Assembly (NCBI RefSeq): GCF_001940455.1
Contig: NZ_MKQR01000005.1
Span: forward strand, 132,319 to 196,318
DNA length: 64,000 bases
Direction of reading: 5' to 3'
Source of the DNA: Actinokineospora bangkokensis
Lineage (GTDB): Bacteria; Actinomycetota; Actinomycetes; Mycobacteriales; Pseudonocardiaceae
Below the pieces are notes generated by a model that ran no database searches, was not told where the DNA came from, and was given only the letters and a program-made list of their open reading frames with translations. Shown piece by piece: positions 1 to 64,000 of this stretch. Both the position numbers and the translations under genes were made by a program. Positions within the stretch are counted from its first letter, which is position 1; each line of letters opens with the position of its first letter.

Positions 1-72
1 ACCAAACGACCGGGCTCTTCCCCCCGAAGCCGAAGGCGAGGCGATCACACCACACCCCCACCCCAAAAACAA

Positions 73-90
73 TCAAGCGTGCATGCTTGA
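73..90. promoter_or_regulatory. Palindromic operator candidate in front of the acyl-CoA operon
   Basis: The 18-bp element TCAAGCGTGCATGCTTGA is an inverted repeat with one mismatched pair near the centre. It lies about 30 bp before the first gene of a catabolic operon whose last gene is a TetR regulator. Size and symmetry fit a TetR-family operator, so autoregulation by the protein at 8628-9236 is the simplest inference. No clear -35/-10 pair was found beside it, and no second copy was noticed in the window. Confidence 0.45.
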
Positions 91-121
91 AAACTGTCCG
101 CCGCCGTGCCACGGTGAGCAC

Positions 122-910
122 GTGGTGGAACTGAGCAGCGTGCTCGCGGACCTGCGGGCCGAGGGTGACGAGCTGGAGTCCTGGGTCGTCGGGCTCCCCC
201 CGGACCGGTGGCGCGCGGCCACGCCCGCCGAGGGGTGGACCGTGGCGCACCAGGTCGCGCACCTGGCCTGGACCGATGAGCGGGCGCTGCTGGCCACGAC
301 CGACCCCGAGGGCTTCCAGGAGGAGATCCGGACGCTGGCCGCGCGGTCGCCGGACCCGCAGCGGTTCGTCGACCAGGGGGCGCAGGACGGGGCCGCGCTG
401 GCGCCCGACCAGCTGCTCCAGCGGTGGCGCGACCTGCGGACGAGCCTGCACGACGCGCTCGCGGCGACGCCCGCGGACGCGCGGTTGGCGTGGTACGGGC
501 CGCCGATGAGCCCGATGTCGATGGCAACCGCGCGGCTCATGGAGACGTGGGCGCACAGCCTCGACGTGGCGGACGGGTTGGGTGTCGAGAAGCCGGTGAC
601 CGGGCGGATCCGGCACGTGGCGCACCTCGGGGTGCGCACCCGCGACTTCGCCTACCTCCTGCGCGGGCTGCCCGTGCCGCAGGAGCCGTTCCGGGTCGAG
701 CTGGCGGCGCCGGGTGGGGGCACGTGGGCGTGGGGGCCGGAGGACGCCGGGAGCCGGGTGAGCGGGCCCGCGCTGGACTTCTGCCTGCTCGTCACCCAGC
801 GCGTGCACCGGGCGGACACCGCGCTGGTCGCGACAGGTGAGGCCGAGCAGTGGCTGGGCATCGCGCAGGCCTTCGCCGGCCCCCCCGGGAAGGGCAGGCC
901 CCAGCGGTGA
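122..910 (+). CDS. TIGR03084-type DinB-like metal-binding protein
   Basis: About 262 residues. The N-terminal part resembles the mycothiol-dependent maleylpyruvate isomerase / DinB fold: WRAATPAEGWTVAHQVAHL holds the typical W...P..GW.V..H..HL pattern with candidate metal-binding histidines. This family is commonly found with acyl-CoA catabolic genes in actinobacteria, but its reaction is not established. An ATG at 83 would fall inside the operator palindrome. I prefer GTG at 122 (or 125), which follows a GGTGAG ribosome site at 113-118. It is the first gene of the operon, and its stop overlaps the next start as GTGA. Confidence 0.75.
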   Translation: MVELSSVLADLRAEGDELESWVVGLPPDRWRAATPAEGWTVAHQVAHLAWTDERALLATTDPEGFQEEIRTLAARSPDPQRFVDQGAQDGAALAPDQLLQRWRDLRTSLHDALAATPADARLAWYGPPMSPMSMATARLMETWAHSLDVADGLGVEKPVTGRIRHVAHLGVRTRDFAYLLRGLPVPQEPFRVELAAPGGGTWAWGPEDAGSRVSGPALDFCLLVTQRVHRADTALVATGEAEQWLGIAQAFAGPPGKGRPQR

Positions 911-2577
911 TCCGCATCGGCAACGCCTCCGGCTTCTACGGCGACCGGCTCTCCGCCGTCCACGAGATGCTGACCGGCGGTGACCTCGACGTCCTCACCG
1001 GCGACTACCTGGCCGAGCTGACCATGCTCATCCTGGGCCGCCAGCGGCTCAAGGACCCCGCGGGCGGGTACGCGCGCACCTTCCTCAAGCAGTTGGAGCA
1101 GTCGCTCGGCACCGCCGTCGAGCGCGGGGTCAAGATCGTCGCCAACGCGGGCGGGTTGAACCCCGCGGGCCTCGCCCAGGCGATCCGCGAGCTGGCCGCC
1201 ACCCTCGGCCTGGACGTCACCGTCGCCCACGTCGAGGGCGACGACCTGCTGCCCAGGGCCGCCGAGCTGGGCCTGGACGGCGCGCTCACCGCCAACGCCT
1301 ACCTGGGTGCGTGGGGCATCGCGGAGTGCCTGGGGGCGGGTGCGGACGTCGTCGTCACCGGCCGCGTCACCGACGCCTCGCTGGTCGTCGGCCCCGCCGC
1401 CGCCCACCACGGCTGGGCGGCCACCGACTACGACCAGCTCGCCGGCGCCACCGTGGCCGGGCACGTGATCGAGTGCGGCGCGCAGGCCACCGGCGGCAAC
1501 TTCGCCTTCTTCACCGAGGTCGCCGACCTCGGCCGCGCCGGGTTCCCCATCGCGGAGATCGCTGCCGACGGCTCGTCGGTGATCACCAAGCACGCGGGCA
1601 CTGGGGGCGCGGTCACCGTCGAGACCGTCACCGCGCAGCTGCTCTACGAGATCCAGGGCCCCGACTACCTCGGCCCGGACGTCACCACCCTGTTCGACAG
1701 CATCACTCTCGCCCAGGACGGCGCCGACCGCGTGCGGATCAGCGGGGTGCGCGGCGGCCCACCGCCCGAGACGGTGAAGGTCTGCGTCAACACCCTCGAC
1801 GGCTTCCGCAACAGCGCGACGTTCGTGCTGTGCGGGCTCGATGTCGATGCGAAGGCCGAGCTTGCCCGCGCGCAACTGGAGCAGGCAGTCGGCGCAGAGG
1901 GCCTGCACTGGACCCTCGCGCGCACTGACCACGCCGACGCGGACACCGAAGAGACCGCAAGCGCTTTCCTGCACGCAACCATCCGCACCCCCGACCCCAA
2001 GCGCGCCAAGGCGTTCTCCCGGGCCACGGTAGAACTAGCACTTGCCAGCTACCCCGGCTTCACCCTGACAGCGCCCCCCGCTGACGGGACACCGGTAGGC
2101 GTCTACCGCGCCGAGTACGTAGACCGCACACAGGTAGAAGCGGTGGCCGTTATCGGTGACGAGCGCAAGAGCATCCCCTGGGGCGACGCGGCGCACTACG
2201 AACCACGGTCAATCGACTACCCCGCTTCCATGACTGACTACGGCCCCACCCGCGCGGTACCGCTCGGCCGCGTCGTCGGCGCGCGTTCCGGCGACAAGGG
2301 CGGTGACGCGAACCTGGGGCTGTGGGTGCGCAAGCCGGAAGCCTTCGCGTGGCTGATGGGGGAGCTGACCGTCGAGCGGTTGCGCGAACTGCTCCCCGAG
2401 ACCGCGGGACTGGCCGTCGAGCGCCACCCGTTCCCCAACCTCAACGCCGTCAACTTCGTCGTCCACGGCCTGCTCGGGCAGGGAGTGGCGGCGTCGACGC
2501 GGTTCGACCCGCAGGCCAAGGCGCTCGGTGAGTGGCTGCGCTCGCGCGTCGTGGACGTCCCGGAGGCCTTCCTGTGA
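907..2577 (+). CDS. AtuA-like acyclic terpene utilisation family protein
   Basis: 556 residues from the GTG that overlaps the previous stop. The first ~440 residues match the AtuA/DUF1446 family (glycine-rich start IRIGNASGFYGDR, then VKIVANAGGLNP). The last ~100 residues, from GARSGDKGGDANLGLWVR onward, match the small AtuA-associated ferredoxin-fold domain, so both parts are fused as in many actinobacteria. AtuA is needed for citronellol/geraniol catabolism in Pseudomonas, but its exact reaction is unknown. Co-occurrence with an acyl-CoA carboxylase and dehydrogenases supports a role in degrading branched or isoprenoid acyl-CoAs. It overlaps the next gene by GTGA. Confidence 0.85.
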   Translation: MIRIGNASGFYGDRLSAVHEMLTGGDLDVLTGDYLAELTMLILGRQRLKDPAGGYARTFLKQLEQSLGTAVERGVKIVANAGGLNPAGLAQAIRELAATLGLDVTVAHVEGDDLLPRAAELGLDGALTANAYLGAWGIAECLGAGADVVVTGRVTDASLVVGPAAAHHGWAATDYDQLAGATVAGHVIECGAQATGGNFAFFTEVADLGRAGFPIAEIAADGSSVITKHAGTGGAVTVETVTAQLLYEIQGPDYLGPDVTTLFDSITLAQDGADRVRISGVRGGPPPETVKVCVNTLDGFRNSATFVLCGLDVDAKAELARAQLEQAVGAEGLHWTLARTDHADADTEETASAFLHATIRTPDPKRAKAFSRATVELALASYPGFTLTAPPADGTPVGVYRAEYVDRTQVEAVAVIGDERKSIPWGDAAHYEPRSIDYPASMTDYGPTRAVPLGRVVGARSGDKGGDANLGLWVRKPEAFAWLMGELTVERLRELLPETAGLAVERHPFPNLNAVNFVVHGLLGQGVAASTRFDPQAKALGEWLRSRVVDVPEAFL

Positions 2578-3755
2578 CACCCCTCGACCCTGTGACACCG
2601 CTTGAGTACGTGGACCCGTTCGCGACCGCGGAGCGCAAAGCCCTGCGCCAGACCGTCCGCCGCTTCACCGAGACCGAGGTGGTGCCCCACCTCGACGACT
2701 GGGAGCGCGCGGGCGAGCTGCCCAGGAGCCTGCACAAGTCCGCCGCAGCGCTGGGGTTGCTCGGCGTGGGCTTCCCCGAGGCCGTCGGCGGCGAGGGCGG
2801 GTCCCTGATCGATGCGATGGTCGTCGTCGAGGAACTGCACTACGCGGGTGCGTCCGGCGGGCTCATCGCTTCCCTGCTCACGTGCGGGATCGCGGTGCCG
2901 CACCTCGCCGCTGCCGCCGACCCCGACCAGGTCGAGCGCTGGGTGCGGCCCACGCTGGCGGGCGACAAGATCGGGTCGCTGGCGATCACCGAGCCCGGTG
3001 GCGGCTCCGACGTCGCGGGCCTGCGCACCACCGCCGTGCGCGACGGCGACCATTTCATCCTCAACGGTGCCAAGACGTTCATCACATCGGGCGTCCGGGC
3101 CGACTTCGTCACCACAGCGGTGCGCACCGGCGGGCCGGGCGCCCACGGCGTGTCCCTCGTCGTAGTGGAGAAGGGCACGCCGGGGTTCACCGTGGGTCGC
3201 AGCCTGGAGAAGATGGGCTGGCACTGCTCGGATACCGCGGAGCTGGTCTACGAGAACTGTCGGGTGCCGGTGGCACACTTGGTGGGCGAGGAGAACACCG
3301 GGTTCGTCCAGATCGCCCAGAACTTCGTGGCCGAGCGCATCACCCTGGCGGTGCAGGCGTACGCGACCGCGCAGCGGGCGCTCGAGCTCACCCTGGCCTG
3401 GTGCCGCGACCGCGAGACCTTCGGCAGGCCGCTCATCTCCCGCCAGGCGGTGCAGAACACCCTGGCGGAGATGGCGCGGCGGATCGATGTCGCCCGCACG
3501 TACGTGCGCGACGTCGCGGTGCGGCACGAGGCGGGGCAGGAGGTCACCGCCCAGGTGTGCTTCGCCAAGAACACGGCCGTGGAGGTGGGGGAGTGGGTCG
3601 TCCGGGAGGCCGTGCAGCTGCACGGCGGGATGGGCTACATGCGCGAGTCCGAAGTGGAGCGGCACAGCCGCGACGTGCGGATCCTGGCCATCGGCGGCGG
3701 GACCGACGAGATCATGACGATGCTGGCCGCCCGCAGGCTGGGCTTCACGGCGTGA
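2574..3755 (+). CDS. Acyl-CoA dehydrogenase (first of two)
   Basis: 393 residues starting at the GTG that overlaps the preceding stop. FAD-dependent alpha,beta-dehydrogenation of an acyl-CoA. Visible family features are AITEPGGGSDVAGLRTTA (flavin/substrate region), LNGAKTFITSG, the C-terminal QLHGGMGYMRESEVERHSRD and IGGGTDEIM. The position occupied by the base in MCAD is not a glutamate, and a glutamate in the helix FVAERITLAV is in the place used by isovaleryl- and long-chain dehydrogenases. Together with the carboxylase genes this suggests a branched or isoprenoid (citronellyl-like) acyl-CoA. The substrate is inferred from context only. Confidence 0.9.
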   Translation: MTPLDPVTPLEYVDPFATAERKALRQTVRRFTETEVVPHLDDWERAGELPRSLHKSAAALGLLGVGFPEAVGGEGGSLIDAMVVVEELHYAGASGGLIASLLTCGIAVPHLAAAADPDQVERWVRPTLAGDKIGSLAITEPGGGSDVAGLRTTAVRDGDHFILNGAKTFITSGVRADFVTTAVRTGGPGAHGVSLVVVEKGTPGFTVGRSLEKMGWHCSDTAELVYENCRVPVAHLVGEENTGFVQIAQNFVAERITLAVQAYATAQRALELTLAWCRDRETFGRPLISRQAVQNTLAEMARRIDVARTYVRDVAVRHEAGQEVTAQVCFAKNTAVEVGEWVVREAVQLHGGMGYMRESEVERHSRDVRILAIGGGTDEIMTMLAARRLGFTA

Positions 3756-3768
3756 CGGAGGAGGTGCG

Positions 3769-5367
<1,599 letters not shown>

Positions 5368-5374
5368 GCCCCCG

Positions 5375-7354
5375 ATGATCACCTCCCTGCTCGTGGCCAA
5401 CCGCGGCGAGATCGCCCGCCGCGTCTTCCGCACCGCCCGCGACCTGGGCATCACCACCGTCGCCGTGCACTCCGACGCCGACGCGGGCGCCCCGCACGTG
5501 CGCGAGGCCGACGCCGCCGTCCGGCTGCCCGGCAACACCCCGGCCGAGACCTACCTGCGCGCCGACCTGCTCGTGCGGGCGGCGCTGGAGGCGGGCGCCG
5601 ACGCCGTGCACCCCGGCTACGGCTTCCTGTCGGAGAACGCGGGGTTCGCCCGCGCCGTCCTCGACGCCGGGCTCACCTGGGTCGGCCCGCCGGTCGAGGC
5701 GATCGAGCGGATGGGCTCGAAGATCGAGTCCAAGCGGCTCATGGCGGCCGCGGGCGTGCCCGTGCTCACCGCCGCCGAGGACACCGCCGAGCTGACCGAC
5801 GCCGACCTGCCGCTGCTGGTCAAGGCCTCCGCAGGCGGGGGCGGGCGGGGGATGCGGGTGGTGCGCCGCGTCGAGGACCTGCCCGCCGAGCTGGCGGCGG
5901 CCCGCTCGGAGGCCGCGTCGGCCTTCGGCGACCCGACCGTGTTCGTCGAGCCCTACCTGGAGACCGGGCACCACATCGAGGTGCAGGTCATGGCCGACCG
6001 GCACGGGGTGGTGTGGGCGGTGGGGGAGCGCGAGTGCTCCATCCAGCGCCGCCACCAGAAGGTCGTCGAGGAGGCGCCGTCCCCGCTGGTGGAGCGCACC
6101 GCGGGCATGCGGGAGCGGCTGTTCGACGCCGCCCGCAAGGCCGCAGGCGCCATCGGCTACGAGGGCGCGGGCACGGTGGAGTTCCTGGCCGACGACTCCG
6201 GCCGGTTCTACTTCCTGGAGATGAACACCCGCCTGCAGGTCGAGCACCCGGTCACCGAGTGCGTCACCGGCTTGGACCTGGTGGCCCTCCAGCTGTCGGT
6301 GGCCGAGGGCACCCCGCTGCCCGCCGAGCCGCCCGCCGCCACCGGGCACGCGATCGAGGTCCGCCTCTACGCCGAGGACCCGGCCCTGGACTGGCGGCCG
6401 CAGAGCGGCACCCTGCACCGGTTCGAGGTCCCCGGGGTCACCGCGGAGTTCGCCGTCACCGGCGAGCGCGGCCTGCGCCTGGACTCGGGCGTGGAGCCGG
6501 GGTCGGTGGTGGGCGTGCACTACGACCCGATGCTGGCCAAGGTGATCGCCTGGGCGCCGGAGCGCACCGCCGCCGCGCGGGCGCTGGCGGGCGCGCTGGC
6601 CAAGGCCCGGGTGCACGGCGTGCGCACCAACCGCGACCTGCTGGTGCGGGTGCTGCGGCACCCGGCGTTCCTCGCCGGGGACACCGACACCGCCTTCTTC
6701 GACAAGCACGGCCTCGACGCGCTGGCCGCGCCCCTGGCCGACGAGGACGCCGAGGCGCTGTCGGCGCTGGCGGCAGCGCTGGCCGACGCGGAGGCCAACC
6801 GGGCCGCCGCGCGGGTGCTCGGCCGCATCCCGGCGGGCTGGCGCAACGTCGTGTCCCAGCCGCAGGTCAAGTCCTACACCGGCGCCGCGGAGCACGAGGT
6901 CCGCTACCGGGTCGACCGCGGCGGGCTGGTGGCCGACGGCGTCGAGGGCGTCCGGCTGGTCTCGGCCGCCCCGGACGCGGTCGAGCTGGAGGTGGCGGGC
7001 GTGCGCCGCCGGTTCGAGGTGGCCACCGCGGGCACGGGCGCGTGGGTCGACTCCGCGCTCGGCCCGGTCGCGCTGACCGCCGTCGACCGGTTCCCCGACC
7101 CGGCCGACCAGGTGGCCGCGGGGTCGCTGCTGGCCCCGATGCCCGGCACGGTGGTGCGGGTCGCGGTGGCCGCGGGCGAGGCCGTGGCGGCGGGCCAGCC
7201 GCTGCTGTGGCTGGAGGCGATGAAGATGGAGCACCGCATCGACGCGCCCACCGACGGCGTGGTGGCCGAGCTGCCGGTGGCGGCGGGCGACCAGGTCGAC
7301 GTGGGCCGGGTGCTGGCGGTCGTGACGAGCAGCGCAGATCAGGAGGGGTCATGA
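5375..7354 (+). CDS. Acyl-CoA carboxylase, biotin carboxylase + biotin carrier (alpha) subunit
   Basis: 659 residues. An N-terminal biotin carboxylase with ATP-grasp fold (SLLVANRGEIARRVFRTA; glycine-rich KASAGGGGRGMRVV; EMNTRLQVEHPVTE) is followed by a linker/BT region and a C-terminal carrier domain. The biotinylation motif EAMKM places the modified lysine at residue 617. It carboxylates its own biotin with ATP and bicarbonate, then hands CO2 to the beta subunit encoded just upstream. The stop overlaps the next start (ATGA), so dosage is probably coupled along the operon. Confidence 0.93.
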   Translation: MITSLLVANRGEIARRVFRTARDLGITTVAVHSDADAGAPHVREADAAVRLPGNTPAETYLRADLLVRAALEAGADAVHPGYGFLSENAGFARAVLDAGLTWVGPPVEAIERMGSKIESKRLMAAAGVPVLTAAEDTAELTDADLPLLVKASAGGGGRGMRVVRRVEDLPAELAAARSEAASAFGDPTVFVEPYLETGHHIEVQVMADRHGVVWAVGERECSIQRRHQKVVEEAPSPLVERTAGMRERLFDAARKAAGAIGYEGAGTVEFLADDSGRFYFLEMNTRLQVEHPVTECVTGLDLVALQLSVAEGTPLPAEPPAATGHAIEVRLYAEDPALDWRPQSGTLHRFEVPGVTAEFAVTGERGLRLDSGVEPGSVVGVHYDPMLAKVIAWAPERTAAARALAGALAKARVHGVRTNRDLLVRVLRHPAFLAGDTDTAFFDKHGLDALAAPLADEDAEALSALAAALADAEANRAAARVLGRIPAGWRNVVSQPQVKSYTGAAEHEVRYRVDRGGLVADGVEGVRLVSAAPDAVELEVAGVRRRFEVATAGTGAWVDSALGPVALTAVDRFPDPADQVAAGSLLAPMPGTVVRVAVAAGEAVAAGQPLLWLEAMKMEHRIDAPTDGVVAELPVAAGDQVDVGRVLAVVTSSADQEGS

Positions 7355-8508
7355 GCTTCACCGAGTCCGAGGAGCGCCAGGCACTGCGCCGCGCGGCCTT
7401 CGAGCTGGGCAGCAAGTACGGCCACGAGTACACGCTCAAGGCCGCCCGCAGCGGTGGGCACACCACCGAGCTGTGGGACGAGGCGGGCGCCCTGGGGTAC
7501 CTGGGCGTGAACGTCCCGGAGGAGTTCGGCGGCGGGGGCGGCGGCATCGGGGACCTGGCCGCGGTCTGCGAGGAACTGGGCGCGGCGGGCACCGGGCTGT
7601 TGCAGATGGTGGTGTCCCCGGCGATCTGCGCCACCATCATCAGCCGGTTCGGCACCGAGGAGCAGCGCAAGCGCTGGCTGCCCGGCTTCGCCGACGGGTC
7701 GCTGCGGATGGCCTTCGCGATCACCGAGCCGGACGCGGGCTCCAACTCCCACCGGCTCACCACCACCGCCCGCCGCGACGGCGACGGCTGGGTGCTCACC
7801 GGGCGCAAGGTCTACATCTCCTGCGTGGACGAGTCCTCGGCCATCCTGGTGGTCGGGCGCACCGAGGACGCCACGACGGGCAAGCTCAAGCCCGCCCTGT
7901 TCGTCGTCCCCACCGACGCCGATGGCCTGGAGTTCCACAAGATCGACATGGACGTCCTGGCCCCGGACAACCAGTTCCAGGTGTTCCTCGACGACGTCCA
8001 CCTGCCCGCCGACGCCCTCGTCGGCTCGGTGGACGCGGCGCTGATGCAGCTGTTCGCAGGCCTGAACCCCGAGCGCATCATGGCCGCCTCCTACGCGGTG
8101 GGCATGGGCCGCTTCGCCCTGGACAAGGCCGTGGAGTACGCCAAGTCGCGCACGGTGTGGAAGGCCCCCATCGGCGCCCACCAGGGGGTCGCGCACCCGC
8201 TGGCGCAGGCCAAGGTGGAGCTGGAACTGGCCAAGCTGATGACCCAGAAGGCCGCGGCCCTCTACGACTCCGGCAACGACATGGCCGCGGGCGAGGCGGC
8301 GAACATGGCCAAGTACGCCGCGGGCGAGGCCGTGGTGCGCGCGGTGGACGCGGCCGTGCAGACCCACGGCGGCAACGGCCTGGCCAGCGAGTACGGCCTG
8401 GGCGCCCTGGTGGCCGCCTCCCGGCTGTCGCGCATCGCCCCGGTCAGCCGCGAGATGATCCTCAACTTCATCGCCCAGTTCTCCCTGGGCCTGCCCAAGT
8501 CCTACTGA
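7351..8508 (+). CDS. Acyl-CoA dehydrogenase (second of two)
   Basis: 385 residues from the ATG that overlaps the carboxylase stop, with AGGAGGGG just before it. Family features include FAITEPDAGSNSHRLTT, VLTGRKVYISCVDESS and QTHGGNGLASEYGLGALV near the C terminus. It differs clearly in sequence from the first dehydrogenase of the operon, so it probably acts on another chain length or on a later intermediate. A glutamate in GLNPERIMAASYAVG is the likely base, by analogy with isovaleryl-type enzymes. Substrate unknown. Confidence 0.9.
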   Translation: MSFTESEERQALRRAAFELGSKYGHEYTLKAARSGGHTTELWDEAGALGYLGVNVPEEFGGGGGGIGDLAAVCEELGAAGTGLLQMVVSPAICATIISRFGTEEQRKRWLPGFADGSLRMAFAITEPDAGSNSHRLTTTARRDGDGWVLTGRKVYISCVDESSAILVVGRTEDATTGKLKPALFVVPTDADGLEFHKIDMDVLAPDNQFQVFLDDVHLPADALVGSVDAALMQLFAGLNPERIMAASYAVGMGRFALDKAVEYAKSRTVWKAPIGAHQGVAHPLAQAKVELELAKLMTQKAAALYDSGNDMAAGEAANMAKYAAGEAVVRAVDAAVQTHGGNGLASEYGLGALVAASRLSRIAPVSREMILNFIAQFSLGLPKSY

Positions 8509-8627
8509 GCCGCGCCCACCACCCGGCACTGCCCCCGACCCACCCACCCACCAGGAGGACGGCGACCACCGCGCAGGACAATGGCGCCGTCGGCCGTCCA
8601 CCCCCGACGCAGCGCCGAGGAGCACCC

Positions 8628-9236
8628 GTGGTCGAGGCAGTCCGCGAACCCCGCCAGGACCGCAGCCGGGCAACCCGCCGCAGGCTCCTGGAGGCGGCCG
8701 TGGACTGCCTCGCCGAGGTCGGCTGGACCGGCAGCACCGTCCTCGTCGTCGCCGAGCGCGCGGGCGTCTCCCGGGGCGCCGCCCAGCACCACTTCCCCAC
8801 CCGCGAGGACCTCTTCACCGCCGCCATCGACTACGTCACCGAGGAGCGCCTCGCCCACCTGCGCGCCAACCTCCCCAACCTCCCCCCGGGCCCCGACCGC
8901 ACCGCCGCCGTCGTCACCACCCTCGGCGAGGCCTTCACCGGCAAGATGTTCAACGCCGCCCTCCACCTCTGGGTCGCCGCCGCCTCCGACCCCCACCTCC
9001 GCTCCCTCGTCCTCCCCCTGGAGGCGAAGGTCGGCCGGGAGACCCACCGCCTCACCCTCGCCGCCCTCGGCGTCGACGAGAAGACCCACCCCGGTACGCG
9101 GGAAGCCGTCCAAGCCACCCTCGACATGGCCCGCGGCTTGGGCCTGGCCAACCTCCTCACCGACGACACCCCGCGCCGCCGCAAGGTCCTGTCCCAGTGG
9201 ACCACCATGCTCACCGCCGCCCTCACCACCCCCTGA
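8628..9236 (+). CDS. TetR-family regulator, likely repressor of the acyl-CoA operon
   Basis: 202 residues from GTG 8628, preceded by CGAGGAGCA. The N-terminal helix-turn-helix spans roughly residues 10-56 (RRRLLEAAVDCLAEVGWTGS, then VAERAGVSRGAAQHHFPTRE). The rest is an alpha-helical ligand domain. It is the last gene on the strand of the catabolic operon, 119 bp after the second dehydrogenase, so it may be co-transcribed or have its own weak promoter. By context it should sense an acyl-CoA and bind the palindrome at 73-90; this is inference. Confidence 0.85.
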   Translation: MVEAVREPRQDRSRATRRRLLEAAVDCLAEVGWTGSTVLVVAERAGVSRGAAQHHFPTREDLFTAAIDYVTEERLAHLRANLPNLPPGPDRTAAVVTTLGEAFTGKMFNAALHLWVAAASDPHLRSLVLPLEAKVGRETHRLTLAALGVDEKTHPGTREAVQATLDMARGLGLANLLTDDTPRRRKVLSQWTTMLTAALTTP

Positions 9237-9408
9237 GCGCCACCCTCCACACCGGACCCCCGCCCCCGCGCTGACCCACCCCCACAACCGAACCATCCGC
9301 GAGCAGCCAGCCCCACCAGACCGCTCCCCAAAGAACGGGCGCACAACCACCCACCCGGGCACGCCACCAAAATCCCGGTTCTTTAAAGGTCTGCGCAGCA
9401 GAACCCAG

Positions 9409-10773
9409 CTACAACCGCTCCAACGCGATCGGCAGGTCGTCCGCGGGCACCGGGATCGCCCGCGTGTCCCACACCAGCTCGTACCCGGCCGGGAACTCCC
9501 ACCGGAACGTCCGCAGGACCGCGTGCAGCAGCACCTTCACCTCGTGCATCCCGAAGTGCATCCCCAGGCACTTGTGCGCCCCGCCGCCGAAGGGCATCCA
9601 CGCGAACCGGTGCGCCTTGTCCTCCCGCCGCGCCTCGCTGAACCGCCGCGGGTCGAAGCGCTGCGGCTCGGTCCAGCACTCCTCCAGGTGGTGGCTGATC
9701 CCGGGGGTGACGAACACGAGGGTGCCCGCGGGCACGAAGTGGCCCTGCAGGTTGGTGTCGCGCACGGTGCGCCGGGGCAGGGTCGGCAGCGGCGCCACCA
9801 AACGCAGCGACTCCTTGACGACGAGGTCGAGCGAGGTCATCGCGGTCAGCGACGGCACGGTGGGCGGGTCGACCGACAGGCACTCGGCGCGGGCCTCGTC
9901 CTGCCAGTCGGGGTGGTGGCCGAGCTGGTGCAGCACGGAGGTGAGCGTGGTGGTCACCGAGTCGGTGGCGGCGATCATCATGAACACCATGTGGTTCACC
10001 ACGTCGTCGTCGGTGAACATGTGGCCCTCGTCGGTGCGGGCCTGGCACAGCGCGGTGAACAGGTCGGTGCCCGTCGAGCGGCGGCGCTCGGCGACGCGGG
10101 CCCGGAAGAAGCCCTCCAGCACCCGCCGCCCGCGCACGCCCGCGGCCCAGCGGGTGCCGGGGACGGCGCGGCGCAGCACCGCCATGCCGGCCTGGGAGGT
10201 GGCCAGGAACGCCTTCTGCAGCGACGCCGACTCCTCCGCCGGGGCGTCCATGAACACCTCGGTGGCCAGTTGCAGGGTCAGCGCGTGCAGCTGCGGGTAC
10301 ACCGCGCCGGGGGTCCAGGTGGGCACGACGCGCTTGGCCAGGGCGTCGACGCGCTCCAGGTAGCCGTCGATGCGGGTGGCGGTGAACGCCTCCTGCATGA
10401 GGCGGCGGTGGTGCAGGTGCTCGTCGCCGTCGAGCAGCATCAGGCCGCGGTTGACGAACGGGCCGACGAACAGCTCCCACCCCGCCTGCGAGTAGGCCTT
10501 GTCCCGGTTGACCAGGACCTCCTGGGCGGCGTCCGGGCCCGCGGCGGAGACGATGCGGGTGCCGAAGGCGCGCACCCAGGACACCGGGCCCAGCTCGCGG
10601 TAGCGGCGCAGGGCGAAGTGCGGTTCGCGGAACAGCGACAGCGAGTGGCCGAGCAGCGGGGCGCCCGCGTCCCCGGGCACCGGCAGCAGGTCGCTGCCCG
10701 CCGGGGGCGCGGCCAAGTCGCTGACCGGCCACCTCCGGTCCGCCAGCCACTTGTCCAGCATCCCCGCCGCCAT
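9409..10773 (-). CDS. Cytochrome P450
   Basis: 454 residues, ATG preceded by GGGAGCGGGAAC. All P450 landmarks are present: an I-helix with AATDSVTTT in place of the usual (A/G)GxET, the K-helix KESLR (ExxR), a PERF-like region FDPRRFSEARR, and the heme loop FGGGAHKCLG with the thiolate cysteine. It is longer than typical soluble actinobacterial P450s (about 400). No ferredoxin or reductase gene is adjacent, so electrons must come from elsewhere. The substrate cannot be read from the sequence. The tail is convergent with the TetR gene; the 172 bp between them hold no clear terminator. Confidence 0.9.
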   Translation of the reverse strand: MAAGMLDKWLADRRWPVSDLAAPPAGSDLLPVPGDAGAPLLGHSLSLFREPHFALRRYRELGPVSWVRAFGTRIVSAAGPDAAQEVLVNRDKAYSQAGWELFVGPFVNRGLMLLDGDEHLHHRRLMQEAFTATRIDGYLERVDALAKRVVPTWTPGAVYPQLHALTLQLATEVFMDAPAEESASLQKAFLATSQAGMAVLRRAVPGTRWAAGVRGRRVLEGFFRARVAERRRSTGTDLFTALCQARTDEGHMFTDDDVVNHMVFMMIAATDSVTTTLTSVLHQLGHHPDWQDEARAECLSVDPPTVPSLTAMTSLDLVVKESLRLVAPLPTLPRRTVRDTNLQGHFVPAGTLVFVTPGISHHLEECWTEPQRFDPRRFSEARREDKAHRFAWMPFGGGAHKCLGMHFGMHEVKVLLHAVLRTFRWEFPAGYELVWDTRAIPVPADDLPIALERL

Positions 10774-10876
10774 GTTCCCGCTCCCGCCGCCGAGCCCGAC
10801 GACGCACCCTAGTCGCGCGGGGGCCCGCCGTGGGGCTCGACCCCGCAGAAGTGGTGTGATCCCAGGGGTCGGACCC

Positions 10877-12097
10877 CTACCGGGCCGGGCCCACCCCTGC
10901 CGGGCCCGCCCCCGCTGAGCCCACCCCCGCCGCCAGCACGACCGAGGCCAGCGCGGCGAGCTCGTCGGCCAGCCCGGGGCGGGCGGAGAACCGAGGGGTG
11001 CGCGGGATGTCGTTGACGATGGTCAGCGCCGCGTGCACCGTCACCCGCGCGCGCGGTTCGTCGAGGTCAGGGGCGACCGCGCGGAGCAGCCGCACCCACT
11101 CGGCGACGTAGCCGCGCTGCATCGCCCGCAGCTCCCGGCCGTCGCGCTCGGGCAGGTTGGCCAGCTCGGTGGTGTAGACCGCGATGAGGTCGTCGGAGCG
11201 CAGCACGGTGTCGACGTAGGAGCGGGCCAGCCTGCGCAGCGCGTCGGCGGGGTCGGCCGCGGCGGCCAGCGAGTCCTCCAGGCCCAGGGTGAGCCGGTCG
11301 GCCATCCGCCGGGAGGCGGCCAGCAGCAGGTCGGACTTGCCCGCGAAGTGCCGGTAGACGCTGGGCCCGGCGATGCCGGTGGCGGCGCCGATGTCCTCCA
11401 CGCTCACCGCGTGGAACCCGTGCTCGCGGAACAGCCGGGTGGCCGCGGTCAGCAGCTCCTCGCGGCGCGAGGGCGGCGGGGCGACCCGGGTGCGCCAGTC
11501 GTCGTCGCGCGGGGTGACCTCGGGCAGCTCGGCGCGCACCACGGCCTCACCGAGGTCGGCCAGCAGCTCGGCGAAGCCGGTGCGCGGGCAGGCCCGGTGG
11601 TCGCCCACGCTGCCGAACACGCTCAGCGCCGCGAAGCACAGCAGCTGCGCCTGCCCGCGGTCGAGGTCGGGGCGCAGCGCGTGCAGCCCGGAGAGCCAGT
11701 GCCCGAGCAGCGCGCCGACCCGCCCGCGCAGCTCCTTCTGGTCGGCGGCGCCGAGGTGGCGGCCCTGCCAGCGCCACAGCGCGGTGAGCTGCCGCTGGTC
11801 GATCGAGACCCCGGCGGCGGCGTCGAGCACCGGGCGCAGCCTGCTGGCGGGGTCGTCGGCCAGACCCGCGACCGCGTCGCTGACCCGCCCGGCCAGCTCG
11901 TCGACCCCGGTGAGCAGCACGTGCCCGAGCAGGTCCTGCTTGCTGGGGAAGTGCCGGTAGAGGGCGGGGGCGGTGATGCCCGCGGCGGCGGCGATGTCGC
12001 CCACCGCGACGGCGTGGTAGCCGCGCTGGGCGAACAGGTCCGCCGCCGCGCGCGCCAGCAGCGCCTTGCGGTTGCGCGGACGTGCCCCAGCGGTCAC
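10877..12097 (-). CDS. Double-length TetR-family regulator (two tandem TetR units)
   Basis: 406 residues from GTG 12097. There are two complete TetR units in one chain. The first helix-turn-helix is near residues 8-55 (AAADLFAQRGYHAVAVGDIA, ITAPALYRHFPSKQDLL). The second begins near residue 205 (TAATRLFREHGFHAVSVEDI, IAGPSVYRHFAGKSDLL). Each is followed by an all-helical domain. One chain therefore mimics a TetR dimer. It is divergent from fadA with 130 bp between the starts, so control of beta-oxidation (and perhaps itself) by fatty acyl-CoA is the natural inference. Tandem TetR proteins beside fadAB are known in actinobacteria. Confidence 0.85.
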   Translation of the reverse strand: MTAGARPRNRKALLARAAADLFAQRGYHAVAVGDIAAAAGITAPALYRHFPSKQDLLGHVLLTGVDELAGRVSDAVAGLADDPASRLRPVLDAAAGVSIDQRQLTALWRWQGRHLGAADQKELRGRVGALLGHWLSGLHALRPDLDRGQAQLLCFAALSVFGSVGDHRACPRTGFAELLADLGEAVVRAELPEVTPRDDDWRTRVAPPPSRREELLTAATRLFREHGFHAVSVEDIGAATGIAGPSVYRHFAGKSDLLLAASRRMADRLTLGLEDSLAAAADPADALRRLARSYVDTVLRSDDLIAVYTTELANLPERDGRELRAMQRGYVAEWVRLLRAVAPDLDEPRARVTVHAALTIVNDIPRTPRFSARPGLADELAALASVVLAAGVGSAGAGPAGVGPAR

Positions 12098-12151
12098 CAG
12101 CCGTTCCCTCCCGTGACGTTGCGATAGCCACCATAGGCAGCACCCGCGACG

Positions 12152-12180
12152 TTGACAAGCTGCGGATTCGGGGCATGATG
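12152..12180 (+). promoter_or_regulatory. Promoter candidate for fadA-fadB
   Basis: TTGACA at 12152-12157 and CATGAT at about 12174-12179 with a 16-bp spacer resemble a housekeeping sigma promoter. The element lies in the 130-bp divergent region shared with the tandem TetR gene, so a regulator bound there could control both directions. Confidence 0.5.
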
Positions 12181-12227
12181 TGAATCGTCATTAGCGCACA
12201 CGTCGACGTCGGAAGGACTGGACGAGC

Positions 12228-13442
12228 GTGAGTACCGAAGCCTTCATCTACGAGGCGATCCGCACGCCGCGCGGCCGCGGCAAGAAGAACGGGTCGCTGC
12301 ACGGCGTCAAGCCGATCTCGCTCGTCACCGGCCTCATCGACGAGCTCAAGACCCGCAACCCGGACCTGGACCCGGCCACGATCGACGACATCGTGCTGGG
12401 CATCGTGTCCCCGGTCGGCGACCAGGGCTCGGTGCTGCCGCGCACCGCCGCCATCGCCGCGGGCCTGCCCGACACCGTCGCCGGCGTGCAGCTCAACCGG
12501 TTCTGCGCCTCGGGCCTGGAGGCGGTCAACACCGCCGCCGAGAAGGTCCGCTCCGGCTGGAACCAGCTGGTCATCGCGGGCGGGGTCGAGTCGATGTCGC
12601 GGGTGCCCATGGGCTCCGACGGCGGCGCCTGGGCGATGGACCCGGAGACCAGCTACCACAGCTACTTCGTCCCGCAGGGCATCAGCGCCGACCTGATCGC
12701 CACCACCGAGGGCTTCACCCGCGAGGACGTCGACACCTACGCGGTGGAGTCGCAGAAGCGCGCCGCGGCGGCGTGGTCGGCGGGCTACTTCACCAAGTCC
12801 GTGGTGCCGGTCAAGGACCGCAACGGCGTGACCCTGCTCGACCACGACGAGCACATGCGCCCGGAGTCCACCGTGGAGGGCCTGGGCAAGCTCGGGCCGT
12901 CGTTCGCGGGCATCGGGGAGATGGGCGGCTTCGACGCCGTGGCCCTGCAGAAGTACCACTGGGTCGAGAAGATCGACCACGTGCACACCGCCGCGAACTC
13001 CTCCGGCATCGTCGACGGCGCCGCGCTGGTGCTCATCGGCAACGAGGAGGCGGGCCGGGCCGCGGGCCTGACCCCGCGCGCCCGCATCGTCTCGGCGGCG
13101 GTGACCGGCGCCGAGCCCACCATCATGCTCACCGGCCCGACCCCGGCCGCGCAGAAGGCGCTGCGGCTGGCCGGGCTGACCCCGGACGACATCGACGTCT
13201 GGGAGCTCAACGAGGCCTTCGCCGCGGTGGTCCTGAAGTTCATGAAAGACCTGGACATCCCGCACGAGAAGATCAACGTCAACGGCGGGGCGATCGCCAT
13301 GGGGCACCCGCTGGGCGCCACCGGCGCCATGATCACCGGCACCGTGGTCGACGAGCTGGAGCGCCGCGGCGCCCGGCGCGGCCTGGTGACGCTGTGCATC
13401 GGCGGCGGCATGGGCGTGGCGACCATCATCGAGCGAGTCTGA
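12228..13442 (+). CDS. fadA: Acetyl-CoA C-acyltransferase (thiolase), FadA
   Basis: 404 residues, GTG start with GGAAGGA 10 bp upstream. It catalyses thiolytic cleavage of 3-ketoacyl-CoA, the last beta-oxidation step. The nucleophilic cysteine is C93 in RFCASGLE. The other catalytic regions are [19 protein letters not shown] (histidine) and the C-terminal CIGGGMG cysteine. It lies 11 bp before fadB, and the two encode the trifunctional-type complex. Probably regulated by the divergent tandem TetR protein. Confidence 0.93.
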
Positions 13443-13453
13443 GGCACCGGGAC

Positions 13454-15619
13454 ATGACCGAGAACATGATCGCGTGGGAGTCCGACGCGGACGGCGTCGT
13501 CACCCTCACGATGGACGACCCGAACCAGTCGGCCAACACCATGAACGACACCTTCCGGGAGTCGTTCGGCGCCACCGTCGACCGGCTGGAGGCGGAGAAG
13601 GACGCCATCACCGGCGTGGTGATCACCTCGGCGAAGAAGACCTTCTTCGCCGGTGGCGACCTCAACCTGCTGAGCAAGGCGGGCCCGGAGCAGGCCGCGG
13701 AGCTCACCACCCAGGTCGACCTGATGAAGGCGCAGCTGCGCAGGCTCGAGCAGCTCGGCCGCCCGGTCGTGGCCGCGATCAACGGCGCCGCCCTCGGCGG
13801 TGGCCTGGAGATCGCCCTGGCCTGCCACCACCGCGTCGCCCTCGACGCCAAGGGCTCGCAGATCGGCCTGCCCGAGGTCACCCTGGGCCTGCTGCCCGGC
13901 GGTGGCGGCGTGACCCGCGTGGTGCGGCTGCTGGGCATCCAGTCCGCGCTGCTCAACGTCCTGCTCCAGGGCCAGCGGCACAAGCCGGCCAAGGCCAAGG
14001 AGATCGGCCTGGTCGACGAGGTCGTCAGCACCCCGGAGGAGCTGCTGGCCGCCGCGAAGGCGTGGGTCATGGCCAACCCCGAGGCCGTGCAGCCCTGGGA
14101 CGTCAAGGGCTTCAAGATCCCCGGCGGCACCCCGTCGTCGCCGTCGTTCGCCGCGACCCTGCCCGCCTTCCCGGCGAACCTGCGCAAGCAGCTCAAGGGC
14201 GCGCCGATGCCCGCCCCGCGCAACATCCTGGCCGCGGCCGTCGAGGGCGCCCAGGTCGACGTGGACACCGCCACGAAGATCGAGACGCAGTACTTCGTGG
14301 ACCTGGTCACCGGCCAGGTGTCGAAGAACATGATCAAGGCGTTCTTCTTCGACCTGCAGGCGATCAACAAGGGCAAGTCGCGCCCGGAGGGGCCCGCCCC
14401 CTACACCGCGCAGCGCGTGGCCGTGCTCGGCGCCGGGATGATGGGGGCGGGCATCGCCTACTCCAGCGCCCGCGCGGGGATCGAGGTCGTGCTCAAGGAC
14501 GTCACCCTGGAGGCGGCGCAGAAGGGCAAGGCCTACTCGGAGAAGATCCTCGCCAAGGCCGTGGCCCGGGGCAAGCTGACCCAGGAGAAGGCCGACGAGG
14601 TCCTGGCCAGGATCACCCCGACCGCCGACGCGGCCGACGTCAAGGGCGTCGACCTGGTCGTCGAGGCCGTCTTCGAGTCCCCCGAGCTGAAGAAGAAGGT
14701 CTTCGGCGAGGTCGAGGACCTGGTGGCGCCGGACGCGCTGCTGGGCTCGAACACCTCCACGCTGCCGATCACCCTGCTCTCGGAGGGGGTCAAGCGGCAG
14801 GAGGACTTCATCGGCCTGCACTTCTTCTCCCCGGTCGACAAGATGCCGCTGCTGGAGATCGTCGTCGGCGAGAAGACCTCCGACGTCGCGCTGGCCAAGG
14901 CGTTCGACTACGCGCTGCAGATCAAGAAGACCCCGATCGTCGTCAACGACAGCCGCGGCTTCTTCACCAGCCGGGTCATCGGCACCTTCATCAACGAGGC
15001 CATCGCCCTGCTGGCCGAGGGCGTGCCCGCGCCGTCGGTCGAGCAGGCGGGCTCGCAGGCCGGGTACCCGGCGCCGCCGCTGCAGCTGATGGACGAGCTG
15101 ACCCTGACCCTGCCGCGCAAGATCCGCGACGAGACGCGGGCCGCGGTCGAGGCCGCGGGCGGCCAGTGGCCCGGCCACCCGGCCGACGCGGTCATCGACC
15201 GGATGCTCGACGAGTTCGACCGCAAGGGCCGCTCCAGCGGGGCGGGCTTCTACGAGTACGACGACGAGGGCAAGCGCACCGGCCTGTGGCCGGGGCTGGC
15301 CGACGCGTTCGGCAAGGCCGACGCGGCCGTGCCGTTCGAGGACATGCGCGAGCGGATGCTGTTCGCCGAGGCGCTGGAAACCGTCAAGTGCTTCGACGAG
15401 GGCGTGCTGCGCACCGTGCCGGACGCCAACATCGGCTCGATCATGGGCATCGGCTTCCCGCCGTGGACCGGTGGCGTGATCCAGTACATCGACGGCTACC
15501 CCGGTGGGGTCGCGGGCTTCGTCGCCCGCGCCCGCGAGCTGGCCGCCGCCTACGGCGACCGGTTCACCCCGCCCGCCTCCCTGGTGGAGAAGGCGGAGAA
15601 GGGCGAGACGCTGAGCTAG
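13454..15619 (+). CDS. fadB: Fatty acid oxidation multifunctional protein: enoyl-CoA hydratase / 3-hydroxyacyl-CoA dehydrogenase, FadB
   Basis: 721 residues. The N-terminal crotonase domain (about 1-310) has the oxyanion-hole segment FFAGGDLNLL and catalytic region GSQIGLPEVTLGLLPGGGG. The NAD-binding domain begins near 318 with VLGAGMMGAGIA. The hydroxyacyl-CoA dehydrogenase active-site segment is GLHFFSPVDKMPLLEIV, followed by the C-terminal helical domain with GIGFPPWTGG. It hydrates enoyl-CoA and oxidises the 3-hydroxyacyl-CoA, feeding FadA encoded just upstream. A clean intrinsic terminator follows. Confidence 0.94.
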   Translation: MTENMIAWESDADGVVTLTMDDPNQSANTMNDTFRESFGATVDRLEAEKDAITGVVITSAKKTFFAGGDLNLLSKAGPEQAAELTTQVDLMKAQLRRLEQLGRPVVAAINGAALGGGLEIALACHHRVALDAKGSQIGLPEVTLGLLPGGGGVTRVVRLLGIQSALLNVLLQGQRHKPAKAKEIGLVDEVVSTPEELLAAAKAWVMANPEAVQPWDVKGFKIPGGTPSSPSFAATLPAFPANLRKQLKGAPMPAPRNILAAAVEGAQVDVDTATKIETQYFVDLVTGQVSKNMIKAFFFDLQAINKGKSRPEGPAPYTAQRVAVLGAGMMGAGIAYSSARAGIEVVLKDVTLEAAQKGKAYSEKILAKAVARGKLTQEKADEVLARITPTADAADVKGVDLVVEAVFESPELKKKVFGEVEDLVAPDALLGSNTSTLPITLLSEGVKRQEDFIGLHFFSPVDKMPLLEIVVGEKTSDVALAKAFDYALQIKKTPIVVNDSRGFFTSRVIGTFINEAIALLAEGVPAPSVEQAGSQAGYPAPPLQLMDELTLTLPRKIRDETRAAVEAAGGQWPGHPADAVIDRMLDEFDRKGRSSGAGFYEYDDEGKRTGLWPGLADAFGKADAAVPFEDMRERMLFAEALETVKCFDEGVLRTVPDANIGSIMGIGFPPWTGGVIQYIDGYPGGVAGFVARARELAAAYGDRFTPPASLVEKAEKGETLS

Positions 15620-15637
15620 GGCGCGGCGAACGCGCAG

Positions 15638-15676
15638 GAGGGCCCGTCGGCAGCCGCCGACGGGCCCTCGTTGTTT
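15638..15676 (+). terminator. Intrinsic terminator after fadB
   Basis: Perfect 14-bp stem GAGGGCCCGTCGGC with the four-base loop AGCC, followed by GTTGTTT. Only 18 bp after the fadB stop. Confidence 0.9.
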
Positions 15677-15684
15677 ATCCCCAT

Positions 15685-15734
15685 CCTTCCCTTTCGTATT
15701 GATGCTACGGTCGTATAGGGAAGGTTAGGGAGGG
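15685..15734. promoter_or_regulatory. Inverted and direct repeats around the start of the excisionase-like gene
   Basis: CCTTCCCT (15685-15692) and AGGGAAGG (15717-15724) are perfect inverted arms 24 bp apart. The right arm is followed by a near copy, AGGGAGGG (15727-15734), which also serves as the ribosome site for the ATG at 15738. The spacer is AT-rich for this genome and probably contains the promoter. Binding by the encoded DNA-binding protein, with autoregulation, is plausible but unproven. Confidence 0.4.
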
Positions 15735-15737
15735 TTG

Positions 15738-16112
15738 ATGCTGTCGGTGGAGCAGGTGGCCGAGCGCCTAGGCCTGCACGTGCGCACCGTCCGGGGCTAC
15801 ATCCGCGACGGCAAGCTCAGGGCGACCCGGATCGGCAAGCAGTACCGGATCGCCGAGGACGACCTCGCCGCGCTCACCGGCACCCCCGCGCCGCGGCGGT
15901 CGGTGGAGGCCACCGCCGTGGTCGAGGTGGAGGGCATCGCCCGCCACGGCGCCGACCGCCTCTCGACCATGCTCACCGCGGGCGTGCGCGGGGTGCGCCT
16001 GCAGGTCGTGCACGACCCGGACCGCTCGCGGGTGCGCGTCGTCCTGTTCGGGTCCCCGGGCGAGGTCGCGGACGTGCTCCGCGTCATCGACGCCGTGCAG
16101 GGGGAGCTGTGA
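15738..16112 (+). CDS. Excisionase/MerR-type helix-turn-helix protein
   Basis: 124 residues. The first 50 residues are an excisionase-type winged helix (LSVEQVAERLGLHVRTVRGYI, DGKLRATRIGKQYRI). The C-terminal ~70 residues (VEATAVVEVEGIARHGADRL onward) form an alpha/beta domain I cannot assign. There are no phage genes nearby, so a transcriptional role is more likely than excision. It overlaps the hydrolase gene by GTGA, so the two are made together. The start is ATG 15738 (a TTG lies one codon earlier), with AGGGAGG upstream. Confidence 0.8.
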   Translation: MLSVEQVAERLGLHVRTVRGYIRDGKLRATRIGKQYRIAEDDLAALTGTPAPRRSVEATAVVEVEGIARHGADRLSTMLTAGVRGVRLQVVHDPDRSRVRVVLFGSPGEVADVLRVIDAVQGEL

Positions 16113-16897
16113 TCCACGAGGAGATCCTCGCCCCCTACCGCGCGCTGCTCGCCCGGCACGGCGTCGAGCAGCACCGGGTGCCGACCTCGGCGGGGGAGAC
16201 GTTCGTGATCAGCGCGGGCCCCGCCGACGCGCCGCCGGTCGTGCTCCTGCACGGCTCGGGCGGCAACAGCACCGCCTGGCTGCGCGAGGTCGGGGCGTGG
16301 TCGCGGGGGCTGCGCGTGCACTCGGTCGACATCCCGGGGGAGCCCGGCCTGTCGGCGGACAACCGCCTCGCCATGCCCGACCACGCGCCGTGGCTGGCCG
16401 AGGTCCTGACCGGGCTGGGCGTCGAGCGGGTGGCGCTGGTGGGTGTGTCCATGGGCGGTTGGATCGCGCTGGACTTCGCCCGCCGCCACCCCGACCGCGT
16501 GCGCCGCTTGGTGGTGCTCAACCCCGCGGGCCTGGGCACCGGGCGCACGGGGCTGCTGCTCAAGGCCGCCCTCTGGTCGCTGCTCGGGGAGCGGGGCAGG
16601 CGCCGCGCGGTGCGCTCCGCGGTGGGGGAGCTGACCGCGGACCAGGAGGAGTTCCTGCTCCGGGTCGTGCGCCGGTTCCGGATGCGCACCGACCCCATGC
16701 CGGGCTTCCCGCCGCTGCGCCTGCCGATGCCGGTGCTGGCCCTGCTCGGCGCCCGCGACGCCATGATCGACCAGCGCGCCACCGCCGCCCGGCTGCGCGC
16801 CGAGGTCCCGCACGCCGACGTGCGGCTGCTGCCCGGCGACGGCCACCTGCTCGCCGACCAGGGCGAGACCATCCCGCGCTTCCTGGAGGAACCGTGA
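16109..16897 (+). CDS. Alpha/beta hydrolase
   Basis: 262 residues from the overlapping GTG. Typical alpha/beta hydrolase signals are the oxyanion segment VVLLHGSGGNSTAW, the nucleophile elbow GVSMGG (serine), a probable acid in LGARDAMID, and the histidine in LPGDGHLLADQ. No signal peptide, so cytosolic. It is the middle gene of a three-gene set with stop-start overlaps on both sides (DNA-binding protein before, DUF4180 after). Substrate unknown. Confidence 0.85.
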   Translation: MIHEEILAPYRALLARHGVEQHRVPTSAGETFVISAGPADAPPVVLLHGSGGNSTAWLREVGAWSRGLRVHSVDIPGEPGLSADNRLAMPDHAPWLAEVLTGLGVERVALVGVSMGGWIALDFARRHPDRVRRLVVLNPAGLGTGRTGLLLKAALWSLLGERGRRRAVRSAVGELTADQEEFLLRVVRRFRMRTDPMPGFPPLRLPMPVLALLGARDAMIDQRATAARLRAEVPHADVRLLPGDGHLLADQGETIPRFLEEP

Positions 16898-17235
16898 TCC
16901 ACACCCTGCCGCCGGAGGGCCCGCCCCTCACCGCGGCCACCGCCACCGACGTCATCGGCGGCACCTGGGGCACCGGCGCCGAGTGGGTCGTCGTGCCCGT
17001 CAGCCGCCTCGACCCGGAGTTCTTCCGGCTCAGCAGCGGCGTCGCGGGCGAGATCACCCAGAAGTTCGCCAACTACCGGCTCAAGCTCGCCGTGGTCGGG
17101 GACATCGAGGAGCACCTGGCGCGCAGCGCGCCCCTGCGCGACCTGGTCCGCGAGGCCAACGCGGGCTCCCAGCTGTGGTTCGCCGCCACGGAGGCGGAGT
17201 TCACCGCCCGCCTGCGCGGGGCGACCCGCCGGTAG
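16894..17235 (+). CDS. DUF4180 domain-containing protein
   Basis: 113 residues from GTG 16894, which overlaps the hydrolase stop and follows GGAGGAACC. The segment FFRLSSGVAGEITQKFANYR, then LKLAVVGDIEEHL and LVREANAGSQLWFA, is the DUF4180 signature over almost the full family length. No function is known for the family; no membrane segments or catalytic motif are visible. It closes the small operon. Confidence 0.8.
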   Translation: MIHTLPPEGPPLTAATATDVIGGTWGTGAEWVVVPVSRLDPEFFRLSSGVAGEITQKFANYRLKLAVVGDIEEHLARSAPLRDLVREANAGSQLWFAATEAEFTARLRGATRR

Positions 17236-17294
17236 CACGTGACATCGGACAACCGGCGGTGGCCGCACGAGCCCGGCCCGTGTTCACTGGACCC

Positions 17295-17780
17295 GTGCCG
17301 GACATCCTGACCACAGTCGACACCGACGACCTGCTCAGCTGCTGCGCCTCGCGCCGCTGGGCCGAGCGGGTCGCCGCGCGGCGGCCGTTCACCGACGTCG
17401 ACGACCTGCTCGCCGCGTCCTCCGCCGCGCTGGCGGACCTGTCCTGGGACGACGTGCTGGAGGCGCTGGCCGCGCACCCGCGCATCGGCGAGCGCCACGG
17501 CGGCGACGGCCGCGAGGCCGGGTGGTCCAGCCAGGAGCAGTCGGCCGCGCGGACCCCCGACGAGCGGCTGCGCGCCGACCTCGTCGAGGGCAACCGGCGC
17601 TACGAGGAGCGCTTCGACCACGTCTTCCTCATCTGCGCCACCGGCCTGCCGGTGGAGGCGGTGCTGGCCGCGCTGCGCCACCGGCTGACCAACGACGACG
17701 CCACCGAGCGCAAGGTGGTCCGCGAGGAGCTGGCGAAGATCGTCGAGCTGCGGCTGGAGAAGCTGGTCGACGGCTCGTGA
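17295..17780 (+). CDS. uraD: 2-oxo-4-hydroxy-4-carboxy-5-ureidoimidazoline (OHCU) decarboxylase
   Basis: 161 residues. Third enzyme of the urate-to-allantoin route: it decarboxylates OHCU to S-allantoin. The family motif HPRIGE at residues 61-66 carries the catalytic histidine, and the C-terminal TNDDATERKVVREELAKI is typical. The GTG start has no Shine-Dalgarno, and TTCACT lies six bases upstream, so translation may be leaderless. It is the first of four genes joined by GTGA/TGATG/GTGA overlaps. Confidence 0.9.
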   Translation: MPDILTTVDTDDLLSCCASRRWAERVAARRPFTDVDDLLAASSAALADLSWDDVLEALAAHPRIGERHGGDGREAGWSSQEQSAARTPDERLRADLVEGNRRYEERFDHVFLICATGLPVEAVLAALRHRLTNDDATERKVVREELAKIVELRLEKLVDGS

Positions 17781-18091
17781 GCGCCACCCTGTCCACCCAC
17801 GTCCTCGACACCGCCGTCGGCAGGCCCGCCGCGGGCCTGGCCGTCACCCACCACCGCCACGACGGCACCGCGTGGGTGCACGGCGGCGACCACACCACCG
17901 ACGACGACGGCCGGGTGCCGCGCTTCGCCGTCGAGCCCGGCACCCACCGGCTCACCTTCGCCACCGGCGCCCACCTGGGCCCGGAGGCGTTCTACCCGGA
18001 GGTCACCGTCGTCTTCCGGGTCACCTCGGGCCACCACCACGTGCCCCTGCTGATCAGCCCGTTCGGCTACTCCACCTACCGGGGAAGTTGA
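17777..18091 (+). CDS. uraH: 5-hydroxyisourate hydrolase (transthyretin-related)
   Basis: 104 residues. Hydrolyses 5-hydroxyisourate, the product of urate oxidase, to OHCU. Both family signatures are intact: the N-terminal STHVLDTAVGRPA (active-site histidine at residue 8) and the C-terminal YRGS tetrapeptide at 101-104. It overlaps uraD upstream (GTGA) and the urate oxidase downstream (TGATG), so the pathway enzymes are made in step. Confidence 0.94.
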   Translation: MSATLSTHVLDTAVGRPAAGLAVTHHRHDGTAWVHGGDHTTDDDGRVPRFAVEPGTHRLTFATGAHLGPEAFYPEVTVVFRVTSGHHHVPLLISPFGYSTYRGS

Positions 18092-18951
18092 TGACATTCG
18101 AGCTCGGCGACAACCAGTACGGCAAGGCGGAGACCCGGCTGGTCCGGGTGGACCGGGGCGGTGAGCGGCACCGCGTCACCGACCTCAACGTCACCACCAC
18201 GCTCGCGGGCGACCTCACCGCCACGCACCTGACCGGGGACAACGCGGGCGTGCTGCCCACCGACACGCAGAAGAACACCGTCTACGCCTTCGCCCGCGAC
18301 GGGGTGGGCGAGATCGAGGCGTTCGCGCTGCGGCTGGCCAAGCACTTCGTCGACCGCAACGCCCAGATCCACCGGGCGCGGGTGAAGGTCGAGCAGTACG
18401 GGTGGGAGCCCATTCCCGCCACCGGGCACTCCTTCAGCCGCGCCGCGGGCACCCGCACGGCCTCGGTCACCTACGACGGCACGACGGCGTGGGTGGTCTC
18501 GGGCGTGCAGGACCTGACCGTCATGAACACGACCGGCTCGGAGTTCCACGGCTTCCCGCGCGACCGCTACACCACCCTCCAGGAGACCAGCGACCGCATC
18601 CTGGCCACCGCCGTCACCGCGCACTGGCGCCACAGCGGCTCCGGCCGGGTGGACTGGGGGCCGTCGTTCACCGGCGCCCGCGACCGGCTGCTCACCGCGT
18701 TCGCCGCCACCTACTCCCTGTCGTTGCAGCAGACGCTGTACTCGATGGGCCAGCACGTGCTCTCCGGCGACGAGGGGCTGGCCGAGGTGCGGCTGTCGCT
18801 GCCGAACAAGCACCACTTCCTCGTCGACCTCGAACCGTTCGGGTTGGACAACCCGAACGAGGTGTACTTCGCCGCCGACCGCCCGTACGGGCTGATCGAG
18901 GGCACCGTCAAGCGCTCGGAGGCCCCCGACCCCGGGCTCGCCTGGTGGTGA
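18091..18951 (+). CDS. Urate oxidase (uricase)
   Basis: 286 residues. Cofactor-free oxidation of urate to 5-hydroxyisourate. The catalytic elements are visible: lysine 12 in QYGKAETRL, the TDTQKNT segment at residues 57-63, and the histidine in PNKHHFLVDL near the C terminus. The C-terminal peroxisomal signal of eukaryotic forms is absent, as expected. It lies between uraH and a purine deaminase, completing urate-to-allantoin conversion. No allantoinase is in the window. Confidence 0.94.
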   Translation: MTFELGDNQYGKAETRLVRVDRGGERHRVTDLNVTTTLAGDLTATHLTGDNAGVLPTDTQKNTVYAFARDGVGEIEAFALRLAKHFVDRNAQIHRARVKVEQYGWEPIPATGHSFSRAAGTRTASVTYDGTTAWVVSGVQDLTVMNTTGSEFHGFPRDRYTTLQETSDRILATAVTAHWRHSGSGRVDWGPSFTGARDRLLTAFAATYSLSLQQTLYSMGQHVLSGDEGLAEVRLSLPNKHHFLVDLEPFGLDNPNEVYFAADRPYGLIEGTVKRSEAPDPGLAWW

Positions 18952-20303
18952 GGCGCACCGTCATCCAGGGCGCCGCCATCGCCACCGTCGACGTGTTCGG
19001 CACCGAGCACGCCGACGGGCACTTGGTGGTCGAGGACGGCCGCATCGCCGCGGTGGGGGCGGGCCCGGCGCCGGTGCGCGACGGCGACCGGGTCGTGGAC
19101 GGGCGCGGGTGCCTGGCCACGCCCGGCCTGGTCAACACCCACCACCACCTCTACCAGTGGGCCACCCGCGGCTTCGCCCAGCAGTCCGACCTGTTCCACT
19201 GGCTCGTCGAGCTGTACCCGGTGTGGGCGGGCCTGGACGAGGACACCACCCGGGTCGCGGCCACCGCGGGCCTGCTGCGGCTGGCGCGCACGGGCTGCAC
19301 GACCGCCGCCGACCACCACTACGTCTTCCCGGCGGGCGGCGGCGACCTGCTCGGCGCGACCGTCGAGGCCGCCGGGGCGGTGGGGCTGCGGCTGCACGCG
19401 GTGCGCGGCTCGATGGACCGGGGCGAGTCGCACGGCGGGCTGCCGCCCGACTCGCTGGTGGAGACGACCGACGGCGCGCTGGCGGGCACCCAGGCCGCGG
19501 TCGAGCGCTGGCACGACCCGGCGCCCGACGCGCTGGTGCGGGTCGCGGTCGGGCCGTGCTCGCCGTTCTCCGTCAGCGCGGAGCTGATGAGCGGCGCGGC
19601 GGAACTGGCCAGGGCCGCGGGCGTGCGCCTGCACACCCACCTCGCCGAGACCGTCGACGAGGAGGTGCAGTGCCTGGCCGAGTACGGCTGCACGCCGGTG
19701 GAGTACGCCGAGCGCACCGGCTGGCTCGGCCCCGACGTGTGGCTGGCCCACGGGGTGCACCTGTCCGACAGCGCGATCGGCGCCCTGGCCGCGCGGGGCA
19801 CGGGCGTCGCGCACTGCCCCACCTCCAACGCCCGCCTCGGCGCGGGCACCGCCCGGGTGGCCGACCTGCTCGCCGCAGGGGTGCCGGTGGGCCTGGGCGC
19901 CGACGGCGCCGCGTCGAACGAGGACGGCGGGCTCGGCGTGGAGCTGCGCCAGGCCACCTACCTGGCCCGGCTGCGCGGCGGCGCCGACGCCCTCGACGTC
20001 CGGCAGGCGCTGTGGCTGGCGACGGTGGGCGGGGCGCTGTGCCTGGGCAGGCACGTCGAGCTGGGCTCGCTGGAGCCGGGCAAGCTCGCCGACGTCGCGC
20101 TGTGGCGGCTGGACGGGCTGGCGCACGCGGGCATCGCGGACCCGGTGGCCGCCCTGGTGCTCGGCGCGCTGCCGCCGCTGCGGCTGCTGCTCGTGGGCGG
20201 CCACCCGGTCGTCGAGGACGACCGGGCCACCGGGGTCGACGAGGGCGCCGCCGCGCGCGACCTGGCCGCGGTCAGCGCCCGGTTGGCCGCATCGGTGGGC
20301 TGA
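18948..20303 (+). CDS. 8-oxoguanine/guanine deaminase-type amidohydrolase
   Basis: 451 residues from the GTG overlapping the uricase stop. Metal-dependent amidohydrolase of the ATZ/TRZ group: metal ligands in TPGLVNTHHHLYQW, HTHLAET, HGVHLSD and the aspartate of GADGAASNEDGG. Sequence style and position after urate genes fit 8-oxoguanine deaminase (8-oxoguanine to urate), which would feed the uricase directly. Guanine deaminase is the main alternative. Overlaps make it part of the uric acid operon. Confidence 0.85.
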   Translation: MRRTVIQGAAIATVDVFGTEHADGHLVVEDGRIAAVGAGPAPVRDGDRVVDGRGCLATPGLVNTHHHLYQWATRGFAQQSDLFHWLVELYPVWAGLDEDTTRVAATAGLLRLARTGCTTAADHHYVFPAGGGDLLGATVEAAGAVGLRLHAVRGSMDRGESHGGLPPDSLVETTDGALAGTQAAVERWHDPAPDALVRVAVGPCSPFSVSAELMSGAAELARAAGVRLHTHLAETVDEEVQCLAEYGCTPVEYAERTGWLGPDVWLAHGVHLSDSAIGALAARGTGVAHCPTSNARLGAGTARVADLLAAGVPVGLGADGAASNEDGGLGVELRQATYLARLRGGADALDVRQALWLATVGGALCLGRHVELGSLEPGKLADVALWRLDGLAHAGIADPVAALVLGALPPLRLLLVGGHPVVEDDRATGVDEGAAARDLAAVSARLAASVG

Positions 20304-20608
20304 ACGGCCCCTCCCCGGATGGTGTGCTGCGTCACATCGCCAGGTAGCGCCGAGTAGTCGGACGACCGGATGGGTGGTCCCCACCGGTGCGTCGCGGCGC
20401 GCCCGCTCGCGGAAACGACCACTCCCGACGAAGGCGTTGCGCCGGAACGGCGACAGGGTCACCCGCCGTGGTGCGCCAGGCCGGTTGATCACACCCGATC
20501 GGCCTATCGCCCCACCCCGCCGCGCTGAGTAGGAAAGTGGCACCCAGTACCCGATCGAGTGCAGAGTGACCCGACACGCACCGCACCGTGCACGAGGAAC
20601 GGACCCCG
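20304..20608. other. Intergenic region, 305 bp
   Basis: No credible gene. Codon-like structure is lost and no strong hairpin or -35/-10 pair stands out. It presumably holds the promoter of the PAS-GGDEF-EAL gene that follows; an AT-richer patch near 20485-20570 is the likeliest place. Confidence 0.5.
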
Positions 20609-22606
20609 ATGACCTCCCCACCGCGCGCCGAGCTGGCCGCGGGCTGGGCCACCGCGCTGGCGGCGGCGCAGGACGTCCCCGGCGGCCGGGCGGACGAGCT
20701 CACCGCCGCGCTCGACGACCTGCGCGCCCGCGCGCGGGCGGCCGAGCCCGCCACCGCCGCGGGCGCCGCGCTGGTCGCCGCCGGGTACGGCACCGCGGAG
20801 TGCCTGCGGGTCACCGTCGACCTGCTCGGGCCCGCGCTGCTCGACGAGGCCGGGCCCGGCGCGTTCAGCGCGCTGGCGGGCTTCACCGCCGGGTTCGCCG
20901 AGGCGGTCCGCGACGCCGTGGTGGCCGAGCAGGCCGAGGTGCGCTCCACCCTGGTGCGCGCCAGGCACGAGGCCGAGCTGGCCCGCGACGCCGGGCTGGC
21001 GCACTTCGACGGGCTGTTCTCCGCCGCGCCGCTCGGCATGGTCATCTCCACCCCGGACCGGCGGGTGGTGCTGGCCAACGACGCGCTCAGCGACATGCTG
21101 GAGCACCCGCGCGGCACCATCGCGGGCGACCTGCTCGACCTGGTGCACCCGGAGGAGCGCGAGCACCTGCGGACGCGCTACGCGGAGCTGGCCAGCGGTG
21201 AGTTCGACCGGGTCGACGAGCGGCACACCCGGCTGGTGACCGGCGAAGGCGAACCCGTGTGGGTCCGGCTGACCGCCACCGCCGTGCACCCGGCCGACGG
21301 CGGCCCCGCCCGGCACGTGACCGCGGTCGAGAACGTCACCGACCTGCACCTGCTGGAGCGCAAGATCAGCTTCGAGGGCACGCACGACCCGCTCACCGGC
21401 CTGCTCAACCGCTCCGCCTTCGCCACCCGGCTGCAGGAGGCGCTGGAGACCGGCGCCGACAAGGCGGTGCTGCACCTGGTGCTCGACGACTTCGCCGTGA
21501 TCAACTCCGGGATCGGACCGGCGGCGGGCGAGCGGCTGCTCGCCGACGTCGCCGCCCGCCTGGAGCAGCTGCTCGCCGACCTCGACGCCGTGCTGGCGCG
21601 CACCGGCACCGAGGAGTTCGCCGTCCTGCTGCCGCGCGCCGAGGCGGGCGGCGAGCTGGTCGAGCGGATCAACGACGCGCTGGCCGAGCCCACCTGGCTC
21701 GACGGGCACGGCGTGGCCGCCTCCGCCTCGGTCGCGGTGGTGCTGCGCCCCGCCCCGGGCACCGCCGCCGCCGACCTGCTCGCCGCCACCGCCATCGCCC
21801 TGCGCGACCTGCGCGCCACCGGCAAGCGCCAGTGGTGCCTGGTCGACGCCGAGGAGGACCGGGGCCGCCGCGCCCGCTCCCGCCTCGCCGCGGGCATGCC
21901 CGGCGCCTGGGAGACCGGCGCGCTCTCCCTGGCCTACGAACCGGTCTGGCAGGTCCCCGGCCCCGACCTGCGCCGCGCCAGGGTGCTCCTGCGCTGGGAC
22001 CACCCCACCGAGGGCGTCCTCGACGACGCCCGCTGCCGCGCGCTGCTCGCCGACACCGGCCTGGCGGTGCCGCTGGCCCGCTGGGCCCTGCACCACGCCG
22101 CCGACCAGCTGGCCGGGCACGTCCCGCCCTACCTGGAGCTCACCGCCGAGCAGGCCAGCGACCCGGACCTGGTCGGCCCGGTGCGCGCCGCGCTCGCCGC
22201 GGCGGAGGGCCTGTCGCTGGGCTTCCCGGTCGAAGCGCTGTGCGACTACGACATGCCCGCCGAGGACAACCTGCGGGTCCTCACCGACCTGGGCGTCCGG
22301 ACCGTCCTGACCGGCTTCGGCCGCACCAGGGGCGACCTCGCCTGCCTGGAGGACCTGCACTTCGACGCGGTGAGCCTGGACCCCACGGTGGTCGCGCGGG
22401 TCGCCGCGGCCCCGGAGGGGTCGCTGTTCCCCCGCGCGGTGCGCGACCTGGTCGCCCTCGTCCGCGAAGCGGGCTACGCCGTGGTGGTCGGCGGCGTGGC
22501 GGACCAGGCGCAGCTGGACTGGTGGGTGGCCGTGGGCGCCAACCGGGCCTGCGGGCCCCTGCTGGGCACGTCCGTGCCGGGCAGCGAACTCCCGGGCCGG
22601 GACTGA
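20609..22606 (+). CDS. PAS-GGDEF-EAL protein with degenerate cyclase and phosphodiesterase sites
   Basis: About 665 residues. A helical N-terminal region (~1-130) precedes a PAS domain (LFSAAPLGMVISTPDRRVVL, ~135-250), then a GGDEF-type domain (starting THDPLTGLLNR) and an EAL-type domain. The signature loop reads RTGTEEF in place of RxGGDEF. The EAL entry reads RARVLLRWDHP, so the catalytic glutamate of ExL is missing; AYEPVW replaces YQPI. It is therefore probably a non-catalytic c-di-GMP receptor or scaffold. ATG 20609 is preferred over GTG 20588 because GAGGAACG lies at a suitable distance. Confidence 0.85.
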   Translation: MTSPPRAELAAGWATALAAAQDVPGGRADELTAALDDLRARARAAEPATAAGAALVAAGYGTAECLRVTVDLLGPALLDEAGPGAFSALAGFTAGFAEAVRDAVVAEQAEVRSTLVRARHEAELARDAGLAHFDGLFSAAPLGMVISTPDRRVVLANDALSDMLEHPRGTIAGDLLDLVHPEEREHLRTRYAELASGEFDRVDERHTRLVTGEGEPVWVRLTATAVHPADGGPARHVTAVENVTDLHLLERKISFEGTHDPLTGLLNRSAFATRLQEALETGADKAVLHLVLDDFAVINSGIGPAAGERLLADVAARLEQLLADLDAVLARTGTEEFAVLLPRAEAGGELVERINDALAEPTWLDGHGVAASASVAVVLRPAPGTAAADLLAATAIALRDLRATGKRQWCLVDAEEDRGRRARSRLAAGMPGAWETGALSLAYEPVWQVPGPDLRRARVLLRWDHPTEGVLDDARCRALLADTGLAVPLARWALHHAADQLAGHVPPYLELTAEQASDPDLVGPVRAALAAAEGLSLGFPVEALCDYDMPAEDNLRVLTDLGVRTVLTGFGRTRGDLACLEDLHFDAVSLDPTVVARVAAAPEGSLFPRAVRDLVALVREAGYAVVVGGVADQAQLDWWVAVGANRACGPLLGTSVPGSELPGRD

Positions 22607-22731
22607 CCGCGGGCAGGCCGGTCGACCTCACGACGACGTGCGGAGCGCCAGGGTCGTCCACTGAGGACGGTAGGGGAAGGCTGGGATCGGGCTCGCGCCC
22701 GGCTTTCGACGCGTGGACCCGGAGACGCGAA

Positions 22732-22753
22732 GAGCCCCCGTTGCCGGGGGCTC
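22732..22753. terminator. Hairpin between convergent genes
   Basis: GAGCCCCCG, loop TTGC, CGGGGGCTC: a perfect 9-bp stem between the stops of the GGDEF-EAL gene (+) and the small hypothetical (-). On the minus strand it is followed by TTCGCG. No long T-run on either side. Confidence 0.65.
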
Positions 22754-22767
22754 CGCGGGGGTGGCGG

Positions 22768-23055
22768 TCAGGCTGCCACGGGCGCCGAGGTGATGGCGGC
22801 GGCGCCGGTGCTGGTCAGCGTCGCGGGGACCAGCTGGCCGAAGCGGCCGGTGGCGGGGGTGATGAGGCCCTGGTGGGTGAGCAGGTGCGCGGTGAACTGG
22901 TCGCAGCACGGCACGCCGTCGATGTAGAGGTCGGGCTCCCGGCTGCACGCCAGCTGGGCGCGGCCCTCGGCCACGGCGCGCAGCATGGCCAGCGCGCGGC
23001 GGCTCAGCTCGGGAGAGCTCGGATCGAGTGGTTCGGACGGCGTGGCGGTGGTCAT
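22768..23055 (-). CDS. Small hypothetical protein with a CC motif
   Basis: 95 residues, with AGGGGGAGCG placed before the ATG at 23055. The middle segment REPDLYIDGVPCCDQFTAHL carries a vicinal cysteine pair, and the N-terminal half has a helix SRRALAMLRAVAEGRAQLAC. The C terminus is alanine/threonine-rich. I believe similar small proteins exist in related actinobacteria but cannot name a family. No signal peptide or membrane segment. Function unknown. Confidence 0.65.
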   Translation of the reverse strand: MTTATPSEPLDPSSPELSRRALAMLRAVAEGRAQLACSREPDLYIDGVPCCDQFTAHLLTHQGLITPATGRFGQLVPATLTSTGAAAITSAPVAA

Positions 23056-23452
23056 CGCTCCCCCTGGGGTGAGGCTCGGCGGTCGTTTTCGCGTGGCGGG
23101 CACCCGCTTCCGATGCGTGGTCCCGCTCGCTCGTTCCATCGGAATGAGACACCGCCCACGTTACGGCGGGTCACGCCTGCGGGCCGCCGAACCGGCACAA
23201 TCCGGACAGTTTCGGAGGGTCATTACCCCGTCTGAACTCACCCGGGCGGGGGAAGATCGACCGGGTGAAACCCGCTGACCTGCGCAAACGGGTTGTGACG
23301 CCTGGATGGCGGTTGCGGAAGCGAAGCTCTCACATAGCGGGACAAGCGTCCGGCTGCCCGACGCGCAATTCCACATGACGGGAAAGGGGTTCGGCGCTCA
23401 TTCACCGTGCATTTGCATGGCGCCCTTGCACCGAATTCGGATTCGCGTCCCG
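23056..23452. other. Intergenic region, 397 bp
   Basis: AT-richer than its surroundings. Apparent ORFs crossing it continue antisense into the ATPase-like gene and look like shadows. It should hold the promoter of the minus-strand gene ending at 22768. I could not assign a -10 with confidence, and no strong terminator was seen. Confidence 0.45.
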
Positions 23453-23974
23453 CTACTTCTGGTGCCTGCTCTGCGTGCCGTTGAGACCGTAGAGGATGCG
23501 GCCGAGCACGTCCGGGTCCGGCGGTGCGCCCGCCTCCTCCTCGCGGGCCAGCCGAGCGGCCTCCGGCGAGGGCTTGCGGGTGCGCCGGGGCAGCGGCACC
23601 GCGCCCGCGTCCATCCCGCCGGGCAGCGGGATCGTCAGCCACGGCATGTACCGGCCGGGCCCCAGGTGGTCCAGCCCGCTGCGCCCGCCCTCGGGCGTCG
23701 GCGGCGCCGCCACCTCGTGCGCCGACTCCACCTCGACGACCAGGTTCCCGCCGGACAGCCGCACCCGGATCGTGATCATCCCGGGCTGCTCGTCCCCCGC
23801 GGCGGCCTCGACGACCTGCCGCGTCACCGCCCCCGCCAGCGCGGCCGCCCGCTCCCGCATCGGTTGCAGCTTCCACTCGGTGAGGGAGAACCGCACGAAC
23901 ATCTCCGCGCACCCCACGGCGCTCGGTAGGGCGACCAACTGCAGGTCGTCCATCTGCTCGGTCCGGTCGGTCAT
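23453..23974 (-). CDS. Degenerate anti-sigma-type (HATPase_c_2-like) protein
   Basis: 173 residues with a strong GGAGG site before ATG 23974. The N-terminal half resembles RsbW-type kinases of actinobacteria (VALPSAVGCAEMFVRFSLTEW, then a helix ending TRQVVEAAAGDEQ), followed by a strand pair ITIRVRLSGGNLVVEVES and a DHLGPGRYM segment. The N-box asparagine normally found in ELVTNAV is missing, so ATP binding and kinase activity are doubtful. The C-terminal ~45 residues are basic/acidic and probably disordered. It may act as a binding partner in sigma control. Assignment is moderate. Confidence 0.6.
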   Translation of the reverse strand: MTDRTEQMDDLQLVALPSAVGCAEMFVRFSLTEWKLQPMRERAAALAGAVTRQVVEAAAGDEQPGMITIRVRLSGGNLVVEVESAHEVAAPPTPEGGRSGLDHLGPGRYMPWLTIPLPGGMDAGAVPLPRRTRKPSPEAARLAREEEAGAPPDPDVLGRILYGLNGTQSRHQK

Positions 23975-24139
23975 CGGGCCTCCTTCCCCGCGTGCGCCAG
24001 ATGGTGTCACGCCCTCACCCGGCAGTGGGATGCCAGGTCCTCTTCTCACTCCCCGTGATGACCACCCGGCCACCCGGTCACGCTCCGCCGCCAGCCCCCC
24101 ACGCGCAGCGACCACCCGGCCTCCTGTATCAGTGGTCCC

Positions 24140-24748
24140 GTGCACGCGACGCGGTCTGACGGCAGCGACCTTAGCGCCGACTTCTCCATCACCCCCCACG
24201 GCGACACGCTCTCCCTCCTGCTGGAGAGCGCGGGCGGCAAGGTCCAGGGCAGCGACCGACCCCGCAACGCCGACTACCTGGAAGCCCTCACCCTCCTCCT
24301 CCGCCGTCTCGCGGCGCGAAACGCGGTGATCCTCCAGGCGTACGTCGATTCCCGCAACGTCCAGCACCTCCCGATCGACGACCGCTCGGTCATCGACGCA
24401 CCCGTTCACCTGGACGAGGGCACCGATCCGGATTTGGCTCAGAGCGTTCTGCCCTGGCACCTCCTGGGCTGGACCCTCACCACAGCGCACAACCTGTCGC
24501 GCTCTGCTGCACTGCCACGTACACCCCGATGTCGAGAACGTGGCAGTGCCCGGCTGTGGCGACCTGCACGTGCGGGGGCGCAGCGTCCCTCGACGCAGGC
24601 TGACACTCGCTCGTGTCTGCCGCACCCCAGGGCAGTAGGGCGACTCCCTGACCACCTCTCGCTGCTGGACGGCCGCTCGTGCGCGGCGCACCGGCCGGGG
24701 ACGGCGGCGTACTTCGCCTGGCACCGGGAGAACAAGTTCACCGGGTGA
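24140..24748 (+). pseudogene. Probable remnant of a ScoMcrA-like type IV restriction protein
   Basis: Open frame of 202 residues from GTG 24140. Residues ~30-100 (YLEALTLLLRRLAARNAVIL, AYVDSRNVQHLPIDDRS, then PVHL) resemble the N-terminal head domain of ScoMcrA-like restriction proteins (Y..L.LLL.RLA..GAV..A.VDS...Q.LP..R). After about residue 100 the similarity stops and the rest (LPRTPRCRERGSARLW onward) looks like noncoding or rearranged sequence. The sulfur-binding and HNH domains of the full enzyme are absent. I read it as a truncated gene; a small intact protein of unknown function is the alternative. Confidence 0.45.
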
Positions 24749-24751
24749 GGG

Positions 24752-25591
24752 TCAGTCCCAGCGGTCGTCGTTGAGGAAGCGGGCGAAGCCGCGCCAGGAG
24801 TTGGGGCCCATCACGCCGTCGATGGGGCCGGTGTAGCCGTGCTGGGCGGCGAGGCGTTGGACGGCGGCCCAGGAGTTGGGGCCCATCACGCCGTCGATCG
24901 GGCCGGTGTAGCCGTAGGAGCGCATGGCGCGTTGCAGGGCGGCGTAGGTGTTGGTGCCGGGGGCGCCATCGATGGGGCCGGTGTAGCCGTTGGTGATGCG
25001 CAGCCAGTTCTGGGCGCGCTTCCACATCAGCGGTCCGGGGACGCCGTCGGACTCGGTGCTGGTCTTGGGCAGGCCGCCGCTGCCGCTGCCGAGGTAGTCG
25101 AGCGGGTTGATGCGGGTGCCTGCGGGGTTGATCATGTGCCAGTGCACGTGCGGGCCGGTGGAGTTGCCCGAGCCAGGGGCGCCCGCGGCGCCGCCGGACA
25201 GGCCCACGGTGCCGCCTTGGGCGACGGTCGCGCCGTTGGCGAGGGAGAACTGCGACAGGTGCATGAACTGCGTCTTGTACCCGTTGGCGTGCGTGATCGT
25301 CACGGTGTGGCCGCCGGTGCCGTTGTCCGGCGTGTTGGTGACCCGGCCCGCGCCGGGGGCGGGCAGCCGGGTGCCGACGGCGACGCCGTAGTCGATGCCG
25401 CCGAGCGAGCCGCGGGCGATGTGCTGGGCCCACGTGCCGGTGATGGCGTAGCCGCTGAAGGGGTTGTAGAAGTCAGCCGCCGCGGCGGTGCCCGGCAGCA
25501 GCACGCCCGCGCCGACGGCGGTCAGCCCCGCCGCCGCGCCCAGCAGCAGGTCGCGCCTGCTCAGCCCCGAACCGCCGCAGTCCCCGCACAC
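24752..25591 (-). CDS. Tat-exported M23-family (LytM-like) protein with C-terminal peptidoglycan-binding repeats
   Basis: 279 residues from GTG 25591, five bases after GGAGG. Twin-arginine signal SRRDLLLGAAAGLTAVGAGV, then an M23 fold: GGIDYGVAVGTRLPAPGAGRV, a histidine in FMHLSQF, and the HxH pair in STGPHVHWHM. The usual HxxxD motif reads LGGID, so one zinc ligand is replaced by leucine, and the protein may bind peptidoglycan without cutting it. The C terminus has three repeats built on GYTGPIDGVMGPNSW. It is convergent with the McrA-like remnant; the stops are 3 bp apart. Confidence 0.85.
   Translation of the reverse strand: MCGDCGGSGLSRRDLLLGAAAGLTAVGAGVLLPGTAAAADFYNPFSGYAITGTWAQHIARGSLGGIDYGVAVGTRLPAPGAGRVTNTPDNGTGGHTVTITHANGYKTQFMHLSQFSLANGATVAQGGTVGLSGGAAGAPGSGNSTGPHVHWHMINPAGTRINPLDYLGSGSGGLPKTSTESDGVPGPLMWKRAQNWLRITNGYTGPIDGAPGTNTYAALQRAMRSYGYTGPIDGVMGPNSWAAVQRLAAQHGYTGPIDGVMGPNSWRGFARFLNDDRWD
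24794..24990. repeat. 75-bp in-frame tandem repeat in the M23 gene
   Basis: The 20-bp block GATGGGGCCGGTGTAGCCGT recurs at 24821, 24896 (one change) and 24971, exactly 75 bp apart (25 codons). The first two units are almost identical over about 50 bp (CCAGGAGTTGGGGCCCATCA at 24794 and 24869). They encode the GYTGPIDG repeats of the peptidoglycan-binding tail. Near-identity of two units suggests recent duplication or gene conversion. Confidence 0.85.
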
Positions 25592-25743
25592 GCGCGCCTC
25601 CGTGGTGTGGTCTTGTCGGACACGGTGTCCGGTTGGTGGGGACGTTACCGATCGGGGCGGGCCCGGCCATCGCCCGTGCAGCGCAATGTGCGGCAGCCCC
25701 GCGGCCGCACCGCGCGTACGGTGAGGGGCAGGATTGCCACAGA

Positions 25744-25817
25744 GGGAAGACAGGCAGAGGGAAGACAGGCAGCGGGAAGACAGGCAGCGGGAAGACGGGC
25801 ATGGGAGGACGGGCATG
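25744..25817 (+). repeat. 15-bp tandem repeat ending in the ribosome site and start codon
   Basis: Units GGGAAGACAGGCAGA (25744), GGGAAGACAGGCAGC (25759 and 25774), GGGAAGACGGGCATG (25789) and GGGAGGACGGGCATG (25803). The last unit contains the working ribosome site GGGAGG and the ATG of the DUF427 gene. The earlier units look like copies of the same initiation region without a start codon, apart from the ATG at 25801 in the fourth. Confidence 0.85.
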
Positions 25818-26165
25818 GCCAAGGGGCACACGGTCACGGTCGAGCGCGGCGCGGACCCGGTGGAGGTGACGATCGGCGGTGAGGTCGTGGCCCGCTCCGA
25901 CCGGCCGCTGCTGGTGCACGAGACGGGCCTGCCGGTGCGGGTCTACCTGCCGCAGGAGGACGTGCGGATGGACCTGTTCGAGCCGACCAGCACGCGCACC
26001 ACCTGCCCGTTCAAGGGCGAGGCGTCCTACTGGACCTACACCGGCCCCGGCGAGCGCCGCGAGGACGTGGTGTGGGGCTACCCGGACCCGATCGACTCCG
26101 TGCCCGAGCTCAAGGGCCACGTGAGCTTCTACGACACCGTGGCCGTCATCAGCACGAAGCCGTAG
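25815..26165 (+). CDS. DUF427 domain-containing protein
   Basis: 116 residues. Family features: VEVTIGGEVVARSDRPLLVHE, then YLPQEDVRMDLFEPTSTRTTCPFKGEASYW and DVVWGYPDPI. DUF427 proteins are small single-domain beta folds of unknown function, common in actinobacteria. ATG 25815 follows GGGAGGAC at 25803-25810. A longer frame from TTG 25734 would add QREDR repeats encoded by the tandem repeat, which I consider untranslated leader. A possible -10, TACGGT, is at about 25719. Confidence 0.88.
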   Translation: MAKGHTVTVERGADPVEVTIGGEVVARSDRPLLVHETGLPVRVYLPQEDVRMDLFEPTSTRTTCPFKGEASYWTYTGPGERREDVVWGYPDPIDSVPELKGHVSFYDTVAVISTKP

Positions 26166-26318
26166 GCCCTCCCCGCGGGGTCCTCGGCACCCCGTCCCGC
26201 GCTCCCGGGCCGGGCGATCGGCGCATTCACAGGCTGGGCGCACCCGACCCACAGGGAACCCTCAGCCTCCGGGAGCACAGTCGGTGCCACGACAGCGGAC
26301 ATCGACGAGGAGGTCCCG

Positions 26319-27038
26319 ATGCTCACCAGCACGATCGCCCGGACGGCCAGCGACCGAGGCGCGCGCACCGTCAACGCGGACGCGGTGGCCTCCTCCCCGG
26401 CGGCGGACGGCAGCGTCCGCTACGCGCTCGCGGACGGCATCGGTGACCACCCGGGAGCGGCCCGCGCCGCCCGGGTCGCCGTCGCCGCCGCGGTGCGGGC
26501 GGGTGGCACCGCCGCGCAGGCGGTCCTCGCCGCGCAGCGCGCCGTCCGCGACCTGGCGGCGGGCGATTGCGTCCTCGTCGTCGCCGTCCCCGACGGCACT
26601 GGTTACGACATCGCGTGGGTGGGCGACGCCCGCGCTTACGCCTGGACCGCTGACGGCCTGCGGCAATTGACCCACGACCACACCCTCGCCCAGTTCTTCC
26701 GCGACCGCGGTACCTCTTTCGCCCCGCGCTTGGAGCACGTCGTCACCACCAGCACCCGCACCGCCAAGCCGGAGGAGATCGGCACCGCCCGCGTGGCCGA
26801 ACCGGTGTCCCTGCTGCTGACCAGCGACGGCGTGCACAAGGCGCTCGGCACGGCTGCGATGGGCCAGGTCGTCAGCTACGCCCCGAACCCGGCGACGGCC
26901 TTGGTCCAGGCCGCGGTGGCCGCAGGCACCTCCGACAACGCCACCGCCCTCGTCGTGCTCTGCGCCGACCGGACCACCGTGCGCCTGCCCGAGCACGCCC
27001 CGGACCTCAGCACGGTCGCACTGCCCATCGCCGCGTGA
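26319..27038 (+). CDS. PP2C-family protein phosphatase
   Basis: 239 residues, ATG preceded by GAGGAGGTCCC. Metal-binding and catalytic motifs of PP2C are recognisable: NADAVASS near the N terminus, ADGIGDHPGAAR (DGxG), WVGDARAYAW, TSDGVHKALG and SDNATALVVL. Shorter than the average PP2C (about 250-300), but complete in motif order. Cytosolic, metal-dependent dephosphorylation of Ser/Thr. No kinase gene is adjacent, so the partner is unknown. Confidence 0.85.
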   Translation: MLTSTIARTASDRGARTVNADAVASSPAADGSVRYALADGIGDHPGAARAARVAVAAAVRAGGTAAQAVLAAQRAVRDLAAGDCVLVVAVPDGTGYDIAWVGDARAYAWTADGLRQLTHDHTLAQFFRDRGTSFAPRLEHVVTTSTRTAKPEEIGTARVAEPVSLLLTSDGVHKALGTAAMGQVVSYAPNPATALVQAAVAAGTSDNATALVVLCADRTTVRLPEHAPDLSTVALPIAA

Positions 27039-27056
27039 CGCGACCCCGCCCCTCGT

Positions 27057-27092
27057 CGTGGCGGGGGTAGGGCCAGCCCCACCCCCGCCACG
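27057..27092 (+). terminator. Hairpin after the PP2C gene
   Basis: CGTGGCGGGGGT pairs with ACCCCCGCCACG (27057-27068 with 27081-27092), and the stem extends inward with one mismatch. It lies 18 bp after the phosphatase stop and before the DUF2306 gene. No T-run. Confidence 0.7.
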
Positions 27093-27161
27093 GGGACGCA
27101 CCGGATGTCGTTGGCGCGCTTGGCTTCCTAGCGTGGTCGCACAGACCACGAGGGGGAGACC

Positions 27162-27908
27162 ATGACCACCACCGCACCCGCCGCGCCGTCCGGGGCGCCC
27201 GCGGCGCGCAAGACCTGGTACCGGCGGCCGTGGGTGGTGCCGCTGGGCGCGTTGGTCCTGTTCTTCCTGGCCATGTCGCTGCCCCGGTACCTCACGCTGG
27301 ACCCGGCGAGGTCGCAGGTGCCCGCGCCGCCCGGGTTCCCCTGGCACTACCCGGTCCTGGTGGCCCACATCCTGTTCGGCACGGTCGCGATGGTGACCGC
27401 GTTCCTCCAGGTGTGGCCCTGGTTCCGCCAGCGGTTCCCGGTGGCGCACCGGCGGGTTGGCCGCGTCTACGTCCTCGGGGGTGTGCTGCCCGCGGGGCTG
27501 GCCGGGTTGGCCGTGGGCGCGGTGTCGCCGTTCGGGCCGATGACGCGGGTCGGGGACGTGCTGCTGGCCGCGCTCTGGTTGGGCAGCACCGCGGCGGGGT
27601 TCCGGCACGGTCGGGCTCGGCGGTTCGCCGAGCACCGGGTGTGGATGGTGCGCAGCGCGACCCTGACCTTCTCGATCATCCTGAACCGGCTGATCGCGCC
27701 GGTCGCCGCGCTGCTGCTCGCACCCCGCGTGGACAGCGCGTTCGGCGGCAGCGAGCTGGCGATGGTGCAGACCGTCGGCGCGTTGAGCGCGTGGCTCGGC
27801 TGGGTGCTCCCGCTGCTCGTGGTGGAATGGTGGTTGACCAGCGGACCCCGCGCGCGCCGCGCGGGCGTCCGGCAGCCGGACCGGGCCCCGGTGGTGAGCA
27901 CACCGTGA
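27162..27908 (+). CDS. DUF2306 membrane protein
   Basis: 248 residues, ATG after GAGGGGGAGACC. Hydrophobic segments include residues ~26-46 and ~65-85, and at least three more further on, consistent with an integral membrane protein of six to seven helices. The DUF2306 signature is present: VAHRRVGRVYVLGGVLPAG and RFAEHRVWMVRSATLTFSI. The C-terminal ~20 residues are charged and cytosolic. Function of the family is unknown. It ends 21 bp before the molybdenum hydroxylase genes and may share their transcript. Confidence 0.85.
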   Translation: MTTTAPAAPSGAPAARKTWYRRPWVVPLGALVLFFLAMSLPRYLTLDPARSQVPAPPGFPWHYPVLVAHILFGTVAMVTAFLQVWPWFRQRFPVAHRRVGRVYVLGGVLPAGLAGLAVGAVSPFGPMTRVGDVLLAALWLGSTAAGFRHGRARRFAEHRVWMVRSATLTFSIILNRLIAPVAALLLAPRVDSAFGGSELAMVQTVGALSAWLGWVLPLLVVEWWLTSGPRARRAGVRQPDRAPVVSTP

Positions 27909-27929
27909 CCGGGTGCGGGGGAGGGGAGC

Positions 27930-28430
27930 ATGGACGTCGACATCGAGCTCCGCGTGGACGGCCGGGAGCGGTCGGTCACCGTGGACACCCGCACGACCCT
28001 GCTCGACGCGCTGCGCGACCGGCTCGGCACCGCCTCCGCCAAGAAGGGCTGCGACCAGGGCCAGTGCGGGGCGTGCACGGTGCTCCTCGACGGCAGGCGG
28101 GTGGTGAGCTGCCTGGTGCTCGCCGTCGCGCACGACGGCGCCGAGGTCACCACCTCCGCCGGGCTCGCCGCGGGCGGTCGGCCGCACCCGCTGCACACCG
28201 CCTTCGTCGACCACGACGCCTTGCAGTGCGGCTTCTGCACCCCGGGCCAGGTGTGCTCGGCGGCGGGCGCGCTGGCCGAGGTGCGGGCCGGGTGGCCCAG
28301 CGCGGTGACCCCGGACGGCGCGACCCCGGTGCTCAGCGACGACGAGGTGCGCGAGCGGATGAGCGGCAACCTGTGCCGGTGCGGGGCCCACCGCGGCATC
28401 GTCGCCGCCATCCGCGAGGTGGGCGCGTGA
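27930..28430 (+). CDS. Molybdenum hydroxylase, [2Fe-2S] subunit (PaoA/XdhC type)
   Basis: 166 residues, ATG with GAGGGGAGC. It carries two [2Fe-2S] clusters: a plant-type N-terminal site GCDQGQCGACTVLLDGRR with a later VVSC, and a C-terminal site QCGFCTPGQV plus NLCRCG. It relays electrons from the molybdenum cofactor to FAD. There is no Tat signal, unlike E. coli PaoA, so the complex is probably cytosolic. It overlaps the FAD subunit gene by GTGA. Confidence 0.92.
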   Translation: MDVDIELRVDGRERSVTVDTRTTLLDALRDRLGTASAKKGCDQGQCGACTVLLDGRRVVSCLVLAVAHDGAEVTTSAGLAAGGRPHPLHTAFVDHDALQCGFCTPGQVCSAAGALAEVRAGWPSAVTPDGATPVLSDDEVRERMSGNLCRCGAHRGIVAAIREVGA

Positions 28431-29434
28431 AGCCGTTCGCCTACCAGCGCGCGGCCGACGCCCGGTCCGCCGTCGCCGCCGTGGCCGCCGACCCGGGCGC
28501 GGCGTTCCTGGCGGGCGGCACCAACCTCGTCGACCACCTCAAGCTCGGCGTCGCCACGCCGTCGCTGCTGGTCGACGTCTCCGGCCTGGCCGCCGACGTG
28601 GTGGAGGCGCTGCCCGGCGGCGGCCTGCGCATCGGCGCGGGCACCCGCAACGCCGACCTGGCCGCCCACCCGGTCGTGCGCGCGTACTACCCGCTGCTGT
28701 CGCAGGCGCTGCTCTCCGGCGCCTCCGGCCAGCTGCGCAACATGGCCACCACCGGCGGCAACCTGCTCCAGCGCACCCGCTGCGACTACTTCCGCGACGT
28801 GACCGCGCCGTGCAACAAGCGGTTGCCGGGGTCGGGGTGCCCGGCCGTGGCGGGCAACCACCGCCACCACGCGATCCTCGGCGCGTCCCGGGAGTGCGTG
28901 GCGACCCACCCGTCGGACATGGCCGCGGCGCTGGTCGCGCTGGACGCCCTCGTGGTGGTGCTCGGACCCGAGGGGGAGCGGCGGGTTCCGGTGGAGCAGC
29001 TGTACCGGCTGCCGGGCCGCGAACCCGAGCGGGACACCGTGCTCGCCCACGGGGAGCTGGTGACGGCGGTGGAGCTGCCCCCGCCGTTCGGCGGGTACGC
29101 GCGCTACCGCAAGGTCCGCGACCGGGCGTCCTTCGCGTTCGCGCTGGTGTCGGTGGCCGCCGTGGTGCGCGCGCACGACGGCGTGGTCGACGACCTGCGG
29201 GTGGTGTTCGGCGGGGTGGCGCACCGCCCGTGGCGGGCGCGGGCCGCCGAGGAGGTGCTGCGCGGGTCGCAGCCCACCGAGGGAGCGTTCCGGGCCGCGG
29301 CCGAGGCCGAGCTGCTCGACGCGCACACGCTGCCCGGCAACGCGTTCAAGGTGCCGCTGGTGCGCGCCACCCTGGTGTCGGTGCTGCGCGAGCTGGCCGG
29401 GCGGCCCGCCGGGCAGCCGGAGGAGGAGCGGTGA
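28427..29434 (+). CDS. Molybdenum hydroxylase, FAD subunit with probable [4Fe-4S] insert (PaoB type)
   Basis: 335 residues. FAD-binding features: AFLAGGTNLVDHLKLG near the N terminus and RNMATTGGNLLQRTRC. Four cysteines in TRCDYFRD, APCNKR, GSGCPA and SRECVATHPSD match the extra cluster site found in PaoB/YagS, pointing to aldehyde oxidoreductase rather than classical xanthine dehydrogenase. Located between the iron-sulfur and molybdopterin subunits with stop-start overlaps on both sides. Confidence 0.9.
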   Translation: MKPFAYQRAADARSAVAAVAADPGAAFLAGGTNLVDHLKLGVATPSLLVDVSGLAADVVEALPGGGLRIGAGTRNADLAAHPVVRAYYPLLSQALLSGASGQLRNMATTGGNLLQRTRCDYFRDVTAPCNKRLPGSGCPAVAGNHRHHAILGASRECVATHPSDMAAALVALDALVVVLGPEGERRVPVEQLYRLPGREPERDTVLAHGELVTAVELPPPFGGYARYRKVRDRASFAFALVSVAAVVRAHDGVVDDLRVVFGGVAHRPWRARAAEEVLRGSQPTEGAFRAAAEAELLDAHTLPGNAFKVPLVRATLVSVLRELAGRPAGQPEEER

Positions 29435-31503
29435 TCGAGCCGGTGACGCCCTCGGCCATCGGCCGCTCGCCCGCCAGGGTCGACGGCCTGGCCAAGGCCA
29501 TGGGGCTCGCGCCCTACGCCGACGACCAGCCGGTGCCCGAGCCGCTGCACGTCGTCGCCGTGGAGTCCACCGTCCCCAGGGGGCGGATCAGCGCCGTCGA
29601 CACCACCGCGGCGTCCGCTGTGGACGGTGTCGTCCTGGTGCTCACGCACGAGAACGCGCCGCGCACGGCCACGGCCGACCGCGAGCTGGCGGTGCTGCAG
29701 GACGACCGGGTGCACTTCCGCGGTCAGGTCGTGGCCGCCGTCGTGGCGACCACGGTGGAGGCCGCCCGCGCCGCCGCCGGGGCCGTGGTGGTCGACGTCG
29801 CCGCCGAGCCGTTCAGCGTCGTGGTGGACCCGGACGAGCTGTACGCGCCGGACGCGCTCAACGCCGGCTACCCCACCGACACCGACCAGGGCGACCTCGA
29901 CCGCGCGCTGGCCGTGGCGGACGTCGTGGTCGACCGGACCTACACCACCGCCCGCACCTACAACTCCCCGATGGAGCCGCACGCCACCACCGCCACCTGG
30001 ACCGGCGACGACCTGCACGTCTACGAGTCCACCCAGTCCGTGCACGGCGCCCGCGACACGCTCGCCGAGGTGTTCGGCGTCGACCCCGAGCGCGTCCGGG
30101 TCACCTGCCCGTTCGTCGGCGGCGGCTTCGGCGCCAAGGGCCTGCCGCACGCGGGCGCCGTGCTGTGCGCGCTGGCCGCGCGGGCGCTGCCCGGCCGCGC
30201 GGTGCGCTTCGCCGCCACCCGCAGGCAGATGTTCCGGATCACCGGCTACCGGCCGCGGATCACCCAGCGGGTCCGGCTGGCCGCCACCGTCGACGGCGTG
30301 CTGACCGGCATCGGCGTCGACGTGGTGCAGGAGACCGCCCGGCTCAAGGAGTTCGCCGAGCAGGTCCCGGTGGCGGCCAGGATGATGTACGCCGCCCCGC
30401 ACCGGCGCACCTCGCAGCGGCTGGCCGCCCTCGACGTCCCGGTGCCGTCCTGGATGCGCGCGCCGGGGGAGGCCCCCGGCATGTTCGCCCTGGAGTCCGC
30501 GATCGACGAACTGGCCCACGCCTGCGGCCTGGACCCCGTCGACGTCCGCGTCCGCAACGAGCCGCTGCGCGACCCGGCCACCGGCAAGCCGTTCACCAGC
30601 CGCGGCCTGGTCGACTGCCTGCACGAGGGCGCCGACCGCTTCGGCTGGTACGACCGCGACCCCCGCGTGCGCACCCCGCGCCGCGGCCCGTGGCGCGTCG
30701 GCCGCGGCGTCGCCGCCGCCACCTACCCGGCCTACCGCAACGCGGCCAACTCCGCCCTGGTCCGCTTCACCGACCCGGGCTACCGCGTCGAGATCGGCGC
30801 CGCCGACCTCGGCACCGGCGCCTGGACCGCCCTCGCCCAGATCGCCGCCGACGCCCTCGGCGTCGACGTCGCCCGCGTCGACCTCGCCATCGGCGACACC
30901 CGCCACCCGCGCGCCAGCGTCGCAGGCGGCTCGTCCGGCACCGCGTCCTGGGGCACCGCCATCGTCGAGGCCGCGCGCGCGTTCCGGGACAAGTTCGGCG
31001 CGGGCGCCGCGGCGGGCGACGAGGTCCTGGCCGACGCCCCGCGCAACGCGGTGGGCGACACGCACGCCGCGCACGCCTACGGCGCGCAGTTCGCCGAGGT
31101 CCACGTGCACGAGGACACCGGCGAGGTCCGCGTGGCCCGGCTGCACGGCCACTTCGACGTCGGCCGCGTCATCAACCCGCGCACGGCCCGCTCGCAGCTG
31201 ATCGGCGGGATGGTCATGGGCATGTCCATGGCGCTGCACGAGGACGCGACGATGGACGCCGCGCTGGGGCACACGTCGAACGCGGACCTCGCCTCGTACC
31301 ACGTGCCGACGCACGCGGACGTCCTGGACATCACCGCGGACTGGTTGGGGGTGCCCGACCCGCTGCTGAACCCGATGGGGAGCAAGGGGATCGGGGAGAT
31401 CGGGATCACGGGCACCGCCGCCGCCATCGCCAACGCGTGCTTCGCGGCGACGGGGGTGCGGGTGCGGGAGCTGCCGATCACGCTGGACCGCTTCTTGCGG
31501 TGA
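29431..31503 (+). CDS. Molybdenum hydroxylase, molybdopterin-binding catalytic subunit (PaoC/XdhA type)
   Basis: 690 residues. Binds the molybdopterin cytosine dinucleotide cofactor and hydroxylates the substrate. Typical segments are TYTTARTYNSPMEPHATTA, CPFVGGGFGAKG, MRAPGEAPGMFALESAIDEL and the C-terminal NPMGSKGIGEIGITG with the catalytic glutamate. The uric acid operon lies about 9 kb upstream, so a purine role is possible. The cluster cysteines in the FAD subunit favour an aldehyde substrate. No XdhC-type maturation factor is in the window. Confidence 0.92.
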   Translation: MIEPVTPSAIGRSPARVDGLAKAMGLAPYADDQPVPEPLHVVAVESTVPRGRISAVDTTAASAVDGVVLVLTHENAPRTATADRELAVLQDDRVHFRGQVVAAVVATTVEAARAAAGAVVVDVAAEPFSVVVDPDELYAPDALNAGYPTDTDQGDLDRALAVADVVVDRTYTTARTYNSPMEPHATTATWTGDDLHVYESTQSVHGARDTLAEVFGVDPERVRVTCPFVGGGFGAKGLPHAGAVLCALAARALPGRAVRFAATRRQMFRITGYRPRITQRVRLAATVDGVLTGIGVDVVQETARLKEFAEQVPVAARMMYAAPHRRTSQRLAALDVPVPSWMRAPGEAPGMFALESAIDELAHACGLDPVDVRVRNEPLRDPATGKPFTSRGLVDCLHEGADRFGWYDRDPRVRTPRRGPWRVGRGVAAATYPAYRNAANSALVRFTDPGYRVEIGAADLGTGAWTALAQIAADALGVDVARVDLAIGDTRHPRASVAGGSSGTASWGTAIVEAARAFRDKFGAGAAAGDEVLADAPRNAVGDTHAAHAYGAQFAEVHVHEDTGEVRVARLHGHFDVGRVINPRTARSQLIGGMVMGMSMALHEDATMDAALGHTSNADLASYHVPTHADVLDITADWLGVPDPLLNPMGSKGIGEIGITGTAAAIANACFAATGVRVRELPITLDRFLR

Positions 31504-31767
31504 TGCCGGGGCGGGTTCGCCTCGGCTTCGGCGGGTGGTTCCGGAATTCCCGGGCCGGCTCGATGCGGTGGTGTTGTGGGGGAACAGCGGGGGCTGGGGG
31601 CACTGCACGAAATGTGGCGGTGGGGGAGTGGGCTACCCCGTTAGGGGGCTCCAACCTTCGTCCGGGTGAGTGATTTGCTGACTACTTTCCTCTTGGCGAG
31701 AGCAAAACCGGTCCTGATCCGCGATGGTCTTCGGCGGAGGGCGTCGCCGTTGTGGAGGAGGGGTTCA
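31504..31767. other. Intergenic region before the second P450
   Basis: 264 bp. The frame of the P450 stays open back to a GTG at 31666, but that start has no ribosome site. No terminator hairpin for the molybdenum hydroxylase operon was seen; an AT-richer stretch around 31660-31720 is the probable promoter area of the P450. Confidence 0.4.
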
Positions 31768-32985
31768 GTGCAGGTGTCCGTCACCCACCCGGTCGATGAG
31801 CTGACGTGGTGCCGTTCGATCGTCCCGGCCGACCCCGGGGACCCCGAGTGCGGCGTGTACCGGTTGGAGCTGGTCAACGGGGTGCGGGCGTGGGCGGTGG
31901 CGGGGTACGCGCACGCCCGGGCGGCGTTGGCCGATCCGCGGTTGAGCAAGTCGGCGGCGGGGTTGACCCGGATCATGGGGCGGCAGTTGCGGGCGTTGGG
32001 GGTCGACCCGGAGCTGAGCGGGATGTACAGCCCGCACATGCTCTTCTCGGACGGGGCCGAGCACGGGCGGTTGCGGCGGCTGGTGGGGGCGGGGTTCACC
32101 CGGGCTCGGGTGGAGGCGCTGCGGCCGCGGGCCCAGGAGTTGACGGCGCGGCTGGTGGACGGGCTGCCGGAGGACGAAGCGGTGGACCTCGTCGACGAGG
32201 TGGCGTTCCCGCTGCCCCTCAACATCATCTGCGAGTTGATGGGCGTGCCTGCGGCGGACCACGGGCTGCTGCGGGGGTGGACCGCGGACCTGATGGACGA
32301 CGACCACGCGCGGAACATCCCGGCGTCGCACCGGATGCGGGAGTACTTCAGCGAGCTGTTCGTGCGGCGGCGGGCCGACCCGGGGGACGACCTGCTCTCG
32401 GCGCTGCTGTCGCCGGGGGCCGCGGAGCGGTTGACGCCCGAGGAGCTGATGGGCACCGTCTTCCTGCTGTTCGTCGCCGGTCACGAGACCACGACGAACC
32501 TGATCGGCAACGCGGTGCGCTGGCTCGTGGCGGACCGGGAGCGGTGGCGGGCGCTGGGGGAGGACCCCTCCTACATCCCGGCTGCCCTGGAGGAGGTGCT
32601 GCGGTTCGACTGCCCGGTGCGGATGTCGACGCACCGGTTCACCGCCGAGCCGGTCACCTACGGCCGGGTCACCATCCCCGCCGACGAGGTGGTGATGGTG
32701 TGGATCCACGCCGCCAACCGCGACGCCGCGCGGTACGCCGACGCGGGTGGGTTCGACCCCGAGCGGCCCGACCTGGGCACCCACCTGGGGTTCGGGCACG
32801 GGCCGCACTACTGCCTGGGCGCGCCGCTGGGGCGGATGGAGGCGTTCACCGCGCTGGCCCACCTCACCCGGCACTACCCGGACGCCCGGTTGGCCACCCC
32901 CGCCGCGGACCTGCCCGGCCAGCGCAGCGCGATCATGAACGGGTTCACGCACCTGCCCGTCGTCCTCGGGCCGCGGCGGGGCTGA
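31768..32985 (+). CDS. Cytochrome P450 (bacterial class I type)
   Basis: 405 residues from GTG 31768, preceded at five bases by GGAGGAGGGG. Landmarks: I-helix LLFVAGHETTTN, K-helix ALEEVLR, PERF-like FDPERPDL, and heme loop FGHGPHYCLGAPLGRME with the thiolate cysteine. The length is the usual ~400 for soluble actinobacterial P450s, whereas the alternative start at 31666 would add 34 poorly conserved residues. No redox partner gene is adjacent. Substrate unknown. Confidence 0.92.
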   Translation: MQVSVTHPVDELTWCRSIVPADPGDPECGVYRLELVNGVRAWAVAGYAHARAALADPRLSKSAAGLTRIMGRQLRALGVDPELSGMYSPHMLFSDGAEHGRLRRLVGAGFTRARVEALRPRAQELTARLVDGLPEDEAVDLVDEVAFPLPLNIICELMGVPAADHGLLRGWTADLMDDDHARNIPASHRMREYFSELFVRRRADPGDDLLSALLSPGAAERLTPEELMGTVFLLFVAGHETTTNLIGNAVRWLVADRERWRALGEDPSYIPAALEEVLRFDCPVRMSTHRFTAEPVTYGRVTIPADEVVMVWIHAANRDAARYADAGGFDPERPDLGTHLGFGHGPHYCLGAPLGRMEAFTALAHLTRHYPDARLATPAADLPGQRSAIMNGFTHLPVVLGPRRG

Positions 32986-32987
32986 AC

Positions 32988-33000
32988 TACAGTCGGGGGT
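32988..33000 (+). promoter_or_regulatory. Leaderless-type promoter of trpF
   Basis: TACAGT at 32988-32993 ends seven bases before the GTG start of trpF. That is the spacing of a -10 element whose transcript starts at the initiation codon. It overlaps the P450 stop codon region, so trpF can be expressed independently of the P450. Confidence 0.5.
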
Positions 33001-33594
33001 GTGTTCGCGAAGATCTGCGGGTTGAGGACCGAGGCCGACGTCGAGGTCGCGGCCGAGGCGGGCGCCGACGCGATCGGGCTGGTCTTCGCCGCGAGCCCGA
33101 GGCGGGTCGACGTGGCCACCGCCGCCCGGCTGGTCAAGGCGACGCCGCCGGGCGTGCTCGTGGTGGGGGTCTTCAAGGACCAGCCGGTCGACGAGGTGGC
33201 CGAGCTGGCGGCCGCGTCGGGCGTCGCCGCTGTGCAGCTGCATGGCAGCTACCCGCGCGAGGCGTTCGACGCCCTCGCCGCCCGCGGCACCCGCCTGGTC
33301 CGGGCGACCTCGCTGACCCCCGGCACCGAGACGGCCACCGGCGCCTGGGGCGAGGAGATGCTGATCCTCGACTCGCCCACGCCCGGCTCCGGGCAGCGCT
33401 GGGACCTGCGCGCCCTGGAGGGCAACCGGCCCACCGGCCAGTGGTTGCTGTCCGGTGGCCTGGACCCGGACAACGTCGCCGAGGCCATCGCCCGGGCGCG
33501 GCCGTGGGGGGTCGACGCCTCCAGCGGCATCGAGTCCACCCGCGGCACCAAGGACCACGGCCTCGTCCGGGCGTTCCTGCAAGCCTGCCGCTGA
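33001..33594 (+). CDS. trpF: Phosphoribosylanthranilate isomerase
   Basis: 197 residues. Catalyses the Amadori rearrangement of phosphoribosylanthranilate in tryptophan biosynthesis. The catalytic cysteine is in AKICGLR (residue 6), the catalytic aspartate region is VQLHGSYP to LILDSPTPGSG, and the phosphate loop is LLSGGLDPDNV with VDASSGIES. It stands alone, with no other trp gene nearby. There is no Shine-Dalgarno, and the start looks leaderless. A strong bidirectional hairpin follows. Confidence 0.92.
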   Translation: MFAKICGLRTEADVEVAAEAGADAIGLVFAASPRRVDVATAARLVKATPPGVLVVGVFKDQPVDEVAELAAASGVAAVQLHGSYPREAFDALAARGTRLVRATSLTPGTETATGAWGEEMLILDSPTPGSGQRWDLRALEGNRPTGQWLLSGGLDPDNVAEAIARARPWGVDASSGIESTRGTKDHGLVRAFLQACR

Positions 33595-33601
33595 ACGCGG
33601 A

Positions 33602-33632
33602 ACAGGGCCGGGAGCAGCGCTCCCGGCCCTGT
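33602..33632. terminator. Bidirectional terminator between trpF and the lipase gene
   Basis: Perfect 14-bp stem ACAGGGCCGGGAGC / GCTCCCGGCCCTGT with a three-base loop AGC, located 8 bp after the trpF stop and 37 bp from the convergent lipase stop. Confidence 0.85.
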
Positions 33633-33668
33633 CTCGGCAGCGCGGGCCGCACACCCGCGCCACCCGCG

Positions 33669-34913
33669 TCAGCAGTTGCTCGGCGCCGCCTTGCCCGAGA
33701 ACCGGTCGACGATCCACTTGTGGGCGTCACCGTTGCCGGCGAAGATGCCCGTCAGGTGGTCGGAGATGTAGGTGTTCCACTGCAACCGCACACCCGAGGC
33801 GCAGTAGGACTTGTGCAGCGCGTCACCCTGCGGGGTGTTGACGATCTCGTCGGTCAGCGCGTGGTACTGGAACACCGGCACCCGCGGCGGGGTCTGGCCC
33901 AGCTTGTTCTGCGCCAGCCGCGCCTGCCACTTCGGGTCCTGGAGCGGGTTGCTGGTGGTGTAGTCGCTGATCTTCTTGAACGGGTACTTGGTCAGCAGCT
34001 CGATGACGCAGGCGTTGGCCTTGGCGTCGGCGATCTCCCGCTTGCCCGTGTCGTTGAGGTAGGAGTCCAGCTGGAGCTCCGGGTAGGCGTAGTCCAGGCC
34101 CACCGCCGCGAAGGCCAGGAAGCCGAAGCCCAGGTACCCGTCGAGGCCCTTGGCGACCTCGGTCAGGTCGGCCGGGACACCGCCGCCGACCGCGCCGACC
34201 AGGTTCAGCTCCGGGGCGTAGGACGGCTGCTTCTCCGCCGCCCACAGCGCACCGCCGCCGCCCTGGGAGTAGCCCTGGAAGATGACCTTGGCGTCGGCCT
34301 TGAGCCCGGCCTGCGGCAGGCGCTGGGCCGCGCGCACCGAGTCGATGACCGTGTTGCCCATCGACTGCCCGACGATGTAGGTGGGCCGGTTCGCCGCACC
34401 CGGGCGGTAGCCCTCGTAGTCGGTGATGGCCACCGCGTAGCCGGAGCTGATGTTGTCGTTGACCGCGGGCTGGTCGTACAGCGTGCCGCGCTCGATGGCC
34501 TTCGACGGCGTGCACTTGAACGCGGGCCCCTGGGTGCCCACCGCGTAGCCGACGATCGGCGCCTTCGACGTGTCGGCGAAGCGCGGCGTCATGATCGTGC
34601 CGGTCACCGCGATGCGCTGGCCCAGCGCGTCGGTCGACAGGTACATGACCTGCCAGGCGTTGGCGTTGAGCGCGTTGAGCGGGGGCACGGTCGGCCGCCA
34701 CCGGATGACGTCGCCGGGGGTGCCCGAGGGCAGCGGGCTCGGCGGCAGGTAGAAGCTGTCGTCGAGGGGGCCGGGCAGCGCGGGCGCCGCCGCGGCGCGC
34801 GCCCCCGCGGCCTCGGCGGACGGTGGTGTCGTGGCGTTCACCGCCACGACGGCGACCGCGCCCGCCACCACCGCGGCGAGCGCGGACGCGAGGCGCCGCT
34901 TCGTTCTGGTCAC
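33669..34913 (-). CDS. Secreted lipase (secretory lipase, LIP family)
   Basis: 414 residues, GTG start with GGAGG six bases upstream. N-terminal Sec signal peptide (basic MTRTKRR, hydrophobic to about residue 25, A-rich cleavage region before residue 45). Alpha/beta hydrolase of the secretory lipase family: nucleophile serine 216 in FQGYSQGGGG, probable acid in ALTDEIVN and histidine in ISDHLTGIF. Four cysteines may form disulfides in the exported enzyme. Probably hydrolyses triacylglycerols or other esters outside the cell. Confidence 0.9.
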   Translation of the reverse strand: MTRTKRRLASALAAVVAGAVAVVAVNATTPPSAEAAGARAAAAPALPGPLDDSFYLPPSPLPSGTPGDVIRWRPTVPPLNALNANAWQVMYLSTDALGQRIAVTGTIMTPRFADTSKAPIVGYAVGTQGPAFKCTPSKAIERGTLYDQPAVNDNISSGYAVAITDYEGYRPGAANRPTYIVGQSMGNTVIDSVRAAQRLPQAGLKADAKVIFQGYSQGGGGALWAAEKQPSYAPELNLVGAVGGGVPADLTEVAKGLDGYLGFGFLAFAAVGLDYAYPELQLDSYLNDTGKREIADAKANACVIELLTKYPFKKISDYTTSNPLQDPKWQARLAQNKLGQTPPRVPVFQYHALTDEIVNTPQGDALHKSYCASGVRLQWNTYISDHLTGIFAGNGDAHKWIVDRFSGKAAPSNC

Positions 34914-35269
34914 CAGTGACCTCCATGGGCTTTCGGGGAAACGGGTGACCAGTACTATCCGGATCTTCGTTGTCGCAGGTCAACGCCCGTGCGGGTTCTT
35001 CGGGAAAAGTGACAATCCGGACCGCTGGAGTTCCGTCGACCGCGAGTGGGTTTCCGCGCCGGATCCGGTACCTGCGCGTTCCGCGAATGGCATTCCGAAA
35101 ACGCCGCCCGGGTGCGCACGCCGTGCGCTGTTGGTATCGTTGTCTGTTCCGCACCGCACAACCGGTGTGCCCGGCGACCCGGTGTGGGATGATTGCCGGA
35201 GGTCAACGATCGGTGCCGACCGGCCCGACGACCCGGCGAAGACCCCCGAAGAGGTGACCAGCGGTTCCC
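34914..35269. other. Divergent intergenic region, 356 bp
   Basis: Separates the lipase gene (-) from the phosphatase gene (+) and must contain both promoters. It is clearly AT-richer than its flanks. GTTTCC near 35048 and GGTAT near 35133 resemble pieces of stress-sigma promoters, but their spacing is wrong, so I do not assign one. No convincing gene on either strand. Confidence 0.45.
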
Positions 35270-36859
35270 GTGTCCAAGCGAGGGCAGTCCACCAGCAGGC
35301 CCCTCGCCACCCCCGACCAGGGGTGGCGCGGAGCGCCCTACCCCGCCGTCGTGCTCGACGCCGGGGGTGCGGTGCTGGCCGCCAACGACGCGGCCCGCGC
35401 GCTGCTGCCCGCGGGCGCCCCGCCGGAGTGGCTCACCGGCGGCGACCGCGCCACCGGCGCCATCGGCGACCGGACCTTCGAGGCGCACGCGGTGCGGCAC
35501 GAGGACGAGTCGACGACCTGGTGGTTCGTCGACGACACCGACACCCGGCTGGCCGTGGACGCGCTGCGGGTGGAGCGCGAGCGGGCCGCCCTGCTCGGCG
35601 ACGCCTCCAACGCCCTGCTCGCCTCGCTCAACCTCGACCGCTGCATGGACGTCGCCGCCCGGCTGGCCGCCGAGCACCTGGCCGACGCCGCCGTGGTCAT
35701 CGCCCCGCCCAACCGCCGCCGCTACCCCGTGGTGGTCAGCCGCCGCGGCGAGGCGCCGGTGCGCGACGTGCTCCGGTTCAACCCCGAGGAGGTGCCCGGC
35801 CTGGCCGAGGCGCTGCAGGGGTTCCCGCCGGTGCCCTCGCGCTGGATCGACCCGGCCACCGCCCCGGCCTGGCTGCGCCCGGAGGGCTTCGGGGAGCTGG
35901 GCTCGATCGTGGTCACCCCGCTGCCCGGCCTCGGCGTCCCCGCGGGCGCCCTGGTGCTGCTGCGGCGCACCGGCGAGCCGTCGTTCAGCGACGAGGAGGA
36001 GATCTTCGCCCGGCTGTTCGCCGCCCGCGCGGGCACGGCGATGTCGGCCGCGCGGATGTTCGCCCAGCAGGCCTCGATCACCGAGACGCTGATGCGCGAG
36101 CTGCTGCCGCCCGCGCTGCACCAGGTCGGCGGGGTGGAGTTCGCGGGCCGCTACCGCCCGGCGCAGGACACCGAGCGGGTCGGCGGCGACTTCTACGACG
36201 TGCACCCCGGCGCCGGTGGCGAGGAGGCCGAGTCGCTGGCCGTGCTCGGCGACGTGTGCGGCAAGGGCCTGGAGGCCGCCGTCCTCACCGGCAAGATCCG
36301 CACCACGCTGCAGGCCCTGCTGCCGATGGCCGACGACCACGAGCGGGTGCTCAACCGGCTCAACGACGTGCTGGTCAACCCGCACAACACCCGGTTCGCC
36401 ACGCTGGTGCTGGCCTCGGCCGCCCGCGCGGGCACCGAGGTCAAGCTGCGGCTGACCTGCGCGGGCCACCCCGCCCCGCTGGTGGTGCGGGTCGACGGCG
36501 CAGTCGAGCCGGTGGCCACCCAGGGCAACCTGGTGGGCGTCATGCCCGCCGTGGCCGCCTCCACCGCCGCGGTGACCCTGGCGCCGGGGGAGAGCTGCCT
36601 GCTCTACACCGACGGCATCACCGAGGCCCGCGGCGGCCCGCTGGGCGACGAGATGTTCGGCGAGGCCCGGCTGCGCCGCGCGCTGGCCGAGTGCGCGGGC
36701 ATGCCCGCCGACGCCATCGTCGAGCACGTGCAGATGCTCGCCGCGCAGTGGATCGGCCAGCGCCCGCACGACGACATGGCCGTGGTGGCCATCACCGCGC
36801 CGCGCGGTCGCCACCTCACCGCGGTGGGTGGCCACAGCCGGGGTAGGTACACCGCATGA
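35270..36859 (+). CDS. PAS-GAF-SpoIIE (PP2C) phosphatase
   Basis: 529 residues. Residues ~15-100 are PAS-like (PAVVLDAGGAVLAANDAARA), ~110-275 a GAF domain (LLASLNLDRCMDVAARLAA), and ~285-520 an SpoIIE/RsbU phosphatase with all metal motifs: ERVGGDFYDV, LGDVCGKGLEA, YTDGITEARGG and HDDMAVVAI. The family dephosphorylates STAS anti-anti-sigma factors. It is the first gene of a translationally coupled set, overlapping the B12-binding gene by ATGA; the STAS gene after that is the likely substrate. The start has only a weak, distant GAGGTG. Confidence 0.9.
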   Translation: MSKRGQSTSRPLATPDQGWRGAPYPAVVLDAGGAVLAANDAARALLPAGAPPEWLTGGDRATGAIGDRTFEAHAVRHEDESTTWWFVDDTDTRLAVDALRVERERAALLGDASNALLASLNLDRCMDVAARLAAEHLADAAVVIAPPNRRRYPVVVSRRGEAPVRDVLRFNPEEVPGLAEALQGFPPVPSRWIDPATAPAWLRPEGFGELGSIVVTPLPGLGVPAGALVLLRRTGEPSFSDEEEIFARLFAARAGTAMSAARMFAQQASITETLMRELLPPALHQVGGVEFAGRYRPAQDTERVGGDFYDVHPGAGGEEAESLAVLGDVCGKGLEAAVLTGKIRTTLQALLPMADDHERVLNRLNDVLVNPHNTRFATLVLASAARAGTEVKLRLTCAGHPAPLVVRVDGAVEPVATQGNLVGVMPAVAASTAAVTLAPGESCLLYTDGITEARGGPLGDEMFGEARLRRALAECAGMPADAIVEHVQMLAAQWIGQRPHDDMAVVAITAPRGRHLTAVGGHSRGRYTA

Positions 36860-37932
36860 GCGACACCACCGCACGCGCCGCCGACGACCTCTGGGAAGCC
36901 GTCCTGGCGCGCGACGAGGAGGCCGCGGGCGAGGCCGTCGTGCGCGCCGCCGCCGCGGGCCTGGACCCCGAGACCGCCCTGCTGGACGTCATCGGCGCGG
37001 TGCAGCGCCGGGTGGGCGAGGAGTGGGCGGCCAACCGGCTCACCGTGGCCCAGGAGCACGCCGCCACCGCCATCAACGAACGCGCCGTCTCCGCGCTGAT
37101 GTTCGGCCGCAAGCTGCCCACGCCCACCCGCGGCCCGATCACCGTGGCCTGCGTGGACGGCGAGTGGCACGCCCTGCCCGCCCGGCTGGTCTCCGAGGTG
37201 CTGCGGCTGCGCGGCTTCCAGGTCGACTACCTCGGCGCCCAGGTGCCCATCCCGCACCTGATCACCCACCTGCACCGCACCGGCCCGGCCGCGGTCGCGC
37301 TGTCGAGCTCCATCCCCACCCGGCTGCCCACCGCGCACGCCACCATCACCGCCTGCCAGGCCGCGGGCACCCCGGTGATCGCGGGCGGCGCTGCCTTCGG
37401 CCCCGACGGGCGCTACGCCCGGCTGCTCGGCGCCGACGCCTGGGCCCCCGACGCCCGCTCCGCCGCCGACCGGCTGGCCCGCGAGCCGCTGCCCAGCCCG
37501 GCCCCGGGCGCCCACCAGCCCATCGACGACCTGCCGCACCTGGCGGACCAGGAGTTCACGATGGTCTCGCGCACGGCGACGCTGCTGGTCAAGGCGGTGC
37601 TCAACGGCCTGGAGGAGCGCATCCCGGCGATGCGCGCCTACAGCGACGAGCAGCACCAGCGCACCGCCGAGGACATCGCCCACATCGTCGACTTCCTCGC
37701 CACCTCGCTCTACGTCGCCGACGACGGGCTGTTCACCGGCTTCCTGACCTGGACCGCCGACATCCTCAGCGCCCGCTCGGTGCCCGCCGACGTGCTGGCC
37801 CCCGCCCTCGACCTGCTGCTCGCCGAGCTGCGGGACTTCCCCCGCGCCACCGCACTGATCACCACCGCCCACGCGGCCTTGGAAGCCGCCACCGACCGCA
37901 GCGACCGCCGCCACGGAGCCTCCACCGCATGA
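36856..37932 (+). CDS. Cobalamin-binding sensor with CarH-type photoreceptor signature
   Basis: 358 residues. The N-terminal helical bundle (1-88) is followed by a B12-binding Rossmann domain (~92-205). W57, E67 and H68 form the W-x9-EH motif that covers adenosylcobalamin in CarH/LitR photoreceptors. The lower-ligand motif reads E103-W-H105-A-L-P, so the histidine is kept and the final glycine of ExHxxG is proline. The C-terminal ~150 residues are all-helical (VLNGLEERIPAMRAYSDEQH onward) and replace the MerR domain of CarH. It lies between a SpoIIE phosphatase and a STAS gene with ATGA overlaps. I infer light- or B12-dependent control of partner switching. Confidence 0.85.
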   Translation: MSDTTARAADDLWEAVLARDEEAAGEAVVRAAAAGLDPETALLDVIGAVQRRVGEEWAANRLTVAQEHAATAINERAVSALMFGRKLPTPTRGPITVACVDGEWHALPARLVSEVLRLRGFQVDYLGAQVPIPHLITHLHRTGPAAVALSSSIPTRLPTAHATITACQAAGTPVIAGGAAFGPDGRYARLLGADAWAPDARSAADRLAREPLPSPAPGAHQPIDDLPHLADQEFTMVSRTATLLVKAVLNGLEERIPAMRAYSDEQHQRTAEDIAHIVDFLATSLYVADDGLFTGFLTWTADILSARSVPADVLAPALDLLLAELRDFPRATALITTAHAALEAATDRSDRRHGASTA

Positions 37933-38282
37933 GCCACCCGCGACCCCTGACCACCACCTGGACCACGCTCGACCGGCACACCGCCCGCGTCGCCGTCGAC
38001 GGCGACCTGGACTACGACACCGCGGACCGGCTGCTGCGCGAGGTCGTCGACCGGCTGCCGCAGCTGCGCGACCTGCACGTCGACCTGTCGGCGCTCGGGT
38101 TCTGCGACTCCTACGGGCTGTCGGTGCTGCTCATGGTGCGCAGGCACGTGGACGCGTCCTCGGCGGTGCTGCACCTGGACAACCGCCCCACCTCGCTGGA
38201 GCGGCTGCTCACCGTCACCAACACCCTCCAGCACCTCACCGGCGACCGGGTGGTCGCCCACCAGCAGACGCCCGAACCCTGA
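37929..38282 (+). CDS. STAS-domain anti-anti-sigma factor (first)
   Basis: 117 residues from the ATG overlapping the B12 sensor gene. Single STAS domain: ARVAVDGDLDYDTADRLL, LHVDLSALGFCDSYGLSVLL with the DSxGL phosphorylation-site region, and LHLDNRPTSLERLLTVTNT. In partner switching it binds an anti-sigma kinase when unphosphorylated. The phosphatase two genes upstream is the probable activator. The kinase and sigma factor are not in the window. Confidence 0.88.
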   Translation: MSHPRPLTTTWTTLDRHTARVAVDGDLDYDTADRLLREVVDRLPQLRDLHVDLSALGFCDSYGLSVLLMVRRHVDASSAVLHLDNRPTSLERLLTVTNTLQHLTGDRVVAHQQTPEP

Positions 38283-38325
38283 TCGCCGCGCTGCGCGCGC
38301 GGCCGCGGTGGGGGAAGCTGGGAGC

Positions 38326-38631
38326 ATGCCAGCCGAGGGGTCGGACCAGCTCGTCGTCGTGGACGTGGGAGACCGGGTCACCGAGCAGACCACGGCACCG
38401 GTGGGCGACGCCCTCCCGGGCGCCCAGGTGGTCGTGCTCGACCTGAGCAGGGTGTCGTTCCTCGACTCCGCCGGGCTCACCCACCTGGTCAACGCGCACA
38501 CCCGCTGCGAGCAGCACGCCGCCGAACTCCGCGTCGTCGTCGCGGACCCGGTGGTCACCCGCCCCATGGAGCTGACCGGCCTCGACCGCGTCCTGCGCCT
38601 GTTCCCCACCCTGGACCACGCCCGCCGCTGA
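38326..38631 (+). CDS. STAS-domain anti-anti-sigma factor (second)
   Basis: 101 residues, ATG with GGGGAAG nine bases upstream. Core STAS features: VVVLDLSRVSFLDSAGLTHL with the serine of DSAGL, then LRVVVADPVVTRPMELTGL. It lies 43 bp after the first STAS gene and differs clearly from it in sequence, so it is not a simple duplicate. It may be a second substrate of the same phosphatase or serve another kinase. Confidence 0.85.
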   Translation: MPAEGSDQLVVVDVGDRVTEQTTAPVGDALPGAQVVVLDLSRVSFLDSAGLTHLVNAHTRCEQHAAELRVVVADPVVTRPMELTGLDRVLRLFPTLDHARR

Positions 38632-38648
38632 TCCGCCAGGATGGTGGC

Positions 38649-39014
38649 ATGAGTGGGACCCAGCGCTACCCGCGCATCGACGAGTGGTTGCGAGAAGCCC
38701 ACGGCGACCCGCACTCGGACGTCCTGACCTCCACCGACCAGTTGACGGCACTGCACCTGGTCGTCGCGCGGGACGGTGGAGCGGACGTGCCGCCCGAGGT
38801 GTTGACGGCGTGGCGCCAACTGCTGAACCGGCGCAAGCTGGGCCTCGCGCAGTCCGAGATCGCCTTCATCACCTCGGCTCGGGCCCAGGGCTGGGAGTGG
38901 AGCCGGATCGACACCGCGTTGGGCTGCGACGACAGCGCAGCGCGGCTCGCGGAACTGGAGCGCGCGGTCGCGGACCGCCACCCCCAGCGCCGCCCCGAGC
39001 TGTACGAGCCCTGA
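38649..39014 (+). CDS. Small hypothetical protein with helix-turn-helix-like C terminus
   Basis: 121 residues. No family recognised. The N-terminal part is polar (RYPRIDEWLREAHGDPHSDV). The middle LTAWRQLLNRRKLGLAQSEI and the C-terminal WEWSRIDTALGCDDSAARLA look helical, and the latter has a helix-turn-helix feel. CAGGAT lies six bases before the ATG, compatible with a leaderless start. It follows the second STAS gene by 17 bp, so it may belong to the signalling locus. Confidence 0.65.
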   Translation: MSGTQRYPRIDEWLREAHGDPHSDVLTSTDQLTALHLVVARDGGADVPPEVLTAWRQLLNRRKLGLAQSEIAFITSARAQGWEWSRIDTALGCDDSAARLAELERAVADRHPQRRPELYEP

Positions 39015-39031
39015 CCCGCCTCTCGGGTCAG
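39011..39031. terminator. Hairpin containing both convergent stop codons
   Basis: CTGACCCG (39011-39018), loop CCTCT, CGGGTCAG (39024-39031). The TGA of the upstream gene (39012-39014) and the TGA of the minus-strand penicillin-binding protein (39030-39028) sit in opposite arms. Eight base pairs, no T-run. Confidence 0.55.
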
Positions 39032-41040
39032 CCGCCGAGCAGTTGGGTCATGGTGCGGAAGTACGGGGGCGCCGCGACGGTGCCGCCGAACGCGCCCGAC
39101 CCGCAGTTGCCCAGGTGCACCGAGGGGCCCGCGCACAGCTCGCCCGGTCGCGCGCCGTCGGCGAAGACCAGCGAGGAGGCGGCGTAGTCGCCGGTGCCGC
39201 CGACGAACGCCACCGACTCGGAGTTCTGGGTGGTGCCGGTCTTGCCGATGCCGGGCCGGTCCCAGCCCACCGCCCGGGCGGCGGCGGCGCTGGTGCCGAT
39301 GGTGGTGTCCTCGCCCAGCGCGGTGTTCAGCGTCGCGGCGACCTCGGGGGAGATGACCTGCTCGCACGCCGCCGACGTCACCGGCACGGTGGTGCCGTCG
39401 CGGTCGGTGACGGACAGGATGGGGGAGGGCGGGCACCACACGCCGCCGCTGAGCAGCGTCGCGGGCACGTTCGCCAGTTCCAGCGGGCTCACCGGACTGT
39501 TGCCGAGGGTGAAGGACAGCTTGTCCTGGAAGTACTGGGTCTGCGTCTGGTTGCGCTGCGGGTCCGCGGAGGTGGTGTCGACGGCCTTGCCCGCGTTGTT
39601 GGTGCCCATCGTGGTGCGCAAGCCCAGCTTGGACGCCATCGCCACCACCGCGGGCACGCCGACCTTCTGCTCCAGCCCCACGAACGCGGTGTTGGGGGAG
39701 GTGGCCAGGCCCTGCGTGAGGGTGATGGGGTCGGGGTAGGTGCCGTCGTTGCGCACGGTGTAGCAGCTGCGCGAGCCCGCGGCGCGGAAGCACTGCGAGG
39801 TGGGGTTGGGCAGCAGCGTGCCGAGGTCGGCGGCACCGGATTCGAGCGCCGCCGCGGCGGTGAAGACCTTGAACACCGACCCCGCGCCGAACGGGTCGCT
39901 CACCCCGGACACGACGTTGGTCGAGGTCTGCCCCTTCGCCGCGTCGGTGCCCAGCCGCCGGTTCGACACCATGGCGAGCACCTGGTGGTCGCCGGTGCCG
40001 GGCCGCACGAGCGCCAGGGTGTTGGCCACGCCGTCCTCGGTGGGGTCGACGTTGTCGTCCACGGCCCGCTGGGCTGCGGCGGTGGCGGCCGGGTCGAGCG
40101 TCGTGCGGATGGTGTAGCCGCCGGTCATCAGCTGCTCCTGGGTGAACCCGGCCGACTGGAGGTAGCTGAGGGCGTAGTCGCAGAAGAACCCGTCGGCGGT
40201 GCCCGTGCACGTGCTGGCGGGCACCACGGGCCCGTTCGGCAGCACGCCCAGCGGTGCGGCCTTCGCCGTGGCGGCGGTCGCGGCGTCGAGGGTCCCGGCC
40301 GACACCATGGCGTCGATGACGACGTCGCGGCGCTCCAGCGTGGCCTGCGGGTGGTCGTACGGGTCGAACGCGGTGGGGTTGTTCACCATGCCCGCCAGCA
40401 GCGCGGCCTGCGGCATGTCGAGCTTGTCCGCGGTGGTGCCGAAGTACGCCTGCGCGGCGGCCCCCACCCCGTAGACGCGGCCGCCGAACTCCACGACGTT
40501 GAGGTAGGCGGCCAAGATGTCGTCCTTGCCCATCGACGCGTCAAGCTCGATGGCCGACCGCGCCTCCCGCACCTTGCGGGTGACCGTGTCGGCCCGGTCC
40601 TGCGCCTGCGCCTGCGGGTCGTCGCGGTGCACCACGTTGATCAGGTAGTTCTTGACGAGCTGCTGGGTGATCGTCGACGCCCCCTGCGTCGCGCCCCCGG
40701 CGGCGTTGTTGATGGCCGCCCGCAGCAACCCCTTCGGATCCACGCCGCTGCTGGTGTAGAACCGCCGGTCCTCGATGCTGACGATGGCGGCCTTCATGGT
40801 CGAGGAGATGGCCGAAGCCGCCAGCGGCAACCGGTACTGGTCGAAGACCCGCGCGATGACGTTGCCGTCGCGGTCGGTCAGCGTCGTCACCCCCGGCAAC
40901 TGCTGGTCCAGGGTGACGGGCGGCTCGTCGGCCACCGCGGCGGCCACCACCCCCGCACCGGCCACCGCGGGCGCCACCATGCCCGCCACCAGCACACCGG
41001 CCACCCCGCACCCGCCCAGGAACTTCAGCACTCTGCGCAC
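39028..41040 (-). CDS. Class A penicillin-binding protein (glycosyltransferase + transpeptidase)
   Basis: About 670 residues from GTG 41040 (another GTG three codons later). One N-terminal membrane anchor (FLGGCGVAGVLVAGMVAPAV). The GT51 domain has the catalytic glutamate in SIEDRRFYTSSGVD and the motif GASTITQQLVKN. The transpeptidase domain has GAGSVFKVF (SxxK), TSPNTAF (SxN) and GIGKTGTTQ (KTG). In the EDxxFxxHxG motif the histidine is serine. It polymerises and cross-links peptidoglycan outside the membrane. No PASTA domains. Start chosen from the membrane segment; the longer frame would run into the divergent gene. Confidence 0.9.
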   Translation of the reverse strand: MRRVLKFLGGCGVAGVLVAGMVAPAVAGAGVVAAAVADEPPVTLDQQLPGVTTLTDRDGNVIARVFDQYRLPLAASAISSTMKAAIVSIEDRRFYTSSGVDPKGLLRAAINNAAGGATQGASTITQQLVKNYLINVVHRDDPQAQAQDRADTVTRKVREARSAIELDASMGKDDILAAYLNVVEFGGRVYGVGAAAQAYFGTTADKLDMPQAALLAGMVNNPTAFDPYDHPQATLERRDVVIDAMVSAGTLDAATAATAKAAPLGVLPNGPVVPASTCTGTADGFFCDYALSYLQSAGFTQEQLMTGGYTIRTTLDPAATAAAQRAVDDNVDPTEDGVANTLALVRPGTGDHQVLAMVSNRRLGTDAAKGQTSTNVVSGVSDPFGAGSVFKVFTAAAALESGAADLGTLLPNPTSQCFRAAGSRSCYTVRNDGTYPDPITLTQGLATSPNTAFVGLEQKVGVPAVVAMASKLGLRTTMGTNNAGKAVDTTSADPQRNQTQTQYFQDKLSFTLGNSPVSPLELANVPATLLSGGVWCPPSPILSVTDRDGTTVPVTSAACEQVISPEVAATLNTALGEDTTIGTSAAAARAVGWDRPGIGKTGTTQNSESVAFVGGTGDYAASSLVFADGARPGELCAGPSVHLGNCGSGAFGGTVAAPPYFRTMTQLLGG

Positions 41041-41103
41041 ATCCGCCCAGGGTGCCCGCCGACCCTTACAGCGACCTGAGAACCGGGGTGAGAGCCTGCT
41101 CCC

Positions 41104-41841
41104 ATGACCCAGCGCGGAGCTATCGTCACCGGTGGCGGCACCGGCATCGGCCGAGCCATCGCCCTCGACCTCGCCCAGGACCACGACGTGCTGGTGGTCG
41201 GCCGCACGGAGTCCACAGTGGTCGATGCCGCGCGGCACCCCCGCGTGCACCCCCTCGTCCTCGACGTCACCGCCCCCGGCGCCCCCGCCGCGCTGGCCGC
41301 GGCGGCCAGGAAATCCCTCGGACAGGTGAACGTCCTCGTCAACAACGCGGGCTCCGCCGCCCCCGCCCCCCTCGGCGGCATCGACCCCGCGTCAGCACAC
41401 GCCCAGATCGCGGTCAACCTCACCGCCCCGCTGCTGCTGACCCAGGAACTGCTCCCCGACCTCAAGGCCACCCGCGGCGTCGTCCTCAACCTCACCAGCG
41501 CGGGCTCCACCGGCGGCCGCGCCTGGCCCGGCTTCTCCGCCTACGGGGCGGCCAAGGCGGCCCTGGAGTTCCTGACCCGCACCTGGGCCGCCGAACTGGC
41601 CCCCCACGGCGTCCGGGTCCTCGCCCTCGCCCCCGGTGTCGTCGAGTCCGGCATGGGCCTGCGCATGGGCTCCACCCCTGAGGAGTACGCCCGCTTCCTC
41701 GCCGAAACCGCGGGAACAACCCCTCTGCGCCGAGTGGGGCAACCGTCCGAAATGGCCTGGTGGGTCCGGACCCTCCTCGACCCCCGGGCCACCTTCGCCA
41801 CCGGCGCGGTCGTGGTGGCCGACGGCGGCATGAGCCTCTGA
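41104..41841 (+). CDS. Short-chain dehydrogenase/reductase
   Basis: 245 residues. Classical SDR: cofactor motif VTGGGTGIGRAIA, NNAG in VLVNNAGSAAP, catalytic serine in LNLTSAGSTGG, tyrosine and lysine in YGAAKAALEF, and the C-terminal ATGAVVVADGGMSL. NAD(P)(H)-dependent oxidation or reduction of an unknown alcohol/ketone. The gene is divergent from the penicillin-binding protein with only 63 bp between starts, so the promoters overlap. Confidence 0.9.
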   Translation: MTQRGAIVTGGGTGIGRAIALDLAQDHDVLVVGRTESTVVDAARHPRVHPLVLDVTAPGAPAALAAAARKSLGQVNVLVNNAGSAAPAPLGGIDPASAHAQIAVNLTAPLLLTQELLPDLKATRGVVLNLTSAGSTGGRAWPGFSAYGAAKAALEFLTRTWAAELAPHGVRVLALAPGVVESGMGLRMGSTPEEYARFLAETAGTTPLRRVGQPSEMAWWVRTLLDPRATFATGAVVVADGGMSL

Positions 41842-41862
41842 GCCCCGCCACCCCTACCAGCT

Positions 41863-41907
41863 GCGGTCCCTGCCTGTCGCGGTCCCTGCCTGCCGCGACC
41901 CCTGCTC
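41863..41907. repeat. 16-bp tandem repeat after the SDR gene
   Basis: GCGGTCCCTGCCTGTC (41863) is followed directly by GCGGTCCCTGCCTGCC (41879) and a partial third unit GCGACCCCTGC (41895). Noncoding, 20 bp after the SDR stop. Confidence 0.7.
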
Positions 41908-42040
41908 GTGATGGCCTCGTATCACACCCGCCCCGGTCCCGCTCGCACCCATCCACAGGCCCAGGGGGACCCCCGATTTCCACTCTGCCACAACGGAACG
42001 ACAGTTTCGGAGGCGCGACCGCGAGTTGTCCACAGCGGGC

Positions 42041-42071
42041 GCGGGACCCGGTCGGGCGTGCCGGGTCCCGC
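42041..42071. terminator. Hairpin terminator of the NmrA-like gene (-)
   Basis: Perfect 11-bp stem GCGGGACCCGG / CCGGGTCCCGC with a nine-base loop, 8 bp past the minus-strand stop at 42079. It may also stop readthrough from the SDR gene. Confidence 0.75.
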
Positions 42072-42078
42072 GCGGTGC

Positions 42079-42882
42079 TCAGCCGCGGAACTCGGAGGCG
42101 TGGTCGGCCGCCCACTGGTCCAAGGGGCGTGCGGCCTTGCCCAGCGGGTGCGGTTGGACCGCGTCGGGGGTGTCCACGCCCGCGGTCCAGTACTTGATCA
42201 GCATGTCGACCACGAACGCGGGGACCGGGGCGTGGGCGCGCCACTGCTCGACGGTGATCTCCTCGAAGCGCGCGTCGGTGCCCGCGCCGGTGTTGATGGC
42301 GTGGAGCTGGTCCGGCTTGGACAGCGCGGCGGGCCCGGAGAGCAGGTAGGACTTGCCCTCGTGGTCGCCGGAGGTCAGGGCGGCTGCCGCGACCTCGGCG
42401 ATGTCCAGTTCGTGCACGGGTGCCTGCTTGGCCTGGGCGAGGGGTTCCCGCACCACCCCGGCGCGGACCTGCGGTGCCCACTGGCGCAGGTTGCCTGCGA
42501 ACATGCCGGGCCGCAGGTGCGTCCACGCGAGACCGGACGCCTCGACCGCCTCCTCCGCGGCCCGGTGGTGCGCGCCGTTGGCGTCGCCGGGGATCTCGAC
42601 GCTCGCCGAGGACAGGGTGACCACCCGCCGCACGCCCGCGTCGGCCGCCGCCCGCACCACCGCGGCCGTGTCGCCCGTGGCCATCAGGTACAGGGCGTCG
42701 ACCCCGTCGAACGCGCCCCCGGGCAGGCTGTCGAGATCGCCGCCGACCACCTCGACGCCTTCCGGGACCTGCACCTGCCCGGGACGCCGTGTCAGCGCTC
42801 GAACCGCAACCCCCTCATCCGCCAGCAGCCGGACCACGTGGTGTCCGACATTTCCGGTTGCCCCTGAAACAAAAACCCGCAC
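42079..42882 (-). CDS. NmrA/NAD(P)H-binding family protein
   Basis: 267 residues, GTG start with GGAGGGG upstream. Atypical SDR: MRVFVSGATGNVGHHVVRLL gives the GxxGxxG nucleotide-binding motif, followed by VVGGDLDS and VVTLSSASVE. No YxxxK catalytic pair in the usual place, as in NmrA-like quinone reductase/sensor proteins. Cytosolic. Role unknown; candidates are reductase or redox sensor. Confidence 0.85.
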   Translation of the reverse strand: MRVFVSGATGNVGHHVVRLLADEGVAVRALTRRPGQVQVPEGVEVVGGDLDSLPGGAFDGVDALYLMATGDTAAVVRAAADAGVRRVVTLSSASVEIPGDANGAHHRAAEEAVEASGLAWTHLRPGMFAGNLRQWAPQVRAGVVREPLAQAKQAPVHELDIAEVAAAALTSGDHEGKSYLLSGPAALSKPDQLHAINTGAGTDARFEEITVEQWRAHAPVPAFVVDMLIKYWTAGVDTPDAVQPHPLGKAARPLDQWAADHASEFRG

Positions 42883-42997
42883 GACCCCTCCAGTCGTCGA
42901 TGAACCCGACCGACGCTACGCACGCGTGCGATCCGCTCGCACATGGGTCTTCGCGAACGCGAACGCCCGGGTGGGCGGCGGACCGTGGAGCGTGACC

Positions 42998-43009
42998 TAG
43001 CCTGGCGGG
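42998..43009 (+). promoter_or_regulatory. Leaderless-type promoter of the metallophosphoesterase gene
   Basis: TAGCCT (42998-43003) lies six bases before the ATG at 43010 and no ribosome site is present; the spacing fits a -10 element giving a leaderless mRNA. Confidence 0.5.
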
Positions 43010-43498
43010 ATGCGAGTCGTGGCCCTGTCCGACACCCACGCCCCCCGGTTCTGGAAGTCCTGCCCGCCCCGCGTGGCCGAACACCTGGCCGGGGCCGACC
43101 TGATCCTGCACGCTGGCGACGTCTGCACCCCGGCCGTCCTGGACGAACTGGTCGAGTTCGCCCCGGTCCTGGTCGTGCGCGGCAACAACGACGGCGACGA
43201 CGTGGCCGAGTGGGGCGCGCCGGAGGTGCTGGAGACCGAGGTCGCGGGCGTCCGCCTCGCCATGCTGCACGACAGCGGGCCCAAGGCGGGCAGGCACAAC
43301 CGCCTCCGCAGGCGGTTCCCGGACGCCGACCTCGTGGTGTTCGGCCACTCGCACATCCCCTGGGACGAGGAAGCGGACGGCCTGCGCGCCCTCAACCCGG
43401 GCTCGCCCACCGACAAGCGCAGGCAACCGCACGGCACCCTCGCGCTGCTCGACCTCGACGACGGCCACGTCTCCGCCCGCATCGTCGAGGTGACCTGA
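43010..43498 (+). CDS. YfcE/MJ0936-type metallophosphoesterase
   Basis: 162 residues. Calcineurin-like phosphoesterase with the metal motifs LSDTHAP, LHAGDVC, RGNNDGDD, and VFGHSHIP, ending in ALNPGSPTDKRR. Small single-domain size fits the YfcE/MJ0936 phosphodiesterase group. Cytosolic, metal-dependent. Physiological substrate unknown. It converges with the Nei-type gene; the stops are 6 bp apart. Confidence 0.9.
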   Translation: MRVVALSDTHAPRFWKSCPPRVAEHLAGADLILHAGDVCTPAVLDELVEFAPVLVVRGNNDGDDVAEWGAPEVLETEVAGVRLAMLHDSGPKAGRHNRLRRRFPDADLVVFGHSHIPWDEEADGLRALNPGSPTDKRRQPHGTLALLDLDDGHVSARIVEVT

Positions 43499-43504
43499 CC
43501 CCGC

Positions 43505-44311
43505 TCAGCCCGCGGGCTGGCACGTCGGGCACCACCACGTCTCCCGCCCGTGCGCGGTCTGCCCCGCGGGCCGGAACGCGATCGGCGTGCCGCAGCGCAA
43601 GCACGGCCGCCGCGCCCGCCCGTAGACCCAGTGCCTCGGGGAACGCCGCCCGGTTGTGTTCTGCCCCGGGTTCGCGCGCACGGCGTAGTGCAACCGCTCG
43701 CGCGCGTCGGTGAGCAGCGGCCCCACGCCGTCGACGCCGCCCGCGGCCCGCCACGGGTTGACGTGGTGCAGGAACAGCATCTCCTGGGCCCACATGTTGC
43801 CGAGCCCCGCCACCCGCCGCTGGTCGAGCAGCGCGGCGACGATCGCCTGCTCACCCGCCGCGGCGACCCTCGCCACCGCGGTGCTGATGCTGTCGTCGCC
43901 CTCGGTGTCCGCGCCCAGCAGGTCAGGCCCGAGGTGCCCCACCACCGCGTGCTCGTCCCGCGTGCGCACCACGGTCAGCACCGGCAACCCGACGCCGACC
44001 AGCGTCCGCCCGTCCGCCAGGTGCAGCGCGACCCGCACCTGCGCCGCCACCCGCGGCGGCAAGCGCTTGCCCGGTCGCAGCACCGACCACGACCCGCTCA
44101 TCCGCAGGTGCGAGTGGACGGTCACCCCGCCGTCGGTCCGCATCAGCAGGTGCTTGCCCCGGGGCCGCCACGCCACGATCCGCTGCCCGCCCAGCTCGAC
44201 GGTGGCGAACCGCGGGTGTCGCACGTCGCTGCGGACGATCACCGCCCCCGCGGTCGCGGCGTCGAGCCGCGCCGCCAGCCGCGCGATGCTGTCCCCCTCC
44301 GCCACCCCCAC
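43505..44311 (-). CDS. Fpg/Nei-family DNA glycosylase (Nei2-like) with altered N terminus
   Basis: 266-268 residues. Base-excision repair glycosylase of the mycobacterial Nei2 type: RGKHLLMRTDGGVTVHSHLRMSG, helix-two-turn-helix segment LLDQRRVAGLGNMWAQE, RSPRHWVYGRAR and a C-terminal zinc finger (CLRCG ... WWCPTC). Family members begin M-P-E-G, with proline as the catalytic nucleophile. Here the codons read V-G-V-A-E-G-D, so after initiation at GTG 44305 alanine takes its place while the glutamate is kept. Activity may be changed or lost. Start 44311 or 44305. Confidence 0.85.
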   Translation of the reverse strand: MGVAEGDSIARLAARLDAATAGAVIVRSDVRHPRFATVELGGQRIVAWRPRGKHLLMRTDGGVTVHSHLRMSGSWSVLRPGKRLPPRVAAQVRVALHLADGRTLVGVGLPVLTVVRTRDEHAVVGHLGPDLLGADTEGDDSISTAVARVAAAGEQAIVAALLDQRRVAGLGNMWAQEMLFLHHVNPWRAAGGVDGVGPLLTDARERLHYAVRANPGQNTTGRRSPRHWVYGRARRPCLRCGTPIAFRPAGQTAHGRETWWCPTCQPAG

Positions 44312-44444
44312 ATCGTCGCCCGTCCCGCGCCGCCGCGCAGGGTGCTTCCCGGAGGGGCGGCGTCAGCTGTTGTGCCGCGCTGCCCCGGGCGGTATGGGGG
44401 CCGTGGGGGACGGTGCCGGGTGGGGGCGGGTATGTGGAAATCAG

Positions 44445-45161
44445 CTAGGACATCTCGCGCAGGATCTGGTCCAGGCGCCGCAGGACCTTGAGCTGGGCGG
44501 GGTTGTACAGCTCGACGAGGGCGTGGGCGATGGTGTTGCCCGCCACGGCGGGGCCGTGGGGGGAGTCCGACGTGGGGTCGACGGCCCAGGGGTGCGCGTC
44601 GCGGATGCGGCGGACCACGGGGGCCATCCGCTCCGCGAGGCGGTTGACGGTGGCGTCGTCGGCGTCCGGAGGGAGCCCGTCGAACTCCTCGTCGGTCTCC
44701 TGGGGTTCGGCGACCAGCTCGCGGAACAGCTCGGCGGTCCGCTGGCTGAACACCGTCGAGTAGACCATGAGCAGGGCCTGGTTGGTCTCCGACAGGTTCC
44801 GCGACAGCGGCGCGAACTCGGTCGGCAGGTGCATCGGCGCCCGGTGGCGCAGGATCACGGCCAGCTCCGCGCGCACCCGGTTCAGCCGCTCGACCGTGGC
44901 CGCCAGCTCGGCGTCGAGCACCCGGATCGCCTCATCCGGCTCCTGGTCGGCCCGGCCCAACGCCGCGACCTGCGACAACGGCACCCCGAGGTCGCTCAGC
45001 CGCTTGATCTGCAACAACCGCACCAGGTGCGCCACCCGGTACTGCTTGTACCCGTTGGCCGCCCGCTCCGGCACCTCCAGCAGCCCGACCTCGTGGTAGT
45101 GCCGCACCGCCTTCACCGTCGTGCCCGCCAGCTCGGCGAGCTGCCGAGTGCTCCACGCCAT
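44445..45161 (-). CDS. MerR-family regulator
   Basis: 238 residues from ATG 45161, five bases after GGGGAGG. The N-terminal MerR winged helix is clear: STRQLAELAGTTVKAVRHYH, EVGLLEVPERAANGYKQYR, LVRLLQIKRLSDLGVPLSQV. The C-terminal ~130 residues are helical and end with ALVELYNPAQLKVLRRLDQI; they lack cysteine metal sites, so a drug- or metabolite-sensing role is more likely than a metal one. No divergent target gene is adjacent. Confidence 0.88.
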   Translation of the reverse strand: MAWSTRQLAELAGTTVKAVRHYHEVGLLEVPERAANGYKQYRVAHLVRLLQIKRLSDLGVPLSQVAALGRADQEPDEAIRVLDAELAATVERLNRVRAELAVILRHRAPMHLPTEFAPLSRNLSETNQALLMVYSTVFSQRTAELFRELVAEPQETDEEFDGLPPDADDATVNRLAERMAPVVRRIRDAHPWAVDPTSDSPHGPAVAGNTIAHALVELYNPAQLKVLRRLDQILREMS

Positions 45162-45278
45162 GCCCGCCTCCCCGATCAGTTGCCCCCAGTCCACACCCTG
45201 CCCCTGGGGCACGGTCAAGCCGCACCCGTGCCGTCGCCTCGGACCCCGGGCCGCCAGCGCACCAGCTCGGGGCGTCGG

Positions 45279-45641
45279 TCACAGCCAGGTGGTCGACAGC
45301 CAGGCCGTCGCCGCCGCGGCGAGCAGGAGGGTGGTGTTGAGGGTGACCTGGCGATCGCCCATCCGCAGGTGGACGGCGGTGGCGCCGACCTGGAGCAGCG
45401 CGAACCCGAGGGCGGCGGCCAGGGCCAGCCACGGCGCGATCCCGCTGAGCGGGGGGAGGACCAGCCCGACCGCGCCTAGGGCCTCCAGCACGCCGAGCGC
45501 CCGCACGACCGGCATCGGGGTGGTGTCCACCCACGCCATCACCGGTCGCAGCTGGTCGCGGGTCCGGGCCACCTTGGCGGCGCCGGCGTAGAGGTAGAAC
45601 AGGGCCAGCAGGGTGGCGAGCACCCAGTACGCGGCGGTCAC
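45279..45641 (-). CDS. DoxX-like membrane protein
   Basis: 120 residues, four predicted membrane helices (YWVLATLLALFYLYAGAAKV, VVRALGVLEALGAVGLVLPP, IAPWLALAAALGFALLQVGA, TLLLAAAATAWL). The segment LYAGAAKVARTRDQLRPVMA is typical of DoxX-like proteins. The GTG start overlaps the stop of the cupin gene (GTGA), so the two are co-translated. Function unknown. Confidence 0.85.
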   Translation of the reverse strand: MTAAYWVLATLLALFYLYAGAAKVARTRDQLRPVMAWVDTTPMPVVRALGVLEALGAVGLVLPPLSGIAPWLALAAALGFALLQVGATAVHLRMGDRQVTLNTTLLLAAAATAWLSTTWL

Positions 45642-46096
45642 CACACCGGCTCGGTGGCGTAGCGGCGCATCACCTCGGCGTTCGCCTCGGGGGTCAGCAC
45701 GCCGTCGCGGGCGATGATCGCCTGGAGGTCGCGGAAGTACTGCACGTACCGCTGGGGGGTGAACGTGCTGAGCATGACGGCGGGTTCGTCGGTGGTGTTG
45801 GCGAAGGTGTGCGGTGCCCCGGGCGGGACCACCACCAGGGTGCCGGGGGTGGCGTCGTGGTCCTGGTCCCCGACGGTGAACCGGATGGTGCCGGAGATGA
45901 CGTAGAAGCTCTCGTCGTGCTCGGCGTGGCGGTGCTGGCGGGGGCCGGGGGTGCGCGGGGCGAGGACGGACTCCGCGATGCCGAGGCGGTGGCCGGTGGT
46001 GCTGCCGTCCTCCAGGACGCGCATGCGGGTGGGGCCCAGGGCGATGACCTCGCCGTCGTCCGGGCCGGTGATGGAGACGGGGTTCGAGTTGTCCAC
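45638..46096 (-). CDS. Cupin-domain protein
   Basis: 152 residues. Single cupin: first motif GPRQHRHAEHDESFYVISGT (metal-binding histidines and glutamate) and second motif TPGTLVVVPPGAPHTFAN. Such proteins may be dioxygenases, isomerases or binding proteins; the C-terminal YVQYFRDLQAIIARDG tail is common in small actinobacterial cupins. GTG start with no good ribosome site. Divergent from the LysR gene 80 bp away, which may control it. Confidence 0.85.
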   Translation of the reverse strand: MDNSNPVSITGPDDGEVIALGPTRMRVLEDGSTTGHRLGIAESVLAPRTPGPRQHRHAEHDESFYVISGTIRFTVGDQDHDATPGTLVVVPPGAPHTFANTTDEPAVMLSTFTPQRYVQYFRDLQAIIARDGVLTPEANAEVMRRYATEPVW

Positions 46097-46164
46097 GCCC
46101 CCATCGAACGGCCGCGGCGCCCGGGGTGTCCAAGACCTGTTCTGGTCGGCCGATGCCCGCTCGG

Positions 46165-46176
46165 TATCGTCGCAGC
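46165..46176 (+). promoter_or_regulatory. Leaderless-type promoter of the LysR gene
   Basis: TATCGT (46165-46170) ends six bases before the GTG at 46177; no Shine-Dalgarno is present. Confidence 0.45.
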
Positions 46177-47028
46177 GTGGAGCTCCGCACGCTGCGCTAC
46201 TTCCTCGCCGTCGCCGAGGAGCTGCACTTCGGGCGGGCCGCGGCCCGGCTGCACATGAGCCAGCCGCCGCTGAGCCGGGCCGTGCGGCGGCTGGAGGCCG
46301 AGGTCGGCGCCGCGCTGTTCGACCGCTCGCCCGCCGGGGTGGCGCTGACCGCCGCCGGGGCGGTGCTGCTGCCCGAGGCCCGCGCCCTGCTGGAGCAGGC
46401 CGACCGGGTGCGGGCGCGGGTGGCCGCCGCGGCCGGGGACGCGGGCATCGTCGTCGGCCTCTTGGGCGACACGACCGACCCCGGTGTCACCCGCCTCGCG
46501 GGCGACTACCGCCGCGGGTACCCGCACGTCGAGGTCACCGTCCGCGAGACCGACCTGACCGACCCCACCTGCGGCCTGCGGGCCCGCCTCGTCGACGTCG
46601 CGCTGACCCGGGCCCCGTTCGACGAGACCGGGCTGGTCGTGCGGGAGCTGCGCGCGGACCCGGTGGGCGCCGTGCTGCGCACCGACGACCCGCTGGCCGG
46701 GCGCGGCGCCCTGCACCTGGCCGACCTGGCCGACCGCGACTGGTTCGTCTTCCCCGAGGGCACCGACCCCCGGTGGCAGTCCTACTGGAACGGTGGGCGG
46801 CCGCGCCGGGGGCCCGTGGTGCGCGCGGTGCACGAGTGCCAGCAGGCCGTCCTGTGGAACGGCACGGTCGGCATGGCGCCACTGGGGCACGAGCAGGTGG
46901 CCGGGCTCACCTTCGTGCCGGTGGTCGACATGGCGCCCAGCCGCGTGGTGCTCGCCTGGAACGCCGACGACGCGAACCCGCTGGTGCGCTCCTTCGCCCG
47001 GCTCGCCGCCACCGCCTACCGGGGCTGA
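46177..47028 (+). CDS. LysR-family regulator
   Basis: 283 residues from GTG 46177. N-terminal helix-turn-helix VELRTLRYFLAVAEELHFGR, ARLHMSQPPLSRAVRRLEAE, FDRSPAGVALTAAGAVLL, followed by a periplasmic-binding-like effector domain. It is divergent from the cupin-DoxX pair with 80 bp between starts, the usual arrangement for a LysR activator and its target. The inducer cannot be predicted. Confidence 0.9.
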   Translation: MELRTLRYFLAVAEELHFGRAAARLHMSQPPLSRAVRRLEAEVGAALFDRSPAGVALTAAGAVLLPEARALLEQADRVRARVAAAAGDAGIVVGLLGDTTDPGVTRLAGDYRRGYPHVEVTVRETDLTDPTCGLRARLVDVALTRAPFDETGLVVRELRADPVGAVLRTDDPLAGRGALHLADLADRDWFVFPEGTDPRWQSYWNGGRPRRGPVVRAVHECQQAVLWNGTVGMAPLGHEQVAGLTFVPVVDMAPSRVVLAWNADDANPLVRSFARLAATAYRG

Positions 47029-47113
47029 ACCGGCCCGCCCCCGCGCGCCGGTGGGACGGGCTCCGGTTCCGTAGGATGGCCGGGCCGGTGCGGTGGCGGA
47101 GATGAGGAGTCCG

Positions 47114-50100
47114 GTGCGCTCTGATGACGTTGTGGCCACACCGGAGGACGGGCCGGTGCCGGACGTGTTCGCCGCGGACCCGCGGATCGGCCGGGACCTG
47201 GTGCGGGTGGACTGGGCGGCCACCCCGCTGGGCGCCCCCGACGGCTGGCCGCAGAGCCTGCGCACGACGGTGAGCATCCTGCTGTCCTCGCGGTTCCCCA
47301 TGTGGATGGCCTGGGGCCCGGAGCTGACGTTCTTCTGCAACGACGCCTACCGGCGCGACACCCTGGGCCGCAAGTACCCGTGGGCGCTGGGCAGGCCCGC
47401 CCGGGAGGTGTGGGCGGAGATCTGGGGCGACATCGGGCCGCGGGTGGCCTCGGTGCTCGACACCGGCCAGGCGACCTGGGACGAGGCGCTGCTGCTGTTC
47501 CTGGAGCGCTCCGGGTACGTGGAGGAGAGCTACCACACGTTCTCCTACAGCCCGCTGCAGGACGACGAGGACCAGGTCGTCGGCATGCTGTGCGTGGTCA
47601 GCGAGGACACCGAGCGGGTGATCAGCGAGCGGCGGATGGCCACCCTGCGCGACCTGGGCTCGGACTACAGCGTGCTGCGCAGCGAGCGGCAGGTGCTGGC
47701 CTTCACCGACCAGCAGCTCGGGCGCAACCTGCGCGACCTGCCCTTCGCCGCGACCTACCTGTTCGACGAGGCGGGCACCGCGGTGCCCACCGGGTCCTCG
47801 GGCATCGGGGCCACCCGGGCGCTGACCAGCGACCCCGGCGCGTGGCCGGTGGCGGAGGTCCAGGACGGGCAGTCGGTGCTGCTCGACCTCGACCCCGACC
47901 GGTTCCCCGACCCGCCGCGCGGGGACTGGGCGGAACCCGCGGTGCGGGCGCTGGTGGTGCCGCTGCGCCAGCAGGGCGCGGCGCCGTTCGGGTTCCTCGT
48001 CGCCGGGCTCAACCGCTACCGCGAGCTGGACGGGGCCTACCGGGGCTTCCTGGAGCTGGTCGCCGGGCACATCGCGACCGGCATCGTCAGCGCGCGCAGC
48101 TTCCAGGCCCAGCAGCGCCGCGCCGAGGAGCTCGCCGCGCTCGACCGGGCCAAGACCACGTTCTTCTCCAACATCAGCCACGAGTTCCGCACCCCGCTCA
48201 CGCTGATCATGGGCCCGGTGGCCGAGCTGCGCGCCCGCGAGGACACCGGGCTCGACCAGCGGGCCAGGACCGAACTGGACGTGGTGCACCGCAACGGGCT
48301 GCGGCTGAGCAAGCTGGTCACCACCCTGCTCGACTTCTCCCGCATCGAGGCGGGCCGGATGCGGGCCAGCTACGCCCCGACCGACCTCGCCGCGGCCACC
48401 GCCGACCTGGCCAGCGTGTTCCGCTCGGCGGTGGAGGCCGCGGGCCTGCGGTTCACCGTGGACTGCGCGCCACTGGGCGAGCCCGTCCACCTCGACCAGG
48501 ACATGTGGGAGAAGATCGTCTTCAACCTGCTGTCCAACGCGCTCAAGTTCACCTTCGACGGCGAGGTCGCCGTCACCGCCCGCCGCGACGGCGCGCACGC
48601 GGTGGTCACCGTGCGCGACACCGGCGTCGGCGTGCCCGAGGCCGAGATGCCCCGGCTGTTCGAGCGCTTCCACCGCATCGAGAACTCCCGCGCGCGCTCG
48701 CACGAGGGCAGCGGCATCGGGCTGGCCCTGGTGCGCGAGCTGGTGGACCTGCACGGGGGCACCATCACCGCCGAGAGCACCGAGGGCGCGGGGACGACCT
48801 TCACCATCCGGCTGCCCTTCGGCACCGCGCACCTGCCCGCGGACGCCACCGCCCCCGCCGAGCGCCCCGCGCGCACCGGCGAGACCGGCGAGCAGTACGT
48901 CCAGGAGGCGCTGCGCTGGCTGCCCGGGGCGGGCGCCGAGCCCGAGGTGCCGCTGGGCCCGGACGCGCCGGAGTCGGGGGCGCCGGTGCGGGTGCTCATC
49001 GCCGACGACAACGCCGACATGCGCGACTACCTGGGCAGGCTGTTGCGCGGCGCGGGCTACCAGGTCGAGGCCGTCGTCGACGGCCTGCGGGCGCTGGAGG
49101 CCGTCCGCGCCGAGCAGCCGGACCTGGTGGTCAGCGACGTGATGATGCCGGGCCTGGACGGGTTGGCCCTGGTCGGGGCGCTGCGCGGGGACGCGCGCAC
49201 CGCCGCGGTCCCGGTGCTGCTGCTGTCGGCGCGGGCCGGGCAGGAGGCCTCCATCGAGGGCTTCCGCGCGGGTGCCGACGACTACCTGGTCAAGCCGTTC
49301 GCCGCCGCCGAGCTGCTGGCCAGGGTGCGCTCCACGGTGGAGCTGTCGCGGCTGCGCGCCCACCACGCCCGCTGGCGCACCGCCCTGGTCGACTCGCTGC
49401 AGGAGGCGTTCTTCGTCTGCGACGAGGACGGCGCCGTCATCGAGATCAACTCCGCCTTCACCGACATCCTGGGCTACGGCCCGGAGGGCCTGCCCTACCG
49501 GCCGACCCACCCGTGGTGGCCGGACCCGGACACCGACCCCGAGCAGCACGACGAGGTCGCCGACGCCTTCGCGCTGCTGATGGCCGCCGAGCACGGCAGC
49601 TACACCATCCCCGTCACCCACCGCGACGGGCACCGGCTGTGGGTCACCGCGAGCTTCAACGACGCCGAGGACCCCGACACCGGCCGCCGGATCACCGTGG
49701 GCACCTTCCGCGACACCACCGCCGAGCACTACGCGGTGCAGCGCCAGGGCGCGCTGGCCGCGCTCAACAGCCAGCTCGCCCAGGCCGACACCACCGCCGA
49801 AGCGCTGGCCGGGGCGGTCGCGGCGCTGCGCGGGACGTGGCAGGCGCGCCGGGTCCTGGCCGTCGTGCTGCCCGGGGACGAGGCGCCGGGGGAGCACCCG
49901 CCGGAGCCGGAGGTGGTGGGCGCGGGCAGTGGTACCCGGTGGGTCGACCTGCCCGACGAGGTCCGCGCGGCCATCGGCGAGCACCGCCGCGGCGACCTGC
50001 TCACCGCCACCACCAGCGGCGCGAGCGCGGCGAGCATCGCCGTGCAGCACCCCCGCGGCGTGCTGGCGGTGTGGGTCGAGCTGGCCGAGCAGCGCCCGTT

Positions 50101-51262
50101 CACCCCGGAGGACCAGACGCTGCTGACGATGCTGGCCGGGCGGCTCGGCCAGGGGCTCGCCCGCATGCACGCCCTCGACCAGCAGCGCGAGACCGCGCTG
50201 GCGCTCCAGCACGCCATCCTCGGCCCGCAGCGCCTGCCGATCGGCTTCGCCGTGCGCTACCAGCCCGCCACCAGCCCCCTGCAGGTCGGCGGCGACTGGT
50301 ACGACGTGATCGACCTCGACGACGGGCGCATCGGCCTGGTGGTGGGGGACTGCGTCGGGCACGGCCTGGCGGCCGCCACCGTGATGGGGCAGCTGCGCAG
50401 CGCCTGCCGCGCGCTGCTGCTGGAGCACCCCGACCCCAGCGCCGCGCTCGCGGGCATGGACCGGTTCGCCTCCCGGCTCACCGGGGCCAAGTGCACCACG
50501 GCGTTCTGCGCGGTGCTCGACCCGGAGACCGGCGAGCTGGTCTACTCCGGCGCCGGGCACCCGCCCCCGGTGGTGGTGCACGCCGACAGCACCACCACGA
50601 CCCTGCAGGAGGCGAGCACGATCCCGCTCGGCCTGCGCCCCGGCCGCCCGCGCCCGGCGGCCAGGGTCGTCCTGCCGCCGCGCTCGACCCTGCTGCTCTA
50701 CACCGACGGCCTCGTCGAGCGCAGGCGCAGCCCGCTGGACGAGGGGATCGCCCGCGCGGGCGACCTGGTCGCCGCCGGGCGCGCGGAGTCACCGGAGGAA
50801 CTGGCCGACCGGCTCATGTCCCGGCTGGCCCCGGCCGACGGCTACGAGGACGACGTCGCCCTGCTGCTCTACCGGCACCCGGCGCCGCTGCACATGGACC
50901 TCACCGCCGACGCCGAGGACATCGCCCCGGCCCGCGGCGCGCTGCGCGGGTGGCTGAACCGCTGCGGGCTGGACCCCGTGCAGGTCCAGAACATCCTGGT
51001 CGCCGCCGGGGAGGCCGTCACCAACGCCATCGAGCACGGCCACCGCGAGTCCCCCGGCGGCCGCGTCCTGCTGCGCGCCGCCGCCCTGATCGACGCCCTG
51101 CACATCACCGTCACCGACACCGGCAGCTGGAAGCTCCCCAACCCCCAGCAGAACCCGCACCGCGGCCGGGGCATCACCCTCATGCGGGCGCTGATGAACG
51201 ACGTCACGATCGAGTCGGACACCACCGGCACCACCGTCCACCTCCACACGAGGATCGCCTGA
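47114..51262 (+). CDS. Giant hybrid sensor: PAS-GAF-histidine kinase-receiver-PAS-GAF-SpoIIE-HATPase
   Basis: About 1382 residues. Order: PAS (~45-165), GAF (~190-340), HisKA with H356 in NISHEFRTPLT, HATPase_c (LLSNALKFTFDG to GIGLALVRELV), receiver (~625-745, phosphoacceptor D675 in VVSDVMMPGLDG, lysine in LVKPFAA), PAS (~755-870), GAF, SpoIIE phosphatase (GGDWYDV, VGDCVGHG, YTDGLVERR, EDDVALLL), and C-terminal anti-sigma-type ATPase (VAAGEAVTNAIEHGH, GRGITLMRAL). One chain thus joins phosphorelay input to both phosphatase and kinase arms of partner switching. The STAS gene overlaps its stop. GTG 47114 is chosen for the GAGGAG five bases before; GTG 47093 and ATG 47102 are alternatives. Confidence 0.9.
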   Translation: MRSDDVVATPEDGPVPDVFAADPRIGRDLVRVDWAATPLGAPDGWPQSLRTTVSILLSSRFPMWMAWGPELTFFCNDAYRRDTLGRKYPWALGRPAREVWAEIWGDIGPRVASVLDTGQATWDEALLLFLERSGYVEESYHTFSYSPLQDDEDQVVGMLCVVSEDTERVISERRMATLRDLGSDYSVLRSERQVLAFTDQQLGRNLRDLPFAATYLFDEAGTAVPTGSSGIGATRALTSDPGAWPVAEVQDGQSVLLDLDPDRFPDPPRGDWAEPAVRALVVPLRQQGAAPFGFLVAGLNRYRELDGAYRGFLELVAGHIATGIVSARSFQAQQRRAEELAALDRAKTTFFSNISHEFRTPLTLIMGPVAELRAREDTGLDQRARTELDVVHRNGLRLSKLVTTLLDFSRIEAGRMRASYAPTDLAAATADLASVFRSAVEAAGLRFTVDCAPLGEPVHLDQDMWEKIVFNLLSNALKFTFDGEVAVTARRDGAHAVVTVRDTGVGVPEAEMPRLFERFHRIENSRARSHEGSGIGLALVRELVDLHGGTITAESTEGAGTTFTIRLPFGTAHLPADATAPAERPARTGETGEQYVQEALRWLPGAGAEPEVPLGPDAPESGAPVRVLIADDNADMRDYLGRLLRGAGYQVEAVVDGLRALEAVRAEQPDLVVSDVMMPGLDGLALVGALRGDARTAAVPVLLLSARAGQEASIEGFRAGADDYLVKPFAAAELLARVRSTVELSRLRAHHARWRTALVDSLQEAFFVCDEDGAVIEINSAFTDILGYGPEGLPYRPTHPWWPDPDTDPEQHDEVADAFALLMAAEHGSYTIPVTHRDGHRLWVTASFNDAEDPDTGRRITVGTFRDTTAEHYAVQRQGALAALNSQLAQADTTAEALAGAVAALRGTWQARRVLAVVLPGDEAPGEHPPEPEVVGAGSGTRWVDLPDEVRAAIGEHRRGDLLTATTSGASAASIAVQHPRGVLAVWVELAEQRPFTPEDQTLLTMLAGRLGQGLARMHALDQQRETALALQHAILGPQRLPIGFAVRYQPATSPLQVGGDWYDVIDLDDGRIGLVVGDCVGHGLAAATVMGQLRSACRALLLEHPDPSAALAGMDRFASRLTGAKCTTAFCAVLDPETGELVYSGAGHPPPVVVHADSTTTTLQEASTIPLGLRPGRPRPAARVVLPPRSTLLLYTDGLVERRRSPLDEGIARAGDLVAAGRAESPEELADRLMSRLAPADGYEDDVALLLYRHPAPLHMDLTADAEDIAPARGALRGWLNRCGLDPVQVQNILVAAGEAVTNAIEHGHRESPGGRVLLRAAALIDALHITVTDTGSWKLPNPQQNPHRGRGITLMRALMNDVTIESDTTGTTVHLHTRIA

Positions 51263-51564
51263 TGCCCACCCCGCTCACCCTCACCACCCGCACCACCGAC
51301 GGCGCCACCACCCTCGTCGCCGAGGGTGAGGTCGACCTGAGCAACAACGCCACGTTCACCCGCGCCCTCACCGACGCCATCACCACCGCGGCCCCGCACC
51401 CGCTCACCCTCGACCTGCGCCAGGTCGACTTCCTCGACAGCGGGGCCATCCACACCCTGTTCACCCACGTCGACGACCTCCGCCTGGTCGCGGGCCCCCT
51501 CCTCATGCCCATCCTCACCATCAGCGGCCTTGCCGAACTGGCCACCATCGACCAACCCGGCTGA
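51262..51564 (+). CDS. STAS-domain anti-anti-sigma factor (third), partner of the hybrid sensor
   Basis: 100 residues from the ATG overlapping the sensor stop (TGATG). STAS core: TTLVAEGEVDLSNNATFTRA, LTLDLRQVDFLDSGAIHTLF with the DSG phosphorylation region, then LRLVAGPLLMPILTISGL. It is the obvious substrate of both the SpoIIE phosphatase and the C-terminal kinase-like domain of the upstream protein. Confidence 0.88.
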   Translation: MPTPLTLTTRTTDGATTLVAEGEVDLSNNATFTRALTDAITTAAPHPLTLDLRQVDFLDSGAIHTLFTHVDDLRLVAGPLLMPILTISGLAELATIDQPG

Positions 51565-51687
51565 CCCCCGGCACCCGCGCTCCCACCAGGACGGACAGCC
51601 GACCCCGGCGCCGGGCCTTCACGTCTGGCCCGGGGGAGTAGCCTGCCCCGGCCGACCCGCCGGGGGCGGCGCGCGAGGGGAGCAAGG

Positions 51688-52563
51688 GTGACCACACTGG
51701 ACCGGCCGGGGATCACCACGGGCGTCGGGCTGACCGCCGTGATCGTGGCCGCTGCCCGGGCGATCGCGGCGAGCCGCCCCGGCAGCCTGTCCCGCGACGA
51801 CTACGCCGAGCGCTTCGTCCGGGCGGTGCCGACCCCGGTGGCGGTGCCCACCCGCTTCGACCAGGTCGTCGGCGGCGACCGCGATCCGCTGTGGGGCCGG
51901 TGCTACCGCTTCTTCGACCTGCGCACCCGGGTGTTCGACGACTTCGTGGTCGACCGCGTGGCCTGCGGCGCGCGGCAGGTGGTCGTGCTCGGGGCGGGCC
52001 TGGACTCCCGGGCCGTGCGGCTGGACCTGCCCGAGGACTGCGCGGTGTACGAACTGGACCTGCCCGACGTGCTGGAGTTCAAGCGCCGCGCCTTGGCGGG
52101 CATGGCGGCGAGCCCCGCCGCGTCGCTGAACTTCGTCGGCGTCGACCTGCGCGGCGCGTGGGCGGGCCCGCTGCGCGCGGCGGGGTTCGACCCGACGCGC
52201 CCGTCCGCCTGGTTGGCGGAAGGCCTGTTCCCCTACCTCTCGGCCGCCGCCGAGCGCGCGATCCTCACCGCCGTCGACTCGCTGGCGTCCCCGGGCAGCG
52301 CCTTCTGCTTCGAGAGCATCCCGGGTCACCGCCCCCACGGCGAGGCGGGCGCCGCCTACGTCGAGATCAAGAACCGGCTCGGGCTCGACATCGCCGCCCT
52401 GTTCAACACCGAACCCCGACCGTCCTCACTGGACGTCCTGGCGGCGACCGGGTGGCGCGGGAGCTGCGTGCCGTCGATGGAGCACGGCACCAGGCACGGC
52501 GGCGGCCCCGGCCCCGAGGACGGCTTCGTCGACTTCCACTGGACCACCGTCGACAAGACCTGA
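51688..52563 (+). CDS. SAM-dependent methyltransferase of the PPM/LCMT family
   Basis: 291 residues, GTG with GAGGGGAGCAAG upstream. Putative S-adenosylmethionine-dependent carboxyl/O-methyltransferase of the TIGR00027 group, abundant in actinobacteria. Motifs: VVVLGAGLDSRAVRLDLP (SAM-binding), VYELDLPDVLEFKRRAL (acidic loop), FVGVDLRGAW and WLAEGLFPYLS. Substrate unknown. A long hairpin follows the gene. Confidence 0.9.
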   Translation: MTTLDRPGITTGVGLTAVIVAAARAIAASRPGSLSRDDYAERFVRAVPTPVAVPTRFDQVVGGDRDPLWGRCYRFFDLRTRVFDDFVVDRVACGARQVVVLGAGLDSRAVRLDLPEDCAVYELDLPDVLEFKRRALAGMAASPAASLNFVGVDLRGAWAGPLRAAGFDPTRPSAWLAEGLFPYLSAAAERAILTAVDSLASPGSAFCFESIPGHRPHGEAGAAYVEIKNRLGLDIAALFNTEPRPSSLDVLAATGWRGSCVPSMEHGTRHGGGPGPEDGFVDFHWTTVDKT

Positions 52564-52565
52564 CC

Positions 52566-52605
52566 CCGCGGGCGCACCCCGCCCCGCGGCGGGATGCGCC
52601 CGCGG
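52566..52605. terminator. Long bidirectional hairpin terminator
   Basis: CCGCGGGCGCA (52566-52576) pairs with TGCGCCCGCGG (52595-52605). Inside, CCCGCC pairs with GGCGGG around a CCGC loop, giving a nearly continuous 17-bp stem with one mismatch. It separates the methyltransferase (+) from the convergent small gene (-). Confidence 0.85.
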
Positions 52606-52608
52606 CGC

Positions 52609-52965
52609 TCACCGGAACTCGTGCACGACCTCGATCAGCCCGACCAGGTGCGCGTTGAACTCGTCCAGCTCCTCGGCCGGGACCCACAGCTCCAGGATCG
52701 TCCGACCCCCGGCCTGCTGCACCGGGTAGCGCCGCAGGAACTCCGACTCCACCCGGAACCGCGTCACGTACCCGACCCCGCTGTGCGGCACGTTCCACTC
52801 GCGGGCGATCTTGACCGCGTACTCCTCGTTCAACACCGGGTAGAAGATGGGCTGCTCGGGCAACCGGGGCGGCCACGCCCGCCACCCGGACCGCCGGACC
52901 AGCTCCAGCTCCTCCGGCCCGGTGGGCCGCCACAGCACAGTGGTCGACGTCTGTTCCTGGACCAC
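52609..52965 (-). CDS. Conserved small protein (annotated elsewhere as ADP-ribosylation/crystallin J1-like)
   Basis: 118 residues, GTG six bases after AGGGGG. Conserved segments TVLWRPTGPEELELVRRSGW, PPRLPEQPIFYPVLNEEYAV, KIAREWNV and ELWVPAEELDEFN match a widespread small bacterial family often labelled ADP-ribosylation/crystallin J1, although nothing here resembles an ADP-ribosylglycohydrolase. Single domain, cytosolic, function unknown. Confidence 0.75.
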   Translation of the reverse strand: MVQEQTSTTVLWRPTGPEELELVRRSGWRAWPPRLPEQPIFYPVLNEEYAVKIAREWNVPHSGVGYVTRFRVESEFLRRYPVQQAGGRTILELWVPAEELDEFNAHLVGLIEVVHEFR

Positions 52966-53085
52966 CGCGCACCCCCTGCTCGAAGACTGGACCGGCGCCG
53001 CAGCCTACCGATCGCCCAGCCTCGCCTACCAGCCATTTCCACCAGCGACCAGCAGCTGGACCGGCCCGCGCGGCGTCCCGGGCTG

Positions 53086-54357
53086 TCAGCCGAACAGGGC
53101 GGTGGCGAGCTTGCGGACGGGGATCATGGGGGAGTGGCCATGCGCAGGCGGCAGCGGGGGCAGCAGGTCGAGCAGTTCGTCGTCGGTGGCCGGGTGCGCG
53201 TTCCGCGCGGCGGTGCGCAGGAGGTCGCGGTCCACCGCGGGGCCACCCCACACCAGGATCTCCCTGGCACCCGCGGGCTTCGTGTACTCCTGGTGGTCCG
53301 GGAAGCGCCGGTAGCGCAGGTCGCGTGACTCGAACTCGCAGGTGCACGTGTGGGCGTCCCGCACGCTCACGGTGATGTTCCGCGCGCCGGGGAGGGTGCT
53401 GGGGTCGTCGGGGGTGAAGACGTTGTGCCCAGGCGTGGCGGCGCCGGAGTAGCCGGGGACGGTTGCGGTGTAGGTGCCGGGGGCGGAGGACTCGCGCGCG
53501 GTGAGGATCGCTCCACGCAGGAACGCGCGGTCGTGGGTCGTGGCGGCGGTGAGGGTGAACTGCTTGCCCGGGACGCGCAGGACGTAGGCGTGGGTCCCCC
53601 ACCCTCGCAGGTAGAACAAGCCCGGACGTTCGACCTCGCACGACTGGGAGTAGAAGCCGCCCGCGGTGACGGGGTCGTAGTCGCAATCCGCGCTGCCGGG
53701 GTTGTCGCTGTCGTACAGGACGATGAAGGGGTCGGGCGGGTTGGGGTCGGTGTCCACGGGCATCAGCTGCTGGACCCGGGAATCGAACCCCGAGCGGTAG
53801 CCGGGGACGTCGGTCACCGCGAAGTCCAAGCGCTGCGCCGAGGCCACGGCCAAGCGCTGGTCGACCTCGGGGGGCATGGTCCGCGCCAAGGCGTGCAGGA
53901 GGATCCCGCCGGTCGCGACGAACACCACCGCGAACCCGATGGCCAAGGCCCGCGAGCGCAGCAGCATCCCCGCCACCACCGCGAACGGCACCACCCCCGA
54001 CACCAGCCACGCCCCGGTGTCACCGCTGATGCCCAACCCGGCCTCGTCGCTGATCGCCCACCCGAAACCCCACAGCGTGAACCCCAGGACGGCGACCAGC
54101 AACGCCCACAGCACCCGGCCGCGCACCCAGGACTCCCCGGGCGCGATCGAGGCGACGCCCACGAGGACGGCGACGACCACGGCGGCGAGCACGGCCCCGA
54201 CGGCCAGCACCGCGCCCTGGCCCGCGAACGCGGCCGCGAGCAGCACACCACTCGCCACCGGTCCCAGGACCGCCCCGCAGACCCCGGCCAGGCCGACCTG
54301 CGCCAGCGCGGCACCGGTCCCACGCCTCTCGGGCGCGGTAGATCCCCCAGTCTCCAC
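53086..54357 (-). CDS. Hypothetical membrane protein with large extracytoplasmic domain
   Basis: 423 residues. Four hydrophobic segments in the first ~160 residues (AGVCGAVLGPVASGVLLAAA, AVLAVGAVLAAVVVAVLVGV, VLWALLVAVLGFTLWGFGWA, ALAIGFAVVFVATGGILLHA), then a soluble C-terminal domain with cysteine pairs (SADCDYDP, SQSCEVE, HTCTCEFES) that suit disulfides outside the cell. No family recognised. GTG start without a good ribosome site. It follows the unknown pair upstream on the same strand by 75 bp. Confidence 0.65.
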   Translation of the reverse strand: METGGSTAPERRGTGAALAQVGLAGVCGAVLGPVASGVLLAAAFAGQGAVLAVGAVLAAVVVAVLVGVASIAPGESWVRGRVLWALLVAVLGFTLWGFGWAISDEAGLGISGDTGAWLVSGVVPFAVVAGMLLRSRALAIGFAVVFVATGGILLHALARTMPPEVDQRLAVASAQRLDFAVTDVPGYRSGFDSRVQQLMPVDTDPNPPDPFIVLYDSDNPGSADCDYDPVTAGGFYSQSCEVERPGLFYLRGWGTHAYVLRVPGKQFTLTAATTHDRAFLRGAILTARESSAPGTYTATVPGYSGAATPGHNVFTPDDPSTLPGARNITVSVRDAHTCTCEFESRDLRYRRFPDHQEYTKPAGAREILVWGGPAVDRDLLRTAARNAHPATDDELLDLLPPLPPAHGHSPMIPVRKLATALFG

Positions 54358-54432
54358 ACCGCCAACTGTGGCACGGGGCGAATGGTGCGGGCATGCGTTG
54401 AACTACTCAAAGCCGGTGCTGCGGAGCGGCCG

Positions 54433-55269
54433 CTACTCCTTGACCCGCAGCCGGTTGTCCGCGGTCATCTGGTCGTAGAGGGACTTGGCGAACGCGGTGG
54501 CCGCTTGCAGGTCGAGGTCAGTGATCTTGTCGTTCAACTGCCCGGCGATGGCGGCGAGCTGGTCCTGGTCCAGGGTCTCGCCCTCGGGCAGGTCCGGCAC
54601 CCTCTTGCCCCGCCACAGCTCAGCGAGGAACTGGGGCGTGGCCACCCCCAGCTCCCGGCCCGCCTTGCCGAGGACCTTGCCCGCGATGAAGTCGATGGCC
54701 TCCTCGCGGGTGTCCCAGTACTTCGTCTCCATCGTCGACATGATGTCGTTGACCTGCGGGGACATCGGTTGCTTGAGGAAGTGCACCTGGCTGGCGAAGA
54801 ACTGGTCGATGGTGGCCGCGGCGAAGTTGCCGACCACGGCCTTGAACGGGGCCAGGCCCGACTTGGCGTAGTAGCCGTAGCTGCCCTCGGGGCACGCCTC
54901 GAAGATCTGCTCCAGGTACTCGCGCTGCCCCAGCGGCTCGGCCTCGGTGTAGACCCGGGCGCCCTCGGCCACCCGCAGGTCGCCGTAGATCGGGTCGAAC
55001 TCGGCCTGCACGTAGGTGAACACGCGCTGGCGGAAGCCGTTCCACTCGGGGAGGTGGGCGTGCAGGTGCTTCATCACCTCGTCGGTCTGCGCCGGGTTGT
55101 CCACCTGGGACCAGCCGACGCCGAGCAGCTGCCGGTCCTCGTAGAACGACGCCGTGCGCTTGAAGCTGTCCCACCGCACGGAGCCGGTCCAGAAGGCGGT
55201 GCGCCGCAGCCGGATGTTCTCGCCGATGGCGCGGAACGCGGCGGTGAAGCGGGGGAGTCCGGAGGTCAT
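54433..55269 (-). CDS. Hypothetical protein, second gene of an unknown pair
   Basis: 278 residues, ATG with GAGGAAACCCC. No family recognised. Soluble, rich in aromatic residues (WTGSVRWDSFKRTASFYEDR; EAFDPIYGDL-like region near 90), with a helical C terminus (LDQDQLAAIAGQLNDKITDL). No catalytic motif, signal peptide or membrane segment visible. It lies 46 bp after an acidic helical protein on the same strand, and the two are probably co-expressed. Confidence 0.7.
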   Translation of the reverse strand: MTSGLPRFTAAFRAIGENIRLRRTAFWTGSVRWDSFKRTASFYEDRQLLGVGWSQVDNPAQTDEVMKHLHAHLPEWNGFRQRVFTYVQAEFDPIYGDLRVAEGARVYTEAEPLGQREYLEQIFEACPEGSYGYYAKSGLAPFKAVVGNFAAATIDQFFASQVHFLKQPMSPQVNDIMSTMETKYWDTREEAIDFIAGKVLGKAGRELGVATPQFLAELWRGKRVPDLPEGETLDQDQLAAIAGQLNDKITDLDLQAATAFAKSLYDQMTADNRLRVKE

Positions 55270-55315
55270 CGGGGTTTCCTCTCAGCGGATCGGTACCGGG
55301 ATCGGGGGCGGGCCG

Positions 55316-55888
55316 TCACGACGTGAGGTCGACGGCGAACCCGCCTTCGGCGCCGACAGCGCCCAGGTAGCCCTCCAGCGCCTCGCACAGCGCCTGGTAG
55401 CTCGCGGTCCAGAGCGCGCTCGCGCCCGCCTCGCCCTGCCACTGGGCGGGGTTCTCGGCCACCTCGGCGAGGATGATGGGCTTGATCTGCTCCCACACCT
55501 CCCACACCGTCTCCGCGGTGACCTGGTCCATCAGCGGGGTGATCGCCTCCACCACGTCGGCCCCGGCCGCCGCCCCGAGCGCGGCGAACACCTCGTCGAC
55601 CGACTCCGCCGGTTCGTCCTCCGGCTGGTCCTCGGCCTGCTGCTCGGCCGCCACCTGCTCGGCGCGGTCCGCCCGGTCCACCAGGTCGTCCACCACCCGG
55701 GTGACCTCGTCCACCCGGGCGTCCACCACCCCGGAACCGAACGCCCCCTCGAACGCGCTGAGCACGTCCTGCTCGGAGGTCCGGTCGACCAGCGACCCGA
55801 CGCGCGCCCGCGTCTCCTCCCCGATCTCCGCCACGGCCTCGGGGGTGAAGGCCCGCAGCAGCAGCGCCTCGACCTCGTAGGGATCCAC
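55316..55888 (-). CDS. Hypothetical acidic helical protein, first gene of an unknown pair
   Basis: 190 residues from GTG 55888, seven bases after GGAGGGG. Very acidic, with a Q/E/D-rich stretch (AEQQAEDQPEDEPAES) between two helical parts (VVDARVDEVTRVVDDLVDRA and VWEVWEQIKPIILAEVAENP). Coiled-coil character is likely around residues 45-75. No family recognised. Looks like a binding or scaffold protein for the product of the next gene; that is inference. Confidence 0.65.
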   Translation of the reverse strand: MDPYEVEALLLRAFTPEAVAEIGEETRARVGSLVDRTSEQDVLSAFEGAFGSGVVDARVDEVTRVVDDLVDRADRAEQVAAEQQAEDQPEDEPAESVDEVFAALGAAAGADVVEAITPLMDQVTAETVWEVWEQIKPIILAEVAENPAQWQGEAGASALWTASYQALCEALEGYLGAVGAEGGFAVDLTS

Positions 55889-56041
55889 CGGAACTCCCCT
55901 CCTGCCCCGCACGCCGGGGACGACCACCCCAGGATGCGGTCGCCTCGACCTGCCCGGCGAGGCCACCGGAGGCGACCGTGGGGGCACCGCAGGAGGGCCG
56001 TGGGGGTTGCGCGCCCGGTACGACCAGGCGCGAGCGGGGCC

Positions 56042-56872
56042 TCAGCCCACGTCGAGGATGAACTCGGTCAGCAGCGCGGCGAACCGCGCGGGCGCCTCCT
56101 GGTGGGGGGCGTGGCCCGCACCAGGGACCACCTGCACCGCGTTCCGCCACAGCGCGGGGAAGTCGAGCCCGCGCAGGTAGTCGAAGTTGATCAACTGTTC
56201 CTCGGCGCCGTGCAGGACCGCGAGCGGCAGGCGCAGCGCCGACAGGATCGCGAACTCGTCGGCGAACTGGCCCGCGCCCGCGCTGGCGGCCAGCCCGGTG
56301 CGCGCGGCGCCGTCGGTGGCCAGGATGTCCTCGACGAACTCCGACAGGTCGAGCGGGGAGCCCGGCGCGGTGAAGCTCGCCGCGACGACCCGCGCCTCGT
56401 CCTCGCTGACCTCGTCGCTGAACAGCGCGCCCATGGCCGGGTTAGGCAGGAAGGCCTCGGCCATGTCCGCGGGCGTGCCGATCGGGGCTGTCCCGAACAC
56501 GGCGAAACCGCGCGCGTCCGGCAGCCCGGGCGCGGCCTCCAGGACGATCTGCCCGCCCAGGCTCCAGCCGACGAAGACCGCGCCGGAGACGTCGAGTTCC
56601 CGCGCGAAGCCGGTGAGCAGGGCGGCGTAGCGCGGCAAGGAGTACCCGGCCTCGTCGCGGACGGGCTCGGAGCCGCCGTGCCCCGGCAGGTCCAGCGCGA
56701 GGCACCGGAAGCTGCTGCCCAAGCCGCTGCGCAGCAACGGCAGCCAGGTCCGCGTCGACGAGGAGTTCCCGTGGACCAGCACCACGGGCGGGGCACCGGC
56801 GGGCGCCTGGGCGGGCGAGCTGTCGAGGTAGGCGACGCGCTGCCCGTCGACGGTCACGATCGAGTGCTCCAC
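56042..56872 (-). CDS. Alpha/beta hydrolase
   Basis: 276 residues from GTG 56872, six bases after GGAAGG. Fold markers: VVLVHGNSSSTRTW, LALDLPGHGGSEPV, nucleophile elbow GWSLGG (serine), and the histidine in VPGAGHAPHQEAP. No signal peptide. Resembles haloalkane dehalogenase/esterase-type hydrolases, but the substrate is unknown. The longer upstream frame lacks conserved sequence and was not used. Confidence 0.88.
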   Translation of the reverse strand: MEHSIVTVDGQRVAYLDSSPAQAPAGAPPVVLVHGNSSSTRTWLPLLRSGLGSSFRCLALDLPGHGGSEPVRDEAGYSLPRYAALLTGFARELDVSGAVFVGWSLGGQIVLEAAPGLPDARGFAVFGTAPIGTPADMAEAFLPNPAMGALFSDEVSEDEARVVAASFTAPGSPLDLSEFVEDILATDGAARTGLAASAGAGQFADEFAILSALRLPLAVLHGAEEQLINFDYLRGLDFPALWRNAVQVVPGAGHAPHQEAPARFAALLTEFILDVG

Positions 56873-57060
56873 ACGGGGCCTTCCTGCGATCCCGACCGCT
56901 CCCACCGGAGACGGACGGCGGCGGAGATGACGATCACCAGGGTAGTGGTCGGCACCCGGCGGGTCGTCCGGCCCCGCGGGCCGGGGCGGGCCGTGGACGG
57001 CGACCGCCGCCCCGCGGTGCCGCGGGGCGGCGGTCACCCGGCGGTTCCGGGCTCGCCGCC

Positions 57061-57588
<528 letters not shown>

Positions 57589-57828
57589 TGCGGTCCTTCC
57601 GTGGTGGGCGATCGGTCGGATGATCTTAGTTGCCGCGTCACGGAGTGGGTTCCCTGTGGACTACCCCGATCGGGTCGATCGCCAGGGACCCAGCGTGATC
57701 AGCTCCGACCCGGCCGGGTGACGGTGAGGCAGGCGACCCGGACTCCCAGCGGGCCGTCCCGGCGACTGGCCGACCCCAGGCCGGTCGGGGATAGTGATCC
57801 GCTGGGGAAGACGAGCGTGGAGGCGGCG
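57589..57828. other. Divergent promoter region
   Basis: 240 bp between the cyclophilin (-) and ATPase (+) starts. TAAGAT (minus strand, 57628-57623) is a good -10 candidate for the cyclophilin gene. No convincing element was found for the plus-strand gene, apart from the weak GATAGT near 57791. Confidence 0.4.
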
Positions 57829-58443
57829 ATGATCGCAGCGGAGAACCTCGGCCTCCGCACCCGCCGAGGGTGGGTGTTCCAGCAGGTCGACCTCGCCGTC
57901 GACGACGGGGGGATCGTCGCCGTCGTCGGCCCCGCGGGCAGCGGTCGGTCCATGCTGCTGCTGTCGCTCGCCGGGCGCGCCCGCCCGAGCACCGGCACGT
58001 TGTCCGTCGCGGGGGAGACCTCGCGGGCGGCGATCCGGCGCCTCGTCGGCGTCGCGCGGATCACCGGCGCGGTGGACCTCGAACCCGACCTGACGGTGCA
58101 CGACATCCGCCGTGAGACGCGCCTGCTGTCGCGCGGCGCGGACCTGCGGCGGGCCGAGGGCGACCTGGGGCTCAGCCTGGACGGCGCGTCCGCCGTGGGC
58201 GACCTCGCCGCGGACGAGCGGCTGCTGCTGGCCGTCGCGACCGCGACCGCGGCCGCTCCGCGCGCCCTCGTGGTGGACGACGTCGACCTGGGCACCACCC
58301 GGGAGCAGCAGGAGCGCGTCTGGGCGGCGCTGCGCGACGTGGCCGCCGCGGGCACCGCGGTGATGGCGAGCGCGTTGGACCCCGTCGTGGTGGACGGCGT
58401 GGCAGTGGTCGAACTGGAGGGGGATGACCGTGCGGCCCGTTGA
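57829..58443 (+). CDS. Degenerate ABC-type ATPase, partner of the YhgE/Pip protein
   Basis: 204 residues, ATG five bases after GGAGG. ABC ATPase fold with Walker A VVGPAGSGRSML, in which the invariant lysine is arginine. The signature LSGGQ is not recognisable (DLAADERLLLAVATATAAAP), and Walker B is ALVVDDVDLG with aspartate in place of glutamate. ATP hydrolysis is therefore doubtful. It overlaps the YhgE gene by 20 bp, so the two are made together and probably form one membrane complex. Confidence 0.8.
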   Translation: MIAAENLGLRTRRGWVFQQVDLAVDDGGIVAVVGPAGSGRSMLLLSLAGRARPSTGTLSVAGETSRAAIRRLVGVARITGAVDLEPDLTVHDIRRETRLLSRGADLRRAEGDLGLSLDGASAVGDLAADERLLLAVATATAAAPRALVVDDVDLGTTREQQERVWAALRDVAAAGTAVMASALDPVVVDGVAVVELEGDDRAAR

Positions 58444-60370
58444 GCTGGCGTGGCTGGAGGTCAAGCGGTTCCGGACCCCGTTGCAGCGGTTGGCCCTGGT
58501 CTTCATCACCCTGGTGCCGCTGCTCTACGGCGGGCTGTACCTGTGGTCCAACTGGGACCCCTACGGCAGGCTCGACCAGATCCCGGTCGCGGTGGTCAAC
58601 GAGGACCGCGCGGTGACCGCCGAGGGCGAGCAGGTCGACGCCGGGGAGCTGTTCGTCGGGGAGCTCACCAGGGACCGCATCTTCGACTGGCGGTTCGTCG
58701 ACCGCGCCGAGGCCGCGCGGGGTGTCGGCGAGGGGGAGTACTACTTCCAGATCACCGTCCCCGCCGACTTCTCCACCAAGCTCGCGAGCGGGGCCGACCG
58801 CGACCCCCAGCGGGCGCGGATGCTGATCACCCTCGACGACGCCAACGGGTACGTCGTGGGCAAGATGGCGCAGACCGTGCAGTCGGAGCTGGAGAACAAG
58901 ATCAGCGCGGCGGCCGTCTCGGCCTACTTCACGTCCGTGTTCACCAACCTCGAACAGCTGCGCACCGGCATCAGCAGCGCGGCAGACGGCGCTGGTCGGT
59001 TGCGCGACGGGGCGGCGTCGGCCAACCGGGGCGGCACCGACCTCGCCAACGGCCTCTCCGAGCTCAAGACGGGCGCCGACAAGCTCGTCCCCGGCGCGCA
59101 ACAGGTGTCCGACGGCGTCTCCACCATCACCGACGTCGTGGTCCCGGCGGCCAACACGATCGCGGACGGGCTCCCCTCCGTCGCCACCACGGCCGCGGAC
59201 GCCGCGGCGAAGGCCGACACCCTGGCAGGCGACGCCGCCCAGGTCGCGTCGACCGTGGCGCGCGGGCCCAACTCCGTCCAGGCGCGGCTCGTCGCGCTCG
59301 GGCAGGGCAACCCCGACCTCCAAGCCGACCCCGCCTACCAGGAACTCCTCCGGATCACGGGTGAGGCGGCGGCGCTGACCAACCGCGTCGACGAAACCGC
59401 CCAAGGGGTCAAGAACACCACCGCGGCCGTCAACACGCGCGCGGGACAACTCGTGCAGGACACCCCAGCCCTGCAAGCACGGCTCCGCGACGCGGCGGAC
59501 AAGGTCACCCAGCTCGACCAAGGCGCCAAGCAGGTCGCCAGCGGCGCCGCGCAGCTGGACACCGGGCTCGGCACCGCGCTGACGGGCGCCAACTCCCTCC
59601 GGGACGGGTTGGGGCAGCTGTCGACGGGCTCCGCCCAACTGGCCGACGGCCTGGCCCAGGCCCAGGGCAAGATCCCCGTCCTGTCCGACGACCAGAAGGA
59701 GTCCAACGCCGCCACCCTGGCCTCCCCGGTCGACGTGGCGACGGAGAACCTGCACCCGGCGGTCACCTACGGCAGGGGCCTGTCCCCGTTCTTCCTGTCC
59801 ATCGCCCTCGTCGTCTTCGGCATCACCGGCTTCCTTGTCCTGCGACCGATCTCCGCCCGCGCCCTGTCCTCCACGGCAGGCGACGTGACCGTGGCGCTCG
59901 CCGGCTACGCCCCCGCCGCCCTGTGCTGCGTCACCGGGGGACTGGTCCTCTACACGGCCCTCGACGTCTTCCTGGGCCTCGACCCGGTGCACACCTGGGG
60001 CACGATCGGACTGCTCGCCCTCGCCGCGCTCTCCTTCACCGCCATCGCCCACCTGCTCCGCACGGCCCTGGGGGGAGCGGCGAGCGCGGTCGTGCTGATC
60101 CTGCTGCTGCTCCAGCTCACGACCTCAGCGGGCACCTTCCCGTACGAGACGCTGCCCGCGCCCTTCCGCTTCCTGCACCCGCTGCTGCCGATGACCTACC
60201 TCGTCGACGGCCTGCGGGTGACGATCTCCGGCGGCAACGGCGCCCACCTGCTGCGCGACGCCCTGGTGCTCGGCGGTTTCCTGGTCGTCGCGCTGGCGCT
60301 GACCTGCGTGGTGGTCCGCCGCAAGCGCGAGTGGACGATGACCGCGCTGAAGCCGTCCCTCTCGATCTGA
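58424..60370 (+). CDS. YhgE/Pip-family membrane protein (ABC-2 type)
   Basis: 648 residues, ATG inside the end of the previous gene and directly after GGAGGGGG. One N-terminal membrane helix (LALVFITLVPLLYGGLYLW), then a long external region with repeated LxxGxxxLxxG heptads (GAQQVSDGVSTITDVVVPAA; GAAQLDTGLGTALTGANSLR), then five C-terminal helices starting at FFLSIALVVFGITGFLVL. Domain plan as in YhgE/Pip and the type VII-associated EsaA. Likely an exporter or envelope protein; substrate unknown. Confidence 0.87.
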   Translation: MTVRPVELAWLEVKRFRTPLQRLALVFITLVPLLYGGLYLWSNWDPYGRLDQIPVAVVNEDRAVTAEGEQVDAGELFVGELTRDRIFDWRFVDRAEAARGVGEGEYYFQITVPADFSTKLASGADRDPQRARMLITLDDANGYVVGKMAQTVQSELENKISAAAVSAYFTSVFTNLEQLRTGISSAADGAGRLRDGAASANRGGTDLANGLSELKTGADKLVPGAQQVSDGVSTITDVVVPAANTIADGLPSVATTAADAAAKADTLAGDAAQVASTVARGPNSVQARLVALGQGNPDLQADPAYQELLRITGEAAALTNRVDETAQGVKNTTAAVNTRAGQLVQDTPALQARLRDAADKVTQLDQGAKQVASGAAQLDTGLGTALTGANSLRDGLGQLSTGSAQLADGLAQAQGKIPVLSDDQKESNAATLASPVDVATENLHPAVTYGRGLSPFFLSIALVVFGITGFLVLRPISARALSSTAGDVTVALAGYAPAALCCVTGGLVLYTALDVFLGLDPVHTWGTIGLLALAALSFTAIAHLLRTALGGAASAVVLILLLLQLTTSAGTFPYETLPAPFRFLHPLLPMTYLVDGLRVTISGGNGAHLLRDALVLGGFLVVALALTCVVVRRKREWTMTALKPSLSI

Positions 60371-60385
60371 CACCCGGTCGTCGTT

Positions 60386-60403
60386 TCGTGGCGTGCGCCA
60401 CGA
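60386..60403. terminator. Short hairpin after the YhgE gene
   Basis: TCGTGGCG and CGCCACGA are perfect 8-bp arms around TG, 16 bp after the stop. It may act as terminator or as an operator for the next gene; no T-run. Confidence 0.4.
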
Positions 60404-60442
60404 CCCCCACCAACACGCCGCGCCAGCAGGTCGACCATCGCC

Positions 60443-60454
60443 TAACCTGGCATC
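60443..60454 (+). promoter_or_regulatory. Leaderless-type promoter of the DUF6153 gene
   Basis: TAACCT (60443-60448) followed by exactly six bases and the GTG start; there is no ribosome site. Confidence 0.55.
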
Positions 60455-60892
60455 GTGCTCACCCCGTTCCGTCAACGCCTCGCGCAGTGGCTGCTGCTGT
60501 GCGCGATCGCGGTCGGGGTCATCGGCATGCACCACCTGACCTCCGCCGACAGCGGCCATGCGATGAGCGCTGCTGGCGGGGTCGCCATGGCCGGCGACCA
60601 CGCCTCCACGGGCAGTGCTCACGACGTCACCGGCACACCGGCCCAGGACCACGCCACGGCTGTCGCGGCGGCGCCTGAGACGCCGATGGGCGGCCACGAC
60701 GTGATGCACCTGTGCATGGCGGTCCTGGCGTCCTCGGCCGTGCCGCTGTTGCTGCTGTTGCTGGCCTTGGCCGCGGCCATGGTCCTCACCGGCGTGGTGC
60801 GCGCCGCCGCGGAGCTGCGTCGCCGCTGGCGCGGACCCCCGCCGCGCACAGGCCAACAGGTCCTCGCCCTGGTGAGCGTCCTCAGGTTGTGA
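60455..60892 (+). CDS. DUF6153-type membrane protein
   Basis: 145 residues. An N-terminal membrane helix (LAQWLLLCAIAVGVIGMHHL) and a second one (HLCMAVLASSAVPLLLLLLA) flank a His/Met-rich loop (GHAMSAAGGVAMAGDHAST; MGGHDVMHLCM). This layout and the DUF305 gene 75 bp downstream are typical of DUF6153 proteins. The histidines and methionines suggest copper or other metal handling at the membrane; that is inference. Confidence 0.75.
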   Translation: MLTPFRQRLAQWLLLCAIAVGVIGMHHLTSADSGHAMSAAGGVAMAGDHASTGSAHDVTGTPAQDHATAVAAAPETPMGGHDVMHLCMAVLASSAVPLLLLLLALAAAMVLTGVVRAAAELRRRWRGPPPRTGQQVLALVSVLRL

Positions 60893-60967
60893 CAGGCCCA
60901 CCCGCGACCGCAGTCCGTCCGCGGGCCGAAGCCATCCGTCCACAACCGACCCACCAGGAAGTCCACC

Positions 60968-61546
60968 ATGACCACGAGGAACACCCTCGGGGCGCTTCTG
61001 GCCGCCCTCACCCTGACCTTCCTCGCCGCGTGCGGCGGCACCGGCTCGACCGGGCACGAGGGCACGAGCTCGACCACCGCCCCCACCCAGCACAACGACG
61101 CCGACGTGGCCTTCGCGCAGCAGATGATCCCCCACCACCGCCAAGCCGTGGAGATGGCGGACCTCGTCCAGGGCCGCACCACCACCCCCCAGGTCGTCGA
61201 CCTCGCCACCCGCATCAAGGGCGCCCAGGACCCCGAGATCAACACCATGACCACCTGGCTCCAGTCCTGGGGCGCCCCCACCGACGAGCACGGCATGGAC
61301 CACGGCTCGCGCCCGATGTCCGGCATGATGACCGACGACCAGATGACCACCCTGCGCGCCGCGACCGGCGCGGCCTTCGACAAGCAGTGGCTCACCCTCA
61401 TGACCGCCCACCACGAAGGCGCGATCGACATGGCCAAGACCGAACTCAAGGATGGCCAGAACCCCGACGCCAAGGCCCTGGCCCGGACGATCACCACCAC
61501 CCAGCAGTCCGAGATCGACGAGATGCGCGCCCTCTCCCAGCGCTGA
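60968..61546 (+). CDS. DUF305 lipoprotein
   Basis: 192 residues, ATG with AGGAAG upstream. Lipoprotein signal ending in the lipobox LAAC, so anchored outside the membrane. Two copies of the DUF305 histidine motif are seen: FAQQMIPHHRQAVEMADL and LMTAHHEGAIDMAKTEL, with a Met/His-rich linker HGMDHGSRPMSGMM. Structures of the family are ferritin-like four-helix bundles, and copper binding has been suggested. Probably works with the DUF6153 protein. Confidence 0.9.
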   Translation: MTTRNTLGALLAALTLTFLAACGGTGSTGHEGTSSTTAPTQHNDADVAFAQQMIPHHRQAVEMADLVQGRTTTPQVVDLATRIKGAQDPEINTMTTWLQSWGAPTDEHGMDHGSRPMSGMMTDDQMTTLRAATGAAFDKQWLTLMTAHHEGAIDMAKTELKDGQNPDAKALARTITTTQQSEIDEMRALSQR

Positions 61547-61561
61547 ACCCCTAGCAGGACT

Positions 61562-61595
61562 GGCCGTGGGGCGGCATCACCACCGCCCCACGGCC
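61562..61595. terminator. Bidirectional terminator after the DUF305 gene
   Basis: Perfect 13-bp stem GGCCGTGGGGCGG / CCGCCCCACGGCC with an eight-base loop, 15 bp after the stop and 22 bp before the convergent kinase stop. Confidence 0.8.
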
Positions 61596-61617
61596 CCTGG
61601 GTTCGACCAGGCGCGCA

Positions 61618-62514
61618 TCACACGCCTATCAGGACACGATCGAGCGCCGCCCGCCCCCATGGCCCCCAGTGGGTCTTCCCCCCGGGAAGACCCCGAACTC
61701 CGTTCTGCCCCATGAGCATCAGGAAGAGGCACTTCATGGCGGCCAACCCGCGTGCACGTCGAACCGCCGCCTCATCCGCGAGCCCGTACGCGTCGAAGAA
61801 CCGCCCGGCCATGCCCGCAGGCAGCAGCACCCACGCAGCCGCGAGGTCCCACGCCGCGTCCCCGGCGAGCAGGTCACCGAAGTCGACAACGCCGGACAGC
61901 GTCCCGTCCGAGACGACGACGTTCGCAGGGTGGAGATCTCCGTGCACCCACACCGGCGGCCCCTCCCACCCCCGGGCCGCCACGGCATCGTCCCAGACAG
62001 CCCGAACTTCGGCAGCGAGGTCATCAGGGGCCACGGCGCGGAAGAAGTCCTCGAAGGCCAGCGTGCAGTTCCTGGGATGAGCACCACGATCCGTCGCACC
62101 CGGTGCCTCGGCGGGTGCCGCCACGTGCAGCGCCCGGAGAAACCCCGCCAAGCTGTCGGCCGCCTGGGCCCCGCGGTCGATGGAGCCGTGGTCCAGCGGC
62201 TCACCAGGAACCCACGTCATCACTGTCCAGTGCTTGGGGAAGCGCTCAGACGGTTCACCGAACCGCATTGGGGTCGGCACCGGCAGCGGCAGGCGCGGGG
62301 CCAGCACCGGCAGCCACCGCCGCTCCTTCAGCTGGGAGTCCGGGGTGGGGTCCATGCGCTGCACCCGCACGGCCAACTCATCCCCGAGACGCCACATCTG
62401 GTTGCCCCAGCCACCCGGCACCTCGCTGATGCCCAGCCCCGCGAGGTCTGGGTGCTGTTCCCGCAGCAGGTCGCGGACCAACTCAGCGGTGATCTCGATC
62501 TGGGCACCCGTCAC
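61618..62514 (-). CDS. Aminoglycoside phosphotransferase-family kinase
   Basis: 298 residues, GTG start. APH fold: substrate/ATP region WGNQMWRLGDELAVRVQ, hinge VMTWVPGEPL, catalytic loop WVHGDLHPANVVV and metal-binding VVDFGDLLAGDAAWDLA. The family includes antibiotic kinases and many small-molecule kinases; nothing here specifies an antibiotic. TACTGT (minus strand, 62528-62523) lies eight bases before the start with no ribosome site, suggesting a leaderless transcript. Confidence 0.88.
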   Translation of the reverse strand: MTGAQIEITAELVRDLLREQHPDLAGLGISEVPGGWGNQMWRLGDELAVRVQRMDPTPDSQLKERRWLPVLAPRLPLPVPTPMRFGEPSERFPKHWTVMTWVPGEPLDHGSIDRGAQAADSLAGFLRALHVAAPAEAPGATDRGAHPRNCTLAFEDFFRAVAPDDLAAEVRAVWDDAVAARGWEGPPVWVHGDLHPANVVVSDGTLSGVVDFGDLLAGDAAWDLAAAWVLLPAGMAGRFFDAYGLADEAAVRRARGLAAMKCLFLMLMGQNGVRGLPGGKTHWGPWGRAALDRVLIGV

Positions 62515-62603
62515 GCCACCCCACAGTACCCAGGCAGCAGCCTCGGCGGTTCACGCCGTCAACGGTGATGGCCGAACGGTCCGTCCTGGCTCAGCGCCTG
62601 CCC

Positions 62604-62624
62604 ACCCGCCTCACCGCGGCGGGT
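62604..62624 (-). terminator. Weak hairpin after the NmrA-like reductase gene
   Basis: ACCCGCC / GGCGGGT, 7-bp arms with a seven-base loop, 23 bp past the minus-strand stop at 62647. Short and without a T-run. Confidence 0.35.
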
Positions 62625-62646
62625 CATGCTGCCAGGTCAGAGCCGC

Positions 62647-63567
62647 TCACCCTCCGAGGATCTCGGTGATCCCTTGGCGGTAGGTCGTGGTCTTGAAGTC
62701 GGGGAAGCGGGTGGTGAACTTGGTGGAGTCGAAGATGTTGTCGGAGTGGTAGCGCGGAAGCAGTTCGGCGGCTTCCTTCACCCCCTGGTCGAACAGGCCG
62801 CCCAGCTTGAAGACCGCGGCCGGGACAGTCGTGTGGCGGATGCGCCTGCCGGTGACCTGTGCGGCGACGCCGATCATGTCCTCGTACGTCAGCCGCTCCG
62901 GGTCCACCGGCAGGTGCCAGGTCTGGCCGTAGGCGTCAGGGGTGTTGCCGAGCAGCCCCAGGCCGCGGCTGGCGTCCGGGGTCCAGATCAAGGTCCTGGT
63001 GGTGTGGGCGCTGATCGGGACGACCGGTCGCTTGCCCTGCTTGATCCGGTCGAAGACGGCGGAGTTGGTCAGGCTCTTGGTCTTGCCGGGCCCGTAGAAC
63101 TCGGGTGCCCGGCCGATGACGGCCTCGATGGTGCCCGCGTCCATCTCCGCCAGCAGCATGTTCGCGATCCTTGCCCGCACCGCCGCCTTGCGCCCGACCG
63201 GCTCGAACGGGGTGTCCTCGACCTGGGGAGCGGCGGTCCGCGGGTACATGTACGTGTTGTCGAAGAACACCAGCTTGGTGCCGTGCTCCTGACACGCGGC
63301 GATCGTGTTGGCCATCATCACGGGGAACTGCCGCTCCCACAGCGCGGAGTCGAGGGGGAGGCCGACGGTCAGGTAGGCGATGTCGCTGCCCGCGACGGCG
63401 GCGGCGGTCGCTCCCGCGTCCGTCAGGTCGGCCTTGACCAGCTGGTCGGTGTCGTGGACCTTGCTGGGGTTGCGGCTGACCAACCGGATGTCGTGGGTGA
63501 CGTTGTCGTGGAGGTAGCGGGTCAGCTCTTCAGCGATCTGGCCGTTGGCTCCCAATACGGTCTGCAT
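62647..63567 (-). CDS. NAD(P)-dependent epimerase/reductase-like (atypical SDR) protein
   Basis: 306 residues from ATG 63567, after GAGGGACGA. N-terminal nucleotide motif VLGANGQIAEELTRYL, then DIRLVSRNPSKV, ADLTDAGATAAAV and LVFFDNTYMYPR. A glycine-proline YGPGK lies where YxxxK or related motifs occur, so catalysis is uncertain. It is divergent from a TetR gene, a common pairing in which TetR represses the reductase. Substrate unknown. Confidence 0.85.
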   Translation of the reverse strand: MQTVLGANGQIAEELTRYLHDNVTHDIRLVSRNPSKVHDTDQLVKADLTDAGATAAAVAGSDIAYLTVGLPLDSALWERQFPVMMANTIAACQEHGTKLVFFDNTYMYPRTAAPQVEDTPFEPVGRKAAVRARIANMLLAEMDAGTIEAVIGRAPEFYGPGKTKSLTNSAVFDRIKQGKRPVVPISAHTTRTLIWTPDASRGLGLLGNTPDAYGQTWHLPVDPERLTYEDMIGVAAQVTGRRIRHTTVPAAVFKLGGLFDQGVKEAAELLPRYHSDNIFDSTKFTTRFPDFKTTTYRQGITEILGG

Positions 63568-63654
63568 TCGTCCCTCGGCTCTGGATCCGGTGCGCGGGTG
63601 CTGGGCGATCGATGGCGGTCCGCCCACGGGAGAGCCTGCTCCCGATGTATGCGG

Positions 63655-63686
63655 CGCTCACATCAAGGTAGGCTGGGAAGTGAGCG
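63655..63686. promoter_or_regulatory. Inverted repeat in the SDR/TetR divergent region
   Basis: CGCTCAC (63655-63661) and GTGAGCG (63680-63686) are perfect 7-bp arms separated by 18 bp, with a -10-like TAGGCT (63669-63674) between them. Candidate operator of the adjacent TetR protein. Confidence 0.4.
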
Positions 63687-63775
63687 GCGTCAACATCGCC
63701 CACTGCGCTCCAGCGGGGCAGTGGGGGTGGCGCTCGCGACCCTGGGCACAATGACGACCAGGAGGAGGGCTGGCC

Positions 63776-64000
63776 ATGTCGGTGAGCACGAAGAAGGGCT
63801 ACCACCACGGCGACCTCCGCGCCGCGTTGCTGACGGCGGCCATGGGCATGCTCGAGCGCGGCGAGCCGTTCTCCATCCGCGCCGTGGCCCGCGAGGCCGG
63901 GGTGTCCGCGACGGCCCCGTACCGCCACTTCCCCGACCGCGACGCGCTGGAATCCGCGCTGGCCGCCCAAGGGCTCCGCGACCTGAGGGCGGACCTGGCC
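63776..64000 (+). CDS. TetR-family regulator, cut by the window end
   Basis: 75 residues are present; the C-terminal ligand domain lies outside. ATG 63776 with GGAGGAGGG at 63761-63769. N-terminal helix-turn-helix: GYHHGDLRAALLTAAMGMLE, FSIRAVAREAGVSATAPYRH, FPDRDALESALAAQG. Divergent from the NmrA-like reductase gene, which is its probable target. Confidence 0.9.
   Translation, partial: MSVSTKKGYHHGDLRAALLTAAMGMLERGEPFSIRAVAREAGVSATAPYRHFPDRDALESALAAQGLRDLRADLA

Follow-up and report, generated by a model that had tools for sequence, protein, structure and literature searches.

The closest described relatives of the B12-binding protein considered here are the photocobilins, a family already in print (PMC10979010) together with a predicted link to partner-switching proteins, STAS and SpoIIE proteins being named there as the partners of a Saccharothrix photocobilin in an interaction network. 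The solved photocobilin of Saccharothrix syringae, SasPcob (PDB: 8J2W and 8J2X), is a standalone protein in which D270 and W296 contact biliverdin, and the function of standalone photocobilins is called less clear in the same source (PMC10979010). AbDPcob (PDB: 8J2Y) has the photocobilin module and also controls an output enzyme by light, but this enzyme is a fused GGDEF diguanylate cyclase, and a His takes the place of the biliverdin Asp. The CarH/LitR regulators share the AdoCbl-binding bundle, the Rossmann domain and the W...EH and H motifs, but bind DNA through a MerR domain.

Among the Rsb-type partner switches, RsbQ is the partner of the phosphatase RsbP. In RsbU-RsbT, RsbP-RsbQ, Rv1364c and RsbZ of C. 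difficile (with tandem GAF domains), a PPM phosphatase follows an N-terminal sensor and a helical linker, its activity is set by a domain or a partner, and the output passes via STAS proteins and RsbW to a SigB-type sigma factor (PMC12143880). Light is known to feed such switches through YtvA, a LOV protein of the stressosome that acts on SigB, and through LOV-SpoIIE/STAS proteins; these are flavin blue-light sensors, and their output is an associated domain or lies in the stressosome (PMC4844311).

The window, by which we mean the whole 64,000-nucleotide stretch of the Actinokineospora bangkokensis genome that was analysed, contains an operon with the following features.

35270..36859, forward strand: SpoIIE phosphatase gene, GTG start, 529 aa
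35990..36103, forward strand: long helix (residues 241-278) between GAF and phosphatase domains, from the secondary structure of the model
36856..37932, forward strand: photocobilin (B12 protein) gene, ATG start, 358 aa
37024..37059, forward strand: W57 ... E67-H68, upper-face AdoCbl motif, aligned with SasPcob W61/E71/H72
37162..37170, forward strand: E103-W-H105, lower ligand motif, H105 aligned with SasPcob H108
37549..37881, forward strand: five-helix bilin-binding globin (photoglobin) domain, from the photocobilin match and the model
37672-37674, forward strand: D273, equal to SasPcob D270
37750-37752, forward strand: W299, equal to SasPcob W296
37929..38282, forward strand: STAS1 gene, Pfam STAS_2 (54 bits)
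38109-38111, forward strand: Ser61 of STAS1, candidate phosphorylatable residue in D-S-x-G, from the alignment
38326..38631, forward strand: STAS2 gene, ATG start, Pfam STAS (59 bits), DSAG motif

Both the SpoIIE/photocobilin and the photocobilin/STAS1 junctions are ATGA overlaps, and the ATG of STAS2 at 38326 lies 43 bp beyond the stop of STAS1 (the ORF list has an alternative in-frame GTG at 38308), in agreement with the coupled layout given in a preliminary description of this DNA. STAS2 occupies the same place in both congeners (L038 and L048). Alignments of the region upstream of the operon in three congeners and in four Saccharothrix/Actinosynnema loci gave no convincing common promoter box; a consensus scan at the operon returned nothing useful, its one promoter-like site being on the opposite strand, and Rfam had no match over 33000-40000.

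With a match to SasPcob over nearly its full length (PDB: 8j2x; E value 9.3e-77, residues 5-342) and 44% identity in the structural alignment, the B12 protein is a photocobilin, and its model (pLDDT 90.1) has 8j2w, 8j2x and 8j2y as top Foldseek matches. The domain order is that of SasPcob, i.e., a B12-binding helical bundle, a Rossmann domain and a C-terminal globin, with B12-binding (58 bits) and B12-binding_2 (54 bits) above the Pfam gathering scores; both are standalone proteins with the same AdoCbl residues and biliverdin Asp and Trp. SasPcob itself belongs to another branch of the tree, beside L143 and L144, two loci which carry the order SpoIIE, photocobilin, STAS, RsbW-like. The preliminary description had identified a CarH-like sensor from W57, E67, H68, E103 and H105, all of which are present, and the proposed alignment of W-x9-EH bore this out: the upper-face W, E and H as well as the lower H occur in every one of the 152 labelled rows; loci were labelled where the match is nearly full-length, which leaves shorter ones (e.g., L003 and L135-L142) uncounted. 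The description was also right that a MerR domain is missing, as Pfam finds B12 domains only and, in the model, the N-terminus is taken up by the B12 bundle; a score of 67.8 against a cut-off of 400 bits for the NCBIfam CarH family likewise excludes the protein from CarH/LitR. What it overlooked was the named family (PMC10979010), and that the helical C-terminal domain it had noted in place of MerR is a biliverdin-binding globin. From the residues, AdoCbl binding is predicted and biliverdin binding is probable. The biliverdin Asp is not strictly required, since AbDPcob has His at that position.

Adenosyltransferases and a heme oxygenase are present in the A. bangkokensis genome. Heme oxygenase is enriched in genomes with a photocobilin (50/72 versus 61/128; Fisher p 0.003) and in those with orthologs of the window protein (29/39 versus 82/161; p 0.011), neither comparison being corrected for kinship. 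PF01126 heme oxygenase is absent from 10 of the 39 ortholog-bearing genomes, and the use of biliverdin may therefore not be universal. An association of heme oxygenase with the biliverdin-Asp type (37/47 versus 8/16; p 0.05) was set aside because one genus (0/7) drives the signal; in that comparison the 39 ortholog genomes were taken as Asp-type by identity, nine of them unread, and nine of the 72 photocobilin genomes were omitted, namely seven unfetched ones along with G006 and G085, where the residue is a different one.

The upstream gene encodes a phosphatase with a SpoIIE domain (Pfam 140 bits, above the gathering score). Pfam made no call for PAS or GAF in this protein, and the single-chain AlphaFold2 model (mean pLDDT 84.6) supports a PAS-GAF-helical linker-PPM architecture of the SpoIIE/RsbU type, with Foldseek matches to RsbU-type phosphatases, to RssB, to the RsbU domain of Rv1364c and to PAS-GAF proteins of the phytochrome kind; the PAS-GAF-SpoIIE reading of the preliminary description is thus upheld. 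The metal-binding Asp residues conserved in PPM phosphatases are present, Asp307, Asp328, Asp501 and Asp502 being invariant across 31 aligned sequences. By its likeness to the RsbU linker (PMC12143880), the modelled helix 241-278 is a candidate signal-transmitting coiled coil. In STAS1, D60, S61 and G63 are invariant in all 32 aligned sequences (the window sequence plus 31 of 65 STAS proteins). Ser61 is a candidate phosphorylation site, a role that we assign from SpoIIAA. The STAS domains, like the others named, score above the Pfam gathering thresholds.

The search for the gene order SpoIIE / B12-binding / STAS suggested in the preliminary description was productive. Among the best 80 named loci (of 506 confirmed), which lean toward close relatives, a SpoIIE sequence is directly upstream of the photocobilin in all 80 (L089 matching only in its end part and L107 in four pieces), and a STAS gene lies directly downstream in 65, the other 15 having no recognised STAS at that position; the two proteins are fused in a single frame in none of the 80. 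As the A. bangkokensis genome has only 21 SpoIIE matches in all, 20 of them over the cut-off, this adjacency exceeds chance. In the wider set, 134 of the 152 labelled rows left after de-duplication have SpoIIE upstream; a near ortholog (L011/L192) has none beside its photocobilin, and in the phylum sample the loci labelled without SpoIIE (L124-L133) are all outside the class. Photocobilin and phosphatase are co-inherited, their types pairing without crossing (114 and 20 pairs), and their distances correlate (r 0.93), as simple co-inheritance would also give.

In 21 of these best 80 loci the gene immediately preceding SpoIIE encodes an RsbW-type kinase, and the kinase of L034, checked by Pfam, is HATPase_c_2. 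The window locus has no linked kinase, the nearest HATPase_c_2 matches, which fall in a single hybrid protein, being at least about 10 kb downstream; sigma-70 region 2 had no match within the window, and neither a kinase nor a sigma factor was found at the two congener loci. The best unlinked match of the Amycolatopsis kinase in the A. bangkokensis genome has 34% identity (E value 1.5e-7), and those in two congeners have 41% (E value 6e-17) and 36% (E value 1.6e-12). The same genome has a second photocobilin locus, with the order RsbW-like, SigF (TIGR02980, 252.5 bits; cut-off 234.35), STAS, RsbW-like, GAF-SpoIIE, photocobilin, STAS, which is the same in three congeners and is the only place in this genome where a sigma factor is linked to a photocobilin. 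Tentatively, the cell might contain two separate B12-light-controlled sigma switches that differ in colour logic. The window operon, its biliverdin pocket intact, would answer to green as well as red light, and the SigF-linked operon, whose photocobilin has lost the biliverdin Asp, to green alone. On this reading each photocobilin would be devoted to regulating, in trans, the phosphatase that belongs to it, as a light-sensing equivalent of RsbT or RsbQ, and sensor and phosphatase would have been passed on together throughout the Actinomycetes.

We propose that the operon is probably a light-input partner switch. The photocobilin would bind AdoCbl, and probably biliverdin too, and its Co-C bond would be broken by green light, or by red light via biliverdin. 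We infer that the changed protein would directly contact the PAS-GAF-linker part of the phosphatase encoded by the adjoining gene in an altered way, as RsbT and RsbQ act on RsbU and RsbP, the partner here being a photoreceptor. In consequence the phosphatase domain would dimerise differently and be switched on or off, altering the phosphorylation state of Ser61 in STAS1, perhaps of STAS2 too, and hence how far a SigF/SigB-type sigma factor is sequestered by an RsbW-type kinase, the gene for which would lie elsewhere in this genome. This proposal is based on the photocobilin match with its chromophore residues kept, the conserved SpoIIE and STAS neighbours, the uncrossed types, the RsbW-like kinases, the SigF-linked second locus, the cofactor enzymes in the genome, and the light-dependent effect of SasPcob on cyclase activity in trans (PMC10979010). 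Against it count the lack of a linked kinase or sigma factor at the window and congener loci, the 15 of 80 loci with no recognised adjacent STAS, the incomplete SpoIIE matches of L089 and L107, the L011/L192 ortholog and the genomes without heme oxygenase. The preliminary description had suggested that CarH photochemistry would drive a phosphatase/anti-anti-sigma pair; homology and conserved operons support this prediction well, and it missed that SpoIIE and STAS partners had been predicted in print for the Saccharothrix member.

That the photocobilin acts on another target, such as STAS directly, a diguanylate cyclase or a kinase, the phosphatase being merely co-expressed and responding to a ligand of its own via PAS-GAF, is unlikely. 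The cyclase altered in trans by SasPcob was a non-cognate one (PMC10979010), and the phosphatase does carry sensor-like domains of its own; against this, the phosphatase pairing is the most constant of the linkages (80/80, compared with 65/80 for STAS and 21/80 for the kinase, in the best 80 of 506), and the two types never cross. We consider it rather more improbable that availability of AdoCbl or biliverdin, or redox state, sets the switch instead of light. Apo and AdoCbl-bound AbDPcob do differ in activity in the dark (PMC10979010) and exposure to light in soil is uncertain, but the W, EH and H residues retained throughout the labelled rows are tied to light-dependent B12 sensors (PMC10979010) and the solved relative is photoactive; the "B12-tuned" option of the preliminary description found no specific support. 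An ordinary corrinoid protein, partner of a methyltransferase and beside the phosphatase by chance, is very improbable and in practice refuted by the sequence and Foldseek matches to photocobilins: the B12-binding fold is common to MtbC/MttC-type proteins, for which the window protein scores far under the cut-off, while the globin domain, the full-length match, the conserved operon and the lack of a methyltransferase among seven scanned window proteins all speak against it.

To the published family and its predicted partners, the present analysis of the proposed light-input switch adds the constant SpoIIE neighbour (80/80, best of 506), the uncrossed types, the kinase in 21/80 and the SigF-linked second locus. 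The PAS-GAF phosphatase neighbour and the SigF locus would give standalone photocobilins a concrete output, light-controlled dephosphorylation of an anti-anti-sigma factor, in Streptomyces, Amycolatopsis, Pseudonocardia and their kin. If true, the phosphatase could serve optogenetics as a green- or red-controlled enzyme, and B12/bilin light sensing would stand upstream of SigF/SigB-type sigma factors in these bacteria.

The results from sequence and structure comparisons identify the B12 protein of the operon as a photocobilin. A phmmer search against PDB sequences matched residues 5–342 to SasPcob, the photocobilin of Saccharothrix syringae (PDB: 8j2x; E value 9.3e-77), and then AbDPcob, a photocobilin fused to a diguanylate cyclase (PDB: 8j2y; E value 1.5e-45); the next matches, B12 domains of MerR/CarH proteins, covered the N-terminal part only (E values about 1e-12 to 1e-14). 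The top Foldseek hits of the AlphaFold2 model (pLDDT 90.1; pTM 0.86) were 8j2w and 8j2x (TM by query 0.83–0.84; 44% identity), followed by 8j2y. The SasPcob residues named in PMC10979010 are W61, E71, H72, H108, D270, and W296. The first four align with W57, E67, H68, and H105, residues which the preliminary description had assigned to the CarH type and which are confirmed; D270 and W296 align with D273 and W299. Based on the SasPcob match and these aligned residues, the helical tail, left unnamed in that description, is the biliverdin-binding globin. The four-gene layout proposed there was also borne out, and Pfam recognizes SpoIIE, a pair of B12 domains, and both STAS proteins. The operon is flanked by:

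33669–34913, strand opposite to the operon: secreted lipase gene
38649–39014: small ORF with no Pfam match

Genomes were scanned using 17 aligned photocobilins as the query; this yielded 506 confirmed relatives, and neighbourhoods were counted for the best 80. The order SpoIIE/B12-binding/STAS, suggested earlier as a search across the actinobacteria, recurs among these best 80 of 506 loci: a SpoIIE sequence is directly upstream on the same strand in all 80 and a STAS gene directly downstream in 65, and none has the phosphatase and photocobilin fused in one frame. Because the SpoIIE sequence is split over four pieces in L107 and only its end part is found in L089, plainly long matches number 78 of 80. 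At both loci (Streptomyces sp. P3 and S. olivaceus, respectively) the broken match lies up to 1.5 kb upstream, reflecting decay or sequence error. The taxa include Amycolatopsis, Saccharothrix, Streptomyces, Pseudonocardia, Lentzea, Nocardioides, Actinomadura, Actinoplanes, and mycobacteria. With 21 SpoIIE matches in the A. bangkokensis genome, SpoIIE upstream of a random gene would be rare. In a wider set, SpoIIE is directly upstream at 150 of 172 loci with a near full-length photocobilin, and in 134 of 152 labelled rows once identical proteins and the window's own copy were removed. Twelve of the 18 remaining rows belong to other classes of the phylum; those within the family are L011, L145, L170, L171, L173, and L174. 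Photocobilins with no SpoIIE neighbour occur in other actinobacterial classes (L124–L133, L177–L182), and in L179 and L181 a histidine-kinase-type ATPase domain adjoins the photocobilin. In a FastTree phylogeny built from 155 rows, many of whose branches are weak or long, the SpoIIE-neighbour label is clustered (7 changes versus a shuffled mean of 19.1). The best-scoring photocobilin type matches the type of the upstream phosphatase in 134 of 134 cases (114 and 20, with none crossed).

The predicted secondary structure of the phosphatase (mean pLDDT 84.6) is consistent with PAS-like and GAF-like folds followed by a long helix (residues 241–278) and a PPM domain. Foldseek matched the model to P. 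aeruginosa RssB, the RsbU part of Rv1364c, SiaA, and SpoIIE, with phytochromes containing PAS-GAF modules ranked lower. According to PMC12143880, RsbT orders the helical linker of RsbU, which dimerises the phosphatase domains and renders RsbU active, and cyclases are argued to share this linker logic; the modelled window phosphatase has an RsbU-like long helix as well. A standalone photocobilin altered cyclase activity in trans, with opposite signs in the presence and absence of biliverdin (PMC10979010). Taken together, these observations are most simply read by analogy: the photocobilin would act in trans as a light-dependent partner of the phosphatase, either activating or inhibiting it. In the STAS1 alignment, which took in 31 of 65 sequences along with that of the window, the candidate phosphorylatable Ser is present in 32 of 32.

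An HMM grown from the RsbW-like proteins of photocobilin loci detected an RsbW-like gene immediately before SpoIIE, in the same orientation, in 21 of the 80 named loci (best 80 of 506), and within 4 kb on either strand in 36 of them. The L034 kinase scores 42.6 bits with HATPase_c_2 in Pfam (cut-off 27.4). L143 and L144, which lie closest to SasPcob on the tree (support 92), carry SpoIIE, photocobilin, STAS, and RsbW-like genes in that order, and the L143 kinase narrowly exceeds the same threshold (28.8 bits). A HATPase_c_2 kinase was looked for at the loci of the congeners A. pegani and A. spheciospongiae and none was found. In the window, the matches nearest to the operon, at about 48.5 and 50.9 kb, fall in a single hybrid protein of 1389 aa (47093–51262, +), whose single chain unites domains of the GAF, HisKA, HATPase, response regulator, PAS, SpoIIE, and RsbW-type HATPase_c_2 kinds. 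In Saccharothrix yanglingensis, a PAS-SpoIIE-HATPase_c_2-STAS fusion (L036, 6349–8238) with an Rv1364c-like order closely precedes the photocobilin operon. At L003, a CarH-like B12 protein (G000:C26:295283–295804) is separated by ~2.3 kb from a match to sigma-70 region 2 (C26:292794–293003); the two may form a LitR/LitS-like pair in the same genome.

The A. bangkokensis genome encodes a second photocobilin (C7, L157; 34% identity), in the following setting:

2895–3326: RsbW-like
3119–4108: ORF containing a SigF-type sigma domain
4113–5045: ORF containing STAS
5104–5706: RsbW-like
5788–7125: GAF-SpoIIE
7122–8165: second photocobilin
about 8192–8476: STAS
8507–9580, divergent: PPM phosphatase

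The sigma protein scores 252.5 with TIGR02980 (cut-off 234.35) and 274.7 with the SigF model NF005514, below the cut-off of 372. This order, sigma factor included, recurs in L149, L151, and L195, thus in four of the ten genus genomes listed with a match; the divergent PPM phosphatase is seen in three of the four.

Among SpoIIE-paired rows, the biliverdin-holding Asp is kept in 113 of 134 and the Trp in all 134. At the Asp column, members of the second-locus clade carry Val, Ala, Thr, or Cys instead, often with Asp one residue earlier, and this replacement makes its binding of biliverdin doubtful. Cys occupies the column in photocobilins of one clade (L146–L148, L150, L153, L155, L156, L158, L161, and L175), which may hold a covalent bilin or another ligand. 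The A. bangkokensis genome has a PF01126 heme oxygenase and both adenosyltransferase kinds tested for; PF01126 is absent from 10 of 39 family genomes carrying a photocobilin ortholog.

The photocobilin family and its light chemistry, as well as a predicted network of the Saccharothrix photocobilin with STAS and SpoIIE, are in print (PMC10979010). Among the titles and abstract openings searched, neither an experimental photocobilin-phosphatase pair nor a SigF-linked photocobilin operon was found. The photoglobin paper reportedly examined gene neighbourhoods and may describe the photocobilin gene order. The family itself is therefore already known, and the output hypothesis proposed here is more specific than what was found in those portions of the literature.
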